From Planctomonas psychrotolerans (GTDB taxonomy: Bacteria; Actinomycetota; Actinomycetes; Actinomycetales; Microbacteriaceae), in contig NZ_SJEV01000001.1 of the NCBI RefSeq assembly GCF_008642235.1, forward strand, positions 2,560,400-2,624,399: a stretch of 64,000 bases of DNA. Direction: 5' to 3'. Positions 1 through 64,000 of the stretch are shown piece by piece (within the stretch, counting starts at the first letter, position 1; each line of letters opens with the position of its first letter). The notes below the pieces were generated by a model, which made no database searches, had not been told where the DNA came from, and saw only the letters and a program-made list of their open reading frames with translations. Position numbers and translations under genes: made by a program.

Positions 1-1134
1 GCTTTCGTGCGCACGAGCGGATACCTGCCCGGTACGAACGACGTGTACGTGTCGCTCGGCCAGGTGAAGAAGTACAACCTCCGCAAGGGCGACGCGGTGG
101 TCGGATCGATCCGCCAGCCGCGCGAGAACGAGAACAGCGGACGCCAGAAGTACAACGCGATCGTGAAGATCGACTCGATCAACGGGCTTCCGCCCGAGGA
201 GTCGGCGAACCGCGTCGAGTTCGGCAAGCTCACCCCGCTGTACCCGCAGGAGCGCCTCCGTCTCGAGAGCGAGTCGAACAAGCTGACCACCCGCATCATC
301 GACCTCGTGTCGCCGATCGGCAAGGGTCAGCGCGGCCTCATCGTCTCGCCGCCGAAGGCGGGCAAGACGCTGGTGCTGCAGGCCATCGCCAACGCCATCG
401 CCACCAACAACCCCGAGGTGCACCTCATGGTCGTGCTGGTCGACGAGCGACCCGAAGAGGTCACCGACATGCAGCGCACGGTGAAGGGCGAGGTCATCGC
501 CTCCACCTTCGACCGTCCTGCCGAGGATCACACCACCGTCGCCGAGCTCGCGATCGAGCGCGCCAAGCGCCTCGTCGAGCTGGGTCACGATGTGGTCGTG
601 CTGCTCGACTCGATCACGCGCCTCGGTCGTGCCTACAACCTCGCGGCACCGGCGTCGGGTCGCATCCTCTCCGGTGGCGTCGACTCGTCGGCGCTGTACC
701 CGCCGAAGCGCTTCTTCGGGGCCGCGCGCAACATCGAGCACGGCGGGTCGCTCACGATCCTCGCCACGGCGCTCGTGGAGACCGGATCCAAGATGGACGA
801 GGTGATCTTCGAGGAGTTCAAGGGCACCGGCAACATGGAGCTCCGCCTCTCCCGTGCACTCGCCGACAAGCGGATCTTCCCGGCGGTGGACGTGAACGCG
901 TCCGGCACCCGCCGCGAGGAGATGCTGATGGGATCCGACGAGGTGAAGGTGACGTGGAAGCTGCGTCGCGCCCTCGCCGGTGTCGAGCAGCAGCAGGCGC
1001 TCGAGATCGTGCTCAGCCGCCTCAAGGAGACGTCGTCCAACGTCGAATTCCTGATGAAGGTGCAGCAGTCGATGCCGGCCGGCAACGGGCAGAGCAACCA
1101 CAGCAGCGGTCACGCCGCCCACGAAAAGGGCTGA
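1..1134 (+). CDS. rho: Transcription termination factor Rho, C-terminal part (5' end outside window)
   Basis: RecA-type hexameric RNA helicase that terminates transcription. The frame is open from base 1 ([18 protein letters not shown]), so the GTG at 7 is internal and the true start lies upstream. This fragment is the end of the RNA-binding domain plus the whole ATPase domain. The Walker A motif SPPKAGKT is at 346-369, and the Walker B region [16 protein letters not shown] follows. The protein ends in a short polar, His-rich tail. Actinobacterial Rho usually carries a long N-terminal insertion, which would lie outside the window. Only three bases separate its stop from prfA, so the two are probably co-transcribed. 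Confidence 0.97.
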
Positions 1135-1137
1135 TCC

Positions 1138-2223
1138 GTGTTCGAGTCAGTGAGCACGTTGCTGGCCGAGCACGAGGATCTCCAGAACCAGCTTGCCGAT
1201 CCTGAGCTGCACGGGGACCCGGTTCGGTCGAAGCGGGTCAACCGGCGCTACGCCGAGCTGAGCCGCATCGTCGCCGCGTACAACGAGTGGCGCGCCCTCC
1301 AGGACGATCTCGAGGCTGCGCGCGAACTCGGCGCGGAGGACCCGGCGTTCGCCGCCGAGATCCCCGCACTCGAAGAGGCACTGGTTCCCGCGCAGGAGCG
1401 GCTCCGCCGACTCCTGATCCCGCGTGACCCCGACGATGCCCGCGACGTGATCATGGAGATCAAGATGGGGGAGGGCGGTGCGGAGTCCGCGCTGTTCGCC
1501 GCCGACCTGCTGCGCATGTACCTGCATTTCGCCGAGTCCAAGCGGTGGAAGACGGAGATCCTCAGCCAGACCGTCAGCGACCTGGGTGGGTACAAGGACG
1601 TGCAGGTCGCCATCAAGGGCAGCTCGAACGACCCCGCGCAGGGCGTGTGGGCGCACCTCAAGTACGAGGGCGGGGTGCACCGCGTGCAGCGCGTGCCCGC
1701 GACCGAGTCGCAGGGCCGCATCCACACCTCCGCCGCCGGAGTGCTCGTGATCCCCGAGGTCGACGAGCCCGAAGAGGTCGACATCAGCCCGAACGACTTG
1801 AAGATCGACGTGTACCGGTCGAGCGGCCCGGGTGGCCAGTCGGTGAACACCACCGACTCCGCCGTGCGCATCACCCACCTTCCGACCGGAATCGTGGTGG
1901 CCATGCAGAACGAGAAGAGCCAGCTGCAGAACCGCGAGGCGGGGATGCGCGTGCTGCGTGCCCGCGTGCTCGCCAAGCAGCAGGAGGAGATCGACGCCGA
2001 GGCGTCGGCCGTTCGCCGCAGCCAGATTCGCACCATGGACCGGTCGGAGCGCATCCGCACCTACAACTTCCCCGAGAACCGGGTGGCCGACCACCGCACC
2101 GGGTACAAGGCGTACAACCTCGACGCCGTGATGAACGGAGCGCTCGAACCCATCGTCGAGTCCGCCATCGCCGCCGACGAGGAGGCGCGTCTCGCCGAGA
2201 TCGGCGACACGGACGGCGCGTGA
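1138..2223 (+). CDS. prfA: Peptide chain release factor 1
   Basis: Class I release factor that reads UAA and UAG in the ribosomal A site and triggers peptidyl-tRNA hydrolysis. It has 361 residues, normal for RF1. The stop-codon tripeptide is visible as PAT in [13 protein letters not shown], which marks RF1 rather than RF2. The catalytic GGQ is in [14 protein letters not shown]. The GTG start at 1138 follows an AAAAGGG Shine-Dalgarno-like stretch inside the end of rho. The next gene encodes PrmC, the enzyme that methylates the GGQ glutamine, so substrate and modifier are neighbours in one operon. Confidence 0.97.
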
Positions 2224-2230
2224 TCGTGCC

Positions 2231-3097
2231 GTGCCGCTGACTGTAAAGGCGTTGCGCCAGGGTGCCATCGACGATCTCGCCGCTGCGGGAGTGCTCGATC
2301 CCGAGGTGGATGCCGAGCTATTGATTGCGCACGTGCTCGGGGCGAGCCGGGGACGTGTGCAGTCGCTGGGCATCATGGACGCGCCGGTGGACGACGCGGA
2401 TGCGTCGGAGGTGCGGGCGCTCGTGCGACGCCGAGCGGCGCGCGAGCCGCTGCAGCACATCACCGGTCGGGCGCCGTTCCGTTCGCTCGACCTCGCGGTG
2501 GGTCCCGGCGTCTTCGTGCCCCGCCCCGAGACCGAGGGGGTGGCGCAGATCGCCATCGACGCCCTCCGTGCCGCGGCCGCGCCCTCGCCGCTCGCCGTGG
2601 ACCTCGGCACCGGCAGCGGCGCCATCGCGTTGGCTCTGGCCACCGAGGTGCCGCACTCCCGGGTCGTCGCGATCGAGAAGTCGCCCGACGCCCATGCGTG
2701 GGCGAGTCGCAATGTCGCGGAGTTCGCGTCGACCAACGTCACGCTGCTGCTCGCCGACCTCGCGGACGCGCCGCACGAGTACGACGGATGCGCATCCGTG
2801 GTCGCATCCAATCCGCCGTACATCCCGAGCGCCGCCATCCCGCGCGACCCCGAGGTGCGCCTCTTCGATCCGGAGCTCGCCCTGTACGGGGGAGAGGACG
2901 GCCTCGACGTGGTGCGGGCCGTGTCCGTCACCGCTGCGCGCCTGCTTCACGCCGGCGGCACGCTCGTGATCGAGCACGGTGAGCTGCAGGGCGCGGAGAT
3001 CCGCCAGCTGCTCCTCGCCGACGGGTGGCAGGCGGCCGCAACGCATCGCGACCTCACCGGTCGCGATCGGGTCACCACGGCCCTCCGCGCCCCGTAG
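2231..3097 (+). CDS. prmC: Release factor glutamine N5-methyltransferase PrmC/HemK
   Basis: SAM-dependent methyltransferase that N5-methylates the GGQ glutamine of release factors. It has 288 residues. The N-terminal helical domain comes first, then the SAM-binding motif VDLGTGSGAIALAL, then the diagnostic NPPY motif in VASNPPYIPSAAIPRD. The GTG start at 2231 lies 7 bases after the prfA stop. The reading frame ends just before a cluster of hairpin-forming repeats, which may act as the operon's 3' end. The assignment rests on both motifs and on adjacency to prfA. Confidence 0.95.
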   Translation: MPLTVKALRQGAIDDLAAAGVLDPEVDAELLIAHVLGASRGRVQSLGIMDAPVDDADASEVRALVRRRAAREPLQHITGRAPFRSLDLAVGPGVFVPRPETEGVAQIAIDALRAAAAPSPLAVDLGTGSGAIALALATEVPHSRVVAIEKSPDAHAWASRNVAEFASTNVTLLLADLADAPHEYDGCASVVASNPPYIPSAAIPRDPEVRLFDPELALYGGEDGLDVVRAVSVTAARLLHAGGTLVIEHGELQGAEIRQLLLADGWQAAATHRDLTGRDRVTTALRAP

Positions 3098-3121
3098 CGC
3101 GGCGCGGTCCGCGGCGTTCGC

Positions 3122-3432
3122 GGTCCCTGAGCTTGTCGAAGGGACGTTCGCAATGGCCTGCGTCCCTTCGACGGGCTCAGGGACCGTGGGGGTGTCGATC
3201 GGTCGCGGTGCGGGAGTCGTGCGGCGGGGGTTCGCGAGGTTCGCGGTCCCTGAGCTTGTCGAAGGGACGTTCGCGGCGGGTCGTGTCTCTTCGACAGGCT
3301 CAGGGACCGTGGGGGTGCGTCGGTTCGTCGAGCGCGGGAGTCGTGCGGCGGAGGTTCGCAAGGTTCGCGGTCCCTGAGCGTATCGAAGGGACGTTCGCAA
3401 TGGCCTGCGTCCCTTCGACACGCTCAGGGACC
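3122..3432. repeat. Three tandem inverted pairs of the GGTCCCTGAGC intergenic repeat
   Basis: Six 25-bp units lie at about 3122-3146 (forward), 3161-3185 (reverse), 3245-3269 (forward), 3284-3307 (reverse), 3369-3393 (forward) and 3408-3432 (reverse). The first pair matches as an inverted repeat at 23 of 25 positions around a 14-base loop, so each pair can form a strong hairpin. The pairs recur every 123-124 bp, which implies tandem duplication of a larger block. They lie between prmC and tsaC and explain most of the 400-bp gap; I see no gene here. Confidence 0.9.
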
Positions 3433-3511
3433 GTTTCGAACTCCGGAGGGGGCGACCAGGCGGGGAGCCTCCCAGTATGCGGTGGTGGCGCCCGATAACA
3501 TGAGTCCCGAT

Positions 3512-4180
3512 ATGGCGCGCATCTACGACTGTTCGGTCGACTCTGAACTCTTGACCGGCATGAGACTGGCTCGGGCCGCCATCGCGCGCGGCGAGTGCGT
3601 CGTGCTGCCCACCGACACGGTGTACGGCATCGCGGTCGACGCGTTCAACCCCGACGCGGTGCAGCGCCTGCTCGACGCGAAGGGCCGCACCCGCACATCG
3701 CCGCCGCCCGTGCTCATTCCGGGGGTCCCCACCCTCGACGCCCTCGCCGAAACGGTGCATCCCCTCGTGCGGGAACTGGTGGACCGGTTCTGGCCTGGTG
3801 CCCTCACCATCATCATGCGTGCCCAGCCCTCCCTCTCCTGGGACCTCGGCGAGACCCGCGGCACCGTGGCGCTGCGGATGCCGGACAACCCGCTCATGCT
3901 CGAACTGCTCACCGAGGTGGGTCCGCTCGCGGTGTCGTCGGCGAATCGCACGGGGGAGCCCTCTGCGACCTCCGCGATCGAGGCATCGGAACAGCTGGGC
4001 GATACGGTGACCGTGTATCTCGACGGCGGTGACTCGCCCGAGTCGCGCCTCGCCTCGACGATCATCGACGCCACCGGCCTCCGCGCGGGGGGCGGCACCA
4101 TCACCATCGTGCGCCAGGGGGCAATCTCGCGAGAGGACATCCGCTCGGTAGTCGGCGATGTCCTCGAAGACGAAGGCTGA
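3512..4180 (+). CDS. L-threonylcarbamoyladenylate synthase (TsaC/Sua5 family)
   Basis: YrdC-fold enzyme making threonylcarbamoyl-AMP for the t6A37 tRNA modification. The typical motifs are present: VVLPTDTVYGIAVDAF near the N-terminus and AVSSANRTGEPSAT later. With the start at 3512 it has 222 residues, so it is a single-domain TsaC-type protein without the extra Sua5 C-terminal domain. The frame is open back to GTG 3482, and ATG 3500 is another possible start. I prefer 3512 because homologues begin MARIYDC and because a -10-like TAACAT at 3496-3501 would put transcription initiation almost at this ATG; no good Shine-Dalgarno precedes any candidate. The next gene begins 4 bases after its stop. 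Confidence 0.85.
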   Translation: MARIYDCSVDSELLTGMRLARAAIARGECVVLPTDTVYGIAVDAFNPDAVQRLLDAKGRTRTSPPPVLIPGVPTLDALAETVHPLVRELVDRFWPGALTIIMRAQPSLSWDLGETRGTVALRMPDNPLMLELLTEVGPLAVSSANRTGEPSATSAIEASEQLGDTVTVYLDGGDSPESRLASTIIDATGLRAGGGTITIVRQGAISREDIRSVVGDVLEDEG

Positions 4181-4183
4181 GTC

Positions 4184-5458
4184 GTGCCGTACTACTTCGC
4201 GATAGTGCTCGTCACCGCGGTGGTCACCACCGTGCTCTCGGTGCTCATCATGAAGTTGGGATACCGGTTCCGCCTGTACCCGAAGATCCGGGAACGCGAC
4301 GTGCACACGCGTCCCACCCCTCGTCTCGGCGGGGTGGCGATGTTCGGCGGAGTGCTGGTGGCGTTCGCGGTCGCGTCGCAGATCACCTGGTTCGATCTCG
4401 TCTTCGCCCGCCCCGGCCCGATCTTCGCCATCCTCGGCGCCGCCCTCATCATCGTGCTCATCGGTGTGGCCGACGACCTGTGGGAACTCGACTGGATGAT
4501 CAAGCTCGCCGCCCAGATCATCGCGGCCGGTCTCCTGGCCTGGCAGGGGGTCGCGATCGCGTCGCTGCCCATCGGCGGTCTCACCGTCGGCTCCTCCTAC
4601 ATGTCGCTCATCATCACGGTCTTCGCGGTGGTGCTCGTCATGAATGCGATCAACTTCATCGACGGCCTCGACGGTCTGGTCGCCGGCGTGGCCATCATCG
4701 CCAACAGCACGTTCTTCATCTACAGCGTGCTGCTGTCGCTCGAGGAGGGCCGCACCGAGCGGTTCAACCTCGCGTCGCTCATCTCCGCGATCATCATCGG
4801 TGCCTGCATCGGGTTCCTCCCGCTCAACTGGCACCCGGCGAAGCTGTTCATGGGCGATGCCGGGGCGCTGCTGATCGGACTGCTGATGGCCACGAGTGCG
4901 ATCGCGGTGACCGGCGAGATCGACCCGGTGAACTTCGCCCGATCGGAATTCCTGCCGGCGTTCCTGCCGATCCTGCTGCCGTTCGCGATCCTCGTCGTGC
5001 CGCTGCTCGACTTCGGCCTCGCCGTGGTCCGTCGCCTGCGGGCGGGCAAGTCCCCGTTCAGTGCCGACCGCAAGCACCTGCACCATCGCCTGCTCGACAT
5101 GGGGCACTCCAGCCAGCACGCCGTGTACATCTTTTACGCCTGGACCACCGTCGTCTCGGTGGGATGTCTGCTGTTCTTCGTGATCAAGCCGTACTACTGG
5201 GCGTTCCTCTTCATCTTCCTCGGCCTCGCGGTGTGCACCGTCGCCACCCTCGCCCCGATCACCAAGCGCAAGATCCTCGAGGCGCGCGTGCAGTCGGCGG
5301 CCGCGACGTCTCCGGGGTCGAGCGAGCTCGCCGCCTACGACCCGCTCGACCGCGCGTCGGCGGATCATGGGAACGACGCGCCGACCGATGCCGACCTGCT
5401 CGCCGTGGAGCGCGCCACCACCGGCCCCGTCCCACTTCCCCCGAAGGACCCCTCATGA
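4184..5458 (+). CDS. WecA/MraY-family undecaprenyl-phosphate sugar-1-phosphate transferase
   Basis: Polytopic membrane enzyme that transfers a sugar-1-phosphate, typically GlcNAc-1-P, from a UDP-sugar to a polyprenyl phosphate, the first step in lipid-linked cell-wall glycopolymer synthesis. It has 424 residues and about ten hydrophobic segments. Family motifs seen are GVADDLWELDW, AINFIDGLDGLVAG, LFMGDAGALLIG and the late KHLHHRLLDMGHS. The His-rich loop and the DGLDGL motif favour the WecA branch over MraY. The C-terminal tail of about 60 residues is hydrophilic and poorly conserved. It starts at GTG 4184 and its TGA overlaps the ATG of the AtpI-like gene. Location just upstream of atp genes is common in Actinobacteria. 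The sugar substrate cannot be read from sequence. Confidence 0.88.
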   Translation: MPYYFAIVLVTAVVTTVLSVLIMKLGYRFRLYPKIRERDVHTRPTPRLGGVAMFGGVLVAFAVASQITWFDLVFARPGPIFAILGAALIIVLIGVADDLWELDWMIKLAAQIIAAGLLAWQGVAIASLPIGGLTVGSSYMSLIITVFAVVLVMNAINFIDGLDGLVAGVAIIANSTFFIYSVLLSLEEGRTERFNLASLISAIIIGACIGFLPLNWHPAKLFMGDAGALLIGLLMATSAIAVTGEIDPVNFARSEFLPAFLPILLPFAILVVPLLDFGLAVVRRLRAGKSPFSADRKHLHHRLLDMGHSSQHAVYIFYAWTTVVSVGCLLFFVIKPYYWAFLFIFLGLAVCTVATLAPITKRKILEARVQSAAATSPGSSELAAYDPLDRASADHGNDAPTDADLLAVERATTGPVPLPPKDPS

Positions 5459-5931
5459 CTCCGCAGCCGCCCGCCCGCCGTCCCGAGCCGAGCTCCACGC
5501 CGGTCTTCCGGAACATCCTGAAATACGGCACCCTCTTGTCGGTGGCGATCGCCGTCATCGGCGGGGCACTCGGCTACGTCCTGGTCGGGGCGAACGGGCT
5601 CGTCTCGGCGCTGGTCGGTGCCGCGATGGCGGTGCTGTTCCTCGGGGTCACCGCGGCCAGCATCCTCTTCGCGAATCGGGTCAGCGGCGCCGACATGCTG
5701 AATCCGGCCTACTTCGCCATCGTCATGGGCGCCTGGTTCCTCAAGTTCCTGGTCTTCCTGATCCTGGTCTTCGTGCTGAAGGATCAGCCGTGGATCGACG
5801 GCACGGTACTGTTCCTCACCCTGGTCGCAGCGGTGCTCGGCACCCTGGTCGTCGACCTCGTGGTCATCGCCCGATCGCGGATTCCCTACGTCAGCGATGT
5901 CACCCTGCCGGGGGACACGGAACGCCGTTAG
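5455..5931 (+). CDS. AtpI-like small membrane protein
   Basis: A 158-residue protein with a Pro/Arg-rich N-terminus and four predicted transmembrane segments, ending with IPYVSDVTLPGDTERR. Its ATG at 5455 overlaps the TGA of the preceding transferase gene. Size, topology and position directly before atpB match the AtpI/Unc1-like proteins that precede F-type ATP synthase operons, where they are thought to help c-ring assembly or ion supply. Sequence similarity in this family is weak, so the name rests mostly on context. Confidence 0.72.
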   Translation: MTPQPPARRPEPSSTPVFRNILKYGTLLSVAIAVIGGALGYVLVGANGLVSALVGAAMAVLFLGVTAASILFANRVSGADMLNPAYFAIVMGAWFLKFLVFLILVFVLKDQPWIDGTVLFLTLVAAVLGTLVVDLVVIARSRIPYVSDVTLPGDTERR

Positions 5932-6058
5932 CGATTAGTCGGCACACTCGTTTCCTTGCTAGAGTGGCCACAGGTTCCCCCCGCAAACATGCGAATGTCA
6001 CCCTTCGGTGCTCTTCTCGCGGGGACGATCTTCCCATCGTTCGTCGACGCGAGAGCTG
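5932..6058 (+). promoter_or_regulatory. Leader and probable promoter of the atp operon
   Basis: This 127-bp gap precedes atpB. A -10-like TAGAGT is at 5960-5965; the -35 region is not convincing. Downstream is a nested inverted repeat, outer arms TCTCGCG (6015-6021) and CGCGAGA (6048-6054), inner arms ACGAT (6025-6029) and ATCGT (6036-6040). This could form a stem-loop in the 5' untranslated region just before atpB. The promoter is inferred; the inverted repeat is seen. Confidence 0.4.
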
Positions 6059-6901
6059 ATGCTCCACGCCCCGAAACAGGAGAAAGCGCTGCTACTCAAC
6101 GCTGCACACCTGCTGGTTCCGAAAGCCGCCGAAGAGGGCGGCTTCCACGGGCCGTCGATCCTGGAGTTCTTCCCGGAGATCGTTCTCTTCGAAGGTACGC
6201 CCTTCGCCCTGAATCGCATCATGCTGATCCGCCTGCTGATGGTGGCCCTGCTCGTTGCGATCTTCTGGATCGGCACCAGCCGCATGAAGATCGTGCCCGG
6301 CCGGTTCCAGACGCTCATCGAGATGGGCCTGAACTTCGTTCGGGTCAACATCGCGGAGGACCTCCTGGGCAAGAAGGACGGCCAGCGCTTCCTGCCGCTG
6401 ATCACCACCATCTTCTTCATGGTGCTCTTCATGAACATCACCGGCATCATCCCCGGGTTGAACATCGCGGGAACGTCCGTGATCGGTGTGCCGCTCGTGC
6501 TCGCCGTCGCGGCCTACGTCGCCTTCATCTACGCCGGGGTCAAGAAGCACCCGGGCAGCTTCTTCCGCAACGCCCTCTTCCCCCCCGGCGTGCCGCCCTT
6601 CCTCTACCTGATCGTGACGCCGATCGAATTCATCTCGACCTTCGTCATCCGTCCGATCACCCTCACGCTCCGACTCATGATGAACATGGTCGTCGGTCAC
6701 CTTCTGCTCGTGCTCTTCTTCGCCGCGACGCAGTTCTTCTTCTTCGACACCTCCGGCGCATTCAAGCTCTTCGGTGTCGGAACCCTGGTGTTCGGCTTCG
6801 CATTCACGCTGTTCGAAGTCCTGATCGCCGTGCTGCAGGCGTACATCTTCGCCCTGCTCACCGCGGTCTACATCCAGCTCGCGCTGGCTGAGGAACACTA
6901 G
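6059..6901 (+). CDS. atpB: ATP synthase F0 subunit a
   Basis: Membrane subunit forming the two proton half-channels against the c-ring. The essential arginine is in the conserved helix PITLTLRLMMNMVVGHL, and the membrane-spanning segments are intact. The start is uncertain: the frame is open from 6008, and ATG 6059 is the first plausible ordinary start. However, the only good Shine-Dalgarno (AGGAG at 6078-6082) lies 6 bases before an in-frame CTG at 6089, which would begin LLLNAAHLLVPKAAEEGG. That start would remove a polar 10-residue stretch, so a rare CTG start is quite possible. First gene of atpBEFHAGDC. Confidence 0.95.
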   Translation: MLHAPKQEKALLLNAAHLLVPKAAEEGGFHGPSILEFFPEIVLFEGTPFALNRIMLIRLLMVALLVAIFWIGTSRMKIVPGRFQTLIEMGLNFVRVNIAEDLLGKKDGQRFLPLITTIFFMVLFMNITGIIPGLNIAGTSVIGVPLVLAVAAYVAFIYAGVKKHPGSFFRNALFPPGVPPFLYLIVTPIEFISTFVIRPITLTLRLMMNMVVGHLLLVLFFAATQFFFFDTSGAFKLFGVGTLVFGFAFTLFEVLIAVLQAYIFALLTAVYIQLALAEEH

Positions 6902-7792
<891 letters not shown>

Positions 7793-7793
<1 letters not shown>

Positions 7794-8584
7794 TGGGAAG
7801 TGCGACTCGCGAGGCGGTAGCCGAACTCCGGGGACACCTGGATGCTCTCGGCACCGTCGACGTGTCCACCGTCGATCAGATCTTCTTCGCGGGTCGGGTC
7901 ATCGGTAGCTCAGCGCAACTGCAGAACATCCTGTCCGACTCGGGCGTGGACGCGAGCGAGAAGTCGCACGTGCTGCAGAACGTCTTCGCCGACCGTCTCG
8001 ACGCACCGGCACGCTCGCTGCTCGAGTCCGCCGTGGCGCTTCGCTGGTCGTCGCAGGAAGACCTGCTCGCCGGCATCGAGGAGCTGGGTCTTCGTGCTTC
8101 CGCCATTTCGGCCCCGGACGATGTGAACATCGAGGCCGAGCTGTTCTCCTTCGGCACCGCGGTGACGTCCAACCCCGAGCTCGAGCTCGCGGTGGGCAGC
8201 AAGCGCGGCTCCGACATCTCCAAGACCGTGCTCGTGTACTCGTTGCTCGAGAACGCCTCCCCGCAGACACGGCTCATCGTGGGACACCTCGTCAAGCAGC
8301 CGCGCGGTCGCCGCATCGGCGAACTGCTGCGGCACGCCGCGACCGTGGTCGCCGACGAGTCCAACCTGGCCGTGGCGACGGTCACCGCCGCCCGCCCGAT
8401 CGGCGAAGCCCAGCTGGAGCGACTGCGCGACAGTCTCGCCAAGCGATACGGGCGCAAGATCAAGGTCAATCAGGTCCTCGACCCCGACGTCATCGGTGGG
8501 CTGCGCGTGCAGATCGCCGACGATGTGATCGACGGCAGCGTCGCGACCAAGATCAACGACCTGAGACTTCAGCTCGCTGGCTAG
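7793..8584 (+). CDS. atpH: ATP synthase F1 subunit delta
   Basis: Connects the peripheral stalk to the top of F1. It has 263 residues, longer than the roughly 180 of E. coli delta but normal for Actinobacteria, where the N-terminal part is extended. The conserved C-terminal region KIKVNQVLDPDVIGGLRVQI followed by DGSVATKINDL is clear. The start at 7793 overlaps the atpF stop by one base, and the upstream open frame is a shadow of atpF. In mycobacteria the b and delta subunits are fused; here they are separate. Confidence 0.93.
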
Positions 8585-8611
8585 CGAGTAAGTACAAACA
8601 AAGGGAACACA

Positions 8612-10249
8612 ATGGCAGAACTAACGATCAGCCCCGACGAGATCCGCGACGCACTCAAGGACTTCGTCAAGTCGTACGAGTCGACGGCCGCTGCGACGAC
8701 CGAGGTCGGTTACGTCACGGATGCCGGTGACGGCATCGCGCACGTCGAGGGTCTCCCCGGCGTCATGGCCAACGAACTGATCCGCTTCGCGGACGGAACC
8801 CTCGGCCTCGCCCAGAACCTGGACGAGAACGAGATCGGTGTCATCGTGCTCGGCGAGTTCGCCGGCGTCGAAGAGGGCATGGAGGTGCACCGCACCGGCG
8901 AGGTGCTCTCCGCTCCGGTCGGTGACGCGTTCCTCGGCCGTGTGGTCGACCCGCTCGGCGCCCCGATCGACGGTCTCGGCGAGATCAAGGCGGAGACCCG
9001 TCGTGCGCTCGAGTTGCAGGCGCCCGGCGTCATGGCGCGGAAGAGCGTGCACGAGCCCATGCAGACCGGCATCAAGGCCATCGACGCCATGATCCCGATC
9101 GGCCGTGGCCAGCGTCAGCTGATCATCGGCGACCGCCAGACCGGTAAGTCGGCCATCGCGATCGACACGATCATCAACCAGAAGGCCAACTGGGAGTCCG
9201 GCGACGTCACCAAGCAGGTGCGCTGCATCTACGTCGCCATCGGTCAGAAGGGTTCGACCATCGCGGGCATCAAGGGTGCCCTCGAGGACGCCGGCGCGAT
9301 GGAGTACACCACCATCGTCGCGGCTCCCGCGTCCGACCCCGCCGGCTTCAAGTACCTCGCCCCCTACACCGGTTCGGCCATCGGCCAGCACTGGATGTAC
9401 GGCGGCAAGCACGTGCTGATCGTCTTCGACGACCTGTCCAAGCAGGCCGAGGCCTACCGCGCCGTGTCGCTGCTGCTGCGCCGCCCGCCGGGACGCGAGG
9501 CGTACCCCGGTGACGTGTTCTACCTGCACTCCCGCCTGCTCGAGCGTTGCGCGAAGCTGTCCGACGAGCTCGGTGCAGGATCGATGACCGGCCTGCCGCT
9601 CATCGAGACCAAGGCGAACGACGTCTCCGCCTACATCCCGACCAACGTGATCTCGATCACCGACGGCCAGATCTTCCTGCAGTCCGACCTCTTCAACGCC
9701 AACCAGCGTCCCGCTGTCGACGTGGGTATCTCGGTCTCGCGAGTCGGTGGTGACGCTCAGGTGAAGTCCATCAAGAAGGTGTCCGGAACGCTCAAGCTCG
9801 AGCTCGCTCAGTACCGTTCCCTCGAGGCGTTCGCGATGTTCGCCTCCGACCTCGACGCGGCCAGCCGTCGTCAGCTCGAGCGCGGCGCACGCCTCACCGA
9901 GCTGCTCAAGCAGCCGCAGTACTCGCCGTACCCGGTCGAGGACCAGGTCGTCTCGATCTGGGCCGGAACGAACGGCAAGCTCGACGAGGTCCCGGTGCCC
10001 GACATCCTGCGCTTCGAGCGCGAGCTGCTCGACCACCTGGGTCGCAACACCAACGTGCTCACGACGCTGCGCGAGACCAACGTGCTGAGCGATGAGGTCG
10101 TGGCAACGCTCGACTCCGAGATCGACAAGTTCAAGCTCGAGTTCCAGACGGGCGAGGGCAAGCCGCTCGCATCCGCCGGCAAGGAAACCTTCGAGGCGGA
10201 GAACGTGGAAGACGTCAACCAGGAGCGCATCGTGAAGGGCCGCCGCTAA
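8612..10249 (+). CDS. atpA: ATP synthase F1 subunit alpha
   Basis: Non-catalytic nucleotide-binding subunit of F1. It has 545 residues with a complete three-domain layout. The P-loop GDRQTGKS is at residues 173-180, and the arginine-finger region [17 protein letters not shown] is present. ATG 8612 follows AAAGGGAACACA. It lies 27 bases after atpH and is followed by atpG after 51 bases. The tail after residue 510 is rich in Glu and Lys, as in other actinobacterial alpha subunits. Confidence 0.97.
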
Positions 10250-10300
10250 CCACGCGGACCGTCCACCGACCGTTCGAAAAACAACAGGCACAGGAGAAAC

Positions 10301-11203
10301 ATGGGAGCGCAACTTCGGGTCTACCGGCAGAAGATTCGTTCTGCCCAGACGACCAAGAAGATCACTCGCGCTATGGAGCTGATCTCCGCGTCGCGGATCA
10401 CGAAGGCCCAGCAGCGGGTCGCGGCCTCCGGACCGTACTCGCGGGCCATCACCCGCGCGGTGTCGGCCGTGGCGACCTTCTCCAACGTCGACCACATCCT
10501 CACCACCGAGAAGGAGACGATCAACCGCGCGGCGATCGTCATCTTCGCGTCCGACCGCGGGCTCGCCGGCGCCTTCAGCTCGAACGTGCTGAAGGAGTCG
10601 GAGCAGCTCGCGACGCTCCTGCGCAGCCAGGGCAAAGAGGTCGTCTACTACCTGATCGGCCGGAAGGCCGTCGCCTACTTCGCGTTCCGTCAGCGCGCGG
10701 CCGAGCAGAACTGGACCGGCGGCACCGACCAGCCCGTGTTCGACACGGCCAAGGAGATCGGTGACGCACTGGTCGCGAAGTTCGTTCAGGACGACAGCGA
10801 GGGCGGCGTCGACGAGATCCACATCGTGTACAACCGCTTCGTGAACATGGTCACCCAGACGCCCGAGGTCGTGCGGCTGCTGCCGCTCGAGGTCGTCGAG
10901 GGTGTCGAGGAGCCGGGCGAGCACGAGGTCCTCCCGCTGTACGAGTTCGAGCCCGAGGTGGGCGATGTGCTCGACGGCCTCCTGCCGGTGTACATCGAGA
11001 GCCGCATCTTCAACGCGATGCTGCAGTCGGCGGCTTCCGAGCACGCCGCACGCCAGCGGGCGATGAAGTCGGCCAGCGACAACGCCGACAAACTGATCAA
11101 GGACTACACGCGGCTGTCGAACAACGCCCGCCAGTCCGAGATCACGCAACAGATTTCCGAGATCGTGGGTGGAGCCGACGCGCTTTCATCCGCTACGAAG
11201 TAA
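10301..11203 (+). CDS. atpG: ATP synthase F1 subunit gamma
   Basis: Central rotor shaft of F1. It has 300 residues. The N-terminal helix [20 protein letters not shown] and the family signature near the C-terminus ([20 protein letters not shown] and [19 protein letters not shown]) are intact. ATG 10301 is preceded by AGGAGAAAC. The gene lies between atpA and atpD in the standard order. Confidence 0.97.
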
Positions 11204-12688
<1,485 letters not shown>

Positions 12689-12690
12689 CC

Positions 12691-12960
12691 ATGGCGTCAT
12701 CCCCGCTGAACGTCACCGTCGTCGCGGCGGACCACGAGGTGTGGTCCGGCGAGGCGACGATGGTGGTGGCTCGCACCACCGAGGGTGAGATCGGCATCCT
12801 GCCCGGCCACGAGCCGATGCTCGCGATCCTCGCCTCGGGCGAGGTGCGGGTGACGCAGCAGGGCGGCGGCAAGGTCACCGCGAATGCGGAGGACGGGTTC
12901 CTCTCCGTGGAGAACGACACCGTCACCATCGTCGCGCGCAACGCCGAACTCGTGAAGTGA
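12691..12960 (+). CDS. atpC: ATP synthase F1 subunit epsilon, short form
   Basis: Rotor subunit joining gamma to the c-ring. Only 89 residues: the N-terminal beta-sandwich is complete (LNVTVVAADHEVWSGEA through GFLSVENDTVTIVARNAE), but the C-terminal two-helix domain that regulates ATP hydrolysis in E. coli (about 139 residues) is absent. Short epsilon proteins occur in several Actinobacteria. The ATG at 12691 is 2 bases after atpD. Its TGA overlaps the GTG of the following kinase gene, so the transcript probably continues. Confidence 0.94.
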   Translation: MASSPLNVTVVAADHEVWSGEATMVVARTTEGEIGILPGHEPMLAILASGEVRVTQQGGGKVTANAEDGFLSVENDTVTIVARNAELVK

Positions 12961-13598
12961 GCCCGGCCGCCGATCCGTCGGCGGCCGGCTCTTCGCGCAC
13001 GGATCATCCCCACGGCGTGTCGACGCCCCGCGTTCCCGCGCTTGACCTCTCGGGGAGTCGTTCCGCGGCGACTCTCATCGTCATGGCCGGGCTTCCTGGT
13101 GCGGGCAAGTCGTCCGTCGCCGAACGGCTCGCCGTTCTCCTTGGCGCAGCGCTCGTGTCGGTGGATCCAATCGAGTCCGCGATCCGGGCGGCCGGCATCC
13201 CGGCGGACCAGCCGACCGGTCTCGCCGCCTACTGCGCCGCCGAGGCGGTCGCGGGCGGTATCCTCGCGACCGGGCAATCGGTGATCATCGACGCCGTGAA
13301 CGCGGTGGAACCGGCACGGCTGCAGTGGATCACGCTCGCTGCCCGCGCGGGTGCGCCCCTCCGCATGGTCGAGGTCGTGTGCTCCGATCCGGCTGTTCAT
13401 CGCGCGCGCCTCGAGTCCAGGGACCGCGGCCTTTCCCATCTTCCCGAGCCGACCTGGCACCGCGTGGAGCGTGTCCGGGCTGATTACGCGGCGTGGTCAG
13501 GCGCCTCCGCGGACGTGCCTCGCATCACCGTGGACAGTGTCGCGCCGCTCTCCCGCGTCGTCGACGACGCGCTTGCCTTTCTCGCTGCCCAATGCTGA
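12957..13598 (+). CDS. P-loop AAA-type kinase, function unknown
   Basis: A 213-residue soluble protein with a clear Walker A motif, MAGLPGAGKSSVAERLA, like zeta-toxin or chloramphenicol phosphotransferase-type small-molecule kinases. The first 40 residues are low-complexity, so the working start may be ATG 13083 instead of GTG 12957; the latter overlaps the atpC stop by GTGA. Further motifs are IIDAVNAVEPARLQW and LRMVEVVCSDPAVHRARLESR, the latter resembling the LID region of nucleotide-like kinases. The substrate cannot be inferred. It overlaps yaaA by 7 bases. I see no adjacent antitoxin, so a toxin role is not supported. Confidence 0.75.
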   Translation: MSPAADPSAAGSSRTDHPHGVSTPRVPALDLSGSRSAATLIVMAGLPGAGKSSVAERLAVLLGAALVSVDPIESAIRAAGIPADQPTGLAAYCAAEAVAGGILATGQSVIIDAVNAVEPARLQWITLAARAGAPLRMVEVVCSDPAVHRARLESRDRGLSHLPEPTWHRVERVRADYAAWSGASADVPRITVDSVAPLSRVVDDALAFLAAQC

Positions 13599-14338
13599 TC
13601 GTGCTGCCGCCGTCCGAGACGAAGCGGGACGGTGGAGACGGCCCCCCGCTCGACCTCGCCGCTCTCGGCTATCCCGCCCTCAACCCGCAGCGCCGCACGG
13701 TGCTGCGGGCGACGCGTGCGCTCGCGCGGAACCGGGCGGAGTGCATGGCCGCCCTCCGGCTCGGGCCGTCACTCGCCGCGGAGGTCGACCGCAACCGGGC
13801 GGTCACCCGTTCCGCCACACTGCCGGCGATCGACCGGTACACCGGCGTGCTGTTCGATGCCCTGGATGCGTCGTCGCTTTCGGAGGCCGCGCGCGGGTTC
13901 GCGCACCGGCACCTCGCGATCCACTCGGCGTTGCTCGGGCCGGTGCGTGCGCTCGATCCCATCCCCGCCTACCGGCTGTCGTACGACTCGCGGTTGCCCG
14001 ACCTTCCCCTCCGGGCGCAGTGGGCTGCTCCCGTGCGCGATCAGTTGGCGGCGACGTCCGGGGTGATCCTCGACCTCCGGTCGGCCGGATATGCGGGACT
14101 CGGTCCCGCTCCGGTGCGGTCGGGGTCCAGCTACCTGCGGGTCGTCACGCGCGCCGAGGACGGCGTCGTGCGGGCCCTCAACCACTTCAACAAGGCGGCG
14201 AAGGGGCGTTTCGCCCGTGCCATCCTTGAGACCGCCGTCGATCTGCCCGATACCGCCGCCGTGCTCGACTGGGCGCGGGACGCCGGCTTCGACCTGCGCC
14301 CGGGCCGTGCCGGCGAGCTCGACCTCGTCGTCTCCTGA
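13592..14338 (+). CDS. yaaA: YaaA family protein (DUF328, peroxide-stress associated)
   Basis: A 248-residue protein starting MLIVLPPSETKRDGG, the family signature. The conserved C-terminal region with FNKAAKGRFARAI and the ending AGFDLRPGRAGELDLVVS is also present. In E. coli YaaA lowers free iron and protects DNA during peroxide stress. ATG 13592 lies inside the end of the kinase gene; the longer upstream frame is a shadow. It is the last gene before about 1 kb of repeats. Confidence 0.88.
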   Translation: MLIVLPPSETKRDGGDGPPLDLAALGYPALNPQRRTVLRATRALARNRAECMAALRLGPSLAAEVDRNRAVTRSATLPAIDRYTGVLFDALDASSLSEAARGFAHRHLAIHSALLGPVRALDPIPAYRLSYDSRLPDLPLRAQWAAPVRDQLAATSGVILDLRSAGYAGLGPAPVRSGSSYLRVVTRAEDGVVRALNHFNKAAKGRFARAILETAVDLPDTAAVLDWARDAGFDLRPGRAGELDLVVS

Positions 14339-14388
14339 CCGCTGTCTTTCGTGCGTCGCTCAGTGCGGTGCGGTGTGGCTGCGGGTTG

Positions 14389-14488
14389 CGCCGCCGTTTC
14401 GGTCGATCGCCGCGGAAGCTTCGCGGGCGATTGACGGGAGCGGTGGCGGAACGGATCGTTAGCGCGGCGGCTGATCGAAACGGTGGCG
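14389..14488. repeat. 100-bp element with imperfect terminal inverted repeats, copy 1
   Basis: It begins CGCCGCCGTTTCGGTCGA and ends CTGATCGAAACGGTGGCG; the reverse complement of the end matches the beginning at about 15 of 18 positions. Inside is a second inverted repeat, GTCGATCGCC and GGGCGATTGAC. It carries no gene and is too short to encode a transposase. This copy is less similar to copies 2 and 3 than they are to each other. Confidence 0.8.
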
Positions 14489-14624
14489 TGAATAAGCGCT
14501 TGGAATGCCGCCCGCGCGCGTCCGCTGCAGTAGCGCGAACGGGAGGCGTGCGGCGTGTTGCCGCCCTCCGGATGCGGTCCCTGAGCTTGTCGAAGGGACG
14601 GAAGGCAGGCGTCGTCGCTTCTTG

Positions 14625-14723
14625 CGCCCGCGTTTCGGTCGATCGCCGGGGATGCTTCGCGGGCGATTGACAATAGCGGACCGGACCGGACCGTGAGCGC
14701 GGCGGTTGATCGAAACGGTGGCG
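14625..14723. repeat. 100-bp element with terminal inverted repeats, copy 2
   Basis: Same architecture as copy 1: ends CGCCCGCGTTTCGGTCGA and TTGATCGAAACGGTGGCG, with an internal palindrome. It is embedded in a longer segment, 14572-14773, which recurs about 396 bp downstream with only scattered changes. The arrangement therefore reflects a later duplication of a block containing this element and one 25-bp repeat at each end. Confidence 0.82.
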
Positions 14724-15020
14724 CGTGTCGGCCCCGGACGTCGAGTTGCGTCCCTTCGACAAGCTCAGGGACCGTGTGGGCGGTTCCTTCGACAACCTCC
14801 GGGATCGTTTGGGCGCCATGCTGCCTTGCCTCCGTCGCCTCTGTGGGATGAGCGCGCCGGTGTTGTTGCGCCGCGTGGGTGGTGCGTACACCCGCGCATG
14901 GCACGCCACCCGCGGGTGACCGGAGCGCCCGCGTGGAAGCGTGCGTGCGGTTTGTCGCAACCCCCAGATGCGGTCCCTGAGCTCGTCGAAGGGACGGAAG
15001 GCAGGCGTCGTCGCTTCTTG

Positions 15021-15120
15021 CGCCCGCGTTTCGGTCGAACGCCCACGAAGCTTCGCGGGCGATTGACGATAGCGGTGGCGGACCGGACCGTGAGCGCGGC
15101 GCTTGATCGAAACGGTGGCG
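15021..15120. repeat. 100-bp element with terminal inverted repeats, copy 3
   Basis: Near-identical to copy 2 (offset 396 bp) and part of the duplicated block 14968-15170. The terminal inverted repeats are kept although internal bases vary, which suggests the ends or the secondary structure matter. No coding capacity is apparent. Confidence 0.82.
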
Positions 15121-15372
15121 CGTGGCGGCCCCGGACGTCAAGGTGCGTCCCTTCGATGGGCTCGGGGACCGTGCGGTGCGTCCCTTGGACGAGCTCGGGG
15201 ACCGTGTGGGCGTCCCTTCGATGGGTTCAGGGACCGTGTGGTGCGTCCCTTTGACAGCTCAGGGGCCGTGTGGGCGTCCCTTCGACGGGCTCAGGGCCCG
15301 GGACCGCGTGGGCGTCCCTTCGACAAGCTCAGGGACCGTGCGGTGCGTACGGTGACTGGCGGTATGTCGCTC

Positions 15373-16089
15373 TTACGAGGCGCGGAAGCAGCCGACCTGG
15401 TGGTCGTCGACCATGCCCGACGACTGCATGAGTGCGTACATCGTCGTCGGACCGACGAAGCGGAACCCGCGTCGCCGCAGTTCGGCGCTCATGGCCGCGG
15501 ATTGCGGCGTCGTGGCAGGGACGTCGGAAGGCCGGCGCGGGCGGTCGGCTTCGGCGCGGGGTGGTGGGGCGAAGCTCCACATCAGTTCGTCGAGGGCACC
15601 GTCGCGACCGCCCTGCAATTCGAGGGTTGCCCTCGCGTTGCCGCGCGTCGCCTCGATCTTCGCGCGATTACGGATGATGCCCGTGTCGCCCATCAGCCGT
15701 TCGACGTCGTCGTCGGACATCGCGGCGACCCGCTCGAGGTCGAAGTCGAAGAACACGGCGCGGAAGTGGGGTCGTCGCCTGAGGATCGTGAGCCAGGACA
15801 GACCGGCCTGGAAGCCCTCGAGGCTCAGCTTCTCGAAGAGGAGCCGGTCGCCATGCAGTGGTCGGCCCCATTCCTCGTCGTGGTAGCGGCGGAGGTCGGG
15901 ATCGCGAGCACCCCACGAGCAGCGGACGACCCCGTCGTCGCCGCGCACGATCCCGGGTTCGGCAACCGCAACAGATCCGGCCGCCGTCCTGGCAACAGCA
16001 CCCGCGACTCCCGACGCAGCAGGCCCTGGGGCATCCGCAGCACCGGACGCCGCACCCGCGACCACGGCGGCCTCTTCGTCGCCGGTCAT
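15373..16089 (-). CDS. tag: DNA-3-methyladenine glycosylase I
   Basis: Excises 3-methyladenine from alkylated DNA. The Tag core starts at VVRCSWGARDPDLRRYHDEEWG. The structural zinc ligands are visible as Cys in RCSWG, His in YHDEEW, and His plus Cys in DDHQVGCFR at the end. Further family motifs are FEKLSLEGFQAGLSW and IIRNRAKIEATRGNA. Starting at ATG 16089 gives 238 residues, with an Ala-rich N-terminal extension of about 45 residues; a start nearer the core is possible. The ATG overlaps the ogt stop (ATGA), so ogt and tag form a two-gene alkylation-repair operon. Confidence 0.93.
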   Translation of the reverse strand: MTGDEEAAVVAGAASGAADAPGPAASGVAGAVARTAAGSVAVAEPGIVRGDDGVVRCSWGARDPDLRRYHDEEWGRPLHGDRLLFEKLSLEGFQAGLSWLTILRRRPHFRAVFFDFDLERVAAMSDDDVERLMGDTGIIRNRAKIEATRGNARATLELQGGRDGALDELMWSFAPPPRAEADRPRRPSDVPATTPQSAAMSAELRRRGFRFVGPTTMYALMQSSGMVDDHQVGCFRAS

Positions 16090-16595
16090 GCCGCGAAGCC
16101 GATGCCCTCGTGGCTCAGGAGCCAGACCTTCGTGGGGATGCCGTTGCCTCCGCTGTAGCCGGTGATGCGACGGTCGGACGCGAGCACACGGTGACACGGC
16201 ACAAGGATCGGCACGGGATTCGCACCCACGGCACCGCCGATCGCTCGGCCCGAACCAGGGCGCCCGATCTCGGCGCCGAGGGATCCGTAGGTGGTGTAGC
16301 CGCTCCACGGGATCGCCTTCAGGTGCTCCCACACCGCCAGCTGGAACGGCGTGCCACGAAGCACGATCGGCACGTCGAAGGAGCGGCGGGCGCCGGAGAA
16401 GTACTCCGCGAGTTGCGCCGACGCGCGCTCGAGCACGTCGGTGGACCGCTCGGGTTGGCTGTCGAACGGGAGGGAGCCATCGCGCTCGATGGTGAGAGAC
16501 GTCACCGAGGTGCCGTCGCTGCCGAGTTCGATCCGGCCGATGGGGCTCGGCATGCGCAGGAGGTACTCGGGGATGAGGGGAAGCGCCGGGGTCAT
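16086..16595 (-). CDS. ogt: Methylated-DNA--protein-cysteine methyltransferase
   Basis: Suicide repair protein that moves methyl groups from O6-methylguanine to its own cysteine. It has 169 residues from ATG 16595. The active site is in NPVPILVPCHRVLASDRRITGYSG (split here as VPCHRV plus flanks), and the DNA-binding helix region is RGTPFQLAVWEHLKAIPWSG. There is no Ada N-terminal domain or AraC-type domain, so it is not an Ada regulator. Translation is coupled to tag by a 4-base overlap. The longer upstream frame to 16715 would run into the divergent promoter region and is not favoured. Confidence 0.94.
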   Translation of the reverse strand: MTPALPLIPEYLLRMPSPIGRIELGSDGTSVTSLTIERDGSLPFDSQPERSTDVLERASAQLAEYFSGARRSFDVPIVLRGTPFQLAVWEHLKAIPWSGYTTYGSLGAEIGRPGSGRAIGGAVGANPVPILVPCHRVLASDRRITGYSGGNGIPTKVWLLSHEGIGFAA

Positions 16596-16696
16596 GCCTC
16601 GACTGTAGCCGCGGGATACCCGCGCCCTCTGGCATCCATCGGACATGGGGTAACCGGACAAACGCGCCGGGATGTGGGGGAGGGGAGGGCCCTGCG

Positions 16697-16702
16697 TAGG
16701 CT
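16697..16702 (+). promoter_or_regulatory. -10 hexamer TAGGCT of a leaderless promoter for the aldo/keto reductase
   Basis: TAGGCT is followed by exactly six bases and then ATG 16709. With no Shine-Dalgarno and this spacing, transcription should start at or within a base of the A of the start codon. Confidence 0.6.
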
Positions 16703-16708
16703 GGGACG

Positions 16709-17671
16709 ATGGCATCCCTCGACGTGCGTACCCTCGGTTCCTCCGGCCTCCCCGTCTCCACCGTGGGGCTCGGCTGCAACAACTTCGGCCGTGCCGGCAC
16801 GGCCGCCGAAACGCAGGAGGGCACGACGGCGGTCATCGACGCGGCCCTCGATGCCGGCATCACGCTGTTCGACACCGCCGACATCTACGGCGCTGAGCCG
16901 GGCCTCAGCGAGACGCTGATGGGCGTGGCGCTCCAGGGCAAGCGGGATCGCATCGTGCTCGCGACGAAGTTCGGCATGGACATGGCGGGCGCGAACGGAC
17001 CGGACTGGGGAGCCCGCGGATCCCGCCGCTACATCCGCCGTGCCGTGGAGGCCTCGCTCACCCGCCTGCGAACCGACTGGATCGATCTCTACCAGCTGCA
17101 CCGCCCCGATCCGATGACCCCGATCGAGGAGACGCTCGCGACTCTCGACGACCTCATCACCGAGGGCAAGGTGCGCTACATCGGGCACTCGAATCTCGAC
17201 GGCTGGCAGATCGCCGACGCCGAGTACACGGCGCGGCTCTGCTCGCATCCGCGGTTCATCTCCGCGCAGAACGAGTACAGCCTTCTCGTGCGCGACGCGG
17301 AGCGGGAGGTGCTGCCCGCCACGCGGCACTACGGTCTCGGTTTCCTGCCGTTCTTCCCGCTCTACAACGGACTGCTCACCGGCAAGTACACCCGGAGCGG
17401 AGGACCGGCGGATGCCCGGCTCACGGCACTGAAGCCGCAGCTGCTCGAGACCGCGCCATGGGATGCGCTCGAGCGCTACGCGGACTTCTGCGCGGAGCGG
17501 GACATCAGCATGCTCACTGCCACGTTCGCCTGGCTGCTCGCGCAGCCGGGTCTCACGAGCGTGATCGCCGGCGCATCGCGACCCGAGCAGATCGAGCAGA
17601 ATGCCGTCGCGGGGTCCTCGTGGCAGCCGACCGCCGACGAGGTGGCGGAAATCGGGGCGTTCTTCGCTTGA
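16709..17671 (+). CDS. Aldo/keto reductase
   Basis: NAD(P)H-dependent oxidoreductase with a TIM-barrel fold; 320 residues. Catalytic tetrad residues are visible: Asp and Tyr in FDTADIYGAEP, Lys in IVLATKFGMD, and His in LYQLHRPDPM. The segment LGLTSVIAGASRPEQIEQN-like cofactor region is present near the C-terminus (read here as TSVIAGASRPEQIEQN). It is monocistronic, with its own leaderless promoter and divergent from ogt-tag. The substrate is unknown. Confidence 0.9.
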   Translation: MASLDVRTLGSSGLPVSTVGLGCNNFGRAGTAAETQEGTTAVIDAALDAGITLFDTADIYGAEPGLSETLMGVALQGKRDRIVLATKFGMDMAGANGPDWGARGSRRYIRRAVEASLTRLRTDWIDLYQLHRPDPMTPIEETLATLDDLITEGKVRYIGHSNLDGWQIADAEYTARLCSHPRFISAQNEYSLLVRDAEREVLPATRHYGLGFLPFFPLYNGLLTGKYTRSGGPADARLTALKPQLLETAPWDALERYADFCAERDISMLTATFAWLLAQPGLTSVIAGASRPEQIEQNAVAGSSWQPTADEVAEIGAFFA

Positions 17672-17749
17672 CGAGCCCCGTGCCGCGGTCGGAATTCGGG
17701 GTGACGCCCGGCCCGGATGTCCACCCGCCACGTACGGCGATTCCGTGCC

Positions 17750-17755
17750 TAGGAT
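17750..17755 (+). promoter_or_regulatory. -10 hexamer TAGGAT of a leaderless promoter for the aldehyde dehydrogenase
   Basis: TAGGAT, then six bases (GTGGAA), then ATG 17762. The spacing equals that of the neighbouring reductase gene and decides between GTG 17756 and ATG 17762 in favour of the latter. Confidence 0.6.
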
Positions 17756-17761
17756 GTGGAA

Positions 17762-19201
17762 ATGAGCGTTCGCGAGCTACGGAACTTCGTCAACGGCGCA
17801 GCCGCCGACTCCACCGGGGATGACCGGATCGAGCTGATCGACCCGGCGACCGAGGGGGTTTACGCCACCTCCATCCGGTCGACGACCGCCGACGTCGACG
17901 CGGCCTTCGCTGCCGCCGCGTCCGCCTTCGAGGGCTGGGGGGAGTCGACGCCGGGGGAGCGACAGCTCGCCCTGTTCCGCATCGCCGACGCGATCGAGGC
18001 GCGCGCCGACGAGTTCGCCGATGCCGAGTCGAAGGACACGGGCAAGCCGCGCTCCAGCCTCGTCGAGGACGAGATCCTCGTGTCGGTGGACCAGATCCGC
18101 TTCTTCGCGGGCGCCGCCCGGGTGCTCGAGGGACGCTCAGCGGGCGAGTACCTGTCCGGGTACACCTCGTTCGTCCGCCGCGAACCGATCGGCGTGGTGG
18201 GGCAGGTGACCCCGTGGAACTATCCGCTCAACATGGCGGTGTGGAAGTTCGCCCCCGCCGTGGCCGCCGGCAACACCACCGTGCTGAAGCCGTCGGACAC
18301 CACCCCGACGTCCACCCTGCTGCTCGCCGAGGTCGCCGCCGAGTTCCTGCCACCGGGGGTGCTCAACGTGATCACCGGCGACCGGGCGACGGGCGCGGCG
18401 ATGATCGATTCCCGCGTGCCGCAACTCGTGAGCATCACCGGGTCCGTGCGCGCCGGGATGGAGGTGGCGCGCGCGGCGTCCACCGACCTGAAGCGCGTGC
18501 ACCTCGAGTTGGGCGGCAAGGCGCCGGTGATCGTCTACGACGACGCCGACGTCGCCTCGGCCGCGGCGGGCATCGTGGCCGCCGGGTACTTCAACGCCGG
18601 TCAGGACTGCACCGCCGCCACGCGGGTGCTCGTTCAGGACGGGGTGCACGACGAGTTCCTCGCCGCCCTCGTCGCCGCCGCCCGGGACGACGCGCGCACC
18701 GGCATGCCCGATGAGGACGGCGTGCTGTTCGGCCCCCTGAACAACGCCGACCAGCTCGACCGCGTGGTCGGGGCGCTGGACCGCCTGCCCGATCACGCGA
18801 CCGTCGATCTCGGCGGATCCCGCGTGCGCGACCGGGGGTATTTCCACGAGGCCACGATCGTGTCGGGCCTCCGCCAGGACGACGCGATCATCCAGAACGA
18901 AGTGTTCGGTCCCGTGATCACGGTGCAGCGGTTCTCCACCGAGGACGAGGCGCTGAGGCTCGCCAACGACGTGCGCTACGGCCTCTCCTCGTCGGTGTGG
19001 ACGTCGAACCACGGACGCGCCATGCGCGCGGCGAAGAAACTCGACTTCGGGTGCGTGTGGATCAATACCCACATCCCCCTGGTGGCCGAGATGCCGCACG
19101 GCGGATTCAAGCACTCCGGCTACGGCAAGGACCTCTCGATGTACGGCTTCGAGGATTACACTCGGCTGAAGCACGTCATGACCTATCTCGGCACCGAGTG
19201 A
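17762..19201 (+). CDS. NAD(P)-dependent aldehyde dehydrogenase, probably 4-aminobutyraldehyde dehydrogenase (PatD-like)
   Basis: Oxidises an aldehyde to the acid; 479 residues. The general base Glu is in HLELGGKAPVIV and the catalytic Cys in FNAGQDCTAATRV. The ending PHGGFKHSGYGKDLSMYGFE followed by YTRLKHVM is very like PatD/YdcW gamma-aminobutyraldehyde dehydrogenases of putrescine breakdown. If so, its product GABA could feed the gabT operon encoded at 39.6-41 kb. That link is inference from similarity. ATG 17762 is chosen from the promoter spacing. The betaine-aldehyde dehydrogenase subfamily is the main alternative. Confidence 0.88.
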   Translation: MSVRELRNFVNGAAADSTGDDRIELIDPATEGVYATSIRSTTADVDAAFAAAASAFEGWGESTPGERQLALFRIADAIEARADEFADAESKDTGKPRSSLVEDEILVSVDQIRFFAGAARVLEGRSAGEYLSGYTSFVRREPIGVVGQVTPWNYPLNMAVWKFAPAVAAGNTTVLKPSDTTPTSTLLLAEVAAEFLPPGVLNVITGDRATGAAMIDSRVPQLVSITGSVRAGMEVARAASTDLKRVHLELGGKAPVIVYDDADVASAAAGIVAAGYFNAGQDCTAATRVLVQDGVHDEFLAALVAAARDDARTGMPDEDGVLFGPLNNADQLDRVVGALDRLPDHATVDLGGSRVRDRGYFHEATIVSGLRQDDAIIQNEVFGPVITVQRFSTEDEALRLANDVRYGLSSSVWTSNHGRAMRAAKKLDFGCVWINTHIPLVAEMPHGGFKHSGYGKDLSMYGFEDYTRLKHVMTYLGTE

Positions 19202-19209
19202 CACGAGAT

Positions 19210-19248
19210 GTCCTTTCGCCGGAGAACCGGTCACCCGCTCGAAAGGAC
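19210..19248 (+). promoter_or_regulatory. Inverted repeat covering the ribosome-binding site of the FHA gene
   Basis: Arms GTCCTTTCG (19210-19218) and CGAAAGGAC (19240-19248) are a perfect 9-bp inverted repeat with a 21-base loop. The right arm contains the GAAAGGA Shine-Dalgarno for ATG 19257. It may be the terminator of the upstream dehydrogenase, a translational switch for the cluster, or both. No T-run follows. Confidence 0.6.
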
Positions 19249-19256
19249 CAGGCCGC

Positions 19257-20372
19257 ATGACCCCTGGGCGCCTCTCCTTCGTTCCTGACGGGAACGGCTG
19301 GACCGTGATCGCGCACGAGAGCATCGTGTCGCTCCTCGACCCGTCGGTGTCGACGGGAACGATCGAACGGCTGAGGCGCACGATCACGTCCCCCGACGTG
19401 ACGGTGGAGAGCTACGTCGCGTCCATCCCGCTCTTCGGCGCGGATGCGGTGGACAGGTTCGCGGTCGTGGTGCTCGACGCGGCCGCTCCCCACGGGCGAG
19501 ACGACGGGGCCGGTTCCCGTCGGCACGACGCCGCGGCCCGGATCACCCTCGTGCTCCGCGGTACCGTGCACGTCGAGCTGACCACGCCCACCGGTACGCG
19601 CATCGTGGACGGGCGGCACGCCGTCCCGTGGTACCTGGCCGAGTTCGATGCCGTGTCGGCCCTCACCCTCGCGAGCGCGCCTCCCCGCACCCGCGGCGCA
19701 GAGCACCGGCCCCTGACGAGTGCCGTGGAGACGGCCTCCGCGGTGCAGTGGGCGGCCGCGCACGCCGGCACGGATGGCGCTGACACGCATGTCGCCGGAA
19801 CGCACGTCGTCGTCACCGACGCCGGTGCTCTCGAGGACACCGTGCTGGGTGCCGACGCCACGGCCGCGATCCCGATCATTCGGACGGGGCGCCCGGCGGT
19901 CGACGGGGATGACGCCGACGGGATGACTCTCGCCCGCATCCCGACGCTCGACGAAACGTCGACCAACGATGACACGAACGACACCCACGCGGACGGCGCG
20001 GATGCGGCACCGGAGCCGCGGCCCGTCTTCTCCTTCCGAGTGGGGCGAGGCGCACCGATCAGTCTCGATTCAGCCGTGTACCTCGGCCGCAAGCCCAGCC
20101 CGCCGCGCGTGCCCCGCGGCCCGTTGCCCACTCTCATCCGGGTGGACTCGCCGAGCCAGGAGGTGTCCAGCACGCACGCCGAGATCCGTCAGGAGGGATC
20201 GGCCGTGGTGGTCACCGACCTCCGGTCGACGAACGGCACGGGCGTGTGCGTGCCGGGTGCACCGCGTCTCACCCTGCGCCAGGGCGAGTCGATCGTGGTG
20301 GCACCGGGCACTCTCATCGATCTCGGCGACGGCAACGTGGTCGAGATCCTCCCCGCCCAGGTGCCGTCATGA
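19257..20372 (+). CDS. FHA domain protein, first gene of the kinase/surface-protein cluster
   Basis: A 371-residue cytoplasmic protein; no signal peptide or membrane segment. The N-terminal 150 residues form a beta-rich domain that I do not recognise, followed by an acidic, Thr/Asp-rich linker. The C-terminal FHA domain, which binds phosphothreonine, is shown by AVYLGRKPSPPRVPRG, then SSTHAEIRQEG and TDLRSTNGTGV with the conserved Ser/His and Asn. It overlaps the PP2C gene by 4 bases (ATGA). With the kinase and phosphatase next door it is probably the phospho-dependent adaptor of the system. Confidence 0.88.
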   Translation: MTPGRLSFVPDGNGWTVIAHESIVSLLDPSVSTGTIERLRRTITSPDVTVESYVASIPLFGADAVDRFAVVVLDAAAPHGRDDGAGSRRHDAAARITLVLRGTVHVELTTPTGTRIVDGRHAVPWYLAEFDAVSALTLASAPPRTRGAEHRPLTSAVETASAVQWAAAHAGTDGADTHVAGTHVVVTDAGALEDTVLGADATAAIPIIRTGRPAVDGDDADGMTLARIPTLDETSTNDDTNDTHADGADAAPEPRPVFSFRVGRGAPISLDSAVYLGRKPSPPRVPRGPLPTLIRVDSPSQEVSSTHAEIRQEGSAVVVTDLRSTNGTGVCVPGAPRLTLRQGESIVVAPGTLIDLGDGNVVEILPAQVPS

Positions 20373-21166
20373 CCGTGATCGGATCGAGTCGGGCGCTGCA
20401 CGAGCTGCCGGTGCCCGACTCGACCGACCGGCTGCGGCTCGGCTGGGCGGCGCTCACCGACGTCGGACGGCGCAGACCGCACAACGAGGACAGCCTGCTC
20501 GCCTCCCCGCCGCTCTTCGTGGTCGCCGACGGGATGGGCGGCCATTCCGCGGGCGACTTCGCCAGCGCGGCCGTCGTCACCCGCCTCGCCGAACGCATCA
20601 CGGGCCCGTTCATCTCGGCGGGCGACGTGGAGGAGGCCCTCCGCATCGCCGAGGCGGACATCGCCCTCGTATCCCGGCACTCGCTGCTCGGTACGGGCAC
20701 CACGGTGACCGGGGTTGCGCTCACCCTCGTCGGAGGGCAGCCGCAGTTCCTCGTCTTCAACATCGGCGACTCTCGCGTGTACTCCTGGCGGGGCAACCGC
20801 CTGGAGCAGGTGACCGTCGACCACTCCGTGGTGCAGAGCATGGTCGACGCGGGCACCATCACCCGGGACCAGGCGGAACGACACCCGGACAGCAACATGA
20901 TCACGCGGGCGATCGGCTTCGCCGACCCGCCGATCCCGGACTACTGGCTGATCCCCGCCACCGCGGGGCTGCGCCTCGTGGTGTGCTCCGACGGCCTGAA
21001 CGGCGAGCTCCTCGATCACGACCTCCGGGACCACGTCGGTTCTGGCGCCGACGCCGCATCGACCGCGCGGACACTGGTCGACGCCGCCCTGGAGCACGGG
21101 GGCCGGGACAACGTCTCGGTCATCGTCGTCGACGTGTTCGGGAGCGCGAACGAGGGCACCGCGTAG
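20369..21166 (+). CDS. PP2C-family Ser/Thr protein phosphatase
   Basis: Metal-dependent phosphatase likely opposing the adjacent kinase; 265 residues, soluble. PP2C motifs in order are RRPHNEDSLL, FVVADGMGGHSAGD (metal-binding Asp in DGMGGH at 54-59), FNIGDSRVYSWRG, VCSDGLNGEL and GRDNVSVIVVDV. All metal-coordinating aspartates appear present. ATG 20369 overlaps the FHA stop; the longer frame upstream is a shadow. A 148-bp gap separates it from the kinase gene. Confidence 0.93.
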   Translation: MTVIGSSRALHELPVPDSTDRLRLGWAALTDVGRRRPHNEDSLLASPPLFVVADGMGGHSAGDFASAAVVTRLAERITGPFISAGDVEEALRIAEADIALVSRHSLLGTGTTVTGVALTLVGGQPQFLVFNIGDSRVYSWRGNRLEQVTVDHSVVQSMVDAGTITRDQAERHPDSNMITRAIGFADPPIPDYWLIPATAGLRLVVCSDGLNGELLDHDLRDHVGSGADAASTARTLVDAALEHGGRDNVSVIVVDVFGSANEGTA

Positions 21167-21227
21167 CACGGGCGATGTCCCCCCATCGGGGGGAGGCGGA
21201 GCGCACGCCGTCGGGCGGCATGCTGCC

Positions 21228-21233
21228 TAGACT
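21228..21233 (+). promoter_or_regulatory. Possible -10 (TAGACT) for the kinase-surface protein operon
   Basis: In the 148-bp gap between the phosphatase and kinase genes a TAGACT hexamer occurs about 80 bases before GTG 21315. It would give a 5' untranslated region carrying the strong GGGGGGAAA ribosome-binding site. No clear -35 is seen. Confidence 0.35.
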
Positions 21234-21314
21234 TAACGGCAGGTGCATACGTTGTGAGCCGGACCGAACCCGAACGAATCCGGTGTGCGCCGCCGTACCC
21301 GAAGGGGGGAAACT

Positions 21315-22733
21315 GTGGCACGACGACTGCCCTCCACACCTCCCACTCTGCCGGGCTTCTCCTACATCACGGTCCTCGGCTCCGGCGGATTCGCCGACGT
21401 CTTCCTCTACGAACAGAACCTGCCGCGCCGCCAGGTCGCCGTCAAGGTGATGCTCGCCGAAGTCGTCAATGACTCCGTGCGACAGATGTTCCAGGCCGAG
21501 GCCAACCTCATGGCCCAGTTGAGCACCCATCCGTCGATCCTCACGGTCTACCAGGCCAGCGTCTCGGCGGATGGCCGCCCCTACCTCGTGATGGAACTCT
21601 GCTCGTCGTCGCTCGGCCAGCGCTACCGCCGCGAATCGATCCCCGTGGCCGACGTGCTGCGCATCGGCATCAAGATCGCCAGTGCGGTCGAGACGGCGCA
21701 CCGCGCGGGGGTGCTGCACCGCGACATCAAACCCTCCAACATCCTCACCACCGCGTACGGCAACCCCGTGCTCTCCGACTTCGGCATCGCCGCGACGCTG
21801 AGCGAGTCCGACACTCCGGAAGCGGTCGGTCTGTCGATTCCGTGGTCGGCGCCCGAGGTGCTGAACGACGACTCGTCCGGCACCATAGCCAGCGAGGTGT
21901 GGTCGCTCGGCGCCACCATCTACTCGCTGCTCGCCGGACGTTCGCCGTTCGAGGTGACCGGCGGGTCGAACACGTCGGCGGATCTGATCGCACGGATCGC
22001 CAAGGCGAAGCCGGGTCCGATCGGCAGGGCCGACGTGTCTCCCCAGCTGGAACGCACCCTGCAGCGAGCGATGTCGAAGCGGCCGGATGCGCGCCCCGGC
22101 GACGTGATGGAACTCATCCGCGAACTGCAGTCGGCCGAGCTCGAACTCGGGGTGGCGCAGACGCCCGTCGAGGTCGCGATGGACGACTGGGCCCTCGCGA
22201 CGGTCGCGGACCTCGACGACCGCACCCGGATCAAGGGCGTTCCCGCCGTGAACCCCGACGCCCCGGGGCGCCGTCGCCGTCGGCAGCCGGTCGCCGCGGC
22301 GTCGGGCGCGCAGAGTCAGGTCGGCACTCTCATCCGGCAGAGCCGAAGCGCCTACCCGACCGGAACGGGCGTGCCCCGGCCGAGCCGCCAGAGGACGGTG
22401 CTGACCTGGGCGCTCGTCGCCGTGGCGGTGCTCGCCATCGCCTTCGGCGCCACGGCCACCGCGGTGATGATCCGCTCCACCACGAACGACCTGCCGCGCG
22501 TCGGCGCGATTTCCGCGTCGACCACCGAGAACACCGTCGTCTTCTCCTGGGCCGACCCGGGGCGTCTGCCGGATGATCGCTACGAGGTGCGCCTCGACGG
22601 GCAACCGAGCGTGCAGCAGGCCTCGCGTTTCACGAGTGCCGCCGAACCCGGGGACCGGGTGTGCGTAACGGTCGCGGTGGTGCGCAACGGCACCACCGGA
22701 GCGCCCTCCAGCGAGAAGTGCGTGGACTTCTAG
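21315..22733 (+). CDS. Membrane Ser/Thr protein kinase with extracellular FN3-like domain
   Basis: A 472-residue kinase. The kinase domain fills residues 15-280: glycine loop LGSGGFADVF, catalytic Lys44 in VAVKVM, HRD at 135-137 in LHRDIKPSNIL, DFG at 155-157, and WSAPEVL. One transmembrane helix is near residues 363-386. The extracellular part of about 85 residues looks like a fibronectin type III sandwich with two cysteines (CVTVAVV and SEKCVDF); PASTA repeats are absent. The GTG start at 21315 follows GGGGGGAAA. The large FN3-containing surface protein starts 15 bases downstream. This matches the Pkb2-type kinase of the Bifidobacterium PFNA cluster in context. Confidence 0.93.
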   Translation: MARRLPSTPPTLPGFSYITVLGSGGFADVFLYEQNLPRRQVAVKVMLAEVVNDSVRQMFQAEANLMAQLSTHPSILTVYQASVSADGRPYLVMELCSSSLGQRYRRESIPVADVLRIGIKIASAVETAHRAGVLHRDIKPSNILTTAYGNPVLSDFGIAATLSESDTPEAVGLSIPWSAPEVLNDDSSGTIASEVWSLGATIYSLLAGRSPFEVTGGSNTSADLIARIAKAKPGPIGRADVSPQLERTLQRAMSKRPDARPGDVMELIRELQSAELELGVAQTPVEVAMDDWALATVADLDDRTRIKGVPAVNPDAPGRRRRRQPVAAASGAQSQVGTLIRQSRSAYPTGTGVPRPSRQRTVLTWALVAVAVLAIAFGATATAVMIRSTTNDLPRVGAISASTTENTVVFSWADPGRLPDDRYEVRLDGQPSVQQASRFTSAAEPGDRVCVTVAVVRNGTTGAPSSEKCVDF

Positions 22734-22748
22734 CGTCGTGGGTGCAGA

Positions 22749-25700
22749 ATGATGCGCGCCTGGCTCTCCCGTCGCCGGTCGGCGGTGGTCACCGCGACCA
22801 GCGGAACCCTGATCGCCGCGCTGATCGCGACGGTCGCCGTCGTCTCCGGCGGTTACAGTGCACAGCGTGTCGACCTCAATGACGGCGCGGTCTGGGTCAC
22901 GAACGGGAACGAGCGCGCGATCGGCAGGGCCAACACCGCCGTGCTGGAGCTCAACTCGGTCATTCCCGCGCAGGGCACCGACATCGACGTGGTGCAGGGT
23001 GGGGAGTCCGTGCTCCTCTTCGACCGCGGCAACAGCAAGGTGGACATCGTCGACCCCGCCACCAGCACGATCGACGCCAGTGTCCCGGTGCCCCCGAGCA
23101 ACCCCGACATCTTCGTCGAACAGGGCCGCGTGGTCGTCGCCTCCCCGGAGACCGGCGAGGTGTGGATCCGGGATGCCGATGCCTTCGACGACTTCGACGT
23201 GGAATCCGAACCCACCCTGAGCCTCGGGGCCGGAACCGTGGCGAGCGTCGATGCCGACGGCCTGCTCTTCGCCTTCTCGCCCGACAGCGGCGAGCTGTAC
23301 CGTGTGCCGACCGCGACCGGCGACTCCGTCGACTCGGTGGAGAACGTGCCCCTGGAGGCGGGCGAGGCACCGCGCCAGGTGACCAGCGTCGCCGGCCGCC
23401 CCGCCGTCTACGATCCGGAGGCGCGCGCTCTGGTGTTCGACGGGCGACGGATCGACCTGTCGGGGCTCATCCCGGCCGACGTGCCCGCCGTCGTGCAGGA
23501 GCCGGCACTGTCCGGCACGGACCTGCTGATCGCCCACCCGGGCGGCGTCGTCGGCGTGCCGCTCGGCGGAAGTGCGCCCCGCGCCCTCCTCGAGGGGGCG
23601 TACGGGCCGCCGGCCGCCCCGGTGTCGGTCGCCGGGTGCGACTACTCCGCCTGGGGCGACGGCACCGCGTGGAGACGCTGCGACGGCGACGCCGTCGGAA
23701 CCGCATCCCAGCTCGTCGACTCACCGACGGATCCCCGGCTCGAATACCGGGTCAACAACAATCGGGTCGTGCTCAATGATGCGCTCGGCGGGATGTCCTG
23801 GGCGGTGCAGCGGGGCAACGACGTGATCGACAACTGGGACGCGCTGATCGACCGCGACCAGAGCCAGCAGGTCGTGGAGGAGCAGAGCGTCGACACGCCG
23901 GCCGCCTTCGTCGAGGTGCAGCAGCCGCCCGTGGCGGTGGACGATGAATTCGGCGTACGGGCCGGGCGGGCCAACCCGTTGCCGGTGCTGCTGAACGATT
24001 ACGATCCGAACGGCGACGTGCTCCTGATCAGCGAGGTGACGCCTCTCGATGAGTCGGTCGGCCGCCTCGACCTCATCAACGATCGTCGCCAGGTGCAGAT
24101 CACCGTTGCACCGGATGCGTCCGGCCGGTTCTCGTTCGACTACACGATCACCGACGGGCGGGGCGGCACCGCCACCGCCACCGTCACCGTCCTGGTGCGC
24201 TCGCCGGAGGAGAACTCACCGCCGCAGCAGGTGCGGTCGACGACGGGCGTCGTGCAGTCGGGAGCCCGGCTCACCACCGAGGTGCTGGGGGACTGGTACG
24301 ACCCGGACGGTGACGCGTTCTACCTCACCCGGGCCGCCGTGGCGGAACCCGACCAGGTGAGCTGGCAGCCGGACGGGACCGTCGTGTTCACCGACCAGGG
24401 CGCCGGAGGTGAGTCCAAGCCGATCGCGCTCTCCGTGTCCGACGGCATCGCCGAGGGCGCGGGGGTGCTCACGGTGTCCGTGCGGACCGCCGGCTCGGTC
24501 CCCATCGTGACCGAGCCGTTCGCGGAGCTCGCCAATGCCGGGTCGGAGATCACCATCCAGCCTCTGCGGCACGTTCGCGGAGGCAGCGGCACCGTCCGGT
24601 TGACCAACGTGGCCGTGCCGGCCGGCACGCGCATCACGCCGGACTACGACGGCGGCACCTTCCGATTCGTCAGCTCGGAAGCACGAACCCACCTCCTCGA
24701 GTACACCGTGAGCGACGGCACCTCCACCGCCACGGGCGTCGTACGCGTGGAGGTGTCCGCGCCGCTCGACCCCAACACCCGCCCCATCACCGCGACCCAC
24801 ACCGTCTTCCTGCGCCAGCTCAGCACCCAGAACGTCGATGTGCTGGCCACCGACGTCGACCCGGCCGGGGGCGTGCTCCTCGTCACCGAGGCGTTCGACG
24901 TGCCGGTGGAGTCGGGGCTGCAGGTGCAGATCTTCGATCAGCGCCTGCTGCGCGTCACGGCCACCCAACCCCTCGAGGGTCCGGTCTCGTTCTCCTACCG
25001 CGTGAGCAACGGCCTCGCCGATGCGGTGGGCACGGTGACCGTGATCGAGATCCCCCACGCCGGCATCACTCAACCACCCGTGGCCATGCCGGACAGCGTC
25101 TCGGTGCGCGTCGGCGACGCCATCGACATCCCCGTGCTGGCGAACGACACGCAACCCGACGGGGATCCCCTCACCCTGGCACCGGATCTTCCCACCCCGC
25201 TTCCGGCGGGTTCCGGCCTGCTCTTCGCATCGTCGAACGTGCTCCGCTACCTCGCCCCGGACAAGACCGGCAACTTCACGGCCGAGTATCGCGTCGAGGC
25301 GCCGGACGGCCAGTGGGCGACCGCACGGGTCTCGATCGCCGTGCGGGAGGTCGACGCGGATTCGAACAACCCACCGGTGCCGAAGACGGTGACCGCGCGC
25401 GTGCTCGCCGGCGAACGCGTGCGCATCCCGATTCCGCTCACCGGCATCGATCCCGACGGCGACTCCGTGCAGCTCCTCGGCCAGGAGACGAGTCCGACGA
25501 AGGGCGCGGTGCTCGAGGTCGGCGCCGACTGGATCGAGTACGAGGCGGGAAGCTACTCGGCGGGAGCGGACACCTTCGCGTACGCCGTCACCGACAGTGT
25601 CGGCGCCCGGGCGGTCGGCACCGTCCGGATCGGCATTGGCACGCGCCCCGACGGCGCCAGGAACCCGATCGCCATCGCCGATGAGGTGACGGTGCGCCCC

Positions 25701-28631
25701 GGACGCACCGTACTGGTGCAGGTGCTCGCCAACGATTCCGACCCGGACGGCAGCCCCCTCTCCGTGACCGGTGTCGCACCCACGGAGCCCGGTGTAGCGG
25801 CCACGGTCGAAGGCGACGTGGTCCGCGTCGTCGCACCGACCGAACCGGGCCGGTACGGCTTCGTCTACGACATCGAGAACGATCGAGGCGGAACGAGTTC
25901 CACCTTCCTCACCGTCGTCGTCGCCGATGACGCCCCCCTAGCGCGCCCCGTGGCCAAGGACACCGTGCTGAGTCTGTCCGACGTCGTCGGGCGCCGCACG
26001 GTCGACGTGAACGTGCTCGACAACGTGTTCTTCGCCGACGGACCCGTGCGCTCCCTCGGCCTCGGACTCCAGCCCGGGTACGACGGATCGGCGCAGGTCG
26101 TCGCGGGCAAACGCATCCGCGTCACGCTCGGCAGCGAGCGCCAGATCATCCCCTTCCGCGTCAGCCACCCCGACGACTCCGGAGTCACCGCGTACGCGTT
26201 CGTGTGGGTGCCCGGCTTCGCGGAGGCGTTGCCGCAGCTCAACCGCAACGCACCCCGGCTCACCGTGCAGAGCGGCGCCACCCTCACCATCCCGATCAAC
26301 GACCACGTGGTCGCCGTGAGCGATCGGAACGTGCGCCTCACCGACGCGAACAGCGTGCGGGCGACCCGGTCGAACGGCGGAGAACTCGTGGTCGACGCGC
26401 AGACGCTCCGTTTCACCAGCGAGGACCGCTACTTCGGGCCGGCCTCCATCTCGTTCGAGGTCACGGACGGCGCCACCGCGGACGATCCGCGAGGGAACCG
26501 TGCCACCCTCGTGCTTCCGATCACCGTGACGCCCCGCGCCAACCAGCCACCGTCGTTCAACGGCGCCGTGCTCGAGCTCGAGCCCGGCGAGGAGCGGCAG
26601 GTGGACCTGCTGAAGCTCACGACGTACCCGTATTCCGAGGATCGCGACGACCTGCGCTACTCCGTCATCGGTGCGGCCCCGACCGGCTTCTCCGCCACGG
26701 TCAGCGGTTCCACGCTGACCCTCAGTGTGCAGGAGGCGGCCGTCGGCGGTACGGCCGGCACCGTGACCATCGGGGTGCGGGACGCCCTGAACGAGGGTGT
26801 GGCCGGGCGGATCGAGTTGCGGGTCGTGCCGTCGACGCGCCCGCTCGCCCAGCCCCAGCTCGATGTCGCCATCGCCCCCCGGAACACCACCACGGTGGTC
26901 GACGTGCTGCAGAACGATGCGGCGACCAACCCGTTCCCCGGCAAGCCGTTGCGGGTGGTCGCCGTGCGGGGAATCGACAGCGCCTCCCTGCCCGCCGGTG
27001 TGTCGGTCTCCCCGAGCGATGACCGATCGCACCTGACGATCGCCGTGGCCGGCACCGTGCCGCCGGGCGACGTGAGCGTGCAGTACCAGGTGCTCGACGC
27101 GACCGGCGACCCCGCCCGGGCCGCCTGGGGAACCGTCCGCATCTCCATTCAGGACCGTCCCGATCCCGTCGTCGGATTGCGAACCACCGGATTCGGCGAC
27201 CGGCGCATCTCGGTGGCCTTCGATCCGGGAGCGTTCAACAACTCGCCCATTCAGGGCTACGAGGTGCGGGCGGTGCGGGATGGAACCGTCGTCTCGTCGC
27301 GCACCTGCGAGTCCACCACCTGCGACGTGACCACCGACGGCAACGGTCCGTCGAGCCGCGTACGCATCGAGGTGCTCGCCCGCAACGCCATCGGGCTGTC
27401 CGATCCCGTCGCACTGACCGGACTCTGGTCGGATGTGGTGCCGCCGGCGCCCACGGGCCTCACCGCCGAACCGCTCGACCGGGGACTCCGGGTGATCTGG
27501 AATGCCGTGGACACCGGACGGGGGAGCGCCGTCACGAACTACGTCGTCTCCGTCGGCGGGGTGACGCAGGAGGTTCCGGCCGGCCGGACCTCCATCGAGT
27601 TCCGGAACGTCGTGGAGTCCAACGGGGGATCCGTCGGATATTCCGTGAGTGCGCGGAACGGCGCGCAGGTGACGAGCGCCGACGCGTGGAACACGTCCTC
27701 CTCGACCGGCACCCCGCTCGGGGCACCGCGGGCCATCGGCGCCCCGGCGGCCACGCCCGCGCACGACGCGGCGGGTACCGTCTCCCTGACCTGGCAGCCG
27801 TTCAGCGGGGACGGGCGCGACGGCATCCGCTACTGGGTCGCGGCCTATTCCGGCGCCGAAACGCCGTCGTGCACCGTGAGCACCGAGGGCGTGGTGCCGT
27901 GGAACGCCACCGTGTCCGGCGCGGTGCCCGCACAGAGCAGCTCCGGCCACACCTTCAGCGGTCTCGCCGCGAACGCCGAACACCGCTTCGCCGTGATCGC
28001 GGCGAACAGTCAGGGCTGCACGCTCGTCACCGACATCGCCGCGGTCACTCCGCGCGTCGCACCGACGAATGCCCAGGCGACCGTCGCGATCGCCCCCGGT
28101 GGAGACCTCACCGGGGTGGGCGGCCGGTCGCGACCGGTGCTGTCCGACGTCACCTACTCGTCCGGCGGGGGAACACCGACGACGGAGTTCTTCTACCGCA
28201 TCGCGGGGACGACCACCGGAGCACCGGTCGCGCGCGGGGACGGCCTCACGCTCGCGCCGTTCGGCGAACCGGTCAGCATCGAGGTGCAGGTCGTCGAGAC
28301 GCATGGCGACGGCACGCGACTCGAGAGCGCGTGGTCGCCCGCCGTTTCAGCAGGCGTCGCCGTCGACACCACCGCTCCGGGGATGCGATTCATCCCGACG
28401 GTGAGCGAGGTGCCGGACCTGTCGGGTACGTTCGAGTGGTTGGGCTCCCCCACCGGCTCCGGTTACACCGGCGTGGAGTACTCGATCGACGGCGGAGTCA
28501 CCTGGATCGCGATGGCCGGACCCGGCGCCAGCGACGTGACCGGGGGACCGGAGGCGCCCGCCGCGGTGACCGTCCGTGTCCTGGCCAACGGACTGTCGTA
28601 CACGCAGCAATATAGGGGAAACGAGCGATGA
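22749..28631 (+). CDS. Giant cell-surface protein: propeller-like head, tandem cadherin/Ig-like repeats, C-terminal FN3 domains
   Basis: 1960 residues. A basic N-terminus and one hydrophobic segment (about residues 12-38) indicate a signal anchor or uncleaved signal. Residues 45-370 have repeating short strands and look beta-propeller-like. From about 390 to 1470 there are some ten Ig/cadherin-like repeats with the signature LxxNDxDPDGD (for example VLLNDYDPNGD, VLANDTQPDGD, VLANDSDPDGS). From about 1473 onward there are four to five FN3 domains, with paired cysteines near 310-325, 1520 and 1720-1760. No LPXTG or C-terminal anchor is seen. Its TGA overlaps the moxR ATG. Likely an exported adhesin or scaffold; binding partners are unknown. 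Confidence 0.9.
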   Translation: MMRAWLSRRRSAVVTATSGTLIAALIATVAVVSGGYSAQRVDLNDGAVWVTNGNERAIGRANTAVLELNSVIPAQGTDIDVVQGGESVLLFDRGNSKVDIVDPATSTIDASVPVPPSNPDIFVEQGRVVVASPETGEVWIRDADAFDDFDVESEPTLSLGAGTVASVDADGLLFAFSPDSGELYRVPTATGDSVDSVENVPLEAGEAPRQVTSVAGRPAVYDPEARALVFDGRRIDLSGLIPADVPAVVQEPALSGTDLLIAHPGGVVGVPLGGSAPRALLEGAYGPPAAPVSVAGCDYSAWGDGTAWRRCDGDAVGTASQLVDSPTDPRLEYRVNNNRVVLNDALGGMSWAVQRGNDVIDNWDALIDRDQSQQVVEEQSVDTPAAFVEVQQPPVAVDDEFGVRAGRANPLPVLLNDYDPNGDVLLISEVTPLDESVGRLDLINDRRQVQITVAPDASGRFSFDYTITDGRGGTATATVTVLVRSPEENSPPQQVRSTTGVVQSGARLTTEVLGDWYDPDGDAFYLTRAAVAEPDQVSWQPDGTVVFTDQGAGGESKPIALSVSDGIAEGAGVLTVSVRTAGSVPIVTEPFAELANAGSEITIQPLRHVRGGSGTVRLTNVAVPAGTRITPDYDGGTFRFVSSEARTHLLEYTVSDGTSTATGVVRVEVSAPLDPNTRPITATHTVFLRQLSTQNVDVLATDVDPAGGVLLVTEAFDVPVESGLQVQIFDQRLLRVTATQPLEGPVSFSYRVSNGLADAVGTVTVIEIPHAGITQPPVAMPDSVSVRVGDAIDIPVLANDTQPDGDPLTLAPDLPTPLPAGSGLLFASSNVLRYLAPDKTGNFTAEYRVEAPDGQWATARVSIAVREVDADSNNPPVPKTVTARVLAGERVRIPIPLTGIDPDGDSVQLLGQETSPTKGAVLEVGADWIEYEAGSYSAGADTFAYAVTDSVGARAVGTVRIGIGTRPDGARNPIAIADEVTVRPGRTVLVQVLANDSDPDGSPLSVTGVAPTEPGVAATVEGDVVRVVAPTEPGRYGFVYDIENDRGGTSSTFLTVVVADDAPLARPVAKDTVLSLSDVVGRRTVDVNVLDNVFFADGPVRSLGLGLQPGYDGSAQVVAGKRIRVTLGSERQIIPFRVSHPDDSGVTAYAFVWVPGFAEALPQLNRNAPRLTVQSGATLTIPINDHVVAVSDRNVRLTDANSVRATRSNGGELVVDAQTLRFTSEDRYFGPASISFEVTDGATADDPRGNRATLVLPITVTPRANQPPSFNGAVLELEPGEERQVDLLKLTTYPYSEDRDDLRYSVIGAAPTGFSATVSGSTLTLSVQEAAVGGTAGTVTIGVRDALNEGVAGRIELRVVPSTRPLAQPQLDVAIAPRNTTTVVDVLQNDAATNPFPGKPLRVVAVRGIDSASLPAGVSVSPSDDRSHLTIAVAGTVPPGDVSVQYQVLDATGDPARAAWGTVRISIQDRPDPVVGLRTTGFGDRRISVAFDPGAFNNSPIQGYEVRAVRDGTVVSSRTCESTTCDVTTDGNGPSSRVRIEVLARNAIGLSDPVALTGLWSDVVPPAPTGLTAEPLDRGLRVIWNAVDTGRGSAVTNYVVSVGGVTQEVPAGRTSIEFRNVVESNGGSVGYSVSARNGAQVTSADAWNTSSSTGTPLGAPRAIGAPAATPAHDAAGTVSLTWQPFSGDGRDGIRYWVAAYSGAETPSCTVSTEGVVPWNATVSGAVPAQSSSGHTFSGLAANAEHRFAVIAANSQGCTLVTDIAAVTPRVAPTNAQATVAIAPGGDLTGVGGRSRPVLSDVTYSSGGGTPTTEFFYRIAGTTTGAPVARGDGLTLAPFGEPVSIEVQVVETHGDGTRLESAWSPAVSAGVAVDTTAPGMRFIPTVSEVPDLSGTFEWLGSPTGSGYTGVEYSIDGGVTWIAMAGPGASDVTGGPEAPAAVTVRVLANGLSYTQQYRGNER

Positions 28632-29632
28632 CCGATGTACTCGACAGGACAGGCGACCCCATGACCATGACCGCGGAGCAGGCACGACGCTTCGAGGAGA
28701 CCTTCGGCCGCCTCGTCGCCAACGTGGAACAGGTGCTGCTCGGCAAGAACCAGGTCATCCGGTTGTCGTTCACCGCACTGCTCAGCGAGGGACACCTCCT
28801 GCTGGAGGACTACCCGGGCACGGGGAAGACGTCTCTCGCCCGCGCCATTGCGCAGACCGTGCGCGGCGTCAGCAACCGCGTGCAGTTCACCCCCGACCTG
28901 CTCCCCGGTGACATCACCGGCGTGAGCGTGTACGACCAGCGCACCGGGCGGTTCGAGTTCCACCGCGGACCGATCTTCGCGAACATCGTGCTCGCCGACG
29001 AGATCAACCGGGCGAGCCCGAAGACGCAGTCGGCGCTGCTCGAAGTGATGGAGGAGGGGCACGTCACCGTCGACGGCAATTCCCATCCGGTGGGGACACC
29101 GTTCATGGTCATCGCCACGCAGAACCCCATCGAACAGGCCGGCACCTACCGGCTTCCGGAGGCGCAGCTCGACCGGTTCCTCATGAAGGCCTCGATCGGC
29201 TACCCCGACCACCTGTCGACCATGCGCATCCTGGAGGGGTCGGGAGCGAAGGCGCACGAGACGACGGTGCCGTCGATCATCTCCGCGGAGACCGTGACCG
29301 AGATGGCCGCGGACGCACGAACGGTGCACGTCGATCCGTCGGTGTACGACTACGTGTCCCGGCTCGTCGACGCCACCCGATCGGCGACCGAGGTGCGTCT
29401 TGGCGCGTCGGTGCGCGGAGCGCTCGCTCTCGTGCGCGCGGCGAAGACCCTCGCGGCGGCGAACGGTCGTCACTACGTGATTCCGGATGACGTCAAGGCC
29501 CTCTCCGAACCCGTGCTCACGCACCGTCTCGTGCTCGACCCCGAGGCGGAATTCGACGGCGTCACTCCGTCGAGTGTGATGGCTCAGGTGCTCATCGAGA
29601 CGGCCCCGCCGAGTGATCGGCACGCCGTGTGA
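28628..29632 (+). CDS. MoxR-family AAA+ ATPase
   Basis: 334 residues. MoxR ATPases act as chaperones for maturation of multiprotein or cell-surface assemblies, usually encoded with DUF58/VWA proteins. Walker A is LLLEDYPGTGKTSLARA (around 63-70), Walker B VLADEINRASPKTQSALLE (from about 121), and sensor 1 is in MVIATQNPIEQAGTY. The lid region with FDGVTPSSVMAQVL closes the protein. The ATG overlaps the surface-protein stop and the TGA overlaps the DUF58 GTG, so it is translationally coupled on both sides. It was presumably recruited to handle the giant protein or the DUF58/transglutaminase-like pair. Confidence 0.94.
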   Translation: MTDVLDRTGDPMTMTAEQARRFEETFGRLVANVEQVLLGKNQVIRLSFTALLSEGHLLLEDYPGTGKTSLARAIAQTVRGVSNRVQFTPDLLPGDITGVSVYDQRTGRFEFHRGPIFANIVLADEINRASPKTQSALLEVMEEGHVTVDGNSHPVGTPFMVIATQNPIEQAGTYRLPEAQLDRFLMKASIGYPDHLSTMRILEGSGAKAHETTVPSIISAETVTEMAADARTVHVDPSVYDYVSRLVDATRSATEVRLGASVRGALALVRAAKTLAAANGRHYVIPDDVKALSEPVLTHRLVLDPEAEFDGVTPSSVMAQVLIETAPPSDRHAV

Positions 29633-31086
29633 CCTCCACCCGACCCGGGGGACGCTTCCTCTCCGAGCGGCGGACGGGGGCTCACGTCGATACGTCGTCG
29701 CACACCGCGCACACGCTGAGCCGCGGCAGGACCCGCACCTCGGCACCCGCCCACAGTGCCACCGGCACGCAGGGACTCATCAACGCGCGCACGCGCATCG
29801 TCGGCACACGCACGGACCCGCTCGCCGATGCCCTCGTCGCCCTCGTGCGCCTGGCCACCGCGTTCGGCGCGGGCGCGGTGCGGATGGCGACCGCGGTGGC
29901 CGGTGTCGTCACCCCGCTCGGCTGGTCGATCGTCGGGCTGGTCGTCGTCGGCTTCACCGTGGGTTACGGGCTCGGCTGGCTGGAGCTGGTGGCCGTGGCC
30001 TGGGTCGGAGTGGTGCTGGTCGTGGCGGCTGTGCTCTCGCTTCTCGCCCGCAACTCGTTCGAGATCGGCGTGTTCCTGCCGAGCACGCGCGTGGTCGTGG
30101 GCGAGCGTGCACCGGCGCAACTCACCGTGCACAATCCGACCGCCCGCCGCCTCGTCGGCGTGACGGTGGAGGTTCCGGTGGGTGGAGGTCTGGCCGAGTT
30201 CGCGGTCCCGTCGCTTCGGCCCGGGAGCTCGTTCGAGGACGTCTTCGTGGTGCCGACGACGCGGCGCGGCGTCATCCGGATCGGACCGGTGCGAACGGTG
30301 CGCGGTGACCCCGTCGGTCTGCTCCGCCGGGAGATCACCGGGGGCGACCCGATCGACCTCTACGTGCATCCGCGCACCATCCCGGTACCCAGTACCTCGA
30401 CCGGCTTCGTGCGCGACCTCGAGGGCAATCCGACGCGCGATCTCGCGAACAGCGACGTGTCGTTCCATGCCCTGCGCGAGTACCTGCCCGGTGATGAGCG
30501 ACGACACATCCACTGGCGCAGCACCGCCAAGACCGGGGTGCACATGGTGCGCCAGTTCGAGGAGACGCGACGCAGCCACCTGATGATCGCGTTGAGCCTC
30601 GCGTCGAGCGACTACTCGACCGAGGAGGAGTTCGAGCTCGCGGTGAGCGTGGCCGCGTCGCTCGGCGTGCGGGCCATCCGGGACGCCCGGAACGTGTCCG
30701 TGGTCGCCAGTGAGCGCACCCCGGAGTTCGCGAAGCGCAAGGTGTACGCGCTCAAGCGGCTGAGCGTGACCAGCCGCCCTCGGCTCCTCGACGACCTCAG
30801 CACCGTGCACCACGCCGCCACCGCTCTGCCCATTCCCGACCTCGCGCGGGTCGCGGCGGACTCCGTGGCCGGCATCTCCGTGGCCTTCGTCGTCTGCGGC
30901 ACGGGTGCCACCAAGTCCGAGCTCCGCGCCGCGTCGACGAAGTTCCCCGCGGGTGTCGAAGTCGTCGCGGTCGTGTGCGACCCCGGGATGACCCCGGCCC
31001 TCCGACGCGTGTCCGAGCTCAGCGTGCTCACCATCGGCTACCTCGAGGACCTGACCCGGTCGCTGTCCCGATCGGCCGCCGCGTGA
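29629..31086 (+). CDS. DUF58 membrane protein
   Basis: 485 residues. A Ser/Thr/Arg-rich N-terminus of about 65 residues precedes two close transmembrane segments (roughly 95-140). A beta-rich region then carries the diagnostic DUF58 motif YLPGDERRHIHWRSTAKTG near residues 285-305. The remainder resembles a von Willebrand-like fold, as in other DUF58 proteins that partner MoxR ATPases. The GTG start overlaps the moxR stop, and its TGA overlaps the GTG of the transglutaminase-like gene. Confidence 0.92.
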   Translation: MTSTRPGGRFLSERRTGAHVDTSSHTAHTLSRGRTRTSAPAHSATGTQGLINARTRIVGTRTDPLADALVALVRLATAFGAGAVRMATAVAGVVTPLGWSIVGLVVVGFTVGYGLGWLELVAVAWVGVVLVVAAVLSLLARNSFEIGVFLPSTRVVVGERAPAQLTVHNPTARRLVGVTVEVPVGGGLAEFAVPSLRPGSSFEDVFVVPTTRRGVIRIGPVRTVRGDPVGLLRREITGGDPIDLYVHPRTIPVPSTSTGFVRDLEGNPTRDLANSDVSFHALREYLPGDERRHIHWRSTAKTGVHMVRQFEETRRSHLMIALSLASSDYSTEEEFELAVSVAASLGVRAIRDARNVSVVASERTPEFAKRKVYALKRLSVTSRPRLLDDLSTVHHAATALPIPDLARVAADSVAGISVAFVVCGTGATKSELRAASTKFPAGVEVVAVVCDPGMTPALRRVSELSVLTIGYLEDLTRSLSRSAAA

Positions 31087-33527
31087 ACACCTCCGGCGTT
31101 CGGTCACCGCTCTTCTTCGTGATCAACACGGCGGCGTTCCTCCTCGTCAGCGCGCTCGCGGCGGCCGCGCTCTGGCCCATCTACGCCAGCCGCGACATCC
31201 TGCTGCTCATCATCGGCGCACTCTGCGCCGGTGCACTCGTCGCGGTTCTCGGCGCCCTCTACCGCTGGTCGAGTGCCACCGTGCTGTTCGCGACCGTGGC
31301 GGTGTTCCTCGCCCTTGGAACGCCGCTCGCCCTTCCGGGCCAAGCGATGTTCGGGGTGCTGCCCACGGCGGAGAGCCTGCTCGACCTGCTTCGCGGTGCC
31401 GGACTCGGCTGGAAGCAGCTGCTGACCATCACGCTGCCGGTGGGCGGGTACCAGCAGTTGCTGGTGCCGGCGTTCATCCTCGTCCTGCTGTCGACGGTGA
31501 TCGGACTGTCGCTGACGCTGCGTGCACGCTACGGCGAACTCGGCGTCCTCGCGCCGACCGTGCTGTTCATCGCCGCGATAGCGTTCGGCCCCGACGTCGC
31601 CGCGTTCCCGGTCGAGCTCGCGCTCGCGTTCCTCGTGGTTTCGCTGCTGTGGTTCGTCTGGCTGCGCTGGTACCGGCGCACCCGTGCCATCCGCACGCTC
31701 ACCGTGCAGAACGGGGCACCGGTCGAGTCGGTGACGGAGCAGCGATTCGGGGGCGCCCGCACTCTGCTCGGTGCCGTGGCCACGATCGCGGTCGCGCTCA
31801 TGGTCTCGGCGGCCGCCGTCGTCGTCGTGCCGCCGACCGGCACTCGCGACGTGTTGCGCACGGTGGTCGAGCAGCCGTTCGACCCCCGGGTTCACGCGAG
31901 CCCGCTCGCCGGGTTCCGGTACTACCTGCAGCAGGGCCGGGACACCCAGACGCAGTTGACCGTCACCGATCTGCCTCGCGAGGCCGGCCTGCGGATTGCG
32001 ACCCTCGACTCCTACGACGGCGTGGTCTACAGCGTGGGCGGGGAAACCGGCTCAGGCGCATCGGGCACCTTCACCCGGGTGCCCTACGAACTGGACCAGT
32101 CCGGGGTGGACGGGGATCGGGTCATCGTCGAGGTGACGGTCGACTCCTACAGCGGCGTGTGGTTGCCCATCCTGGGCAAGCTCGAGTCGGTCGAGTTCGG
32201 TGGGCCGAACGCCGAGGCCCTCGAGGACTCGTTCTTCTACAACGACGTCACCGGCACCGCGGTGGTGACTACCGGCCTCCGCGCGGGCGACTCGTATCGG
32301 CTCACCACCGTCGTGCCCCGGGAGCGGAGCGAGGATGCGCTCGAGTCGGCTCGTCCCGGCACCGCGGTCGTGCCCGACATCGGGGCTCTGCCCGATGAGC
32401 TCGTGCCCTCGCTCCAGCGGTACATCGCCGGGGTGAACCGGCCCGGGGAGCGCCTGCTGGCCATGCTGGACGGCCTCCGCGCGGACGGCTACGTCAGCCA
32501 CGGCGTATCTCCCGATGAGCCGTTCAGCCGGTCGGGCCACAGTGCGGACCGGATCAGCCAGCTGCTGACGGAGCGGCCGATGATCGGTGACGCCGAGCAG
32601 TACGCGGTGACCGCCGCGCTGATGGCCACGGAGCTGGGGTTCCCCGCCCGCGTGGTGTTCGGACTCCGTCCCGATGCGGACGATCGCGAGAGCGCGCCGG
32701 CGGACGGGATGCCGCTCACGGGCTCGGACGTCACCGCCTGGATCGAGGTCGACACACTGGACGGCTGGGTGAGCCTCGATCCGAATCCGGAAGTCCGGGA
32801 CATCCCGGAGGCCGAACCGGACGAACCCACCGTCGTCTCCCGCCCGCAGTCGATCCTGCCGCCGCCGGAGGACGACCGAATCGACCTCGACGACCAGCTG
32901 CCGCCGGAGACCTCCGAGGAGGAGCAGGAGGAGGCCAATCCCTTCCTCGCGCTGGTGTTCGGGATCCTCCGGGTGACCGGGTGGGTGCTCCTCGCCCTCG
33001 CGGTGCTGACCTCGCCGTTCCTCGCGATCCTCGCCGCCAAGCTGCGCCGACGCCGCAGGCGCCGACGGGACGGTACGCCTCTCGACCGCATCCAGGGGGG
33101 ATGGCAGGAGTTCGCCGACACCGCGATCGACCACGGCTACGAGATTCCGCGGTCGTCGACCCGCATCGAGGTCGCCGAAACCGTGGGGGGAACCGCCCCG
33201 CTCGCCCTGGCCCGGGCGGCCGACCGCGCGGCCTTCGGACCGGCCGTGCCCGACGAGCGCTCGGCGGAACAGGTGTGGCGAGTGGTCGGTGAACTGCGCG
33301 CAGCGCTTTCGCGAGGTCGCTCGCGACGGGAGCGCATCGGTGCGCTGATGTCGATGCGGTCGCTTCGACGCCACGGATCGCGACTCCCGCAGCGGCCGGA
33401 CACCGTCCCGGGAACCGACGCGAGGACCAGGGCCGGTGATGCGGGCGCCAGCGCGGGGAGCAGCGCAGAGAATCCAGCCGGTTATGCGCCGAGCGCCCGA
33501 CCGGCGAGGCGGAACTCGCCCTCCTGA
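31083..33527 (+). CDS. TgpA-like membrane protein with degenerate transglutaminase domain
   Basis: 814 residues. Six or seven transmembrane helices lie within about residues 8-250, an extracytoplasmic transglutaminase-like domain is near 480-580, and a last helix follows around 620-650 before a basic tail. The core motif aligns well (IGDAEQYAVTAALMATELG then FPARVVFG), but the catalytic Cys is replaced by Ala504 (GCC at 32592-32594) and the catalytic His by Thr551 (in VTAWIEVD); only Asp566 in SLDPNP remains. It is therefore probably a non-catalytic scaffold. Start GTG 31083 overlaps the DUF58 stop; the longer upstream frame is a shadow. Confidence 0.9.
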   Translation: MNTSGVRSPLFFVINTAAFLLVSALAAAALWPIYASRDILLLIIGALCAGALVAVLGALYRWSSATVLFATVAVFLALGTPLALPGQAMFGVLPTAESLLDLLRGAGLGWKQLLTITLPVGGYQQLLVPAFILVLLSTVIGLSLTLRARYGELGVLAPTVLFIAAIAFGPDVAAFPVELALAFLVVSLLWFVWLRWYRRTRAIRTLTVQNGAPVESVTEQRFGGARTLLGAVATIAVALMVSAAAVVVVPPTGTRDVLRTVVEQPFDPRVHASPLAGFRYYLQQGRDTQTQLTVTDLPREAGLRIATLDSYDGVVYSVGGETGSGASGTFTRVPYELDQSGVDGDRVIVEVTVDSYSGVWLPILGKLESVEFGGPNAEALEDSFFYNDVTGTAVVTTGLRAGDSYRLTTVVPRERSEDALESARPGTAVVPDIGALPDELVPSLQRYIAGVNRPGERLLAMLDGLRADGYVSHGVSPDEPFSRSGHSADRISQLLTERPMIGDAEQYAVTAALMATELGFPARVVFGLRPDADDRESAPADGMPLTGSDVTAWIEVDTLDGWVSLDPNPEVRDIPEAEPDEPTVVSRPQSILPPPEDDRIDLDDQLPPETSEEEQEEANPFLALVFGILRVTGWVLLALAVLTSPFLAILAAKLRRRRRRRRDGTPLDRIQGGWQEFADTAIDHGYEIPRSSTRIEVAETVGGTAPLALARAADRAAFGPAVPDERSAEQVWRVVGELRAALSRGRSRRERIGALMSMRSLRRHGSRLPQRPDTVPGTDARTRAGDAGASAGSSAENPAGYAPSARPARRNSPS

Positions 33528-33641
33528 GGCGCCGACCGCCACCACCGTCTCCTCCCCGTTTCCCCGACCGTGCTTCCCCGTGTCCTCCACAGATCGCGAC
33601 GCGCCCGGCCGCTGACCCGCAGGGACTGCTGACATGGCGGG

Positions 33642-36600
33642 ATGAGACTGAGCCTGCCGCCGCCACCCGAGACGTCGCCGCCCGCGCCCTTTCCGGTACT
33701 CGGGGTGGTTGCGCCACTCATCGCCGCCGCCGTGCTGTTCGCCGTGACCCGTTCGCCCTACGCGTTGATCTTCGCGGCCCTCAGTCCGGTCATCCTCGTC
33801 GCCGGGATCCTCGACGCGCGGGTCTCGGCGCGACGGCGGAGGCGGCGTGCCCGGCGCATCGAGAAGGACGCGGTGGCACGCCTGCGCGACGAGGTGGCGG
33901 CCGTGCATGCCGTGGATCGGGCCAGTCGGCTCACGGCCACGCCGTCGACACGCGCGATCGTCTCCGGTGCGGCTCCCGACTCGCTGCTCTGGCGCGGATT
34001 CGGCACGCGCGAGCGACCGTTCGTGCTCGGGCTGGCCCCGGTTCCGAGCGGCGTGTCGATCGACGGCATCCCCGGCAGTGCCGACGCCCGGGCGCTCGTC
34101 GACGAGGCGGCGGTGCTCCGGCACGCCCCGGCGACCGTAGGGCGCATCCCCGATGTCGGCCTGTGCGGACCGCCGGTGCTGACGAGCTCGGTCGCCCGCG
34201 GACTGGTGCTGCAGATCGCGTTTCTCGTGCATCCGGCCGAGGCGAACTTCTGGCAGCGACCGTCGGGCGAGGACTGGAGGTGGGTGGAGCGACTCCCGCA
34301 CTGGGGAGGGCGGGTACGGTCACTCGCGACGGATTCGGCGACAGGGTCCGATCCGCCGACGGGAACGGATTCACCGACGGAGTTCGATCCGCTGACCGGA
34401 ACGGAGCCGCCGACGGGGTCCGATTCGCCGACGGGGACGCCGACCGCGCAGGTGCGCATCCGGGTGGGCGGGGAGGACATCGTGATCGCCATGGCCGAGT
34501 CGGCATCGGCTCTGCCTCGCGTCTGCGACACCGTGCTGCTGCTCGTCGGGGCGACGGAGGCGCGGCTCCTGTCCGGTAGTTGCACGGCCATCGCCGGATC
34601 TGTGATCCGACCCGACCTGGTGTCCCGTGCCACGGCCGAGGCGGTGGCCCGCCGGTTGGCCGATCGCGCCACGCGCATCGCGACGCGGAACGCGGAACTG
34701 CCCGACCGGGTGGAGCTGCAGGAACTCGTGTCGCTGGATGCGCTTCCTCCCGGTGCGGCCGCGTCCGGGTCGCTCGCGTCCGGCTCGCTCGCGTCCGGTG
34801 CAGCGAGGCGTCGCACCGCACACGGGCTGCTTCGGGCGGTGCTCGGTCGAACCTCCTCGGGGGTGTTCACCATCGATCTCGCGCGGGATGGTCCCCACGC
34901 GGTGATCGGCGGAACGACCGGAAGCGGAAAGAGCGAACTGCTGATCACCTGGGTGGTGAGTTCCGCCCGCACCACGACTCCCGCCTTCCTCACCTTCCTG
35001 CTCGTGGACTTCAAGGGCGGGGCGTCCTTCGACGCCCTCGCCCGACTGCCGCACTGCGTCGGGTTCCTCACCGACCTCGACTCGGGAGCGGTGCGGCGAG
35101 CCATCGAGAGCCTCCGGGCCGAGCTGCGGCACCGCGAGCGATGGCTGCGCGAGCGCGGCATCCGTTCCCTCTCCGACGCGGATGAGGAGGGGATTGGCGA
35201 GCCGCGAGTGAGCATCCTCGCCCGCCTCGTGATCGTGGTCGACGAGTTCGCCGCCATGCTCGCCGAGTTCCCGGAACTGCACGACGTCTTCGCCGACATC
35301 GCCTCCCGAGGGCGCTCGCTGGGCATCCACCTGATCCTCTGCACGCAACGGCCCGTCGGCGTCGTGCGCGATGCGGTGCTCGCCAACTGCGGACTCCGGC
35401 TCTCGTTGCGGGTGACCTCCCGGGCCGACAGCATGGCGGTGATCGGCAGCGACGCCGCGGCGTCCCTTCCGCAGAGCGCGCGGGGTCGCTGCCTGGTGAG
35501 CATCAGCGGAGCGGCGGTCGTCCCGGTCCAGATCGCCACCGTGGACGCGGAGCGGCTGGCGCGGTTCGTCGACTCGGTGCGGAAGAACGCGACGGGAGAA
35601 CCGCCGCGGCGACCGTGGCTCGATCCGCTGCCCGCGGTGCTGGCGCTGTCCGACCTGGAGGACCCGACCGTGCACCGCGGCGACCTCACCGGGGCCATGG
35701 TCTTCGGACTCACCGACGAGCCGGCGGAGCAACGACGGAGCTACGCCGCATGGCATCCTGAGCGCGACGGCTCCCTGCTCGTGCTCGGCACGCACCGGTC
35801 GGGCAAGACCTGTGTTCTCGCCACGCTCGCCGCCGTGGGTACCGGGCCATCGCCGTCCGCCCCGCGGTTCGTGCGGGTGCCGTCGGATCCGGTCGACACC
35901 TGGGACGCCGTCTCGGCCGCGTTCGAGGACCTGCGGGCCGGTGTCCGCCGCGCGCGGATCCTGGCTCTCGACGACGTCGACGCCCTCCTGGCCCGGTACG
36001 ACCCGGACTACGCGCAAGTGTTCCTCGACATGCTGTCCGCGTTGGCTCGGGAGGGCCCCGGTGCGGGCATCCGCCTGGTGCTCACCGCGCAGCGCTTGTC
36101 CGCCGGGCTGTCGGGTCTTGCTCCGCTGCTCGGTCGGACGTTGCTGCTCCGCATGCCGAACCGTCAGGAGCACGCGCTCGCGGGTGGTGACGTCTCGACC
36201 TTCGATTCCGACCTGGTCCCCGGTGGCGGGTGGTGGCGCGGCTTCCGGGTGCAGGTGGCGCTCTGCGGGGCGGCCCGCGCGACGCCTGCGACGTCCGGGC
36301 GGCACGCCGCCACGTCCGCACCTGTCGTCGCAGGTGACCGTGCCGTGCTGCGCTCCCGGGCCGCGACGGTCCGCGCTGACGAGGCGGGCCGCCTGACCGC
36401 GGACGACCGCGCCACCAGCACCGACCGGCGCCCGGATGATGCGTCCGAACCTTCGACCGATCCCGTCATGGTGTTCCGTGCGGGCGACTCCTACGCGATC
36501 GTCAGCACGCGGCCGGCCGCGGTGGTTCCGCTGCTGCGGGTCGCGGCGGCGAGCGCGACGTCGTCGGGTATCCGGCTCGACATCGCGTATCTGTCCGTCA

Positions 36601-36884
36601 TCCCGCCCACCGGTGTGCTGGCGCGTGCCGCTTCGCCGACCGGCGGGGGGATCATCGACGTCATTCTCGGTGATCCCGACGAGTGGCAGGCCGCATGGGG
36701 TGCGCTCGCGGCGGCGTCGCGTGCGCGACACGTGGTGTTCGACGCCTGCTCGGCGCGGGACTACCGGACGCTCACCCGTTCACCGACGTTGCCCCCGCCG
36801 CTCCGCTCGCACGGACGATCCGTGTGGTACCTACCGCCCACCGATCGTCCTGCCCGACCGGAGCGACGGCAATGGCCCCCGTAA
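33642..36884 (+). CDS. EccC/EssC-like FtsK/SpoIIIE membrane ATPase
   Basis: 1080 residues. Two transmembrane helices (about 18-58) are followed by a basic cytoplasmic stretch and a degenerate first ATPase-like region with LLWRGFGTRERPFVLGLAP, resembling the start of EccC. Two FtsK domains come next. Domain 1 has Walker A GGTTGSGKS (423-431), FLLVDFKGGASF and Walker B LVIVVDEFAAML. Domain 2 has Walker A GTHRSGKT (716-723) and LALDDVDALL. A Thr/Pro/Asp-rich insertion near 230-265 is expanded by short repeats. It is likely the motor of a type VII-like export system. It lies 114 bp after the transglutaminase-like gene and ends the cluster; no WXG100, EccB, EccD or mycosin gene is adjacent. Confidence 0.88.
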   Translation: MRLSLPPPPETSPPAPFPVLGVVAPLIAAAVLFAVTRSPYALIFAALSPVILVAGILDARVSARRRRRRARRIEKDAVARLRDEVAAVHAVDRASRLTATPSTRAIVSGAAPDSLLWRGFGTRERPFVLGLAPVPSGVSIDGIPGSADARALVDEAAVLRHAPATVGRIPDVGLCGPPVLTSSVARGLVLQIAFLVHPAEANFWQRPSGEDWRWVERLPHWGGRVRSLATDSATGSDPPTGTDSPTEFDPLTGTEPPTGSDSPTGTPTAQVRIRVGGEDIVIAMAESASALPRVCDTVLLLVGATEARLLSGSCTAIAGSVIRPDLVSRATAEAVARRLADRATRIATRNAELPDRVELQELVSLDALPPGAAASGSLASGSLASGAARRRTAHGLLRAVLGRTSSGVFTIDLARDGPHAVIGGTTGSGKSELLITWVVSSARTTTPAFLTFLLVDFKGGASFDALARLPHCVGFLTDLDSGAVRRAIESLRAELRHRERWLRERGIRSLSDADEEGIGEPRVSILARLVIVVDEFAAMLAEFPELHDVFADIASRGRSLGIHLILCTQRPVGVVRDAVLANCGLRLSLRVTSRADSMAVIGSDAAASLPQSARGRCLVSISGAAVVPVQIATVDAERLARFVDSVRKNATGEPPRRPWLDPLPAVLALSDLEDPTVHRGDLTGAMVFGLTDEPAEQRRSYAAWHPERDGSLLVLGTHRSGKTCVLATLAAVGTGPSPSAPRFVRVPSDPVDTWDAVSAAFEDLRAGVRRARILALDDVDALLARYDPDYAQVFLDMLSALAREGPGAGIRLVLTAQRLSAGLSGLAPLLGRTLLLRMPNRQEHALAGGDVSTFDSDLVPGGGWWRGFRVQVALCGAARATPATSGRHAATSAPVVAGDRAVLRSRAATVRADEAGRLTADDRATSTDRRPDDASEPSTDPVMVFRAGDSYAIVSTRPAAVVPLLRVAAASATSSGIRLDIAYLSVIPPTGVLARAASPTGGGIIDVILGDPDEWQAAWGALAAASRARHVVFDACSARDYRTLTRSPTLPPPLRSHGRSVWYLPPTDRPARPERRQWPP

Positions 36885-37002
36885 TGGCTGCCCGGTGCGC
36901 ACCCGCCCGGAGCACAGCCGCCCGGAACACAGCCGTAGGGGGGAGAGCCTGTGCAGCCGTCTGCGGAAGAGCCGTCGGTCGGAGAGCGTCAGGCGGAGTG
37001 CG

Positions 37003-38121
37003 TCAGGCGGAGAGTACGGATTCGAGCGGTCGGGCGGGACGTCCGTGGGCCGCGGCGACCGCATCGTTCACCACATCACCGGCGTAGGTGTTCAGTCCGA
37101 GCGCGAGCGCCGGGTCGGCCCGGAGCGCGTCGCGCCACCCCGAGCGGGCGAGGGCGCGCACGTAGGGAAGGGTGGCGTTGGTCAGGGCGTAGGTCGAGGT
37201 GTGCGGCACCGCGCCCGGCATGTTGGCCACGCAGTAGAACAGCGATCCGTGCACCGGGAAGGTGGGATCGGCGTGCGTGGTCGGGTGCGAGTCCTCGAAG
37301 CACCCGCCCTGGTCGACGGAGATGTCGACGAGCACGCTCCCCGGTCGCATCCGCGACACGAGATCGTTGCTCACGAGCGTCGGTGCCTTCGCGCCGGCCA
37401 CCAGCACCGATCCGATCACCAGGTCGGCGGAGCGGAGCGAGTTCTCGATCTCGAAGCCGTTGGACGCGACGGTCGTGATCCGCCCGGAGTACAGGGCGTC
37501 GATCTCCCGCAGACGGGCGAGGTTGGTGTCGAGCACGGTCACGTGTGCGCCGAGGCCCATGGCGATGTACGCCGCGTTCGTGCCGGCGACGCCACCGCCC
37601 AGCACGGTGACCCGCCCCGGGTGGGTGCCGGGCACACCGGGCAGCAGCAGACCGGGTCCGCCGTGCGGTGTCATCATCGTGTTCGCTCCTACGATCGGGG
37701 CGAGGCGGCCCGCCACCTCGCTCATCGGTGCGAGGAGCGGGAGTGTGGAGTTCGGCAGTTGCACCGTCTCGTAGGCCACGGCGGTGACGCGGGAGGCCAG
37801 GAGGGCCTCCGTGAGGTCGCGCTCGGCGGCGAGGTGCAGGTAGGCGAAGACCGTGAGGTCCTCGCGGAAGTGCCGGTATTCGCTTTCGATCGGCTCCTTC
37901 ACCTTCAGCACGAGTTCGGCGTCCGACCACACGGCATCCGCATCGTCGGCCAGCGTGGCCCCCGCAGACGCGAAGGCCTCGTCGGAAATCGCCGACCCCG
38001 TACCCGCACCGGCCTGCACCACGACGGAATGCCCGTGCGACACGAGGTCGTGCACCCCTGACGGCGTCACGGCCACGCGGTACTCGTTGTTCTTCCGCTC
38101 GGTGGGTACGCCGATCCTCAC
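37003..38121 (-). CDS. ald: Alanine dehydrogenase
   Basis: NAD-dependent enzyme interconverting L-alanine and pyruvate plus ammonia. It has 372 residues starting [20 protein letters not shown]. The substrate-binding Lys is in [10 protein letters not shown], the catalytic His in [12 protein letters not shown], and the nucleotide-binding loop is [14 protein letters not shown]. The GTG start overlaps the stop of the small membrane protein gene (GTGA). It is the last gene of the gabT operon. Convergent with the FtsK-like gene; two 13-bp direct repeats overlap its last codons. Confidence 0.95.
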
Positions 38122-38486
38122 GTCGAGACCGCCGTGAGCGCGGCGCTGCCGGTCATGGCGAGAACGAGCACGCAGCCGAGGCCGACGATCGCGATCAGGA
38201 TCATGAGAACGGCGAGCAGCCGAAGACGCTTCGGTCCCCGGGGTACGGCGAGTCGCGCCCCCACCATCCCGGCGTACAGCACGACCACCGTGGCGATGCC
38301 GTACAGGGCGAGTCCGGTCGGTTCGGCATCCACGAAGAACGCGAGCGTGCCCACGCTGACCGCGGCGAGGATGCCGCCGAGGATCAACCAGCTGCGACCG
38401 GAGGCCGTGGTGAGGGCGGCCTGGTTGCGCATGAGCGTGGGATCGGGGCGGTCGTCCGGGTCGTCCGGACCGAAGGAGGTCGTCAT
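38118..38486 (-). CDS. Small membrane protein, unknown function
   Basis: 122 residues. A polar N-terminus ([15 protein letters not shown]) precedes three predicted transmembrane segments ending in a hydrophobic stretch. I recognise no family with confidence. Overlaps on both sides (ATGA with the asparaginase, GTGA with ald) place it firmly inside the amino-nitrogen operon. The longer frame to 39029 is a shadow of the asparaginase gene. Confidence 0.75.
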
Positions 38487-39484
38487 CCCGTCACCGCCGC
38501 GGATGCCCGAATCGCGCCGACCGGCACCCCTCCGCCCAGAACCGCGAGGTCCAGTGCGGGACGGATCCGCTCCACTTGCTCGGCGGGCACGGAGCCCACC
38601 GCCGCGAGCAACTCGAGCGCGACGATCGAGGCGGCGCGGAGGCTGCCGTCCAGCATCTTCAGCGCGACCGACGTTCCGTCCGGCTGCGCCATCACCATCA
38701 CGCCCTCCGCACCTCCCTTGGCCAGCAGCCCCACCTGGTCGACGACCAGCGTGTTGGCGCGGCCGGGCCCGTCGATGGCCCAGCCGTTCGCGCGGATCGC
38801 CGCGGAGAGCGAGGCCGCACGGCGAAAGATGTCGAAGGACGAGTTGGCGGGGCTTGTGCTGATCTTCGCGATGCCGCGGGCGAGCGCGGTGAGGGAGATC
38901 GCGTGCACCGGTGCGCCGCATCCGTCGACACCGGATGCGGCGATTCGCTCTCCCGTGAAGCGTTGCAGGACGTCTCGGATGCGCTCCTGCAGAGGATGTT
39001 GCGGGTCGAGGTAACTGTCCGTGTCCCACCCGTTCTGCACGCAGGCCAGGAGCATGGCGGCGTGCTTGCCGGAGCAGTTCATGTAGACGGGGGAGGCGCG
39101 CCCGCCCGAGCGAACCAGCTCGTCCCGTGCGTTCCGGTCGAGCGGCCAGTCGGCCGGGCAGCCGAGCGCCTCGACCGGAAGCCCGGCACGAGCGAGCATG
39201 CCCCGCACGAGGGAGACGTGCGGTGCGGTGCCGCTGTGGCTACCGCTCGCGATCGTGATCTCCTCCGGGCTGAGGTCCACCCCGCTCGCCAGGATGGCGA
39301 GCGCCTGGAAGGGCTTCATGCACGACCGGGGAAAGACGGGCGCCGACACGTCTCCGAGTGCCCGCAGCACCGTGCCGTCGGGGGCGAGCACCACGGCGGC
39401 TCCGGCGTGCCGGGACTCGACGAATCCGCTCCGCTCCACGGTGGCGAGCTCCACCGCGTTCGTCAGGGTGATCGTGGCTGTCAT
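38483..39484 (-). CDS. Asparaginase (AnsA-like, Asparaginase_II family)
   Basis: 333 residues, no signal peptide, so probably cytoplasmic. Family features are RSGFVESRHAGAAVVL, SAPVFPRSCMKPFQALA, YMNCSGKHAAMLLAC and VDGCGAPVHAISL. This family (thermolabile Rhizobium-type) differs from E. coli asparaginases I and II. ATG 39484 is chosen because the upstream frame has no conservation. It lies 115 bases after gabT and overlaps the small membrane protein gene. Likely role: release of aspartate and ammonia from asparagine. Confidence 0.88.
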   Translation of the reverse strand: MTATITLTNAVELATVERSGFVESRHAGAAVVLAPDGTVLRALGDVSAPVFPRSCMKPFQALAILASGVDLSPEEITIASGSHSGTAPHVSLVRGMLARAGLPVEALGCPADWPLDRNARDELVRSGGRASPVYMNCSGKHAAMLLACVQNGWDTDSYLDPQHPLQERIRDVLQRFTGERIAASGVDGCGAPVHAISLTALARGIAKISTSPANSSFDIFRRAASLSAAIRANGWAIDGPGRANTLVVDQVGLLAKGGAEGVMVMAQPDGTSVALKMLDGSLRAASIVALELLAAVGSVPAEQVERIRPALDLAVLGGGVPVGAIRASAAVTG

Positions 39485-39599
39485 CGTGTCTCCGTCGGAA
39501 CGTCGTCGTGGTGGGGAGCCGTCGTGCGGCGAGGATCGGGCAACCGAGCCGTCCACCGGTCGACGACCCGTTCGCGAGCCGTGGCCCGCGGGTTCATTC

Positions 39600-40967
39600 T
39601 CAGAGCGCGGCGAAGCCTTCGGCGAGCACGTCGAGCGCGTCGTCGAGCAGTTCGTCGGAGGCGGAGAGGCTGGGCAGGAAGCGCAGCACATTCCCGTACG
39701 TTCCCGCGGTGAGGATGATCACGCCGTTGGCGGCGGCGTGCGCGGCCAGAGCGCTGACCGCCGCCGCGTTGGGCTCCTTCGTCGTGTCGGCCGTGCCCGG
39801 TGCCACCAGCTCGATGGCCACCATCGCGCCGATCCCACGCACCTCTCCGATGATGTCGTAGCGGTCCTGCAGCTCGGTCAGCCGCGTCTTCAGCTTCTTC
39901 TCGATCCGACGTCCTTCGGCGAGCAGATCGTGCTGCTCGATGGCCTCGAACACGGCGATAGCGGCTGCGGCGGCCACCGGGTTGCCCCCGAAAGTTCCGC
40001 CCAGTCCGCCGGGCAGTGCAGCATCCATGATCTCGGCACGGCCGGTGACGCCGGCCAACGGCAGTCCGCCCGCGATGCCCTTCGCCGACAGGAGCAGGTC
40101 GGGAACGAGGCCGAAGTGCTCACTCGCCCAGTAGGCGCCGGTGCGGGCCATGCCGCTCTGGATCTCGTCGGCGATGAATACCACGCCGTTGGCGGTGCAC
40201 CAGTCCTGCAGTGCGTTCAGGTACCCGTCGGCCGGGACCATGAAGCCGCCCTCGCCCTGAATCGGCTCCACGACGAGGCAGGCGAGGTCGACCGCGCCGA
40301 TGCGCTTCTCGAGATACGCGATCGTGCGGGCGGCGGCCTCCGCGCCGGTGAGACCGTCGTGGTACGGGTACGAGCTCGGGGCGTGGAAGACGTCCCCGGC
40401 GAAGGGGCCGAATCCGGTCGCGTAGGGGGCCGCCTTGTAGTTCATCGCCATGGTGAGGTTGGTGCGCCCGTGGTACGCGTGGTCGAGCACGGCGACGGCG
40501 CGGCGACCGGTGTACTTGCGAGCGATCTTCACGCCGTTCTCCACCGCCTCCGCACCGGAGTTCACCAGCACGGTTCGCTTGGCGTGGTCACCGGGAGTGT
40601 GCTCGGCGAGGAGTTCCGCAACGCGGACGTACTCCTCGTACGGGGTGATCGTGAACAGCGTGTGCAGGAAGTCGTCGAGCTGGCCGGCGGCGGCGGCGGT
40701 GACGCCCGCCTCGGTGTGTCCGACGGTGGTCACACCGATACCGGCTCCGAGGTCGATGAACTGGTTGCCGTCGACGTCGACGACGATGGCCCCGTGGGCG
40801 CGATCGATGTAGACGGGGAGTGCGGACGAGACTCCGGGCGGCACGACGGCCATGCGGCGTGCGTGGAGCTCCTGCGACTTCGGACCGGGGATCGAGGTGA
40901 CGATCTTGCGCTCCTGCGTGACGGTGGCGCGGGGAGCGGAGGTAGCGGCGGCGAGGGTGTCTGTCAT
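39600..40967 (-). CDS. gabT: 4-aminobutyrate aminotransferase
   Basis: PLP-dependent class III aminotransferase; 455 residues. Motifs seen are RRMAVVPPGVSS, VLVNSGAEAVENGVKIARK, DHAYHGRTNLTMAMN, VFIADEIQSGMARTG and the PLP lysine in LLSAKGIAGGLPLAG. These fit GabT (GABA to succinate semialdehyde) closely, including GGTFGGNPVAAAAA. It is the first gene of the minus-strand operon with asparaginase, a small membrane protein and ald. No gabD is in the window; the PatD-like gene at 17.8 kb could supply GABA. Confidence 0.93.
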   Translation of the reverse strand: MTDTLAAATSAPRATVTQERKIVTSIPGPKSQELHARRMAVVPPGVSSALPVYIDRAHGAIVVDVDGNQFIDLGAGIGVTTVGHTEAGVTAAAAGQLDDFLHTLFTITPYEEYVRVAELLAEHTPGDHAKRTVLVNSGAEAVENGVKIARKYTGRRAVAVLDHAYHGRTNLTMAMNYKAAPYATGFGPFAGDVFHAPSSYPYHDGLTGAEAAARTIAYLEKRIGAVDLACLVVEPIQGEGGFMVPADGYLNALQDWCTANGVVFIADEIQSGMARTGAYWASEHFGLVPDLLLSAKGIAGGLPLAGVTGRAEIMDAALPGGLGGTFGGNPVAAAAAIAVFEAIEQHDLLAEGRRIEKKLKTRLTELQDRYDIIGEVRGIGAMVAIELVAPGTADTTKEPNAAAVSALAAHAAANGVIILTAGTYGNVLRFLPSLSASDELLDDALDVLAEGFAAL

Positions 40968-40976
40968 GGTGTTTCG

Positions 40977-40982
40977 AGCCTA
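40977..40982 (-). promoter_or_regulatory. -10 hexamer TAGGCT upstream of gabT
   Basis: On the minus strand TAGGCT is followed by nine bases and then ATG 40967. The spacing implies a leaderless or nearly leaderless transcript. Confidence 0.5.
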
Positions 40983-41050
40983 CCCCGGCGGTTCCGGGCC
41001 ACGGCCGAAGGACCGCCGAGGTGACGGCCAAACACAGGCGCCTTTCCGCC

Positions 41051-41178
41051 AATGCCGTCCAGCGCCAATGGCGTCCAGCGCCGACGCCGTCCGTCGCCGA
41101 CGCCGTCCGTCGCCGATGCCGTTCTACCCTGATGCCGTGCGTCGCCGATGCCGTCCGCCCACCACTGCCGTTCGTCCG
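41051..41178. repeat. Eight-unit 16-bp tandem repeat
   Basis: Eight head-to-tail units of exactly 16 bp, consensus GATGCCGTCCGTCGCC, with units 3 and 4 identical and the others diverged by 1-7 bases. It lies between the divergent gabT and OsmC promoters and accounts for half of the 241-bp gap. It is a minisatellite and may vary in copy number between strains. Confidence 0.9.
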
Positions 41179-41196
41179 GGGGAGCCGCGGTCCGGG

Positions 41197-41202
41197 TAGC
41201 GT
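41197..41202 (+). promoter_or_regulatory. -10 hexamer TAGCGT of a leaderless promoter for the OsmC gene
   Basis: TAGCGT, then six bases, then ATG 41209; no Shine-Dalgarno. Its upstream -35 zone runs into the last 16-bp tandem unit. Confidence 0.55.
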
Positions 41203-41208
41203 GACGGC

Positions 41209-41679
41209 ATGAATGTGGACCACTCCTACGCCGTCGCCCTCACCTGGACCGGCAACCGCGGCTCGGGCACGTCGGACTACCGCTCCTACGGGCGCGATCA
41301 CGTGCTGACCGCCGAGGGCAAGCCCCGAATCTCCGGATCGTCCGACCCGGTGTTCCGCGGCGACCGGGATCGCTGGAATCCGGAGGAGCTGCTCCTGGCC
41401 GCACTCACCCAGTGCCACCTGCTCTCCTACCTGCACGTGGCGGCGTCGGCGGGCGTCGTCGTCGTGGACTACACCGACGACTCGAGCGGCACCATGACGC
41501 AGACCCGGGATGGCGGCGGACACTTCACCGGTGTCACGCTTCGCCCGACCGTCACCGTGGCGGATCCGTCGCAAATCGATCTCGCCCAGAGCCTGCACGC
41601 TCGTGCCGCCGAGCTGTGCTTCATCGCCGCCTCGGTGAACTTCCCCGTGGTGCACGAACCCCGCACTCGGGCGGTATGA
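41209..41679 (+). CDS. OsmC/Ohr-family peroxidase-like protein
   Basis: 156 residues, soluble. OsmC-fold proteins reduce organic hydroperoxides with two cysteines. Both are present: LLLAALTQCHLLSYLHVA and ARAAELCFIAASVNFPV. It resembles the YhfA/OsmC-like branch more than typical Ohr, judging by length and by the N-terminal YAVALTWTGNRGSGTSDY. Monocistronic with a leaderless promoter. Function as peroxide defence is inferred from the family. Confidence 0.88.
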   Translation: MNVDHSYAVALTWTGNRGSGTSDYRSYGRDHVLTAEGKPRISGSSDPVFRGDRDRWNPEELLLAALTQCHLLSYLHVAASAGVVVVDYTDDSSGTMTQTRDGGGHFTGVTLRPTVTVADPSQIDLAQSLHARAAELCFIAASVNFPVVHEPRTRAV

Positions 41680-41779
41680 CCGAGCAGCACCGTTCCGGGG
41701 CGGCGAATATCGCCGTGCACAGCGGGTATTGCGGTTGCCTCAGGCACACTTGTCGAATACTCCCAACGAAAGCAGCTTT

Positions 41780-42787
41780 GTGAACCGACGCATTCCTCTC
41801 TTTTTCGCGACGATCTCGGTGCTCGCCCTGACGGCGTGCTCGAGTTCCCCGACGGACGAGCCGGAGGGCGCGAACGGGTCGACGCCGGCACCCGGTGCCA
41901 CGGCCGCGGAATGCGCCGACACCCAGTCGGGTAGTGCATCCGAGGCGGTGACCGTGACGGGTGAGGTGGGCACCGCTCCCGAGGTCAGCATCGACGCGCC
42001 GGTCGAGGCGTCCACCACGGAGCGCACGATCGTGACCGAGGGCGACGGCGCGGAGATCGAGCCGGGCGACCAGGCCAAGATCGCCATCGCCGTGTACAAC
42101 GGCACCACCGGAGAGGTCGTCGACGCCCTCCCGTACAGCGCCGAGCAGCCCGTGCCGTTCCCCGTCGACGACACCCTGTTCCTCCCCGGCATCGTGCGTG
42201 CGGTGGAGTGCACCACAGTGGGCTCCCGCATCGTGGCCGTCACGTCGCCGGAGGACTCCTTCGCCGCGGAGGCCCTCACCGAGCTCGGCCTGAGCGAGGG
42301 GGACAGCACCGTCTTCGTCATCGACGTGCTCGACAAGATGGCCGATCGCGCGACCGGCGTCGATCAGCCCGCTCAGGAGGGTCTGCCGACGGTGGAGCTG
42401 GCCGAGGACGGCCAGCCCACGGTGACGATCCCCGAGGGTGATGCACCGACCGAGCTGCAGATCGCCGTGCTCAAGGAGGGTGACGGAGCCGTCGTGCAGG
42501 AGGGCGACAGCGTGACCGTTCAGTACCAGGGCACGCTGTGGGCAACCGGTGAGGTGTTCGACGAGAGCTGGGGCAAGGCCCCGGCGACCTTCGTCACCAG
42601 CCAGGTCGTGCCCGGCTTCGGCAAGGCGCTGGTCGGCCAGAAGGTCGGATCGCAGGTCCTCGCCGTTCTGCCGCCCGCCGAGGGCTACGGCGAGGCGGGG
42701 CAGCCGGATGCCGGCATCAGCGGCACCGACACGCTCGTCTTCGTCGTCGACATCCTCGACACCACCGCTGCCGCCCCCCAGGGCTGA
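41780..42787 (+). CDS. FKBP-type peptidyl-prolyl isomerase lipoprotein
   Basis: 335 residues from GTG 41780 (GAAAG just upstream). The N-terminal signal ends in the lipobox LALTAC, so it is an exported lipoprotein on the outer face of the membrane. Two FKBP-like regions follow: an N-terminal, divergent one around EIEPGDQAKIAIAVYNG, and a C-terminal one with GDSVTVQYQGTLWATGEVF, VVPGFGKALVGQKVGSQVL and PPAEGYGEAG. The last is close to active FKBPs. Probable role in folding secreted proteins. Confidence 0.92.
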   Translation: MNRRIPLFFATISVLALTACSSSPTDEPEGANGSTPAPGATAAECADTQSGSASEAVTVTGEVGTAPEVSIDAPVEASTTERTIVTEGDGAEIEPGDQAKIAIAVYNGTTGEVVDALPYSAEQPVPFPVDDTLFLPGIVRAVECTTVGSRIVAVTSPEDSFAAEALTELGLSEGDSTVFVIDVLDKMADRATGVDQPAQEGLPTVELAEDGQPTVTIPEGDAPTELQIAVLKEGDGAVVQEGDSVTVQYQGTLWATGEVFDESWGKAPATFVTSQVVPGFGKALVGQKVGSQVLAVLPPAEGYGEAGQPDAGISGTDTLVFVVDILDTTAAAPQG

Positions 42788-42809
42788 CAGCACCGGGCAG
42801 GGCGCGACG

Positions 42810-43424
42810 ATGGGGCCGCACCGAGCGACCGCCGTGGGCGTCCTGTCCCTGGTCGCGGCGGCCTCGCTCACGGGATGCTATTCCGCGAATGATTACCGCG
42901 GGCCGTTGCCCACGGCCACCAGTGCGTCCGGATCCTCGGTGGGCGATCCTCTGAGCGCCGAGGCTGCGGATCGTCTGCTCGCCGACGACTCCACGAACGA
43001 CCGTGCGTACCTGATGCTCGATGGCAGCTACGTGCTCACCCGCCGCACCGCGCCCCTGCCCGACAACGTGCGCGAGGACATCATTACGCGGGTGCACGAA
43101 CGATTCGCCGGTGTGCGTACGGCGCGGCAGTACTCCGAGGTCATCGACGCCGGATCGTTCATCGAGGCGGAGGCGAGCCGTTCCTCGGGTCGGCTCCTCC
43201 GGGTGATCGACCCGCTGTGCGTCCCGCCGAGCGGAGCCGGTGAGGACGATCTCTGCGAGTGGCTGGTGGGAACCCCCGCCGACCCCGACGCCGCCAACCC
43301 GACGGGCCTCGCCACGGGCACCGACCTGTGGATCGCCCAGCAGGAGAACTCGGGCACCTTCGAGACCCTCATCGTGCCGCCGCCGCCTCCGGCGCCTCCG
43401 CCCGGTTCACCAATGGGAGGATGA
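42810..43424 (+). CDS. Lipoprotein of unknown function
   Basis: 204 residues from ATG 42810. A short signal peptide ends in the lipobox ASLTGC. The mature part is mixed alpha/beta with two cysteines (IDPLCVPPS and DLCEWLVG) and ends in a proline run before PGSPMGG. I do not recognise the family. It begins 22 bases after the FKBP gene and 4 bases separate its stop from the dxr ATG, so it is in one transcript with both. Confidence 0.8.
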
Positions 43425-43428
43425 CGGG

Positions 43429-44517
43429 ATGCGCAGAGTGATCGTCCTCGGTTCCACCGGTTCCATCGGCGTACAGGCTTTGGAGGTGATCGCGGCCCAT
43501 CCCGAGCTCTTCGAGGTGGTGGGCCTCGGTGCGGGCTCCAGGCGGGCGGAGGCGACGGCTCAGGCCGCCGCCCACGGGGTGGAGCACGTGGCGCTCGGCG
43601 CGGATGAGGCCGAGCAACTGGTGCGCACGGTCGACGCCGACGTGGTGCTGAACGGCATCACCGGATCGGTCGGCCTGGGGCCTACGCTCGCCGCACTGGA
43701 GAGCGGACGGATGCTCGCGCTCGCGAATAAGGAGTCGCTCATCGTGGGGGGCGAGCTGGTGAAGGGGATAGCCGCGCCCGGTCAACTGGTCCCGGTGGAT
43801 TCGGAGCACTCGGCGCTGGCGCAGGCGCTCCGCTCCGGGACGGCGGACGAGGTCCGTCGCCTCGTCGTCACGGCATCCGGTGGACCGTTCCGGGGCAGCC
43901 GCCGGGAAGACCTGCACGACGTCACCCCCCGACAGGCGCTCGCGCACCCCACTTGGGACATGGGGCTTGTGATCACCACCAACTCCGCCACGCTGGTGAA
44001 CAAGGGGCTCGAGGTCATCGAGGCGTCCCTGCTCTTCGACGTTCCGTACGACCGCATCGACGTGGTCGTGCACCCGCAGTCGATCGTGCACTCCATGGTG
44101 GAGTTCATCGACGGGTCGACGATCGCGCAGGCGTCGCTGCCCGACATGCGCCTGCCCATCGCCCTCGGGATGAACTGGCCCGATCGAGTGCCGGATGCGG
44201 GCCACCCGATCGACTGGACCACGGCATCCTCGTGGACGTTCGAGCCGCTGGACGAGACGGCCTTCCCCGCCGTTGCTGTGGCCAAGCAGGTGGGCCGAGC
44301 GGGCGGGATCTGGCCCGCGGTGTACAACGCCGCGAACGAGCAGGCCGTCGCGGCATTTCACGCCGGCCGGATCGGCTTCCTCGGCATCGTGGACACCATT
44401 CGGGCCGTTCTCGATACGACGTCCGCGGCGTCGGGTCCGCTGACCCGCGAGTCGCTCGCCGAAGCCGAGACCGCGGCGCGACGGGACGCGGACCGGCTGA
44501 TCGCCGCGCAGCCTTAG
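43429..44517 (+). CDS. dxr: 1-deoxy-D-xylulose 5-phosphate reductoisomerase
   Basis: Makes 2-C-methyl-D-erythritol 4-phosphate, the committed step of the MEP isoprenoid pathway. 362 residues. Motifs are [14 protein letters not shown] (NADPH loop), [26 protein letters not shown] (metal ligands) and [16 protein letters not shown] 43429 lies 4 bases after the lipoprotein stop, with GGGAGGAT as ribosome-binding site. The ispG gene of the same pathway and rseP lie about 2.4-5 kb downstream, a common actinobacterial grouping interrupted here by minus-strand genes. Confidence 0.95.
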
Positions 44518-44520
44518 CCC

Positions 44521-44559
44521 GCCGACGCCCGCGGGTATTCCTACCCGCGCAGCGTCGGC
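44521..44559. terminator. Hairpin between convergent dxr and lipoprotein genes
   Basis: Arms GCCGACGCCCGCGGGTA and TACCCGCGCAGCGTCGGC pair over about 16 bp with one small bulge, around the loop TTCC. It begins 4 bases after the dxr stop and ends about 20 bases before the stop of the gene coming from the other side. Likely a bidirectional terminator, although no T-run is present. Confidence 0.7.
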
Positions 44560-44579
44560 CGGCCGTCGACGCCGGAGCG

Positions 44580-45281
44580 TTATCCGTTTCCCCGGCCTCC
44601 GCCGTTCCCGTTCCCGTTGCCGCCGCCGTTGCCACCACCGGAATTGCCGTTGCCGTTGCCACCACCGGAATTGCCGTTGCCGTTCCCGCTGCCACCACCT
44701 TCTCCGCCGGTGTCGCCTCCACCGTCGCCCGGAGCCGGAGCGGGAGCCGGTGCGGGTGCAGGTGCGGGCGCCGGAGCGGGAGCCGGTACGGGTGCAGGTG
44801 CAGGTGCGGGCGCCGGAGCGGGCGCCGGTGCAGGTGCAGGTGCAGGTGCGGGCGCCGGCTTGGGGTTGCTCGCCGGGGGAGTCGCCGAATCCGGCTCCGG
44901 CGCGTCGTCGGAATCGGTCACCGTTTCCTCCGTCGACGTCGAGTCCGGGGACTCGGAGGGCAGGGGAGCGTCGGGGTTGTCCGCTGCGGCGATCAGCGCA
45001 TCGAGCTGCGCCCGCACCGCGTCGATGGCCGCGATCACCTCGTCCCGCGTGGCCTCGGAGATATCCCCTCGGGTGAGGGCGTAGTTCACTTCGGTGATCA
45101 GGGTGTCGAGCCCCGCACGGGCATCGGCGTACGCCTCATTCTGAGCCTCCTCGCTCACCGCGAGGACGCGGGCTTGGAAGCTCTGCAGAGCGGCCTCCTG
45201 CGGCGTCAGCTGGGGTGAGCAGCCCGCGAGCACCAGCACCGCCGCAAGTGCGATCCCCATCGTCGTCGGTCGACGCATCAT
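44580..45281 (-). CDS. Lipoprotein with Ala-Pro and Gly-Asn repeat tail
   Basis: 233 residues. Signal peptide with lipobox VLVLAGCSPQ. Residues 25-105 are a helical, charged domain (QEAALQSFQARVLAVSEEAQ and onwards). Then comes an acidic Ser/Thr linker, about 25 Pro-Ala dipeptides, and a tail of Gly and Asn blocks ending GGRGNG. The DNA is correspondingly a short-period repeat at 44590-44860. Pro-Ala repeats could act as a stiff spacer through the cell wall. The first four bases overlap the stop of the kinase gene upstream (ATGA), suggesting it works with, or is a target of, that kinase. Confidence 0.8.
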   Translation of the reverse strand: MMRRPTTMGIALAAVLVLAGCSPQLTPQEAALQSFQARVLAVSEEAQNEAYADARAGLDTLITEVNYALTRGDISEATRDEVIAAIDAVRAQLDALIAAADNPDAPLPSESPDSTSTEETVTDSDDAPEPDSATPPASNPKPAPAPAPAPAPAPAPAPAPAPAPVPAPAPAPAPAPAPAPAPAPGDGGGDTGGEGGGSGNGNGNSGGGNGNGNSGGGNGGGNGNGNGGGRGNG

Positions 45282-46714
45282 TCCGGTTCCTCCACGCTTC
45301 GTTGCAACTCTTCGAGCGACGTGCCCAAGTCACCGGGCACGCTCGGGTACTCCACCGTGTCCGTACCCGATCCGGTGGTCATGTTCTGGATCACGGTCCA
45401 GCCGATGACCGATGCGATCACGAGCAGGATGGCGGCGACGATCACAGCCCACGGTCGGCGCTGGCGCGAACGCTCATGGGCGCGCAGCGTCCGTCGCGGT
45501 ACGGGGTTTGGGGCGGCGGTCGACTCGGCCAGCACGGGTACGACGGCCTCGGTCGGCGTCGCCTCCAGCGGCAGGGCGGGTGGCGGGGTCGCGGGACGTT
45601 CGCGTGCGGGGGAGGCAGCGCCCGGAGCCGGGAACCGGTCGGTCACCGCGGCGGTGGGCAGGGGACGGGTCGCTCGCCCCTCCGACTGTTCGGTCAGGTC
45701 GGACGCCTGGGCCGATCCGCCGAGGGTGGTCGGTCCGCCGGCGGAGGCCGACCCGCCGATGGTGGCCAACCCGCCGATGGTGGCCAACCCACTGATGGTG
45801 GTGAGGGCTTCCGTGTCCGTGTACTCCCCGACGGGGTAGGCGTCGGTCGGCGCGGGCCCTCCCTTGCCTCCCACTCGCATCGCCCGGAGCGCTTCCGACA
45901 CGCGGCGGGCGCTCGGACGCTCGGTCGGCACGCGCGACGTCATCGCGCGGATCAATCGGCGCAAGGGCTCGGGCACCGCGTCCGGCACGTCCGGGTCCCT
46001 CAGCACCCGGGCGCTCGCCGACTCGGCGGCGGACCCGGGGAACGCCTTCGCCCCGGTCAGGCATTCCAGCAGCACGAGACCGAGCGCATAGATGTCCGCC
46101 GACGAGTCCACCGTCGATCCCATCGCCTGCTCCGGACTGAGATAGCTGACCGTACCGATGATGGACCCGGAGGCGGTCAGGTGCGTTCCGTCGATGATGC
46201 GCGCGATGCCGAAGTCCGCGAGCTTCGTGGCCGCCGTCGTGTCCTCCGCGGAGTTCGACGGCAGCAGCACGTTCGCCGGCTTGATGTCGCGGTGAACCAC
46301 GCCGCGCCGGTGGATGTAGTGCAGTGCGTCGGCGAGATCGGCGCCGATCGCGGCGACCTCGAGCGGTGGCATCGGTCCCGACGCGATACGACCCTGGAGG
46401 GTGTCGCCCGACACCAGTTCCATGACGATGTAGGCGATCGAGCCCCGCACCGACTCGTCGGCACCCGCGTCGAACAGGGTGACGAGGCCGGGATGGCTGA
46501 GGCTCGCGAGCATGCGTACCTCGCTGTCCTGACGGCGGAGTTCCGCCGCATCGGCCGTGCTGGCGGCGAAGACCTTGACCGCCACCTGCCGGCCCAGCGC
46601 CTCGTCCTTCGCCCGGTAGACGACCGACATGCCGCCGTGCCCGAGCACGGCCTCGAGGCGGTAGCGCTCGCCGAGTCGCGAGCCGACGAGCTCGGCGACC
46701 TGGCTTCCCGACAT
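45278..46714 (-). CDS. PknB-like membrane Ser/Thr protein kinase
   Basis: 478 residues. Kinase domain 15-275: glycine loop VLGHGGMSVVY, catalytic Lys47 in VAVKVF, HRD at 141-143 in VVHRDIKPANVLL, DFG at 167-169, and activation segment SGSIIGTVSYLSPEQA. A linker of about 170 residues, rich in Ala, Thr and Pro and with a short repeated GLATIGG motif, leads to one transmembrane helix (AVIVAAILLVIASVIGW) and a short outside tail. No PASTA domains. ATG 46714 has a GGAGGG ribosome-binding site. Co-transcribed with the Pro-Ala lipoprotein. It differs from the kinase at 21.3 kb in lacking an FN3-like outer domain. Confidence 0.92.
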   Translation of the reverse strand: MSGSQVAELVGSRLGERYRLEAVLGHGGMSVVYRAKDEALGRQVAVKVFAASTADAAELRRQDSEVRMLASLSHPGLVTLFDAGADESVRGSIAYIVMELVSGDTLQGRIASGPMPPLEVAAIGADLADALHYIHRRGVVHRDIKPANVLLPSNSAEDTTAATKLADFGIARIIDGTHLTASGSIIGTVSYLSPEQAMGSTVDSSADIYALGLVLLECLTGAKAFPGSAAESASARVLRDPDVPDAVPEPLRRLIRAMTSRVPTERPSARRVSEALRAMRVGGKGGPAPTDAYPVGEYTDTEALTTISGLATIGGLATIGGSASAGGPTTLGGSAQASDLTEQSEGRATRPLPTAAVTDRFPAPGAASPARERPATPPPALPLEATPTEAVVPVLAESTAAPNPVPRRTLRAHERSRQRRPWAVIVAAILLVIASVIGWTVIQNMTTGSGTDTVEYPSVPGDLGTSLEELQRSVEEPE

Positions 46715-46742
46715 GCGCTCACCCTCCGATCCGTGTACACCG

Positions 46743-46748
46743 ATGCTA
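46743..46748 (-). promoter_or_regulatory. Probable -10 (TAGCAT) for the minus-strand kinase operon
   Basis: On the minus strand TAGCAT lies 28 bases before ATG 46714, with GGAGGG between. A transcript starting just after it would carry a short leader with a good ribosome-binding site. Confidence 0.45.
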
Positions 46749-46904
46749 CGCACTGCGCGATTTCCGCGATGCCGGTTGACGGCGCCCGGGCACCGGTGCC
46801 CTGCGTCCGGTGCGCGAGCCCCGTCACCCGCGAGCGCCGTCACCCGCGAGCGCAACCGGTGGTCCGGGCACTCGGCACTGTGCTGGCTCGGAGCATTGCG
46901 CGGA

Positions 46905-46910
46905 TATGGT
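46905..46910 (+). promoter_or_regulatory. -10 hexamer TATGGT of a leaderless promoter for rseP
   Basis: TATGGT, then seven bases, then GTG 46918. This spacing favours GTG 46918 as the start over ATG 46906, which lies within the hexamer. Confidence 0.5.
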
Positions 46911-46917
46911 TTCGGGT

Positions 46918-48246
46918 GTGGACGTTGTGCTCTATCTGCTCGGTATCGTCGCGGTCCTGATCGGGCTCGCGCTGAGCATCGGCTTGCACGAGATCGGGCA
47001 CCTGGTGCCGGCGAAGCTGTTCGGGGTGAAGGTGACCCAGTACATGATCGGCTTCGGTCCGACGTTGTGGTCGCGGCGGCGCGGTGAGACCGAATACGGC
47101 GTCAAGGCCATCCCGCTGGGTGGCTACATCTCGATGATCGGAATGTTCCCGCCGGCCCGAGCCGGCGGTGCGATGCGCGAGGCCAGCACAGGGTTCTTCT
47201 CCTCACTCGCGCAGGATGCCCGGGTGGCGAGCGCCGACAGCATCGGCTCCGGGGAACGCGACCGCGCGTTCTACCGTCTGCCCGTCTACAAACGCATCAT
47301 CATCATGCTCGGCGGGCCGTTCATGAACCTGCTGATCGCCATCGTGTTGTTCGCCATCCTGCTCATGGGATTCGGCGCCGCCCAGTTCACCACCACGCTC
47401 GCGAGCGTCAGCCAGTGCGTTCTCCCGGCCACGAGCGATCGTCAGGTCTGCGAACCCGGTGACCCTCAGTCGCCGGGGGCCGCGGCGGGCCTCCTCCCCG
47501 GGGACCGGATCGTCGCCATCGACGGCGAGCCCATCACCGAGTGGGACGAGATCGCGGGCGTCATCCGGGACGCGCCCGACGACGTCCTCGTCTTCGAGGT
47601 GGAACGCGACGGCGTCACCCAGTCCCTGCCGGTCACGCCGCTGCTCTCCGAGCGCTACGTGATCGACGACGTCGGGCAGATCGTCGAGGATGCGTCGGGG
47701 GAGCCGGTGACCCGGAACGTGGGCTTCATCGGCATCGGTCCCACCCAGACCGTGGTGCAGCAGCCCGCGTCGGCCGTGCTTCCGCACATCTGGGAGAACA
47801 TCACCCGGGTGGGCGGCATCATCCTCACCCTTCCGCAGCAGTTGTTCGCGGTGGCGCAGTCGACGTTCGGCGGCGAGGAGCGCGACCCGAACGGGCTCAT
47901 CAGCGTGGTGGGTGTGGGCCGGGTCGCCGGGGAGATCGCGAGCCTCGATCAGGTGCCGCTCGACGCCAAGGTGTCCGGCCTGATCGGTGTCCTCGGCTCG
48001 CTCAACGTGGCGCTGTTCGTCTTCAACCTGATCCCGCTCATGCCGCTCGACGGCGGTCACGTCGCCGGTGCCCTGTGGGAGGGCCTCAAGCGCACCGTCG
48101 CCCGTCTCTTCGGCCGCCGGGACCCGGGACCGGTGGACACCGCGAAGCTCATGCCGGTCACGTTCGCCGTGGTGATCCTGCTGGGCGGCATGAGCGCCCT
48201 GCTCATCTACTCGGACCTGGTGAATCCGATCCGCTTCTTCGGCTGA
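46918..48246 (+). CDS. rseP: Site-2 zinc metalloprotease RseP/Rip1-like
   Basis: Intramembrane protease that cleaves membrane-bound regulators such as anti-sigma factors. 442 residues from GTG 46918. The zinc site HEIGH is at residues 24-28 in the first helix, the conserved third ligand region NLIPLMPLDGGH is near the C-terminus, and a single PDZ domain lies around 185-260 (SPGAAAGLLPGDRIVAIDG). The frame stays open upstream to 46810, but that part is not conserved. Its neighbours dxr and ispG are the usual ones in Actinobacteria. In mycobacteria the orthologue Rip1 controls several sigma factors. Confidence 0.93.
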   Translation: MDVVLYLLGIVAVLIGLALSIGLHEIGHLVPAKLFGVKVTQYMIGFGPTLWSRRRGETEYGVKAIPLGGYISMIGMFPPARAGGAMREASTGFFSSLAQDARVASADSIGSGERDRAFYRLPVYKRIIIMLGGPFMNLLIAIVLFAILLMGFGAAQFTTTLASVSQCVLPATSDRQVCEPGDPQSPGAAAGLLPGDRIVAIDGEPITEWDEIAGVIRDAPDDVLVFEVERDGVTQSLPVTPLLSERYVIDDVGQIVEDASGEPVTRNVGFIGIGPTQTVVQQPASAVLPHIWENITRVGGIILTLPQQLFAVAQSTFGGEERDPNGLISVVGVGRVAGEIASLDQVPLDAKVSGLIGVLGSLNVALFVFNLIPLMPLDGGHVAGALWEGLKRTVARLFGRRDPGPVDTAKLMPVTFAVVILLGGMSALLIYSDLVNPIRFFG

Positions 48247-48278
48247 CGCCTGCTCAGCGGAAGGAACAGCGCGAAGGG

Positions 48279-49067
48279 TCAGACGAGGGACAGCACGAAG
48301 GAGAGGACGAAGCCGGCGGCGGTGCTGAGCGCGACCGCGGGCCCGCCGTGTTCGTACGCCTCCGGCATCAACGTGTCCGCAAGCGAAGCGATTACGGCGC
48401 CCGCCGCGAAGGCCAGCGGAAGAGAGATCATCTCGGGGTCGCTGCCAGCGAGGGGCCCGGCGCCGAGGAACACGGCCGCGACGAGGAGCACACCGCAGGC
48501 GGTCCACAGCCCGAGCACCGATGCCGTGGAGCGACCCTGGCTGCGCATCGACGCGGCGCCCACCAACGACTCGGGCAGGTTCGAGACGAAGATCGCCGCG
48601 AGGAGGGCGATACCGCCCGAGCCCTCCTGCAGGGAGATGCCGAGGGCCAGGTTCTCCGGAACGCCGTCGAGGGTGACTGCGGCGAGAAGCGCCATCCCCG
48701 CCGCACCGCGCATGGAGGCGGAAGTGGGCGCCTTCTCCTCGGCGGCGGCATCCGTGTCGAGCTTCGCGCTGCCCTCCACGCGGTCTGCGGGTTTCCCGCT
48801 CCCCGGTTGTGCGTAGCGGTCGAGAAGCGCGCTCAACACGGTGAAGACCACCGCGCCCGCCATCAGCCCGAGTGCCGCGCGCACCATGCCGCCCTGCTCG
48901 TACGCATCCTCGAACAGCTCGAACGTGAGCGCGGTGATCAGCGAGCCCGCCGCGAATGACAGCAGAATCGCGAGAACGCGCTTCGGCAGCTGGAATCGCA
49001 CGCCGATGCCGGCGCCGATGATCAGGGCACTCGACGCCAGCACGCCGAAGAGGAGGGTTGTCGTCAC
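48279..49067 (-). CDS. ZIP-family metal transporter
   Basis: 262 residues with about eight transmembrane segments and a hydrophilic cytoplasmic loop (about 88-122) after helix 3. The ZIP metal-site helices are visible as LDGVPENLALGISL and SNLPESLVGA. The loop is not His-rich, so the metal specificity is unclear; zinc or manganese are likely. The GTG start at 49067 is 147 bases from the divergent ispG start. A CATACT six bases before the GTG could be a weak -10 of a leaderless promoter. Confidence 0.85.
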   Translation of the reverse strand: MTTTLLFGVLASSALIIGAGIGVRFQLPKRVLAILLSFAAGSLITALTFELFEDAYEQGGMVRAALGLMAGAVVFTVLSALLDRYAQPGSGKPADRVEGSAKLDTDAAAEEKAPTSASMRGAAGMALLAAVTLDGVPENLALGISLQEGSGGIALLAAIFVSNLPESLVGAASMRSQGRSTASVLGLWTACGVLLVAAVFLGAGPLAGSDPEMISLPLAFAAGAVIASLADTLMPEAYEHGGPAVALSTAAGFVLSFVLSLV

Positions 49068-49202
49068 GCGACAAGTATGGGATCACGCAGCCTCCCGCAA
49101 CAGGGGTCGGCGCGGGCCTGTTCCAGTTGCTCCCTCCCCGAGCGGAACTCCATCCTCGAAAGGATCTCTTTCGTCGAGAGGAGAGCGTGCAGATTCGACA
49201 CG

Positions 49203-49208
49203 TAAGCT
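49203..49208 (+). promoter_or_regulatory. -10 hexamer TAAGCT of a leaderless promoter for ispG
   Basis: TAAGCT, then six bases, then GTG 49215. Same geometry as at 16.7, 17.8, 41.2, 46.9 and 55.3 kb. Confidence 0.55.
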
Positions 49209-49214
49209 GTTCGG

Positions 49215-50363
49215 GTGCCAGCAGTGAATATTGGAATGCCCAAGGTGCCCGAGGTCTTGGCCCCGCGGCGGAAGACCCGACAGATCAACGTGGGCAAGGT
49301 CAAGGTGGGCGGCAACGCCCAGGTGAGCGTGCAGTCGATGACGACCACGCAGACCACCAACATCAACGCGACGCTGCAGCAGATCGCCGAGCTCACCGCC
49401 ACCGGATGCGACATCGTACGCGTCGCGGTGCCGCACCAGGACGACGCCGATGTGCTCAAGATCATCGCGGCGAAGAGCCAGATCCCGGTGATCGCCGACA
49501 TCCACTTCCAGCCTCGCTACGTGTTCACCGCCATCGACGCCGGTGTCGGTGCCGTGCGCGTGAACCCGGGCAACATCCGCAAGTTCGACGACCGCGTCGG
49601 AGAGATCGCGGCCGCCGCGAAGGCCGCGAACGTGAGCATCCGGATCGGGGTGAACGCCGGATCGCTCGACCCCCGCCTGCTCGAGAAGTACGGCAAGGCG
49701 ACGCCCGAGGCGCTCGTCGAGTCGGCCGTCTGGGAGGCCAGCCTCTTCGAGGAGCACGACTTCCACGACTTCAAGATCTCCGTCAAGCACAACGACCCCA
49801 TCGTGATGGTCAAGGCCTACCGGCTCCTCTCGGAGCGGGGCGACTGGCCGCTGCACCTCGGCGTGACCGAGGCCGGCCCCGCGTTCCAGGGCACCATCAA
49901 GTCGGCCACCGCCTTCGGCATCCTGCTCTCCGAGGGCATCGGCGACACCATCCGCGTCTCGCTTTCCGCACCACCGGCGGAGGAGGTGAAGGTGGGACTC
50001 CAGATCCTGCAGTCCCTCAACCTCCGTGAACGCAAGCTCGAGATCGTGTCTTGCCCGAGTTGCGGACGCGCGCAGGTGGACGTGTACACGCTCGCCAACG
50101 AGGTCACCGAGGGACTCAAGCACGTGACCGTTCCGCTGCGCGTCGCCGTGATGGGCTGCGTGGTCAACGGTCCGGGTGAGGCGCGCGAGGCGGAACTGGG
50201 TGTCGCGTCCGGGAATGGCCGTGGTCAGATCTTCGTTAAGGGAGAGGTCATCAAGACGGTGCCCGAGGCGGACATCGTTGCGACCCTCATCGAGGAAGCC
50301 AACCGTCTCGCGGCCGAGATGCCGTCGAGTGCGGTGGGCACACCAGAGGTCGTGACGGCGTAA
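49215..50363 (+). CDS. ispG: 4-hydroxy-3-methylbut-2-enyl diphosphate synthase
   Basis: [4Fe-4S] enzyme of the MEP pathway. 382 residues. An N-terminal barrel domain ([20 protein letters not shown]) is followed by the cluster-binding domain with Cys280 and Cys283 ([12 protein letters not shown]), Cys315 and a glutamate in [13 protein letters not shown]. All three cysteines are present, as in the short bacterial form. The leaderless GTG start fixes the N-terminus MPAVNIGMP. Confidence 0.96.
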
Positions 50364-50484
50364 CCTGTCCCACGGCGGTCGTTCGTCCCGATTTCGACCC
50401 CGTTCTCGCCGGACTGGATGGCACACCACCCACCACGGCCGCCTGCTCGGGCGGCACGCGCGCGAGCGCACCACCAAACGAAGG

Positions 50485-51513
50485 ATGCTTGTGAACGGTA
50501 ATGCCAGTTTCCGGCATCGGAACGTGTCGCTGTTGTCGGTTTCGGCAGTGCTCGCCCCCGAGGTCGTCTCTTCCATCCACATCGACGAGCTACTGGCGCC
50601 GACACTCACGAAGCTCCGCCTCCCCATGGGACTGCTGCAGCGGGTCGCCGGCGTGCACGAGCGACGCAACTGGAACGACGAGCTGACGTTCGACGACGCG
50701 GCCACCCAGGCCGGGCGCGACGCCCTCGCGGTGTCGGGAGTCGACCCGGCGGAGGTCGGACTTCTCATCAACACGTCGGTCACCCGCACGCACCTCGAGC
50801 CCTCGGTCGCCGTGCGCATCCACCACGGACTGGGCCTGCCGTCGTCCGCCCTCAACTTCGACATCGCGAACGCCTGCCTCGGCTTCGTCAACGGCATGAC
50901 GCTCGCCGCGCAGCTGATCGACTCCGGACAGATCAAGTACGCCGTCATCGTCGACGGTGAGGACGCCGGTGACGTGCGGCACAACACCGTGCAGCGCCTG
51001 CTCCGTTCGGGCGTCACGCGCAAGGACTTCATGAGCGAGTTCCCGAGCCTCACCCTCGGCGCGGGTGCCGCGGCGGCCGTTCTCGGCCCGGCCGACGCCC
51101 ATCCCGAGGGTCATCAGATTCTCGGCGGCATCACCCGCGCCGCCACCCAGCACAACCGGCTCTGCTTCGGTGACGCCGACGGGATGTTCACCGACACGAA
51201 GGCGCTGCTCCGCGGCGGCATGGAACTGGTGGTCGAGGCCTGGAACGAGGCGAAGGACTCCTGGGACTGGGCGACCATGGACCGCTACATCCTGCACCAG
51301 GTGTCGGATGTGCACACGAACGCCATCGTGAAGGCGGCCAAGCTCGACAAGGACCGCGTTCCGCGCACGTATCCGATGCTCGGCAACGTGGGCCCCGCCT
51401 CCATCCCCATCACCCTCGCCGGTGAGGCCGGATCGCTGGACAAGGGCCAGCGCGTGCTCTGCATGGGCGTCGGATCGGGCCTCAACACGGCCATGACCGA
51501 GATCGTCTGGTAG
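50485..51513 (+). CDS. oleA: 3-oxoacyl-ACP synthase III-like OleA
   Basis: Thiolase-superfamily enzyme that joins two fatty acyl-CoAs head-to-head into a beta-keto acid, the first step of long-chain olefin synthesis. 342 residues. The catalytic triad is visible as Cys131 in DIANACLGFVNG, His271 in YILHQVSDVH and Asn301 in MLGNVGPASIP; the OleA-typical glutamate is Glu105 in RTHLEPSVAV. The Shine-Dalgarno AAGGA overlaps ATG 50485, so GTG 50491 may be the real start. The FabH alternative is disfavoured by Glu105 and by the oleBC and oleD genes that follow 4 bases downstream. Confidence 0.92.
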   Translation: MLVNGNASFRHRNVSLLSVSAVLAPEVVSSIHIDELLAPTLTKLRLPMGLLQRVAGVHERRNWNDELTFDDAATQAGRDALAVSGVDPAEVGLLINTSVTRTHLEPSVAVRIHHGLGLPSSALNFDIANACLGFVNGMTLAAQLIDSGQIKYAVIVDGEDAGDVRHNTVQRLLRSGVTRKDFMSEFPSLTLGAGAAAAVLGPADAHPEGHQILGGITRAATQHNRLCFGDADGMFTDTKALLRGGMELVVEAWNEAKDSWDWATMDRYILHQVSDVHTNAIVKAAKLDKDRVPRTYPMLGNVGPASIPITLAGEAGSLDKGQRVLCMGVGSGLNTAMTEIVW

Positions 51514-51517
51514 CTCG

Positions 51518-54325
51518 GTGAGTTCCGACGGCGTCGCCGCCCGCGCGGAGGCGAGCCTGCCGCCGCATCCGCTGCCCGGCCTCGACCCGGCCTTCTCCCG
51601 TGTTGTGCACGTGCCCGTGGGCACCGGCACCGAGGGGGACGGCATCGGCGTCGGTGCTGGTGCCGGTGCCCGGAACGGTGCTTCCGGCGCAGGTGGCGCT
51701 GCGAGCGCCTCCGGTGTGTCGCACGGCTGGCACGTCCTCGACAACGGTGCGGCACTCGCGGCACGGGGGATCCAGCCCCGCGGCACCATCCTGTGCGTGC
51801 ACGGCAATCCCACCTGGTCGTACCTCTGGCGGGAGCTCGTCAGCGCCGCTGCCGAGCGCGCCGAGCGAGATCCGGCGAACGCGTGGCGCGTGGTCGCCGT
51901 CGACCAGCTCGACATGGGCTTCTCCGAACGCACCGGAACCGTACGGCCGCTCGCGACCCGCATCGCCGACCTCTCCGCCCTCACCCGCGAGTTGGGGATC
52001 GAGGATGGACCCGTCGTCACGCTCGGCCACGACTGGGGCGGCGTCGTGTCCCTCGGCTGGGCGGTGCAGCACCGTGAGTCGCTCGCCGCGGTGATGCTGC
52101 TCAACACCGCGGTGCACCAGCCGGAACACCTGGCCATTCCCGCCCCGCTGCGTCTCGCCCTCCGCCGCTCCCTGCTCGAACGCAGCACCGTGGCGACCCC
52201 GGCATTCCTCGAGACGACCCTCGCCCTCGCGCATCCGCGGCTCGACCCCGCGGTACGGGACGCGTTCCGCGCACCGTATCGGGGCGCCGCCCGCCGCGCG
52301 GGGATCGGCGGGTTCGTCGCCGACATCCCCGTCTCACCCGAGCACCGCAGCTTCGCCGCGCTCGACGCGGTGGCGGAGGGCATCCGCTCGTTGCACGTGC
52401 CCGCCGTTATGCTCTGGGGTCCGCGCGACCCCGTGTTCGGCGACCAGTACCTCGCCGACCTGATCACGCGCCTGCCGCAGGCCGACGTGCACCGCTTCGA
52501 GGGCACCGGGCACCTCATCGCCGAGGACGTGAATTACGCGCCGGTGCTGCTCGACTGGCTCGCCTCGAAGGTGCCAGCCGGAGCGGGTGACCCGGATGCG
52601 TCGGTCGGCCCGGCGGCTTCGCCCGACCGAGACGCCGCCGACGCGGGATCGCGTTCCGGAGAGGTCACCGCCCCGTTCCGCCCGATGGGCGCAGTGCTCG
52701 ACGAGTTGCGCGCCAGCGATCGCACGGCTCTCGTGGAGATGGCGCCACGAGGCGCCTCGTCCGCGCCCCGCTCCGTGAGCTGGCGGCTGCTGTCGCGCCG
52801 GGTCACCGAGCTGGCGGCCGGTCTGTCCGCGAGCGGGGTGCGCCCGGGGGACCGGGTGTCGCTGCTCGTGCCGCCCGGTGCAGATCTCACGGCGGTGCTC
52901 TACGCCTGCCTGCGGATCGGCGCGGTGGTGGTCGTGGCCGACGCCGGCCTCGGTCTCGCCGGCCTCGGTCGGGCCGTGCGCGGCGCGCGCCCCGACCACC
53001 TGATCGGCATCGAGACCGCCCTGGCCGCGGCTCGCTTGCTGGGGTGGCCCGGGCAGCGATTCTCCGCCACCACACTCGCCCCGCCTGTCGCCGCGGCGCT
53101 CGGCGTGCGCGCGAGCCTGCCGCAGCTTGCGGCGCTCGGCGCGGAGTCGAGCACGCCCCTGCCCGAGGCGCCCGGCGCCGACGACACCGCCGCCATCCTC
53201 TTCACGTCGGGCTCCACGGGACCCGCGAAGGGCGTGGTCTACACCCACCGCCAGCTCGCGGCCATGCGCGATGCGCTCGCTGCGCAGTACGGCATCGGTG
53301 CAGGCACCGGACTGGTGGCCGGCTTCGCACCGTTCGCGCTCCTCGGTCCGGCGCTCGGGGCGACCAGTGTGACCCCCGACATGACCGTGACCCGACCGGG
53401 AACGCTCACCGCAACGGCCGTGGCCGCGGCCGCCGCAGCCGCGAACGCCACCGTGCTGTTCGCCTCGCCCGCCGCCCTCACCAACGTGGTCGCCACAGCC
53501 GCGTCGCTGGATGCGGCCGAACGGGGAGTGCTCGCGTCGGTGCGCACCCTGCTCTCGGCCGGTGCTCCGCTCGGCATCCCCTTGCTCGAACGGGTGGCCG
53601 AGCTGCTGCCGAACGCCACCGTGTCCACTCCGTACGGCATGACCGAGGGCCTGCTGCTCACCGACATCTCGCTCGACGAGATCCGCTCGGCGGCCCGGCA
53701 GCCGGACGAGGGCGTCTGCGTCGGCGCGCCGGCCGCATCCGTGCGCCTGCGGGTCAGCCCCCTCGATGAGCTCGGCGAGGCAGTGGGGAGCCTGACGGAC
53801 GAGCCCGGTGTGACCGGGGAGATCGTGGCATCCGCCCCGCACATCAAGGAACGCTACGACCGGCTGTGGATCACCGACACGGCGAGCAAGCGCGACAGTG
53901 CGCCGGAGCGGCGCTGGCATCGCACCGGGGATGTCGGCCACTTCGATGCGGCCGGTCGACTGTGGGTCGAGGGCAGGTTGCCGCATGTGCTCGTCACCGC
54001 CGACGGCCCTCTCACTCCCGTCGGGCCGGAGCAGCGCATCGAGACCCTCCCGGCCGTGGCCCGTGCCGCCCTGGTCGGTGTGGGTCCTCGGGGCACGCAG
54101 CAGGCTGTTGCCGTGATCGAGACGCGGGATGCCGCGCGTCGGGTCGTTCTTGCGCCGGCGGAGCTGACTGCGGAGATCCGGCACGTGACCGGCATCGACG
54201 TGGCCGCGGCGCTCGTCGTACGCGTGCTGCCCACCGACATCCGGCACAACTCGAAAATCGACCGCGCCGCACTCTCGCGGTGGGCAGCGGGCATCCTCGC
54301 GGGCGGGCCGGTGCGCGAACCGTGA
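51518..54325 (+). CDS. oleBC: OleBC fusion: beta-lactone decarboxylase plus beta-lactone synthetase
   Basis: 935 residues with two enzymes in one chain. Residues about 70-370 are an alpha/beta hydrolase of the haloalkane-dehalogenase type: HGNPTWSYLW (oxyanion part), nucleophile Asp172 in LGHDWGGVVSLG, and the His in GTGHLIAED. This is OleB, which converts a beta-lactone to a cis-olefin and CO2. After a linker, residues 395-935 are an AMP-dependent ligase-like domain with ILFTSGSTGPAKGVVY, STPYGMTEG, RTGDVGH and a terminal Lys in NSKIDRAAL. This is OleC, which closes the beta-lactone. The N-terminal 65 residues are low-complexity. Its TGA overlaps the oleD GTG. Such fusions are known in Actinobacteria. 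Confidence 0.92.
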   Translation: MSSDGVAARAEASLPPHPLPGLDPAFSRVVHVPVGTGTEGDGIGVGAGAGARNGASGAGGAASASGVSHGWHVLDNGAALAARGIQPRGTILCVHGNPTWSYLWRELVSAAAERAERDPANAWRVVAVDQLDMGFSERTGTVRPLATRIADLSALTRELGIEDGPVVTLGHDWGGVVSLGWAVQHRESLAAVMLLNTAVHQPEHLAIPAPLRLALRRSLLERSTVATPAFLETTLALAHPRLDPAVRDAFRAPYRGAARRAGIGGFVADIPVSPEHRSFAALDAVAEGIRSLHVPAVMLWGPRDPVFGDQYLADLITRLPQADVHRFEGTGHLIAEDVNYAPVLLDWLASKVPAGAGDPDASVGPAASPDRDAADAGSRSGEVTAPFRPMGAVLDELRASDRTALVEMAPRGASSAPRSVSWRLLSRRVTELAAGLSASGVRPGDRVSLLVPPGADLTAVLYACLRIGAVVVVADAGLGLAGLGRAVRGARPDHLIGIETALAAARLLGWPGQRFSATTLAPPVAAALGVRASLPQLAALGAESSTPLPEAPGADDTAAILFTSGSTGPAKGVVYTHRQLAAMRDALAAQYGIGAGTGLVAGFAPFALLGPALGATSVTPDMTVTRPGTLTATAVAAAAAAANATVLFASPAALTNVVATAASLDAAERGVLASVRTLLSAGAPLGIPLLERVAELLPNATVSTPYGMTEGLLLTDISLDEIRSAARQPDEGVCVGAPAASVRLRVSPLDELGEAVGSLTDEPGVTGEIVASAPHIKERYDRLWITDTASKRDSAPERRWHRTGDVGHFDAAGRLWVEGRLPHVLVTADGPLTPVGPEQRIETLPAVARAALVGVGPRGTQQAVAVIETRDAARRVVLAPAELTAEIRHVTGIDVAAALVVRVLPTDIRHNSKIDRAALSRWAAGILAGGPVREP

Positions 54326-55290
54326 GGGTGCTCGTCACCGGCGCGAGCGGCATGCTCGGGGCGGGCGTTGCCGTCGCACTCGCCGCGCGCGGCGACGACG
54401 TGCGCACCTTCCAGCGTGGTGCACCGTCGGTTTCGGGTGTCGACGACATGCGCGGCAGCCTCACCGACGCCGCGGCCGTCGCACGCGCCGTCGCCGGTGC
54501 GGATGCGGTGGTGCACCTCGCGGCGAAGGTGTCGCTCGCGGGGGACCGGGCCGACTTCGAGGCGGTGAACGTGGACGGCACCCGCACCCTGCTCGACGCC
54601 GCCCGGGCCGCCGGTGCCCGCCGCTTCGTGTACACGTCGTCGCCGTCGGTGGCTCACGCCGGTGTGTCCATCGTGGGGGACGACGCCCTTCCCGCCGACC
54701 CGGACCGTGCCCGCGGCGACTATGCGCGCACCAAGGCGCGCGCGGAGCTCGCCGCGCTCGAGGCCGACGCGCCGGGTTTCGCGACGGTGGCGGTACGTCC
54801 GCACCTGGTGTGGGGACCGGGCGACACCCAGCTCATCGGGCGCATCGTCGAGCGGGCTCGGGCCGGACGGCTGCCGCTCCTCGGACGCGGCGCCGCTCTG
54901 CTCGACACCACATACATCGACAACGCTGTGGATGCTCACGTCGCCGCGCTCGATCGTGCCGATGATGTGCACGGCCGGTCGTACGTGGTGACCAACGGGC
55001 AGCCGCGCACCGTGGCCGAGTTGATGGCCGCCATCTGCGGAGCCGCCGGGGTGGCCGCGCCGCGCTGGCGGGTACCCGCATCGGTCGCTCGCGCCGCCGG
55101 CGGGGTCGTCGAAGCGGTCTGGGCCGTCGCGCCCGGGGAGGACGAGCCGCCGATGACCCGGTTCCTCGCGGAGCAGCTCTCCACCTCGCACTGGTACGAC
55201 CAGCGCCGAACCCGTGCGGAACTGCACTGGACGCCCGCGGTGGGCCTCGACGAGGGCTTCGAGCGCCTCGCCGCCTCCTACCGCGCCTGA
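54322..55290 (+). CDS. oleD: OleD, NADPH-dependent 2-alkyl-3-oxoalkanoate reductase
   Basis: Short-chain dehydrogenase of the 3-beta-HSD/epimerase type; 322 residues. It reduces the OleA product to the beta-hydroxy acid used by OleC. The Rossmann motif is VLVTGASGMLGAGVA, and the catalytic Tyr and Lys are in GDYARTKARAE with an upstream Ser in YTSSPSVAHAG. The GTG start overlaps the oleBC stop (GTGA), completing a tight A-BC-D operon. Without the neighbours it would only be called an NAD-dependent epimerase/dehydratase. Confidence 0.9.
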   Translation: MRVLVTGASGMLGAGVAVALAARGDDVRTFQRGAPSVSGVDDMRGSLTDAAAVARAVAGADAVVHLAAKVSLAGDRADFEAVNVDGTRTLLDAARAAGARRFVYTSSPSVAHAGVSIVGDDALPADPDRARGDYARTKARAELAALEADAPGFATVAVRPHLVWGPGDTQLIGRIVERARAGRLPLLGRGAALLDTTYIDNAVDAHVAALDRADDVHGRSYVVTNGQPRTVAELMAAICGAAGVAAPRWRVPASVARAAGGVVEAVWAVAPGEDEPPMTRFLAEQLSTSHWYDQRRTRAELHWTPAVGLDEGFERLAASYRA

Positions 55291-55349
55291 TCCGGAGGGC
55301 GGGACCCGTGCGCGCGACCGGGCGCGCGATCCGCGTCGACCATCGCACC

Positions 55350-55355
55350 TAACAT
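55350..55355 (+). promoter_or_regulatory. -10 hexamer TAACAT of a leaderless promoter for proS
   Basis: TAACAT, then seven bases, then GTG 55363. The 72-bp gap to oleD has no Shine-Dalgarno near the GTG, which supports a leaderless start. Confidence 0.55.
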
Positions 55356-55362
55356 AGACAGC

Positions 55363-57141
55363 GTGTCAACTCGCCTATCGAAGCTCTTCGTCCGCACGCT
55401 CCGTGAAGATCCCGCCGACGCCGAGGTGACCAGCCACCGGCTGCTCGTGCGCGCCGGGTACGTTCGCCGCCAGGCTCCGGGCGTGTTCGCCTGGCTCCCG
55501 CTCGGCCTGCGCGTGAAGGCGAAGCTCGAGGCCATCATCCGCGAGGAGATGGAGGCCATCGACGCCCAGGAAGTGCACTTCCCGGCGCTGCTGCCGCGGG
55601 AGCCCTACGAGGCGTCCGGCCGCTGGGAGAAGTACGGCGACGGCATCTTCCGCATGAAGGACCGCAAGGGTGCCGATTACCTCCTCGCGCCGACGCACGA
55701 GGAGGTCTTCACGCTGCTCGTGAAGGACCTCTACGGCTCGTACAAGGACCTGCCCCTGTCGATTTACCAGATCCAGGACAAGTACCGCGACGAGGCGCGG
55801 CCTCGCGCTGGCCTCCTGCGCGGGCGCGAGTTCACGATGAAGGACGCCTACTCGTTCGACTACACCGACGCGGGTCTCGAGGCGTCGTACGAGGCGCAGC
55901 GGAGCGCGTACGAGCGCATCTTCAGGCGCCTCGGTCTCGAGTACGTGATCGTCAACGCCGACAGCGGGCTCATGGGCGGTGCCCGGAGCGAGGAGTTCCT
56001 GCACCCCACGTCGATCGGTGAAGACACGTTCGTGCGCACCGAGGGCGGGTACGCCGCCAACGTGGAGGCCTTCCGCACGGTGGTTCCCGACGCGCTGCCC
56101 ATCGATGGTCTGCCGGCCGCAGAGGTGTTCGACTCCCCGAACACCCCCACGATCGCGACCCTCGTCGATCTCGCCAACGACCGGCATCCGCGCGCCGACG
56201 GGCGCGCGTGGACGGCCGCCGACACCCTCAAGAACGTGGTGCTCGCCCTCACCCACCTCGACGGCACGCGCGAGCTCGTCGTCGTCGGGCTCCCCGGGGA
56301 CCGGGATGTCGACCTCAAGCGCGTCGAGGTGGCCTTCGCCCCCGCCGACGTCGATGCCGCCACCGACGCCGACTTCGAGCGGAACCCGGCGCTCGTGAAG
56401 GGCTACATCGGCCCATGGAGCGCGTCCGGTCCCGTGCTCGGCGGAACCGACGAGAACCCATCGAGCTCGGGTATCCGGTTCTTCCTCGACCCGCGCGTCG
56501 TCGACGGCACCGCCTGGCTCACCGGCGCGAACGAGGACCAGAAGCACGTGTTCGGTCTCGTGGCGGGCCGCGATTTCCGGGCGGACGGATTCATCGAGGC
56601 GGCCGAGGTACGTGCCGGTGACCTCGCCCCCGACGGATCCGGACCGATCGAGGTGGCCCGCGGCATGGAGATCGGGCACGTCTTCCAGCTCGGTCGCTTC
56701 TTCGCCGAGACTCTCGGTCTCAAGGTGCTCGACGAGAACGGCAAGCTCGTCACGGTGACGATGGGGTCGTACGGCATCGGTGTCACGCGCATCCTCGCCG
56801 TCATCGCCGAGGCGAACAACGACGACCGCGGGCTCATCTGGCCCGAGGCGGTGTCGCCGTTCGACGTGCACGTCGTCGCGACCGGTCGCGATGCGGCCGT
56901 GTACGAGGCGGCGGAGACCGTCGTCGCGGACCTCGAGGCCGCGGGTCTCGACGTGCTCTACGACGACCGTCCCAAGGTGTCGCCGGGAGTGAAGTTCGGC
57001 GACGCCGAGCTGCTCGGTGTGCCCCGCATCGTCATCCTCGGTCGCGGTGTGGCCGACGGTGAGGCGGAGCTGTGGGACCGGCGGACGGGGGAGCGCACGC
57101 CGGTCGCTCTCGCCGAGGTCGCCGCCTCCTTCGCCCGCTAG
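55363..57141 (+). CDS. proS: Prolyl-tRNA synthetase
   Basis: Class II aminoacyl-tRNA synthetase; 592 residues, the long bacterial form with an editing (INS) domain at about 220-400. Class II motifs are visible: motif 2 region [20 protein letters not shown] and motif 3 region [16 protein letters not shown]. The C-terminal anticodon-binding domain ends with [12 protein letters not shown]. Its 3' end is immediately followed by the long repeat cluster. Confidence 0.97.
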
Positions 57142-57167
57142 CGGTCGCTGACCGGTAACGTCCCTTC

Positions 57168-57370
57168 GGTCCCTGAGCCCGTCGAAGGGACGCACCTCGA
57201 CGGTCCCTGAGCCTGTCGAAGGGACGTTACCGATCACGGTCCCTGAGCCTGTCGAAGGGACGCAACACGTCGCGTTCCCTGAGCCTGTCGAAGGGACGCA
57301 ACCCGTCGCGGTCCCTGAGCCTGTCGAAGGGACGCAACCCGTCACGGTCCCTGAGCCTGTCGAAGGGACG
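57168..57370. repeat. Six direct copies of the GGTCCCTGAGC repeat downstream of proS
   Basis: 25-bp units start at 57168, 57202, 57238, 57274, 57310 and 57346. They are nearly identical, all forward, and spaced 36 bp apart (first interval 34), with 9-11 base spacers that are themselves similar, such as CAACCCGTCAC. The spacers are far too short and too alike for a CRISPR array. Confidence 0.92.
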
Positions 57371-57534
57371 TGTGGCCGGATGTTGTCGGTGGGCCGAGAC
57401 CCCGAGGGCGACACGCCGATCCGCCGGTGACGCGCGGGCCGTGCAGACTCCCGCGGTCGGCATACCGTCCGTGCGCGTCCGCAGGGACGCGCCAGCAGTC
57501 GGTGGCCGCGTGTCCTGCGCCCGCGTGCCTCCCG

Positions 57535-57694
57535 CGTCCCTTCGACGAGCTCAGGGACCGTGAGGTCGGGACTCTTCGACAAGCTCAGGGACCGTGAGGT
57601 CGGGACTCTTCGACAAGCTCAGGGACCGTGTGGTTGCGTCCCGTCGACGGGCTCGGGGGCCGTGGGGTCGTGTCCATTCTTCAAGCTCAGGGAC
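57535..57694. repeat. Five reverse-oriented copies of the same repeat upstream of nusA
   Basis: Units lie at about 57535-57559, 57570-57593, 57604-57627, 57637-57661 and a degenerate one at 57670-57694, with a period of 33-35 bp. They face the six forward copies across about 165 bp of unique sequence (57371-57534). Together the blocks form a long-range inverted repeat. The whole proS-nusA gap of 670 bp holds no convincing gene. Confidence 0.9.
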
Positions 57695-57772
57695 CGTGGG
57701 GTCGGTTCCCGCACGGAGCGCGGGGCCCTGACGGCAGTATGCGGGCGACGCGGAGGGGAGCGACGCATCCGC

Positions 57773-57778
57773 TATTCT
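57773..57778 (+). promoter_or_regulatory. Probable -10 (TATTCT) of the nusA operon
   Basis: TATTCT precedes a short leader holding a small inverted repeat (TATTCA, ATC, TGAATA at 57783-57797) and the AGAGGAG ribosome-binding site for ATG 57812. No clear -35 is seen. Confidence 0.45.
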
Positions 57779-57811
57779 GGGATATTCAATCTGAATAGAG
57801 GAGTTCGCCTT

Positions 57812-58816
57812 ATGGACATCGATCTGAGCGTGCTTCGGCTCATGGAGCGCGAGCGCGAGATCCCGTTCGAAGAACTCGTGCACATCATCGAGCAGGCCAT
57901 CCTCACCGCGTATCTGAAGCACACGGACCAGGCTGAATCGCGCGACAGTACGACGTCCGTTCCCCCTGCCCGCGTCACCCTCGACCGCAAGACCGGACAC
58001 GTGTCGGTCTTCGTTCCGGAGCTCGACGACGAGGGCAACGTGATCGGTGAGGCCGAGGACAGCCCCAGCGACTTCGGTCGCATCGCCGCCTTCGCCGCCA
58101 AGCAGGTCATCAATCAGCGCCTCCGCGACATCGGAGACGACAAGGTGCTCGGCGAGTTCAAGGGACGAGAGGGCGACATCGTCGCCGGTGTCATCCAGCA
58201 GGGCCCGAACCCCCGCATGATCCACGTGGACCTCGGCACGATCGAAGCCATCCTGCCACCCGAGGAGCAGGTGCCGGGCGAGAACTACGCGCACGGTGAG
58301 CGCATCCGCGTGTACGTGACCGGCGTCTCCAAGGGGATGAAGGGGCCGCAGATCACGGTGTCGCGCACTCACCCGTCGCTCGTGCGCAAGCTCTTCGCTC
58401 TCGAGGTTCCGGAGATCGCCAGCGGACTCGTCGAGATTGTGTCGCTGGCCCGTGAGGCCGGACACCGCACGAAGATCGCCGTGCGGGCCACCACCCCGGG
58501 TATCAACGCCAAGGGTGCGTGCATCGGCGAACTCGGCCAGCGCGTGCGTGCCGTGACCGCGGAGCTGAACAACGAGAAGATCGATATCGTCGACTACTCG
58601 GATCACCTGCCCACGTTCGTGGCGAACGCCCTGTCGCCCGCGAAGGTGACCAGTTCTTTCGTGATCGACCAGTCGCTGAAGGCGGTGCGGGCGCTCGTTC
58701 CCGACTACCAGCTCTCGCTCGCGATCGGCAAGGAGGGCCAGAACGCCCGTCTCGCCGCAAAGCTGACCGGAGCGAAGATCGACATCCAGCCGGATTCGAT
58801 CCTCGAGGACAACTAG
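57812..58816 (+). CDS. nusA: Transcription termination/antitermination factor NusA
   Basis: 334 residues, the usual actinobacterial length without the acidic C-terminal repeats of E. coli NusA. The N-terminal domain starts [16 protein letters not shown], the S1 domain contains [13 protein letters not shown], and two KH domains include [16 protein letters not shown] and [23 protein letters not shown] 57812 has the Shine-Dalgarno AGAGGAG; the longer open frame upstream is repeat-derived. The rimP gene, usually just before nusA, is not found here. Confidence 0.96.
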
Positions 58817-58840
58817 GACGGGGTCCGTGAGTCGGCGGAG

Positions 58841-58919
58841 TGTCCCTTCGACCGGCTCAGGGACCGCGGGTCGCAGGGACCGTAGGGACCGGGATGTCCC
58901 TTCGACGGGCTCAGGGACC
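58841..58919. repeat. Two reverse copies of the 25-bp repeat between nusA and ylxR
   Basis: Units at 58841-58865 and about 58895-58919, with remnants (AGGGACCG) between them. They lie inside what is normally one transcription unit, so they do not simply mark operon ends. Confidence 0.85.
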
Positions 58920-59016
58920 GTATGGGCACCGGGACCGTGGGTTCGCCGCCCGCCGACGACCGTTCGCTCACAGGCGAACCGTGTTGCTGGCGGGTCGGGG
59001 GCCGAGGAGGGGTATC

Positions 59017-59328
59017 ATGGAAGCTGTCAGAACGTGTGTCGGCTGTCGCCGTCGCGCCCCGCGATCTTCTCTTCTGAGGGTCGTTGCTGTCGAGAAGCGG
59101 TTGGTGGCCGACGCCAGAGCCCGCTTCCCCGGCAGAGGTGCGTGGCTCCATCCGACCATCGAGTGCCTCGAATCCTCGATCACACGCCGGGCTTTTCGCC
59201 GGGCGTTCCGAGGGGCGGAGGGGCTCGATGCGGATGACCTCCGGCGCCACCTGACCGAGATAGTGGATCCGCACGGATCCGAAACGCACATGAGAGAACA
59301 GGCTGAACGGCACAGTGACCACTTATGA
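59017..59328 (+). CDS. ylxR: YlxR family RNA-binding protein (DUF448)
   Basis: 103 residues from ATG 59017, preceded by GAGGAGGGG. The family signature is RTCVGCRRRAPRSSLLRVV near the N-terminus, followed by PGRGAWLHPTIECLE and the basic ITRRAFRRAFR. YlxR is a small nucleoid or RNA-binding protein always found between nusA and infB. The last 20 residues are poorly conserved. Confidence 0.9.
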   Translation: MEAVRTCVGCRRRAPRSSLLRVVAVEKRLVADARARFPGRGAWLHPTIECLESSITRRAFRRAFRGAEGLDADDLRRHLTEIVDPHGSETHMREQAERHSDHL

Positions 59329-59418
59329 GTGACAACTAATGAGCGGCTCGAAATGAGTCGCGTCCGCACTTAACGGTCTGCTCCTGCTTCGGGGGTGGAT
59401 CCCCCAGACAGGAGAATT

Positions 59419-62265
59419 GTGGCTAAACCACGCGTACATGAAATCGCCGCCGAAATCGGCGTCGACAGCAAGACAGCTCTGGCGAAGCTGAAGGAAATGG
59501 GCGAGTTCGTCAAGGGACCGTCGTCCAGCATCGAGCCGCCCGTCGCCCGAAAGCTGAAGGCCGCGCTGGCCGAGGCGAGCGCAGCGGCAGCAGCAACGCC
59601 CGCCGCGCCGGCGGCTGCGGCCGCCGCGAAGGCGCCCGCGCCCACTCCGGCTCGCTCGTCCGCTCCCACGCCGGGCGCCCGTCGCCCCAGCGCGCCGGTG
59701 CCGTCCGCACCTGTGCCCACCCCCGCCACGGCGGCCCCGCAGGCCCCGACCCCCGAGGCCGCACCGGTCGACGCCCCGCCCGTGCAGCCCGCACCGCTCA
59801 CCGTGGCGGAGCGCCAGGCTCAGGCCGAGGCTGCCGCGAAGGCTCAGGCGGCAGGCAAGACCACGGCCGAGAGCACCCCGACCGAGAGTGCCGCTCCGGC
59901 AGCCCCCGGTACGGATGCCGTCGCACCGCGTCCGGGCATCCCTCGCCCGGGTGCGCCGCGCCCCGGCAACAACCCCTTCGCCAGCAACCAGGGCATGGGT
60001 CAGAAGCCCCGCCCCGGTAACAACCCGTTCGCGAGCAACCAGGGTATGGGCCAGCGCCCCGCCCCCGGAGCGGGCGGACCGCGCCCCGCGGCTCCGCGAC
60101 CCGGTGCTCCCCGTCCCGGCGCCCCGCGTCCGGGCGGACCCGGGCAGGCCGCTCGTCCGGGCGGCTTCGGTCAGCGTCCCGCGGGTAGCGGCGCGCGCCC
60201 CGGCGGTGCCGGCGGCGGTGCCCGTCCCGGTGCAGCCGGTGCGGGAGCCGGTGGCTTCCGTCCGGGTGGTGGTACGGGCTTCGGTCCGCCCCGTCCGGGT
60301 GCCGGCGGCCGCGGCCGCGGTCCCGGTGGGGGAACCGCCGGTGCGTTCGGTCGCGGTGGCGGCAAGAGCAAGGCCCGCAAGTCGAAGCGCACCAAGAGGG
60401 CGGAATTCGAGCTGCGCGAAGCCCCGTCGCTGGGTGGCGTCAGCGTCCCCCGCGGCAACGGCAACACCGTGGTGCGTCTGCGCCGCGGCGCGTCCATCGC
60501 CGACTTCGCCGACAAGATCGACGCCAGTCCCGGAAACCTCGTAACCGTGCTGTTCCACCTCGGTGAGATGGCCACGGCGACCGAATCGCTCGACGAGGCC
60601 ACGTTCGACGTGCTCGGCTCCGAGCTGGGTTACAAGATCCAGATCGTGTCGCCGGAGGACGAGGACAAGGAACTGCTCGACGGCTTCGACATCGACCTCC
60701 AGCAGGAGCTCGACGACGAGGACGACGACGTGCTGGAGATCCGTCCGCCCGTCGTGACCGTCATGGGTCACGTCGACCACGGTAAGACGCGACTCCTCGA
60801 CGCCATCCGCAGCGCGAACGTCGTCGCCGGTGAGGCCGGCGGCATCACGCAGCACATCGGTGCCTACCAGGTGTGGGCTCCGCACGAGGGTGTCGAGCGC
60901 GCCATCACCTTCATCGACACCCCGGGTCACGAGGCGTTCACCGCCATGCGCGCCCGTGGTGCCCAGGTCACCGACATCGCGATCCTCGTGGTGGCGGCGG
61001 ACGACGGCATCATGCCGCAGACCGTTGAGGCACTGAACCACGCACAGGCGGCGAACGTGCCGATCGTCGTGGCGGTCAACAAGATCGACAAGCCGGGCGC
61101 CAACCCCGCCAAGGTGCGTCAGCAGCTCACCGAGTACGGACTCGTCGCCGAGGAGTACGGCGGAGACGTCATGTTCGTCGACGTGTCGGCCCTCAACAAG
61201 CTCGGTATCGACGACCTGCTCGAGGCCGTTCTGCTCACCGCGGACGCCGGCCTCGACCTGCGCGCGAACCCGAACAAGGATGCCCGCGGTGTCGCCATCG
61301 AGGCGCGACTCGACAAGGGTCGCGGTGCGGTCGCGACCGTGCTCATCCAGTCCGGAACGCTGCGGGTCGGCGACGCGATCGTCGCGGGCACGGCTTATGG
61401 CCGTGTGCGTGCGATGGTCGACGAGAACGGCGACACCATCGACGAGGCGTTCCCGTCCCGTCCGGTGCAGGTGCAGGGTCTGTCCACGGTGCCCCGCGCC
61501 GGCGACACGTTCCTCGTCACCGAGGAGGACCGCACCGCTCGCCAGATCGCCGAGAAGCGCGAGGCGGCCGAGCGCAACGCTCTGCTCGCCAAGGCGCGCA
61601 AGCGCATCAGCCTCGAGGACTTCACCCGTGCTCTCGAAGAGGGCAAGGTCGAAGCGCTCAACCTCATCATCAAGGGCGACGTGTCCGGTGCCGTCGAGGC
61701 GCTGGAGGAGTCGCTGCTCAAGATCGAGGTCGACGACAGTGTGCAGCTGCGCATCATCCACCGCGGTGTGGGTGCTGTCACCGAGTCCGACGTCAACCTG
61801 GCGACCGTCGACAACGCCATCATCATCGGGTTCAACGTGCGCCCCGACACCAAGGCCCGCGAGCGCGCTGCCCGCGAGGGCGTCGACGTGCGGTTCTACT
61901 CGGTGATCTACGCCGCGCTCGAGGACATCGAGAGCTCGCTCACGGGCATGCTCAAGCCCGAGTTCGAAGAGGTGCAGTCGGGTGTCGCCGAGATCCGCGA
62001 GGTGTTCCGCTCGAGCAAGTTCGGCAACATCGCCGGTGTCATCGTCCGCTCCGGCACGATCACGCGCAACGCCAAGGCGCGCGTCATCCGCGATGGTGTG
62101 GTGGTGGGCGACAACCTCGCCATCGAGAGCCTGCGTCGATTCAAGGATGACGTCACCGAGGTGCGTACGGACTTCGAAGCCGGTATCGGCCTCGGCAAGT
62201 TCAACGACATCCAGATCGGTGACGAGATCGAGACGATCGAAATGAAGGAGAAGCCGCGCGCCTAG
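59419..62265 (+). CDS. infB: Translation initiation factor IF-2
   Basis: GTPase that delivers initiator tRNA to the ribosome; 948 residues. The N-terminal domain [19 protein letters not shown] is followed by a long Ala/Pro/Gly/Arg-rich linker (about 50-320) typical of GC-rich Actinobacteria. The G domain has [27 protein letters not shown] and [10 protein letters not shown]. Domains III and IV end with [15 protein letters not shown]. The GTG start at 59419 follows AGGAGAATT; the extra eight codons upstream lack a ribosome-binding site. Confidence 0.97.
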
Positions 62266-62275
62266 CGTGCGGTCG

Positions 62276-62351
62276 GCGGATGGTGGCATCCGGCACGGAA
62301 GCGGCGGGATCGATAGATCTCGTCCTCCCGTCGCCGGATGCCATCGTCCGC
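62276..62351 (+). promoter_or_regulatory. Long hairpin between infB and rbfA
   Basis: Arms 62276-62294 (GCGGATGGTGGCATCCGGC) and 62333-62351 (GCCGGATGCCATCGTCCGC) pair over 19 bp in RNA; the two DNA mismatches become G-U wobble pairs. The 38-base loop contains a smaller GGGA/TCCC pairing. It starts 11 bases after infB. It could be an mRNA processing or attenuation site in the infB-rbfA transcript. Confidence 0.7.
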
Positions 62352-62401
62352 TTCGGTCCGCCGTCAGGGTGCGGACGCAATGCTGAGAAAGAGGATGAGA
62401 C

Positions 62402-62848
62402 ATGGTTGATCAGGCGCGCGCGCTCAAGATGGCGGACCGCATCAAGGTGATCGTCGCCAAGACGCTCGAACGCGGGGTCAAAGACCCGCGCATGGGCTTC
62501 GTGACGATCACGGATGTGCGGGTGACCGGCGACCTGCAGCACGCCAGCATCTTCTACACCGTCTACGGCTCCGATGAGGAGCGTCGCGACACCGCTGCCG
62601 CGTTGAAGTCGGCGACGGGCATGATCCGCAGCGAGGTCGGCAAGAACATCACGGCGCGGCTCACCCCGTCGCTGGAGTTCATCCCCGACGGCATCCCGGA
62701 GAACGCGGCCGCGATCGATCGGCTCCTGCAGGAGGCGCGCGAGCTCGACCGCTCCACGCAGAACCTCGCGACCGGTGCGACCTACGCCGGTGATGAGGAT
62801 CCCTATGTCAAGCCGCGCGTCATCGGCGACGAGGACGACGAGGACTAG
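62402..62848 (+). CDS. rbfA: Ribosome-binding factor A
   Basis: Small-subunit maturation factor with a KH-like fold; 148 residues. The start MVDQARALKMADRIKVIVAK and the conserved KDPRMGFVTITDVRVTGDL identify it, with LEFIPDGIPENAAAIDRLL later. The acidic C-terminus (VIGDEDDED) is typical. ATG 62402 is preceded by AAGAGGATGAG. Usual order nusA-ylxR-infB-rbfA. Confidence 0.96.
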   Translation: MVDQARALKMADRIKVIVAKTLERGVKDPRMGFVTITDVRVTGDLQHASIFYTVYGSDEERRDTAAALKSATGMIRSEVGKNITARLTPSLEFIPDGIPENAAAIDRLLQEARELDRSTQNLATGATYAGDEDPYVKPRVIGDEDDED

Positions 62849-62861
62849 CCGCCCGATCGCG

Positions 62862-63316
62862 GGCCCTGAGCTTGTACGGTCCCTGAGCTTGTACGGTCCC
62901 TGAGTTTGTACGGTCCCTGAGCTTGTCGAAGGGACGTTCCGTTCCCGGGCGCCTCGTGTCCCTTCGACGGGCTCAGGGACCGTGGGGTGTCGTGGGCGGG
63001 GACGTTGCGTTTTCGATGGGCTCGTTTTCTTCGCGGGGTGTTGCGGTTACTGAGCTTGTCGAAGGGACGTTCCGTTCCCGGGCGCCTCGTGTCCCTTCGA
63101 CGGGCTCAGGGACCGTGGGGTGTCGTGGGCGGGGACGTGCCGTTTCCGGTGGGCTCGTTTTCTTCGCGGGCTGTTGCGGTCCCTGAGCTTGTCGAAGGGA
63201 CGCTGCGTTTTCGCGCGTCTTGCGTCTCTTCGACGGGCTCTGGGACCGTGGGGTGTTGCCGGCGGGGGCGTTGCGTTGCCGACCGCCTCGCGTCTCTGAG
63301 ACAGGCTCAGGGACCG
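62862..63316. repeat. Tandem block repeats built from the 25-bp unit between rbfA and mutY
   Basis: Three truncated 17-bp forward units start at 62861, 62878 and 62895. Then three blocks of about 133 bp begin at 62912, 63045 and 63178. Each has a forward unit, a 17-20 base loop and a reverse unit (62957-62981, 63089-63113, 63221-63246), then a linker containing CTCGTTTTCTTCGCGGG in the first two. A last reverse unit is at 63291-63316. The gap of 501 bp holds no gene; the genes on either side converge on it. Confidence 0.9.
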
Positions 63317-63349
63317 CGGAGTTGCCACCGAGAGACGGTGGGGCGCCGC

Positions 63350-64000
63350 TCAGCCGGCGCCGAGCACGTAGGTGCCGGGGGCGGCTTCGCTCGCGAGCCC
63401 GTCGCGGAGAAGCGCGGCCAGGGCGCGGTCCCGCTGCGTCGACTCCGCCCACACCGTCGTCAGCCTCTCGGCGGCAACCGGGCCTTGTGCCGCCCGCAGC
63501 TCGGCGAGCAGCAGGCCCCGCACCTGGCGATCCGACCCCACGAATCGCTTCTGCACCGTGCGCGCCGGCCCGTCGTACGCGGGATAACCCCGCATGCGCC
63601 ACGCACACAGCTCGCGCACGGGACACGCACCGCACCGCGGCGCGCGGGCGGTGCAGACGACCGCGCCGAGTTCCATCGCGCCCGCGTTGAACACCCGCGC
63701 ATCCTCGTCCGATTCCGGCAGTTGGTCGGCCATCAGGGCCAGGTCGCGGCGGGTGGACGGGGGCCCCGGATCGGCGACACCGCTGATCGCCCGCGCGAGC
63801 ACGCGGCGCACGTTGGTGTCGACCACCGGATGCCGTGAGCCGAACGCGAAGACGGCGATGGCCCGGGCGGTGTAGTCGCCGATCCCGGGCAGGGCGAGCA
63901 ATGTCGGGACGTCATCAGGCACGCGACCGCCGTGCCGTTCCGTGATCGCGGTGGCGCAGGCGTGCAGGTGGAGCGCCCGGCGCGGGTATCCCAGTCGGCC
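63350..64000 (-). CDS. mutY: A/G-specific adenine glycosylase MutY, C-terminal part (5' end outside window)
   Basis: Base-excision enzyme that removes adenine opposite 8-oxoguanine. The frame runs open to base 64000 (first residues GRLGYPRRALHLHACATAIT), so the start lies beyond the edge. The helix-hairpin-helix LPGIGDYTARAIAVF, catalytic Asp in PVVDTNVRRVLAR and the four iron-sulphur cysteines (VCTARAPRCGACPVRELC, spacing 6-2-5) are intact. The C-terminal part after the cluster is short (about 80 residues), as in actinobacterial MutY without a full MutT-like domain. Confidence 0.94.
   Translation of the reverse strand, partial: GRLGYPRRALHLHACATAITERHGGRVPDDVPTLLALPGIGDYTARAIAVFAFGSRHPVVDTNVRRVLARAISGVADPGPPSTRRDLALMADQLPESDEDARVFNAGAMELGAVVCTARAPRCGACPVRELCAWRMRGYPAYDGPARTVQKRFVGSDRQVRGLLLAELRAAQGPVAAERLTTVWAESTQRDRALAALLRDGLASEAAPGTYVLGAG

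What the first reader, a model, noticed from the sequence alone, without database searches (positions are those of the whole stretch)
33642..36884. EccC/EssC-like ATPase with no visible WXG100 partner or other T7SS core gene
Two N-terminal membrane helices, a degenerate first ATPase-like region and two intact FtsK domains are the EccC/EssC plan minus the third ATPase domain. Yet neither flank has EccB, EccD, EccE, mycosin or a WXG100 gene, and only 118 bp follow before ald. Either substrates and channel are elsewhere in the genome, or this ATPase serves a different secretion route.
Basis: partly seen in the sequence, partly recalled or inferred. Interest (0 to 1): 0.6.

Follow-up and report, generated by a model that had tools for sequence, protein, structure and literature searches.

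The report
EccC-like ATPase with distant WXG100 partner
The gene encodes a shortened relative of the motor that drives type VII protein secretion, and its likely cargo, a small WXG100 protein, is encoded about 0.6 million bases away beside groEL; across one bacterial family the two genes are kept and lost together, which suggests a stripped-down secretion system without the usual membrane-channel proteins.

Summary
ORF 33642-36884 (1080 aa) is an EccC/EssC-family ATPase, not an FtsK/TraB translocase, by HMM, sequence and predicted fold. It ends a kinase-FN3-MoxR-DUF58-transglutaminase cluster of the PFNA type, and no T7SS gene flanks it. A partner does exist elsewhere: the complete genome has exactly one WXG100 gene, beside groEL, and no EccB or EccD hit. 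Across 120 genomes of the family, this groEL-linked WXG100 and the short ATPase occur together in 86, both are missing in 33, and one draft genome has only the WXG100. On a marker tree the two traits changed together (6 of 6 supported independent pairs, p about 0.03). Some genomes that lost the WXG100 keep the PFNA cluster but only ATPase remnants. Very small genomes keep both, with the ATPase cut to 318-346 aa and one motor domain. The WXG100 carries WxG and the C-terminal YxxxD/E export signal in 46 of 46 orthologues. Best reading: a minimal, unlinked, T7SS-like EccC + WXG100 pair without EccB/EccD. Export itself is inferred. It is a new variant of a known kind.

The parts
33642..36884 (+). 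short EccC/EssC-like membrane ATPase, 1080 aa
   Evidence: ORF; NCBIfam EssC 9.6e-67, EccCa 8.1e-62; PDB 4nh0 EccC 1.5e-52; AF2 model best fold match EccC
33696..33815 (+). two predicted N-terminal membrane helices (residues 19-58)
   Evidence: helices in the AF2 model; hydrophobic sequence; membrane insertion is inferred
34020..34574 (+). D0: degenerate ATPase-like domain (residues 127-311)
   Evidence: AF2 model; profile of the family aligns here with EccC
34833..35540 (+). D1: intact FtsK/SpoIIIE-type motor domain (residues 398-633)
   Evidence: Pfam PF01580 5e-29; catalytic residues 21/21; AF2 model
34911..34934 (+). D1 Walker A GTTGSGKS
   Evidence: G429, K430 invariant and S/T431 in 21 sequences
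35223..35246 (+). D1 Walker B RLVIVVDE
   Evidence: D534, E535 invariant in 21 sequences
35697..36266 (+). D2: partly degenerate ATPase domain (residues 686-875)
   Evidence: AF2 model; Walker A Lys only in 13/21, Walker B D-D
36489..36833 (+). vestigial third RecA-like domain (residues 950-1064), no Walker motifs
   Evidence: AF2 secondary structure and confidence; identity as D3 is inferred from order
30975..33527 (+). TgpA/transglutaminase protein of the PFNA-type cluster (context)
   Evidence: Pfam TgpA_N 5.5e-15, Transglut_core 1.9e-10
29629..31086 (+). DUF58 protein (context)
   Evidence: Pfam DUF58 2.7e-12
28628..29632 (+). MoxR-type AAA ATPase (context)
   Evidence: Pfam AAA_3 1.3e-61
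22749..28631 (+). large Big_9/cadherin-like/FN3 surface protein (context)
   Evidence: Pfam Big_9 5.4e-68, fn3 2.1e-8
21285..22733 (+). Ser/Thr protein kinase (context)
   Evidence: Pfam Pkinase 2.5e-41
20369..21166 (+). PP2C-type protein phosphatase (context)
   Evidence: Pfam PP2C_2 9.1e-9
19257..20372 (+). FHA-domain protein (context)
   Evidence: Pfam FHA 7.3e-7

Best explanation
33642-36884 encodes the motor of a minimal type VII-like export pair. A short EccC/EssC-family ATPase (two membrane helices, D0, one fully conserved motor domain D1, decaying D2 and D3) sits in the membrane and, by analogy with EccC, binds the C-terminal YxxxE signal of a single WXG100 protein and moves this (probably homodimeric) protein across the membrane using ATP hydrolysis in D1. 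The WXG100 gene is not beside it but about 0.6 Mb away, convergent with groEL (G000:C1:1991296-1991586, minus strand). Shown here: family membership of both proteins, conserved motor residues and export signal, co-occurrence and coordinated loss of the two genes, no EccB or EccD match in the genome. Inferred: physical binding, secretion, homodimer state, and that no further dedicated channel protein is needed. The neighbouring PFNA-type cluster may regulate or use the export but is not its obligatory partner.
For: EccC/EssC not FtsK. One WXG100 gene in the complete genome, beside groEL. Co-occurrence over 120 family genomes: both in 86, neither in 33, WXG100 only in one draft, G060. Tree of AtpA-AtpG-AtpD from 78 genera: 10 changes of WXG100, 11 of the ATPase, shared except for G060; 6 independent pairs on strongly supported branches go the same way (median p 0.031; 10 pairs if unsupported branches are used). 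Three genomes without the WXG100 keep remnants of the ATPase gene without motor domains at the syntenic locus, next to an intact PFNA cluster (G032, G100) or next to PP2C (G016). Very small genomes keep both genes, the ATPase cut to 318, 338, 340 and 346 aa with a single motor domain whose key residues are kept, while the PFNA genes are not at the locus. The WXG100 keeps W-x-G and YxxxD/E in 46/46 orthologues and lies on the strand opposite groEL in 43/43 loci where groEL was seen, and also in the small genomes. EccD and EccB: no match in G000, but matches in 27/120 and 12/120 family genomes.
Against: No experiment shows export or binding. The number of strongly supported independent changes is small (6). 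Some T7SS parts (EccE, mycosin, EssB, EsaA, EssA, EsaB) were not searched in the whole genome. The curated NCBIfam cut-offs for EccC/EssC are not reached (225 of 778 bits). In EccC the signal is bound by the third ATPase domain (general knowledge), which is only vestigial here, so the signal would have to be read elsewhere.
Confidence: 0.72

Rival explanations
1. The ATPase is a working part of the PFNA-type cluster (kinase, FN3 surface protein, MoxR, DUF58, transglutaminase), for example helping to assemble or export the large FN3 protein, and the match with WXG100 is a by-product of shared ancestry.
For: In 15 of 20 family loci it lies just downstream of this cluster, with in some at most a small zinc-ribbon/FHA gene between; kinase, phosphatase and FHA genes suggest joint regulation.
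Against: The cluster survives intact where the ATPase is reduced to a remnant and the WXG100 is gone (G032, G100); the ATPase survives where the cluster is not at the locus (small genomes; Microbacterium and others with only PP2C; Bifidobacterium). The co-changes on the tree follow the WXG100. FN3-type proteins normally leave by Sec (general knowledge).
Confidence: 0.13
2. A full T7SS exists, with other membrane parts of the Firmicutes type (EssB, EsaA, EssA) or unrecognised ones elsewhere in the genome; the short ATPase is just its motor.
For: EssB/EsaA/EssA/EsaB, EccE and mycosin were not searched genome-wide; EssC is the top NCBIfam hit and the single-gene WXG100 resembles the Firmicutes kind.
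Against: EccB and EccD not found; nothing T7SS-like in the window flanks; genomes of 1.4 Mb keep only a 318-346 aa ATPase and the WXG100 as recognised parts.
Confidence: 0.2
3. It is an FtsK/TraB-type DNA translocase.
For: The shared FtsK_SpoIIIE domain.
Against: EccC/EssC E-values are smaller than FtsK's by about 50 orders of magnitude; a separate true FtsK is in the genome; the D0-D1-D2 order matches EccC.
Confidence: 0.02

Closest known systems
EccC (T7SSa motor, e.g. Thermomonospora curvata EccC 4nh0, EccC5)
   Same: two N-terminal helices, D0-D1-D2 order, intact D1, linker before D2, pairing with a WXG100 protein that bears YxxxD/E
   Different: D2 partly degenerate, D3 vestigial, no EccB/EccD found, gene not linked to the WXG100, below the curated family cut-off
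EssC/YukB (T7SSb motor)
   Same: highest NCBIfam score; works in Bacillota with a single-gene WXG100
   Different: EssC carries N-terminal FHA domains in the same chain (general knowledge); here they are absent, and relatives encode a zinc-ribbon/FHA protein as a separate gene just upstream
PFNA operon of bifidobacteria (PMC8430577)
   Same: kinase, FN3, AAA(MoxR), DUF58, transglutaminase in the same order
   Different: the described PFNA operon has 5-8 genes and no EccC-like ATPase
EsxA-type single WXG100 proteins (Poulsen 2014, PMC3935865)
   Same: one gene alone, WxG, C-terminal YxxxD/E pattern
   Different: that survey states that all actinobacterial WXG100 genes come in two-gene operons; this groEL-linked one does not

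Membership tests
EccC/EssC ATPase family | closest to EccC/EssC and not to FtsK/TraB in sequence and fold | tested here: met
EccC/EssC ATPase family | two N-terminal membrane helices before the cytosolic domains | tested here: met
   predicted helices 19-36 and 40-58; insertion in the membrane not shown
EccC/EssC ATPase family | catalytically intact D1 | tested here: met
   Walker A K and Walker B DE in 21/21
EccC/EssC ATPase family | three ATPase domains D1-D3 | tested here: not met
   D2 Walker A Lys 13/21, D3 remnant without Walker motifs; reduced to D1 alone in small genomes
EccC/EssC ATPase family | curated NCBIfam equivalog cut-off | tested here: not met
   225.5 of 778.4 bits (EssC), 209.9 of 509.15 (EccCa)
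T7SSa (ESX) | EccB present | tested here: not met
   no PF05108 match in G000; 12/120 relatives match
T7SSa (ESX) | EccD present | tested here: not met
   no TIGR03920 match in G000; 27/120 relatives match
T7SSa (ESX) | EccE and mycosin present | not tested
   not searched genome-wide
T7SSa (ESX) | two-gene esxB/esxA operon | tested here: not met
   single WXG100 gene in the genome
T7SSb (Ess/Yuk) | EssB, EsaA, EssA, EsaB present | not tested
   not searched genome-wide
T7SSb (Ess/Yuk) | FHA domains fused to the N terminus of the ATPase | tested here: not met
   Pfam finds only FtsK_SpoIIIE
Any T7SS | WXG100 protein with C-terminal YxxxD/E | tested here: met
Any T7SS | ATPase-dependent export of the WXG100 | not testable with these tools
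   needs an experiment
PFNA cluster | pkb2-fn3-aaa-duf58-tgm in this order | tested here: met

The most novel reading that the evidence does not exclude
EccC-like ATPase plus one WXG100 protein is a complete, two-protein type VII exporter that needs no EccB/EccD-type channel, and in very small genomes works with a 318-346 aa ATPase holding a single motor domain, the smallest EccC-type motor seen here.
Probability: 0.4. Interest if true: 0.82.

Novelty: new variant of a known kind. Interest (0 to 1): 0.62.

Why it matters
What the smallest working type VII machine is, and what forms the channel, are open questions. Here a pair of unlinked genes, co-inherited across a bacterial family and kept even in genomes of 1.4 Mb, offers a natural minimal system to test them. 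It also gives a likely partner to a class of orphan EccC-like ATPases and to orphan groEL-linked WXG100 proteins, including the single WXG100 of two bifidobacteria, and contradicts the view that actinobacterial WXG100 genes always come in pairs.

Tried and rejected
FtsK/TraB DNA translocase: rejected by HMM, sequence and fold. WXG100 partner near the ATPase: none in the window flanks or in 20 relatives' loci searched with this WXG100. The PFNA cluster as obligatory partner: rejected by remnants beside intact clusters and by the small genomes. Apparent exceptions to co-occurrence (G009, G011, G024, G027, G042, G061, G085, G087) turned out to carry divergent or shortened ATPases once a profile was used; only G060 (draft, 90 contigs, while its sister G119 has the gene) stays unexplained. 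Origin of the short form from the long PFNA-linked ATPases of Pseudoclavibacter, Demequina and Microbacterium: not supported; the family's short forms group together (SH-aLRT 89, not decisive) and the bifidobacterial short ones fall elsewhere. Paper searches for WXG100 with groEL, Microbacteriaceae or DUF58/MoxR found no description of this pair, but only open papers were searched.

Full report
OBSERVATION. The 1080 aa ORF at 33642-36884 (+) is real, coding in composition, and conserved over a whole family. ald converges on it 118 bp downstream. Pfam finds one FtsK_SpoIIIE domain, 389-571. NCBIfam ranks EssC (9.6e-67) and EccCa (8.1e-62) far above FtsK (4.2e-13), although the curated equivalog cut-offs are not reached. 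The best solved relative is T. curvata EccC, 1.5e-52, and with a profile of 21 relatives 1.1e-98, against 7.1e-31 for FtsK. The AlphaFold2 model (mean pLDDT 79) shows two N-terminal helices and a stalk, D0 (127-311), D1 (398-633), D2 (686-875) and a small RecA-like remnant (950-1064). Its best PDB matches are EccC 2.8e-33, then EssC, then FtsK 2.3e-17. In 21 relatives the D1 catalytic residues are invariant, while the D2 Walker A lysine is present in only 13.

SURROUNDINGS. Upstream lie FHA, PP2C, Ser/Thr kinase, a 1960 aa Big_9/FN3 protein, MoxR, DUF58 and a TgpA/transglutaminase protein. The last five match in order the PFNA cluster of bifidobacteria (PMC8430577), which as described there holds no such ATPase. 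In 15 of 20 family loci the ATPase lies downstream of this cluster; in the other five it follows PP2C and the cluster is not within the stretch fetched (about 11 kb upstream). In several relatives a zinc-ribbon/FHA gene lies between transglutaminase and ATPase; it is missing in the window. EssC carries FHA domains in the same chain, so this could be a split version (inference).

THE PARTNER. The genome (3.29 Mb, 2 contigs, 100% complete) has exactly one PF06013 match, 2.5e-16, at C1:1991326-1991577: a 97 aa protein whose gene converges with groEL, about 0.6 Mb from the ATPase. EccD (TIGR03920) and EccB (PF05108) give no match in this genome, although the same searches find them in 27 and 12 of 120 family genomes. 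The only other FtsK-type matches are the true FtsK and one weak hit below the cut-off.

CO-OCCURRENCE. With the WXG100 as query, 87 of 120 genomes have a clear orthologue (E about 1e-15 or better, 36-100% identity) and 33 do not. With the ATPase as query, the genomes fall into those with a short form and those with only long (about 1250-2000 aa) EccC/EssC proteins. Profile searches of the doubtful genomes show that 86 of the 87 have a short or shortened ATPase, and none of the 33 has an intact one. The one exception is a 90-contig draft (G060). Because relatives are not independent, I built a tree from AtpA, AtpG and AtpD of 78 genera: 10 changes for the WXG100 and 11 for the ATPase; 6 independent pairs on strongly supported branches agree (median two-sided p 0.031), 10 pairs if unsupported branches are allowed.

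COORDINATED LOSS AND REDUCTION. In G032 and G100, which lack the WXG100, the PFNA cluster is intact, but the ATPase gene is reduced to its N-terminal part (helices, stalk and start of D0 recognised in G032; stalk and start of D0 in G100), with no motor domain; in G016 a D0 fragment remains next to PP2C. Whether these remnants still make a protein is not known. Conversely, genomes of 1.4-1.7 Mb keep the WXG100 with its signal beside groEL and an ATPase of 318, 338, 340 or 346 aa next to or near the same gabD neighbour: two helices and one motor domain with its key residues kept, and still closest to EccC. The PFNA genes were not found in those 19 kb regions; I did not search the rest of those genomes for them.

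THE WXG100. In 46 orthologues compared, 46 have W-x-G and 46 have YxxxD/E near the C terminus; in 43 of 43 loci where groEL was seen it is on the opposite strand. The extended pattern of PMC3935865 fits by eye. That survey states that actinobacterial WXG100 genes always come in two-gene operons; this one does not. The groEL-linked WXG100 is also the only WXG100 found in Bifidobacterium subtile and B. tsurumiense, whose EccC-like ATPases have 690 and 640 aa, and it occurs in Winkia, Demequina and Pseudoclavibacter. In B. longum a WXG100 gene (BLGT_RS07530) is reported 31-fold up in stationary phase against lag phase (PMC9415070); I did not check that it is the groEL-linked one.

MECHANISM. Established for EccC (general knowledge): WXG100 dimers bind through the C-terminal signal and activate a multimeric motor whose essential catalytic domain is D1. 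The conservation here, strict D1, strict YxxxD/E, loose D2/D3, fits a motor stripped to that core. I infer export of the WXG100, perhaps with unknown companions. Neither secretion nor binding is shown.

NOVELTY. A new variant of a known kind: an EccC-like motor and one WXG100, unlinked, without recognised EccB or EccD. A limited, open-access literature search did not find it described.

Noticed in passing
window 33528-33641 and L075, L076, L082, L087, L088: Relatives have a zinc-ribbon plus FHA gene between the transglutaminase gene and the ATPase; the window has only 114 bp there. It may be a split-off counterpart of the FHA domains of EssC.
   Followed up: partly
L234 11226-12182, L235 11148-12164, L236 6482-7504 (-), L237 10837-11877: EccC-like ATPases of only 318-346 aa with two helices and one motor domain in 1.4-1.7 Mb genomes.
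   Followed up: partly
L131 9275-13738, L133 9326-13951, L137 9317-13792: In Pseudoclavibacter, Demequina and Microbacterium kyungheense a full-length (about 1490-1540 aa) EccC/EssC-like ATPase lies at or near the PFNA-type cluster.
   Followed up: partly
G065:C5:349144-350439 and others: Over a dozen family genomes have an EccD-like match but no EccB match, including one of the same genus as the window; these may be a different membrane protein or another partial T7SS.
   Followed up: no
window 34335-34440: Low-complexity repeat (TGSDPPTGTDSPTEFDPLTGTEPPTGSDSPTGT) inserted in D0 of this ATPase, low confidence in the model and absent from many relatives.
   Followed up: no
window 15122-15355, 57227-57463, 57560-57800, 63047-63328: Repeats that translate as variants of RPFDKLRDR/CPSTGSG, apparently an interspersed short repeat family.
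   Followed up: no
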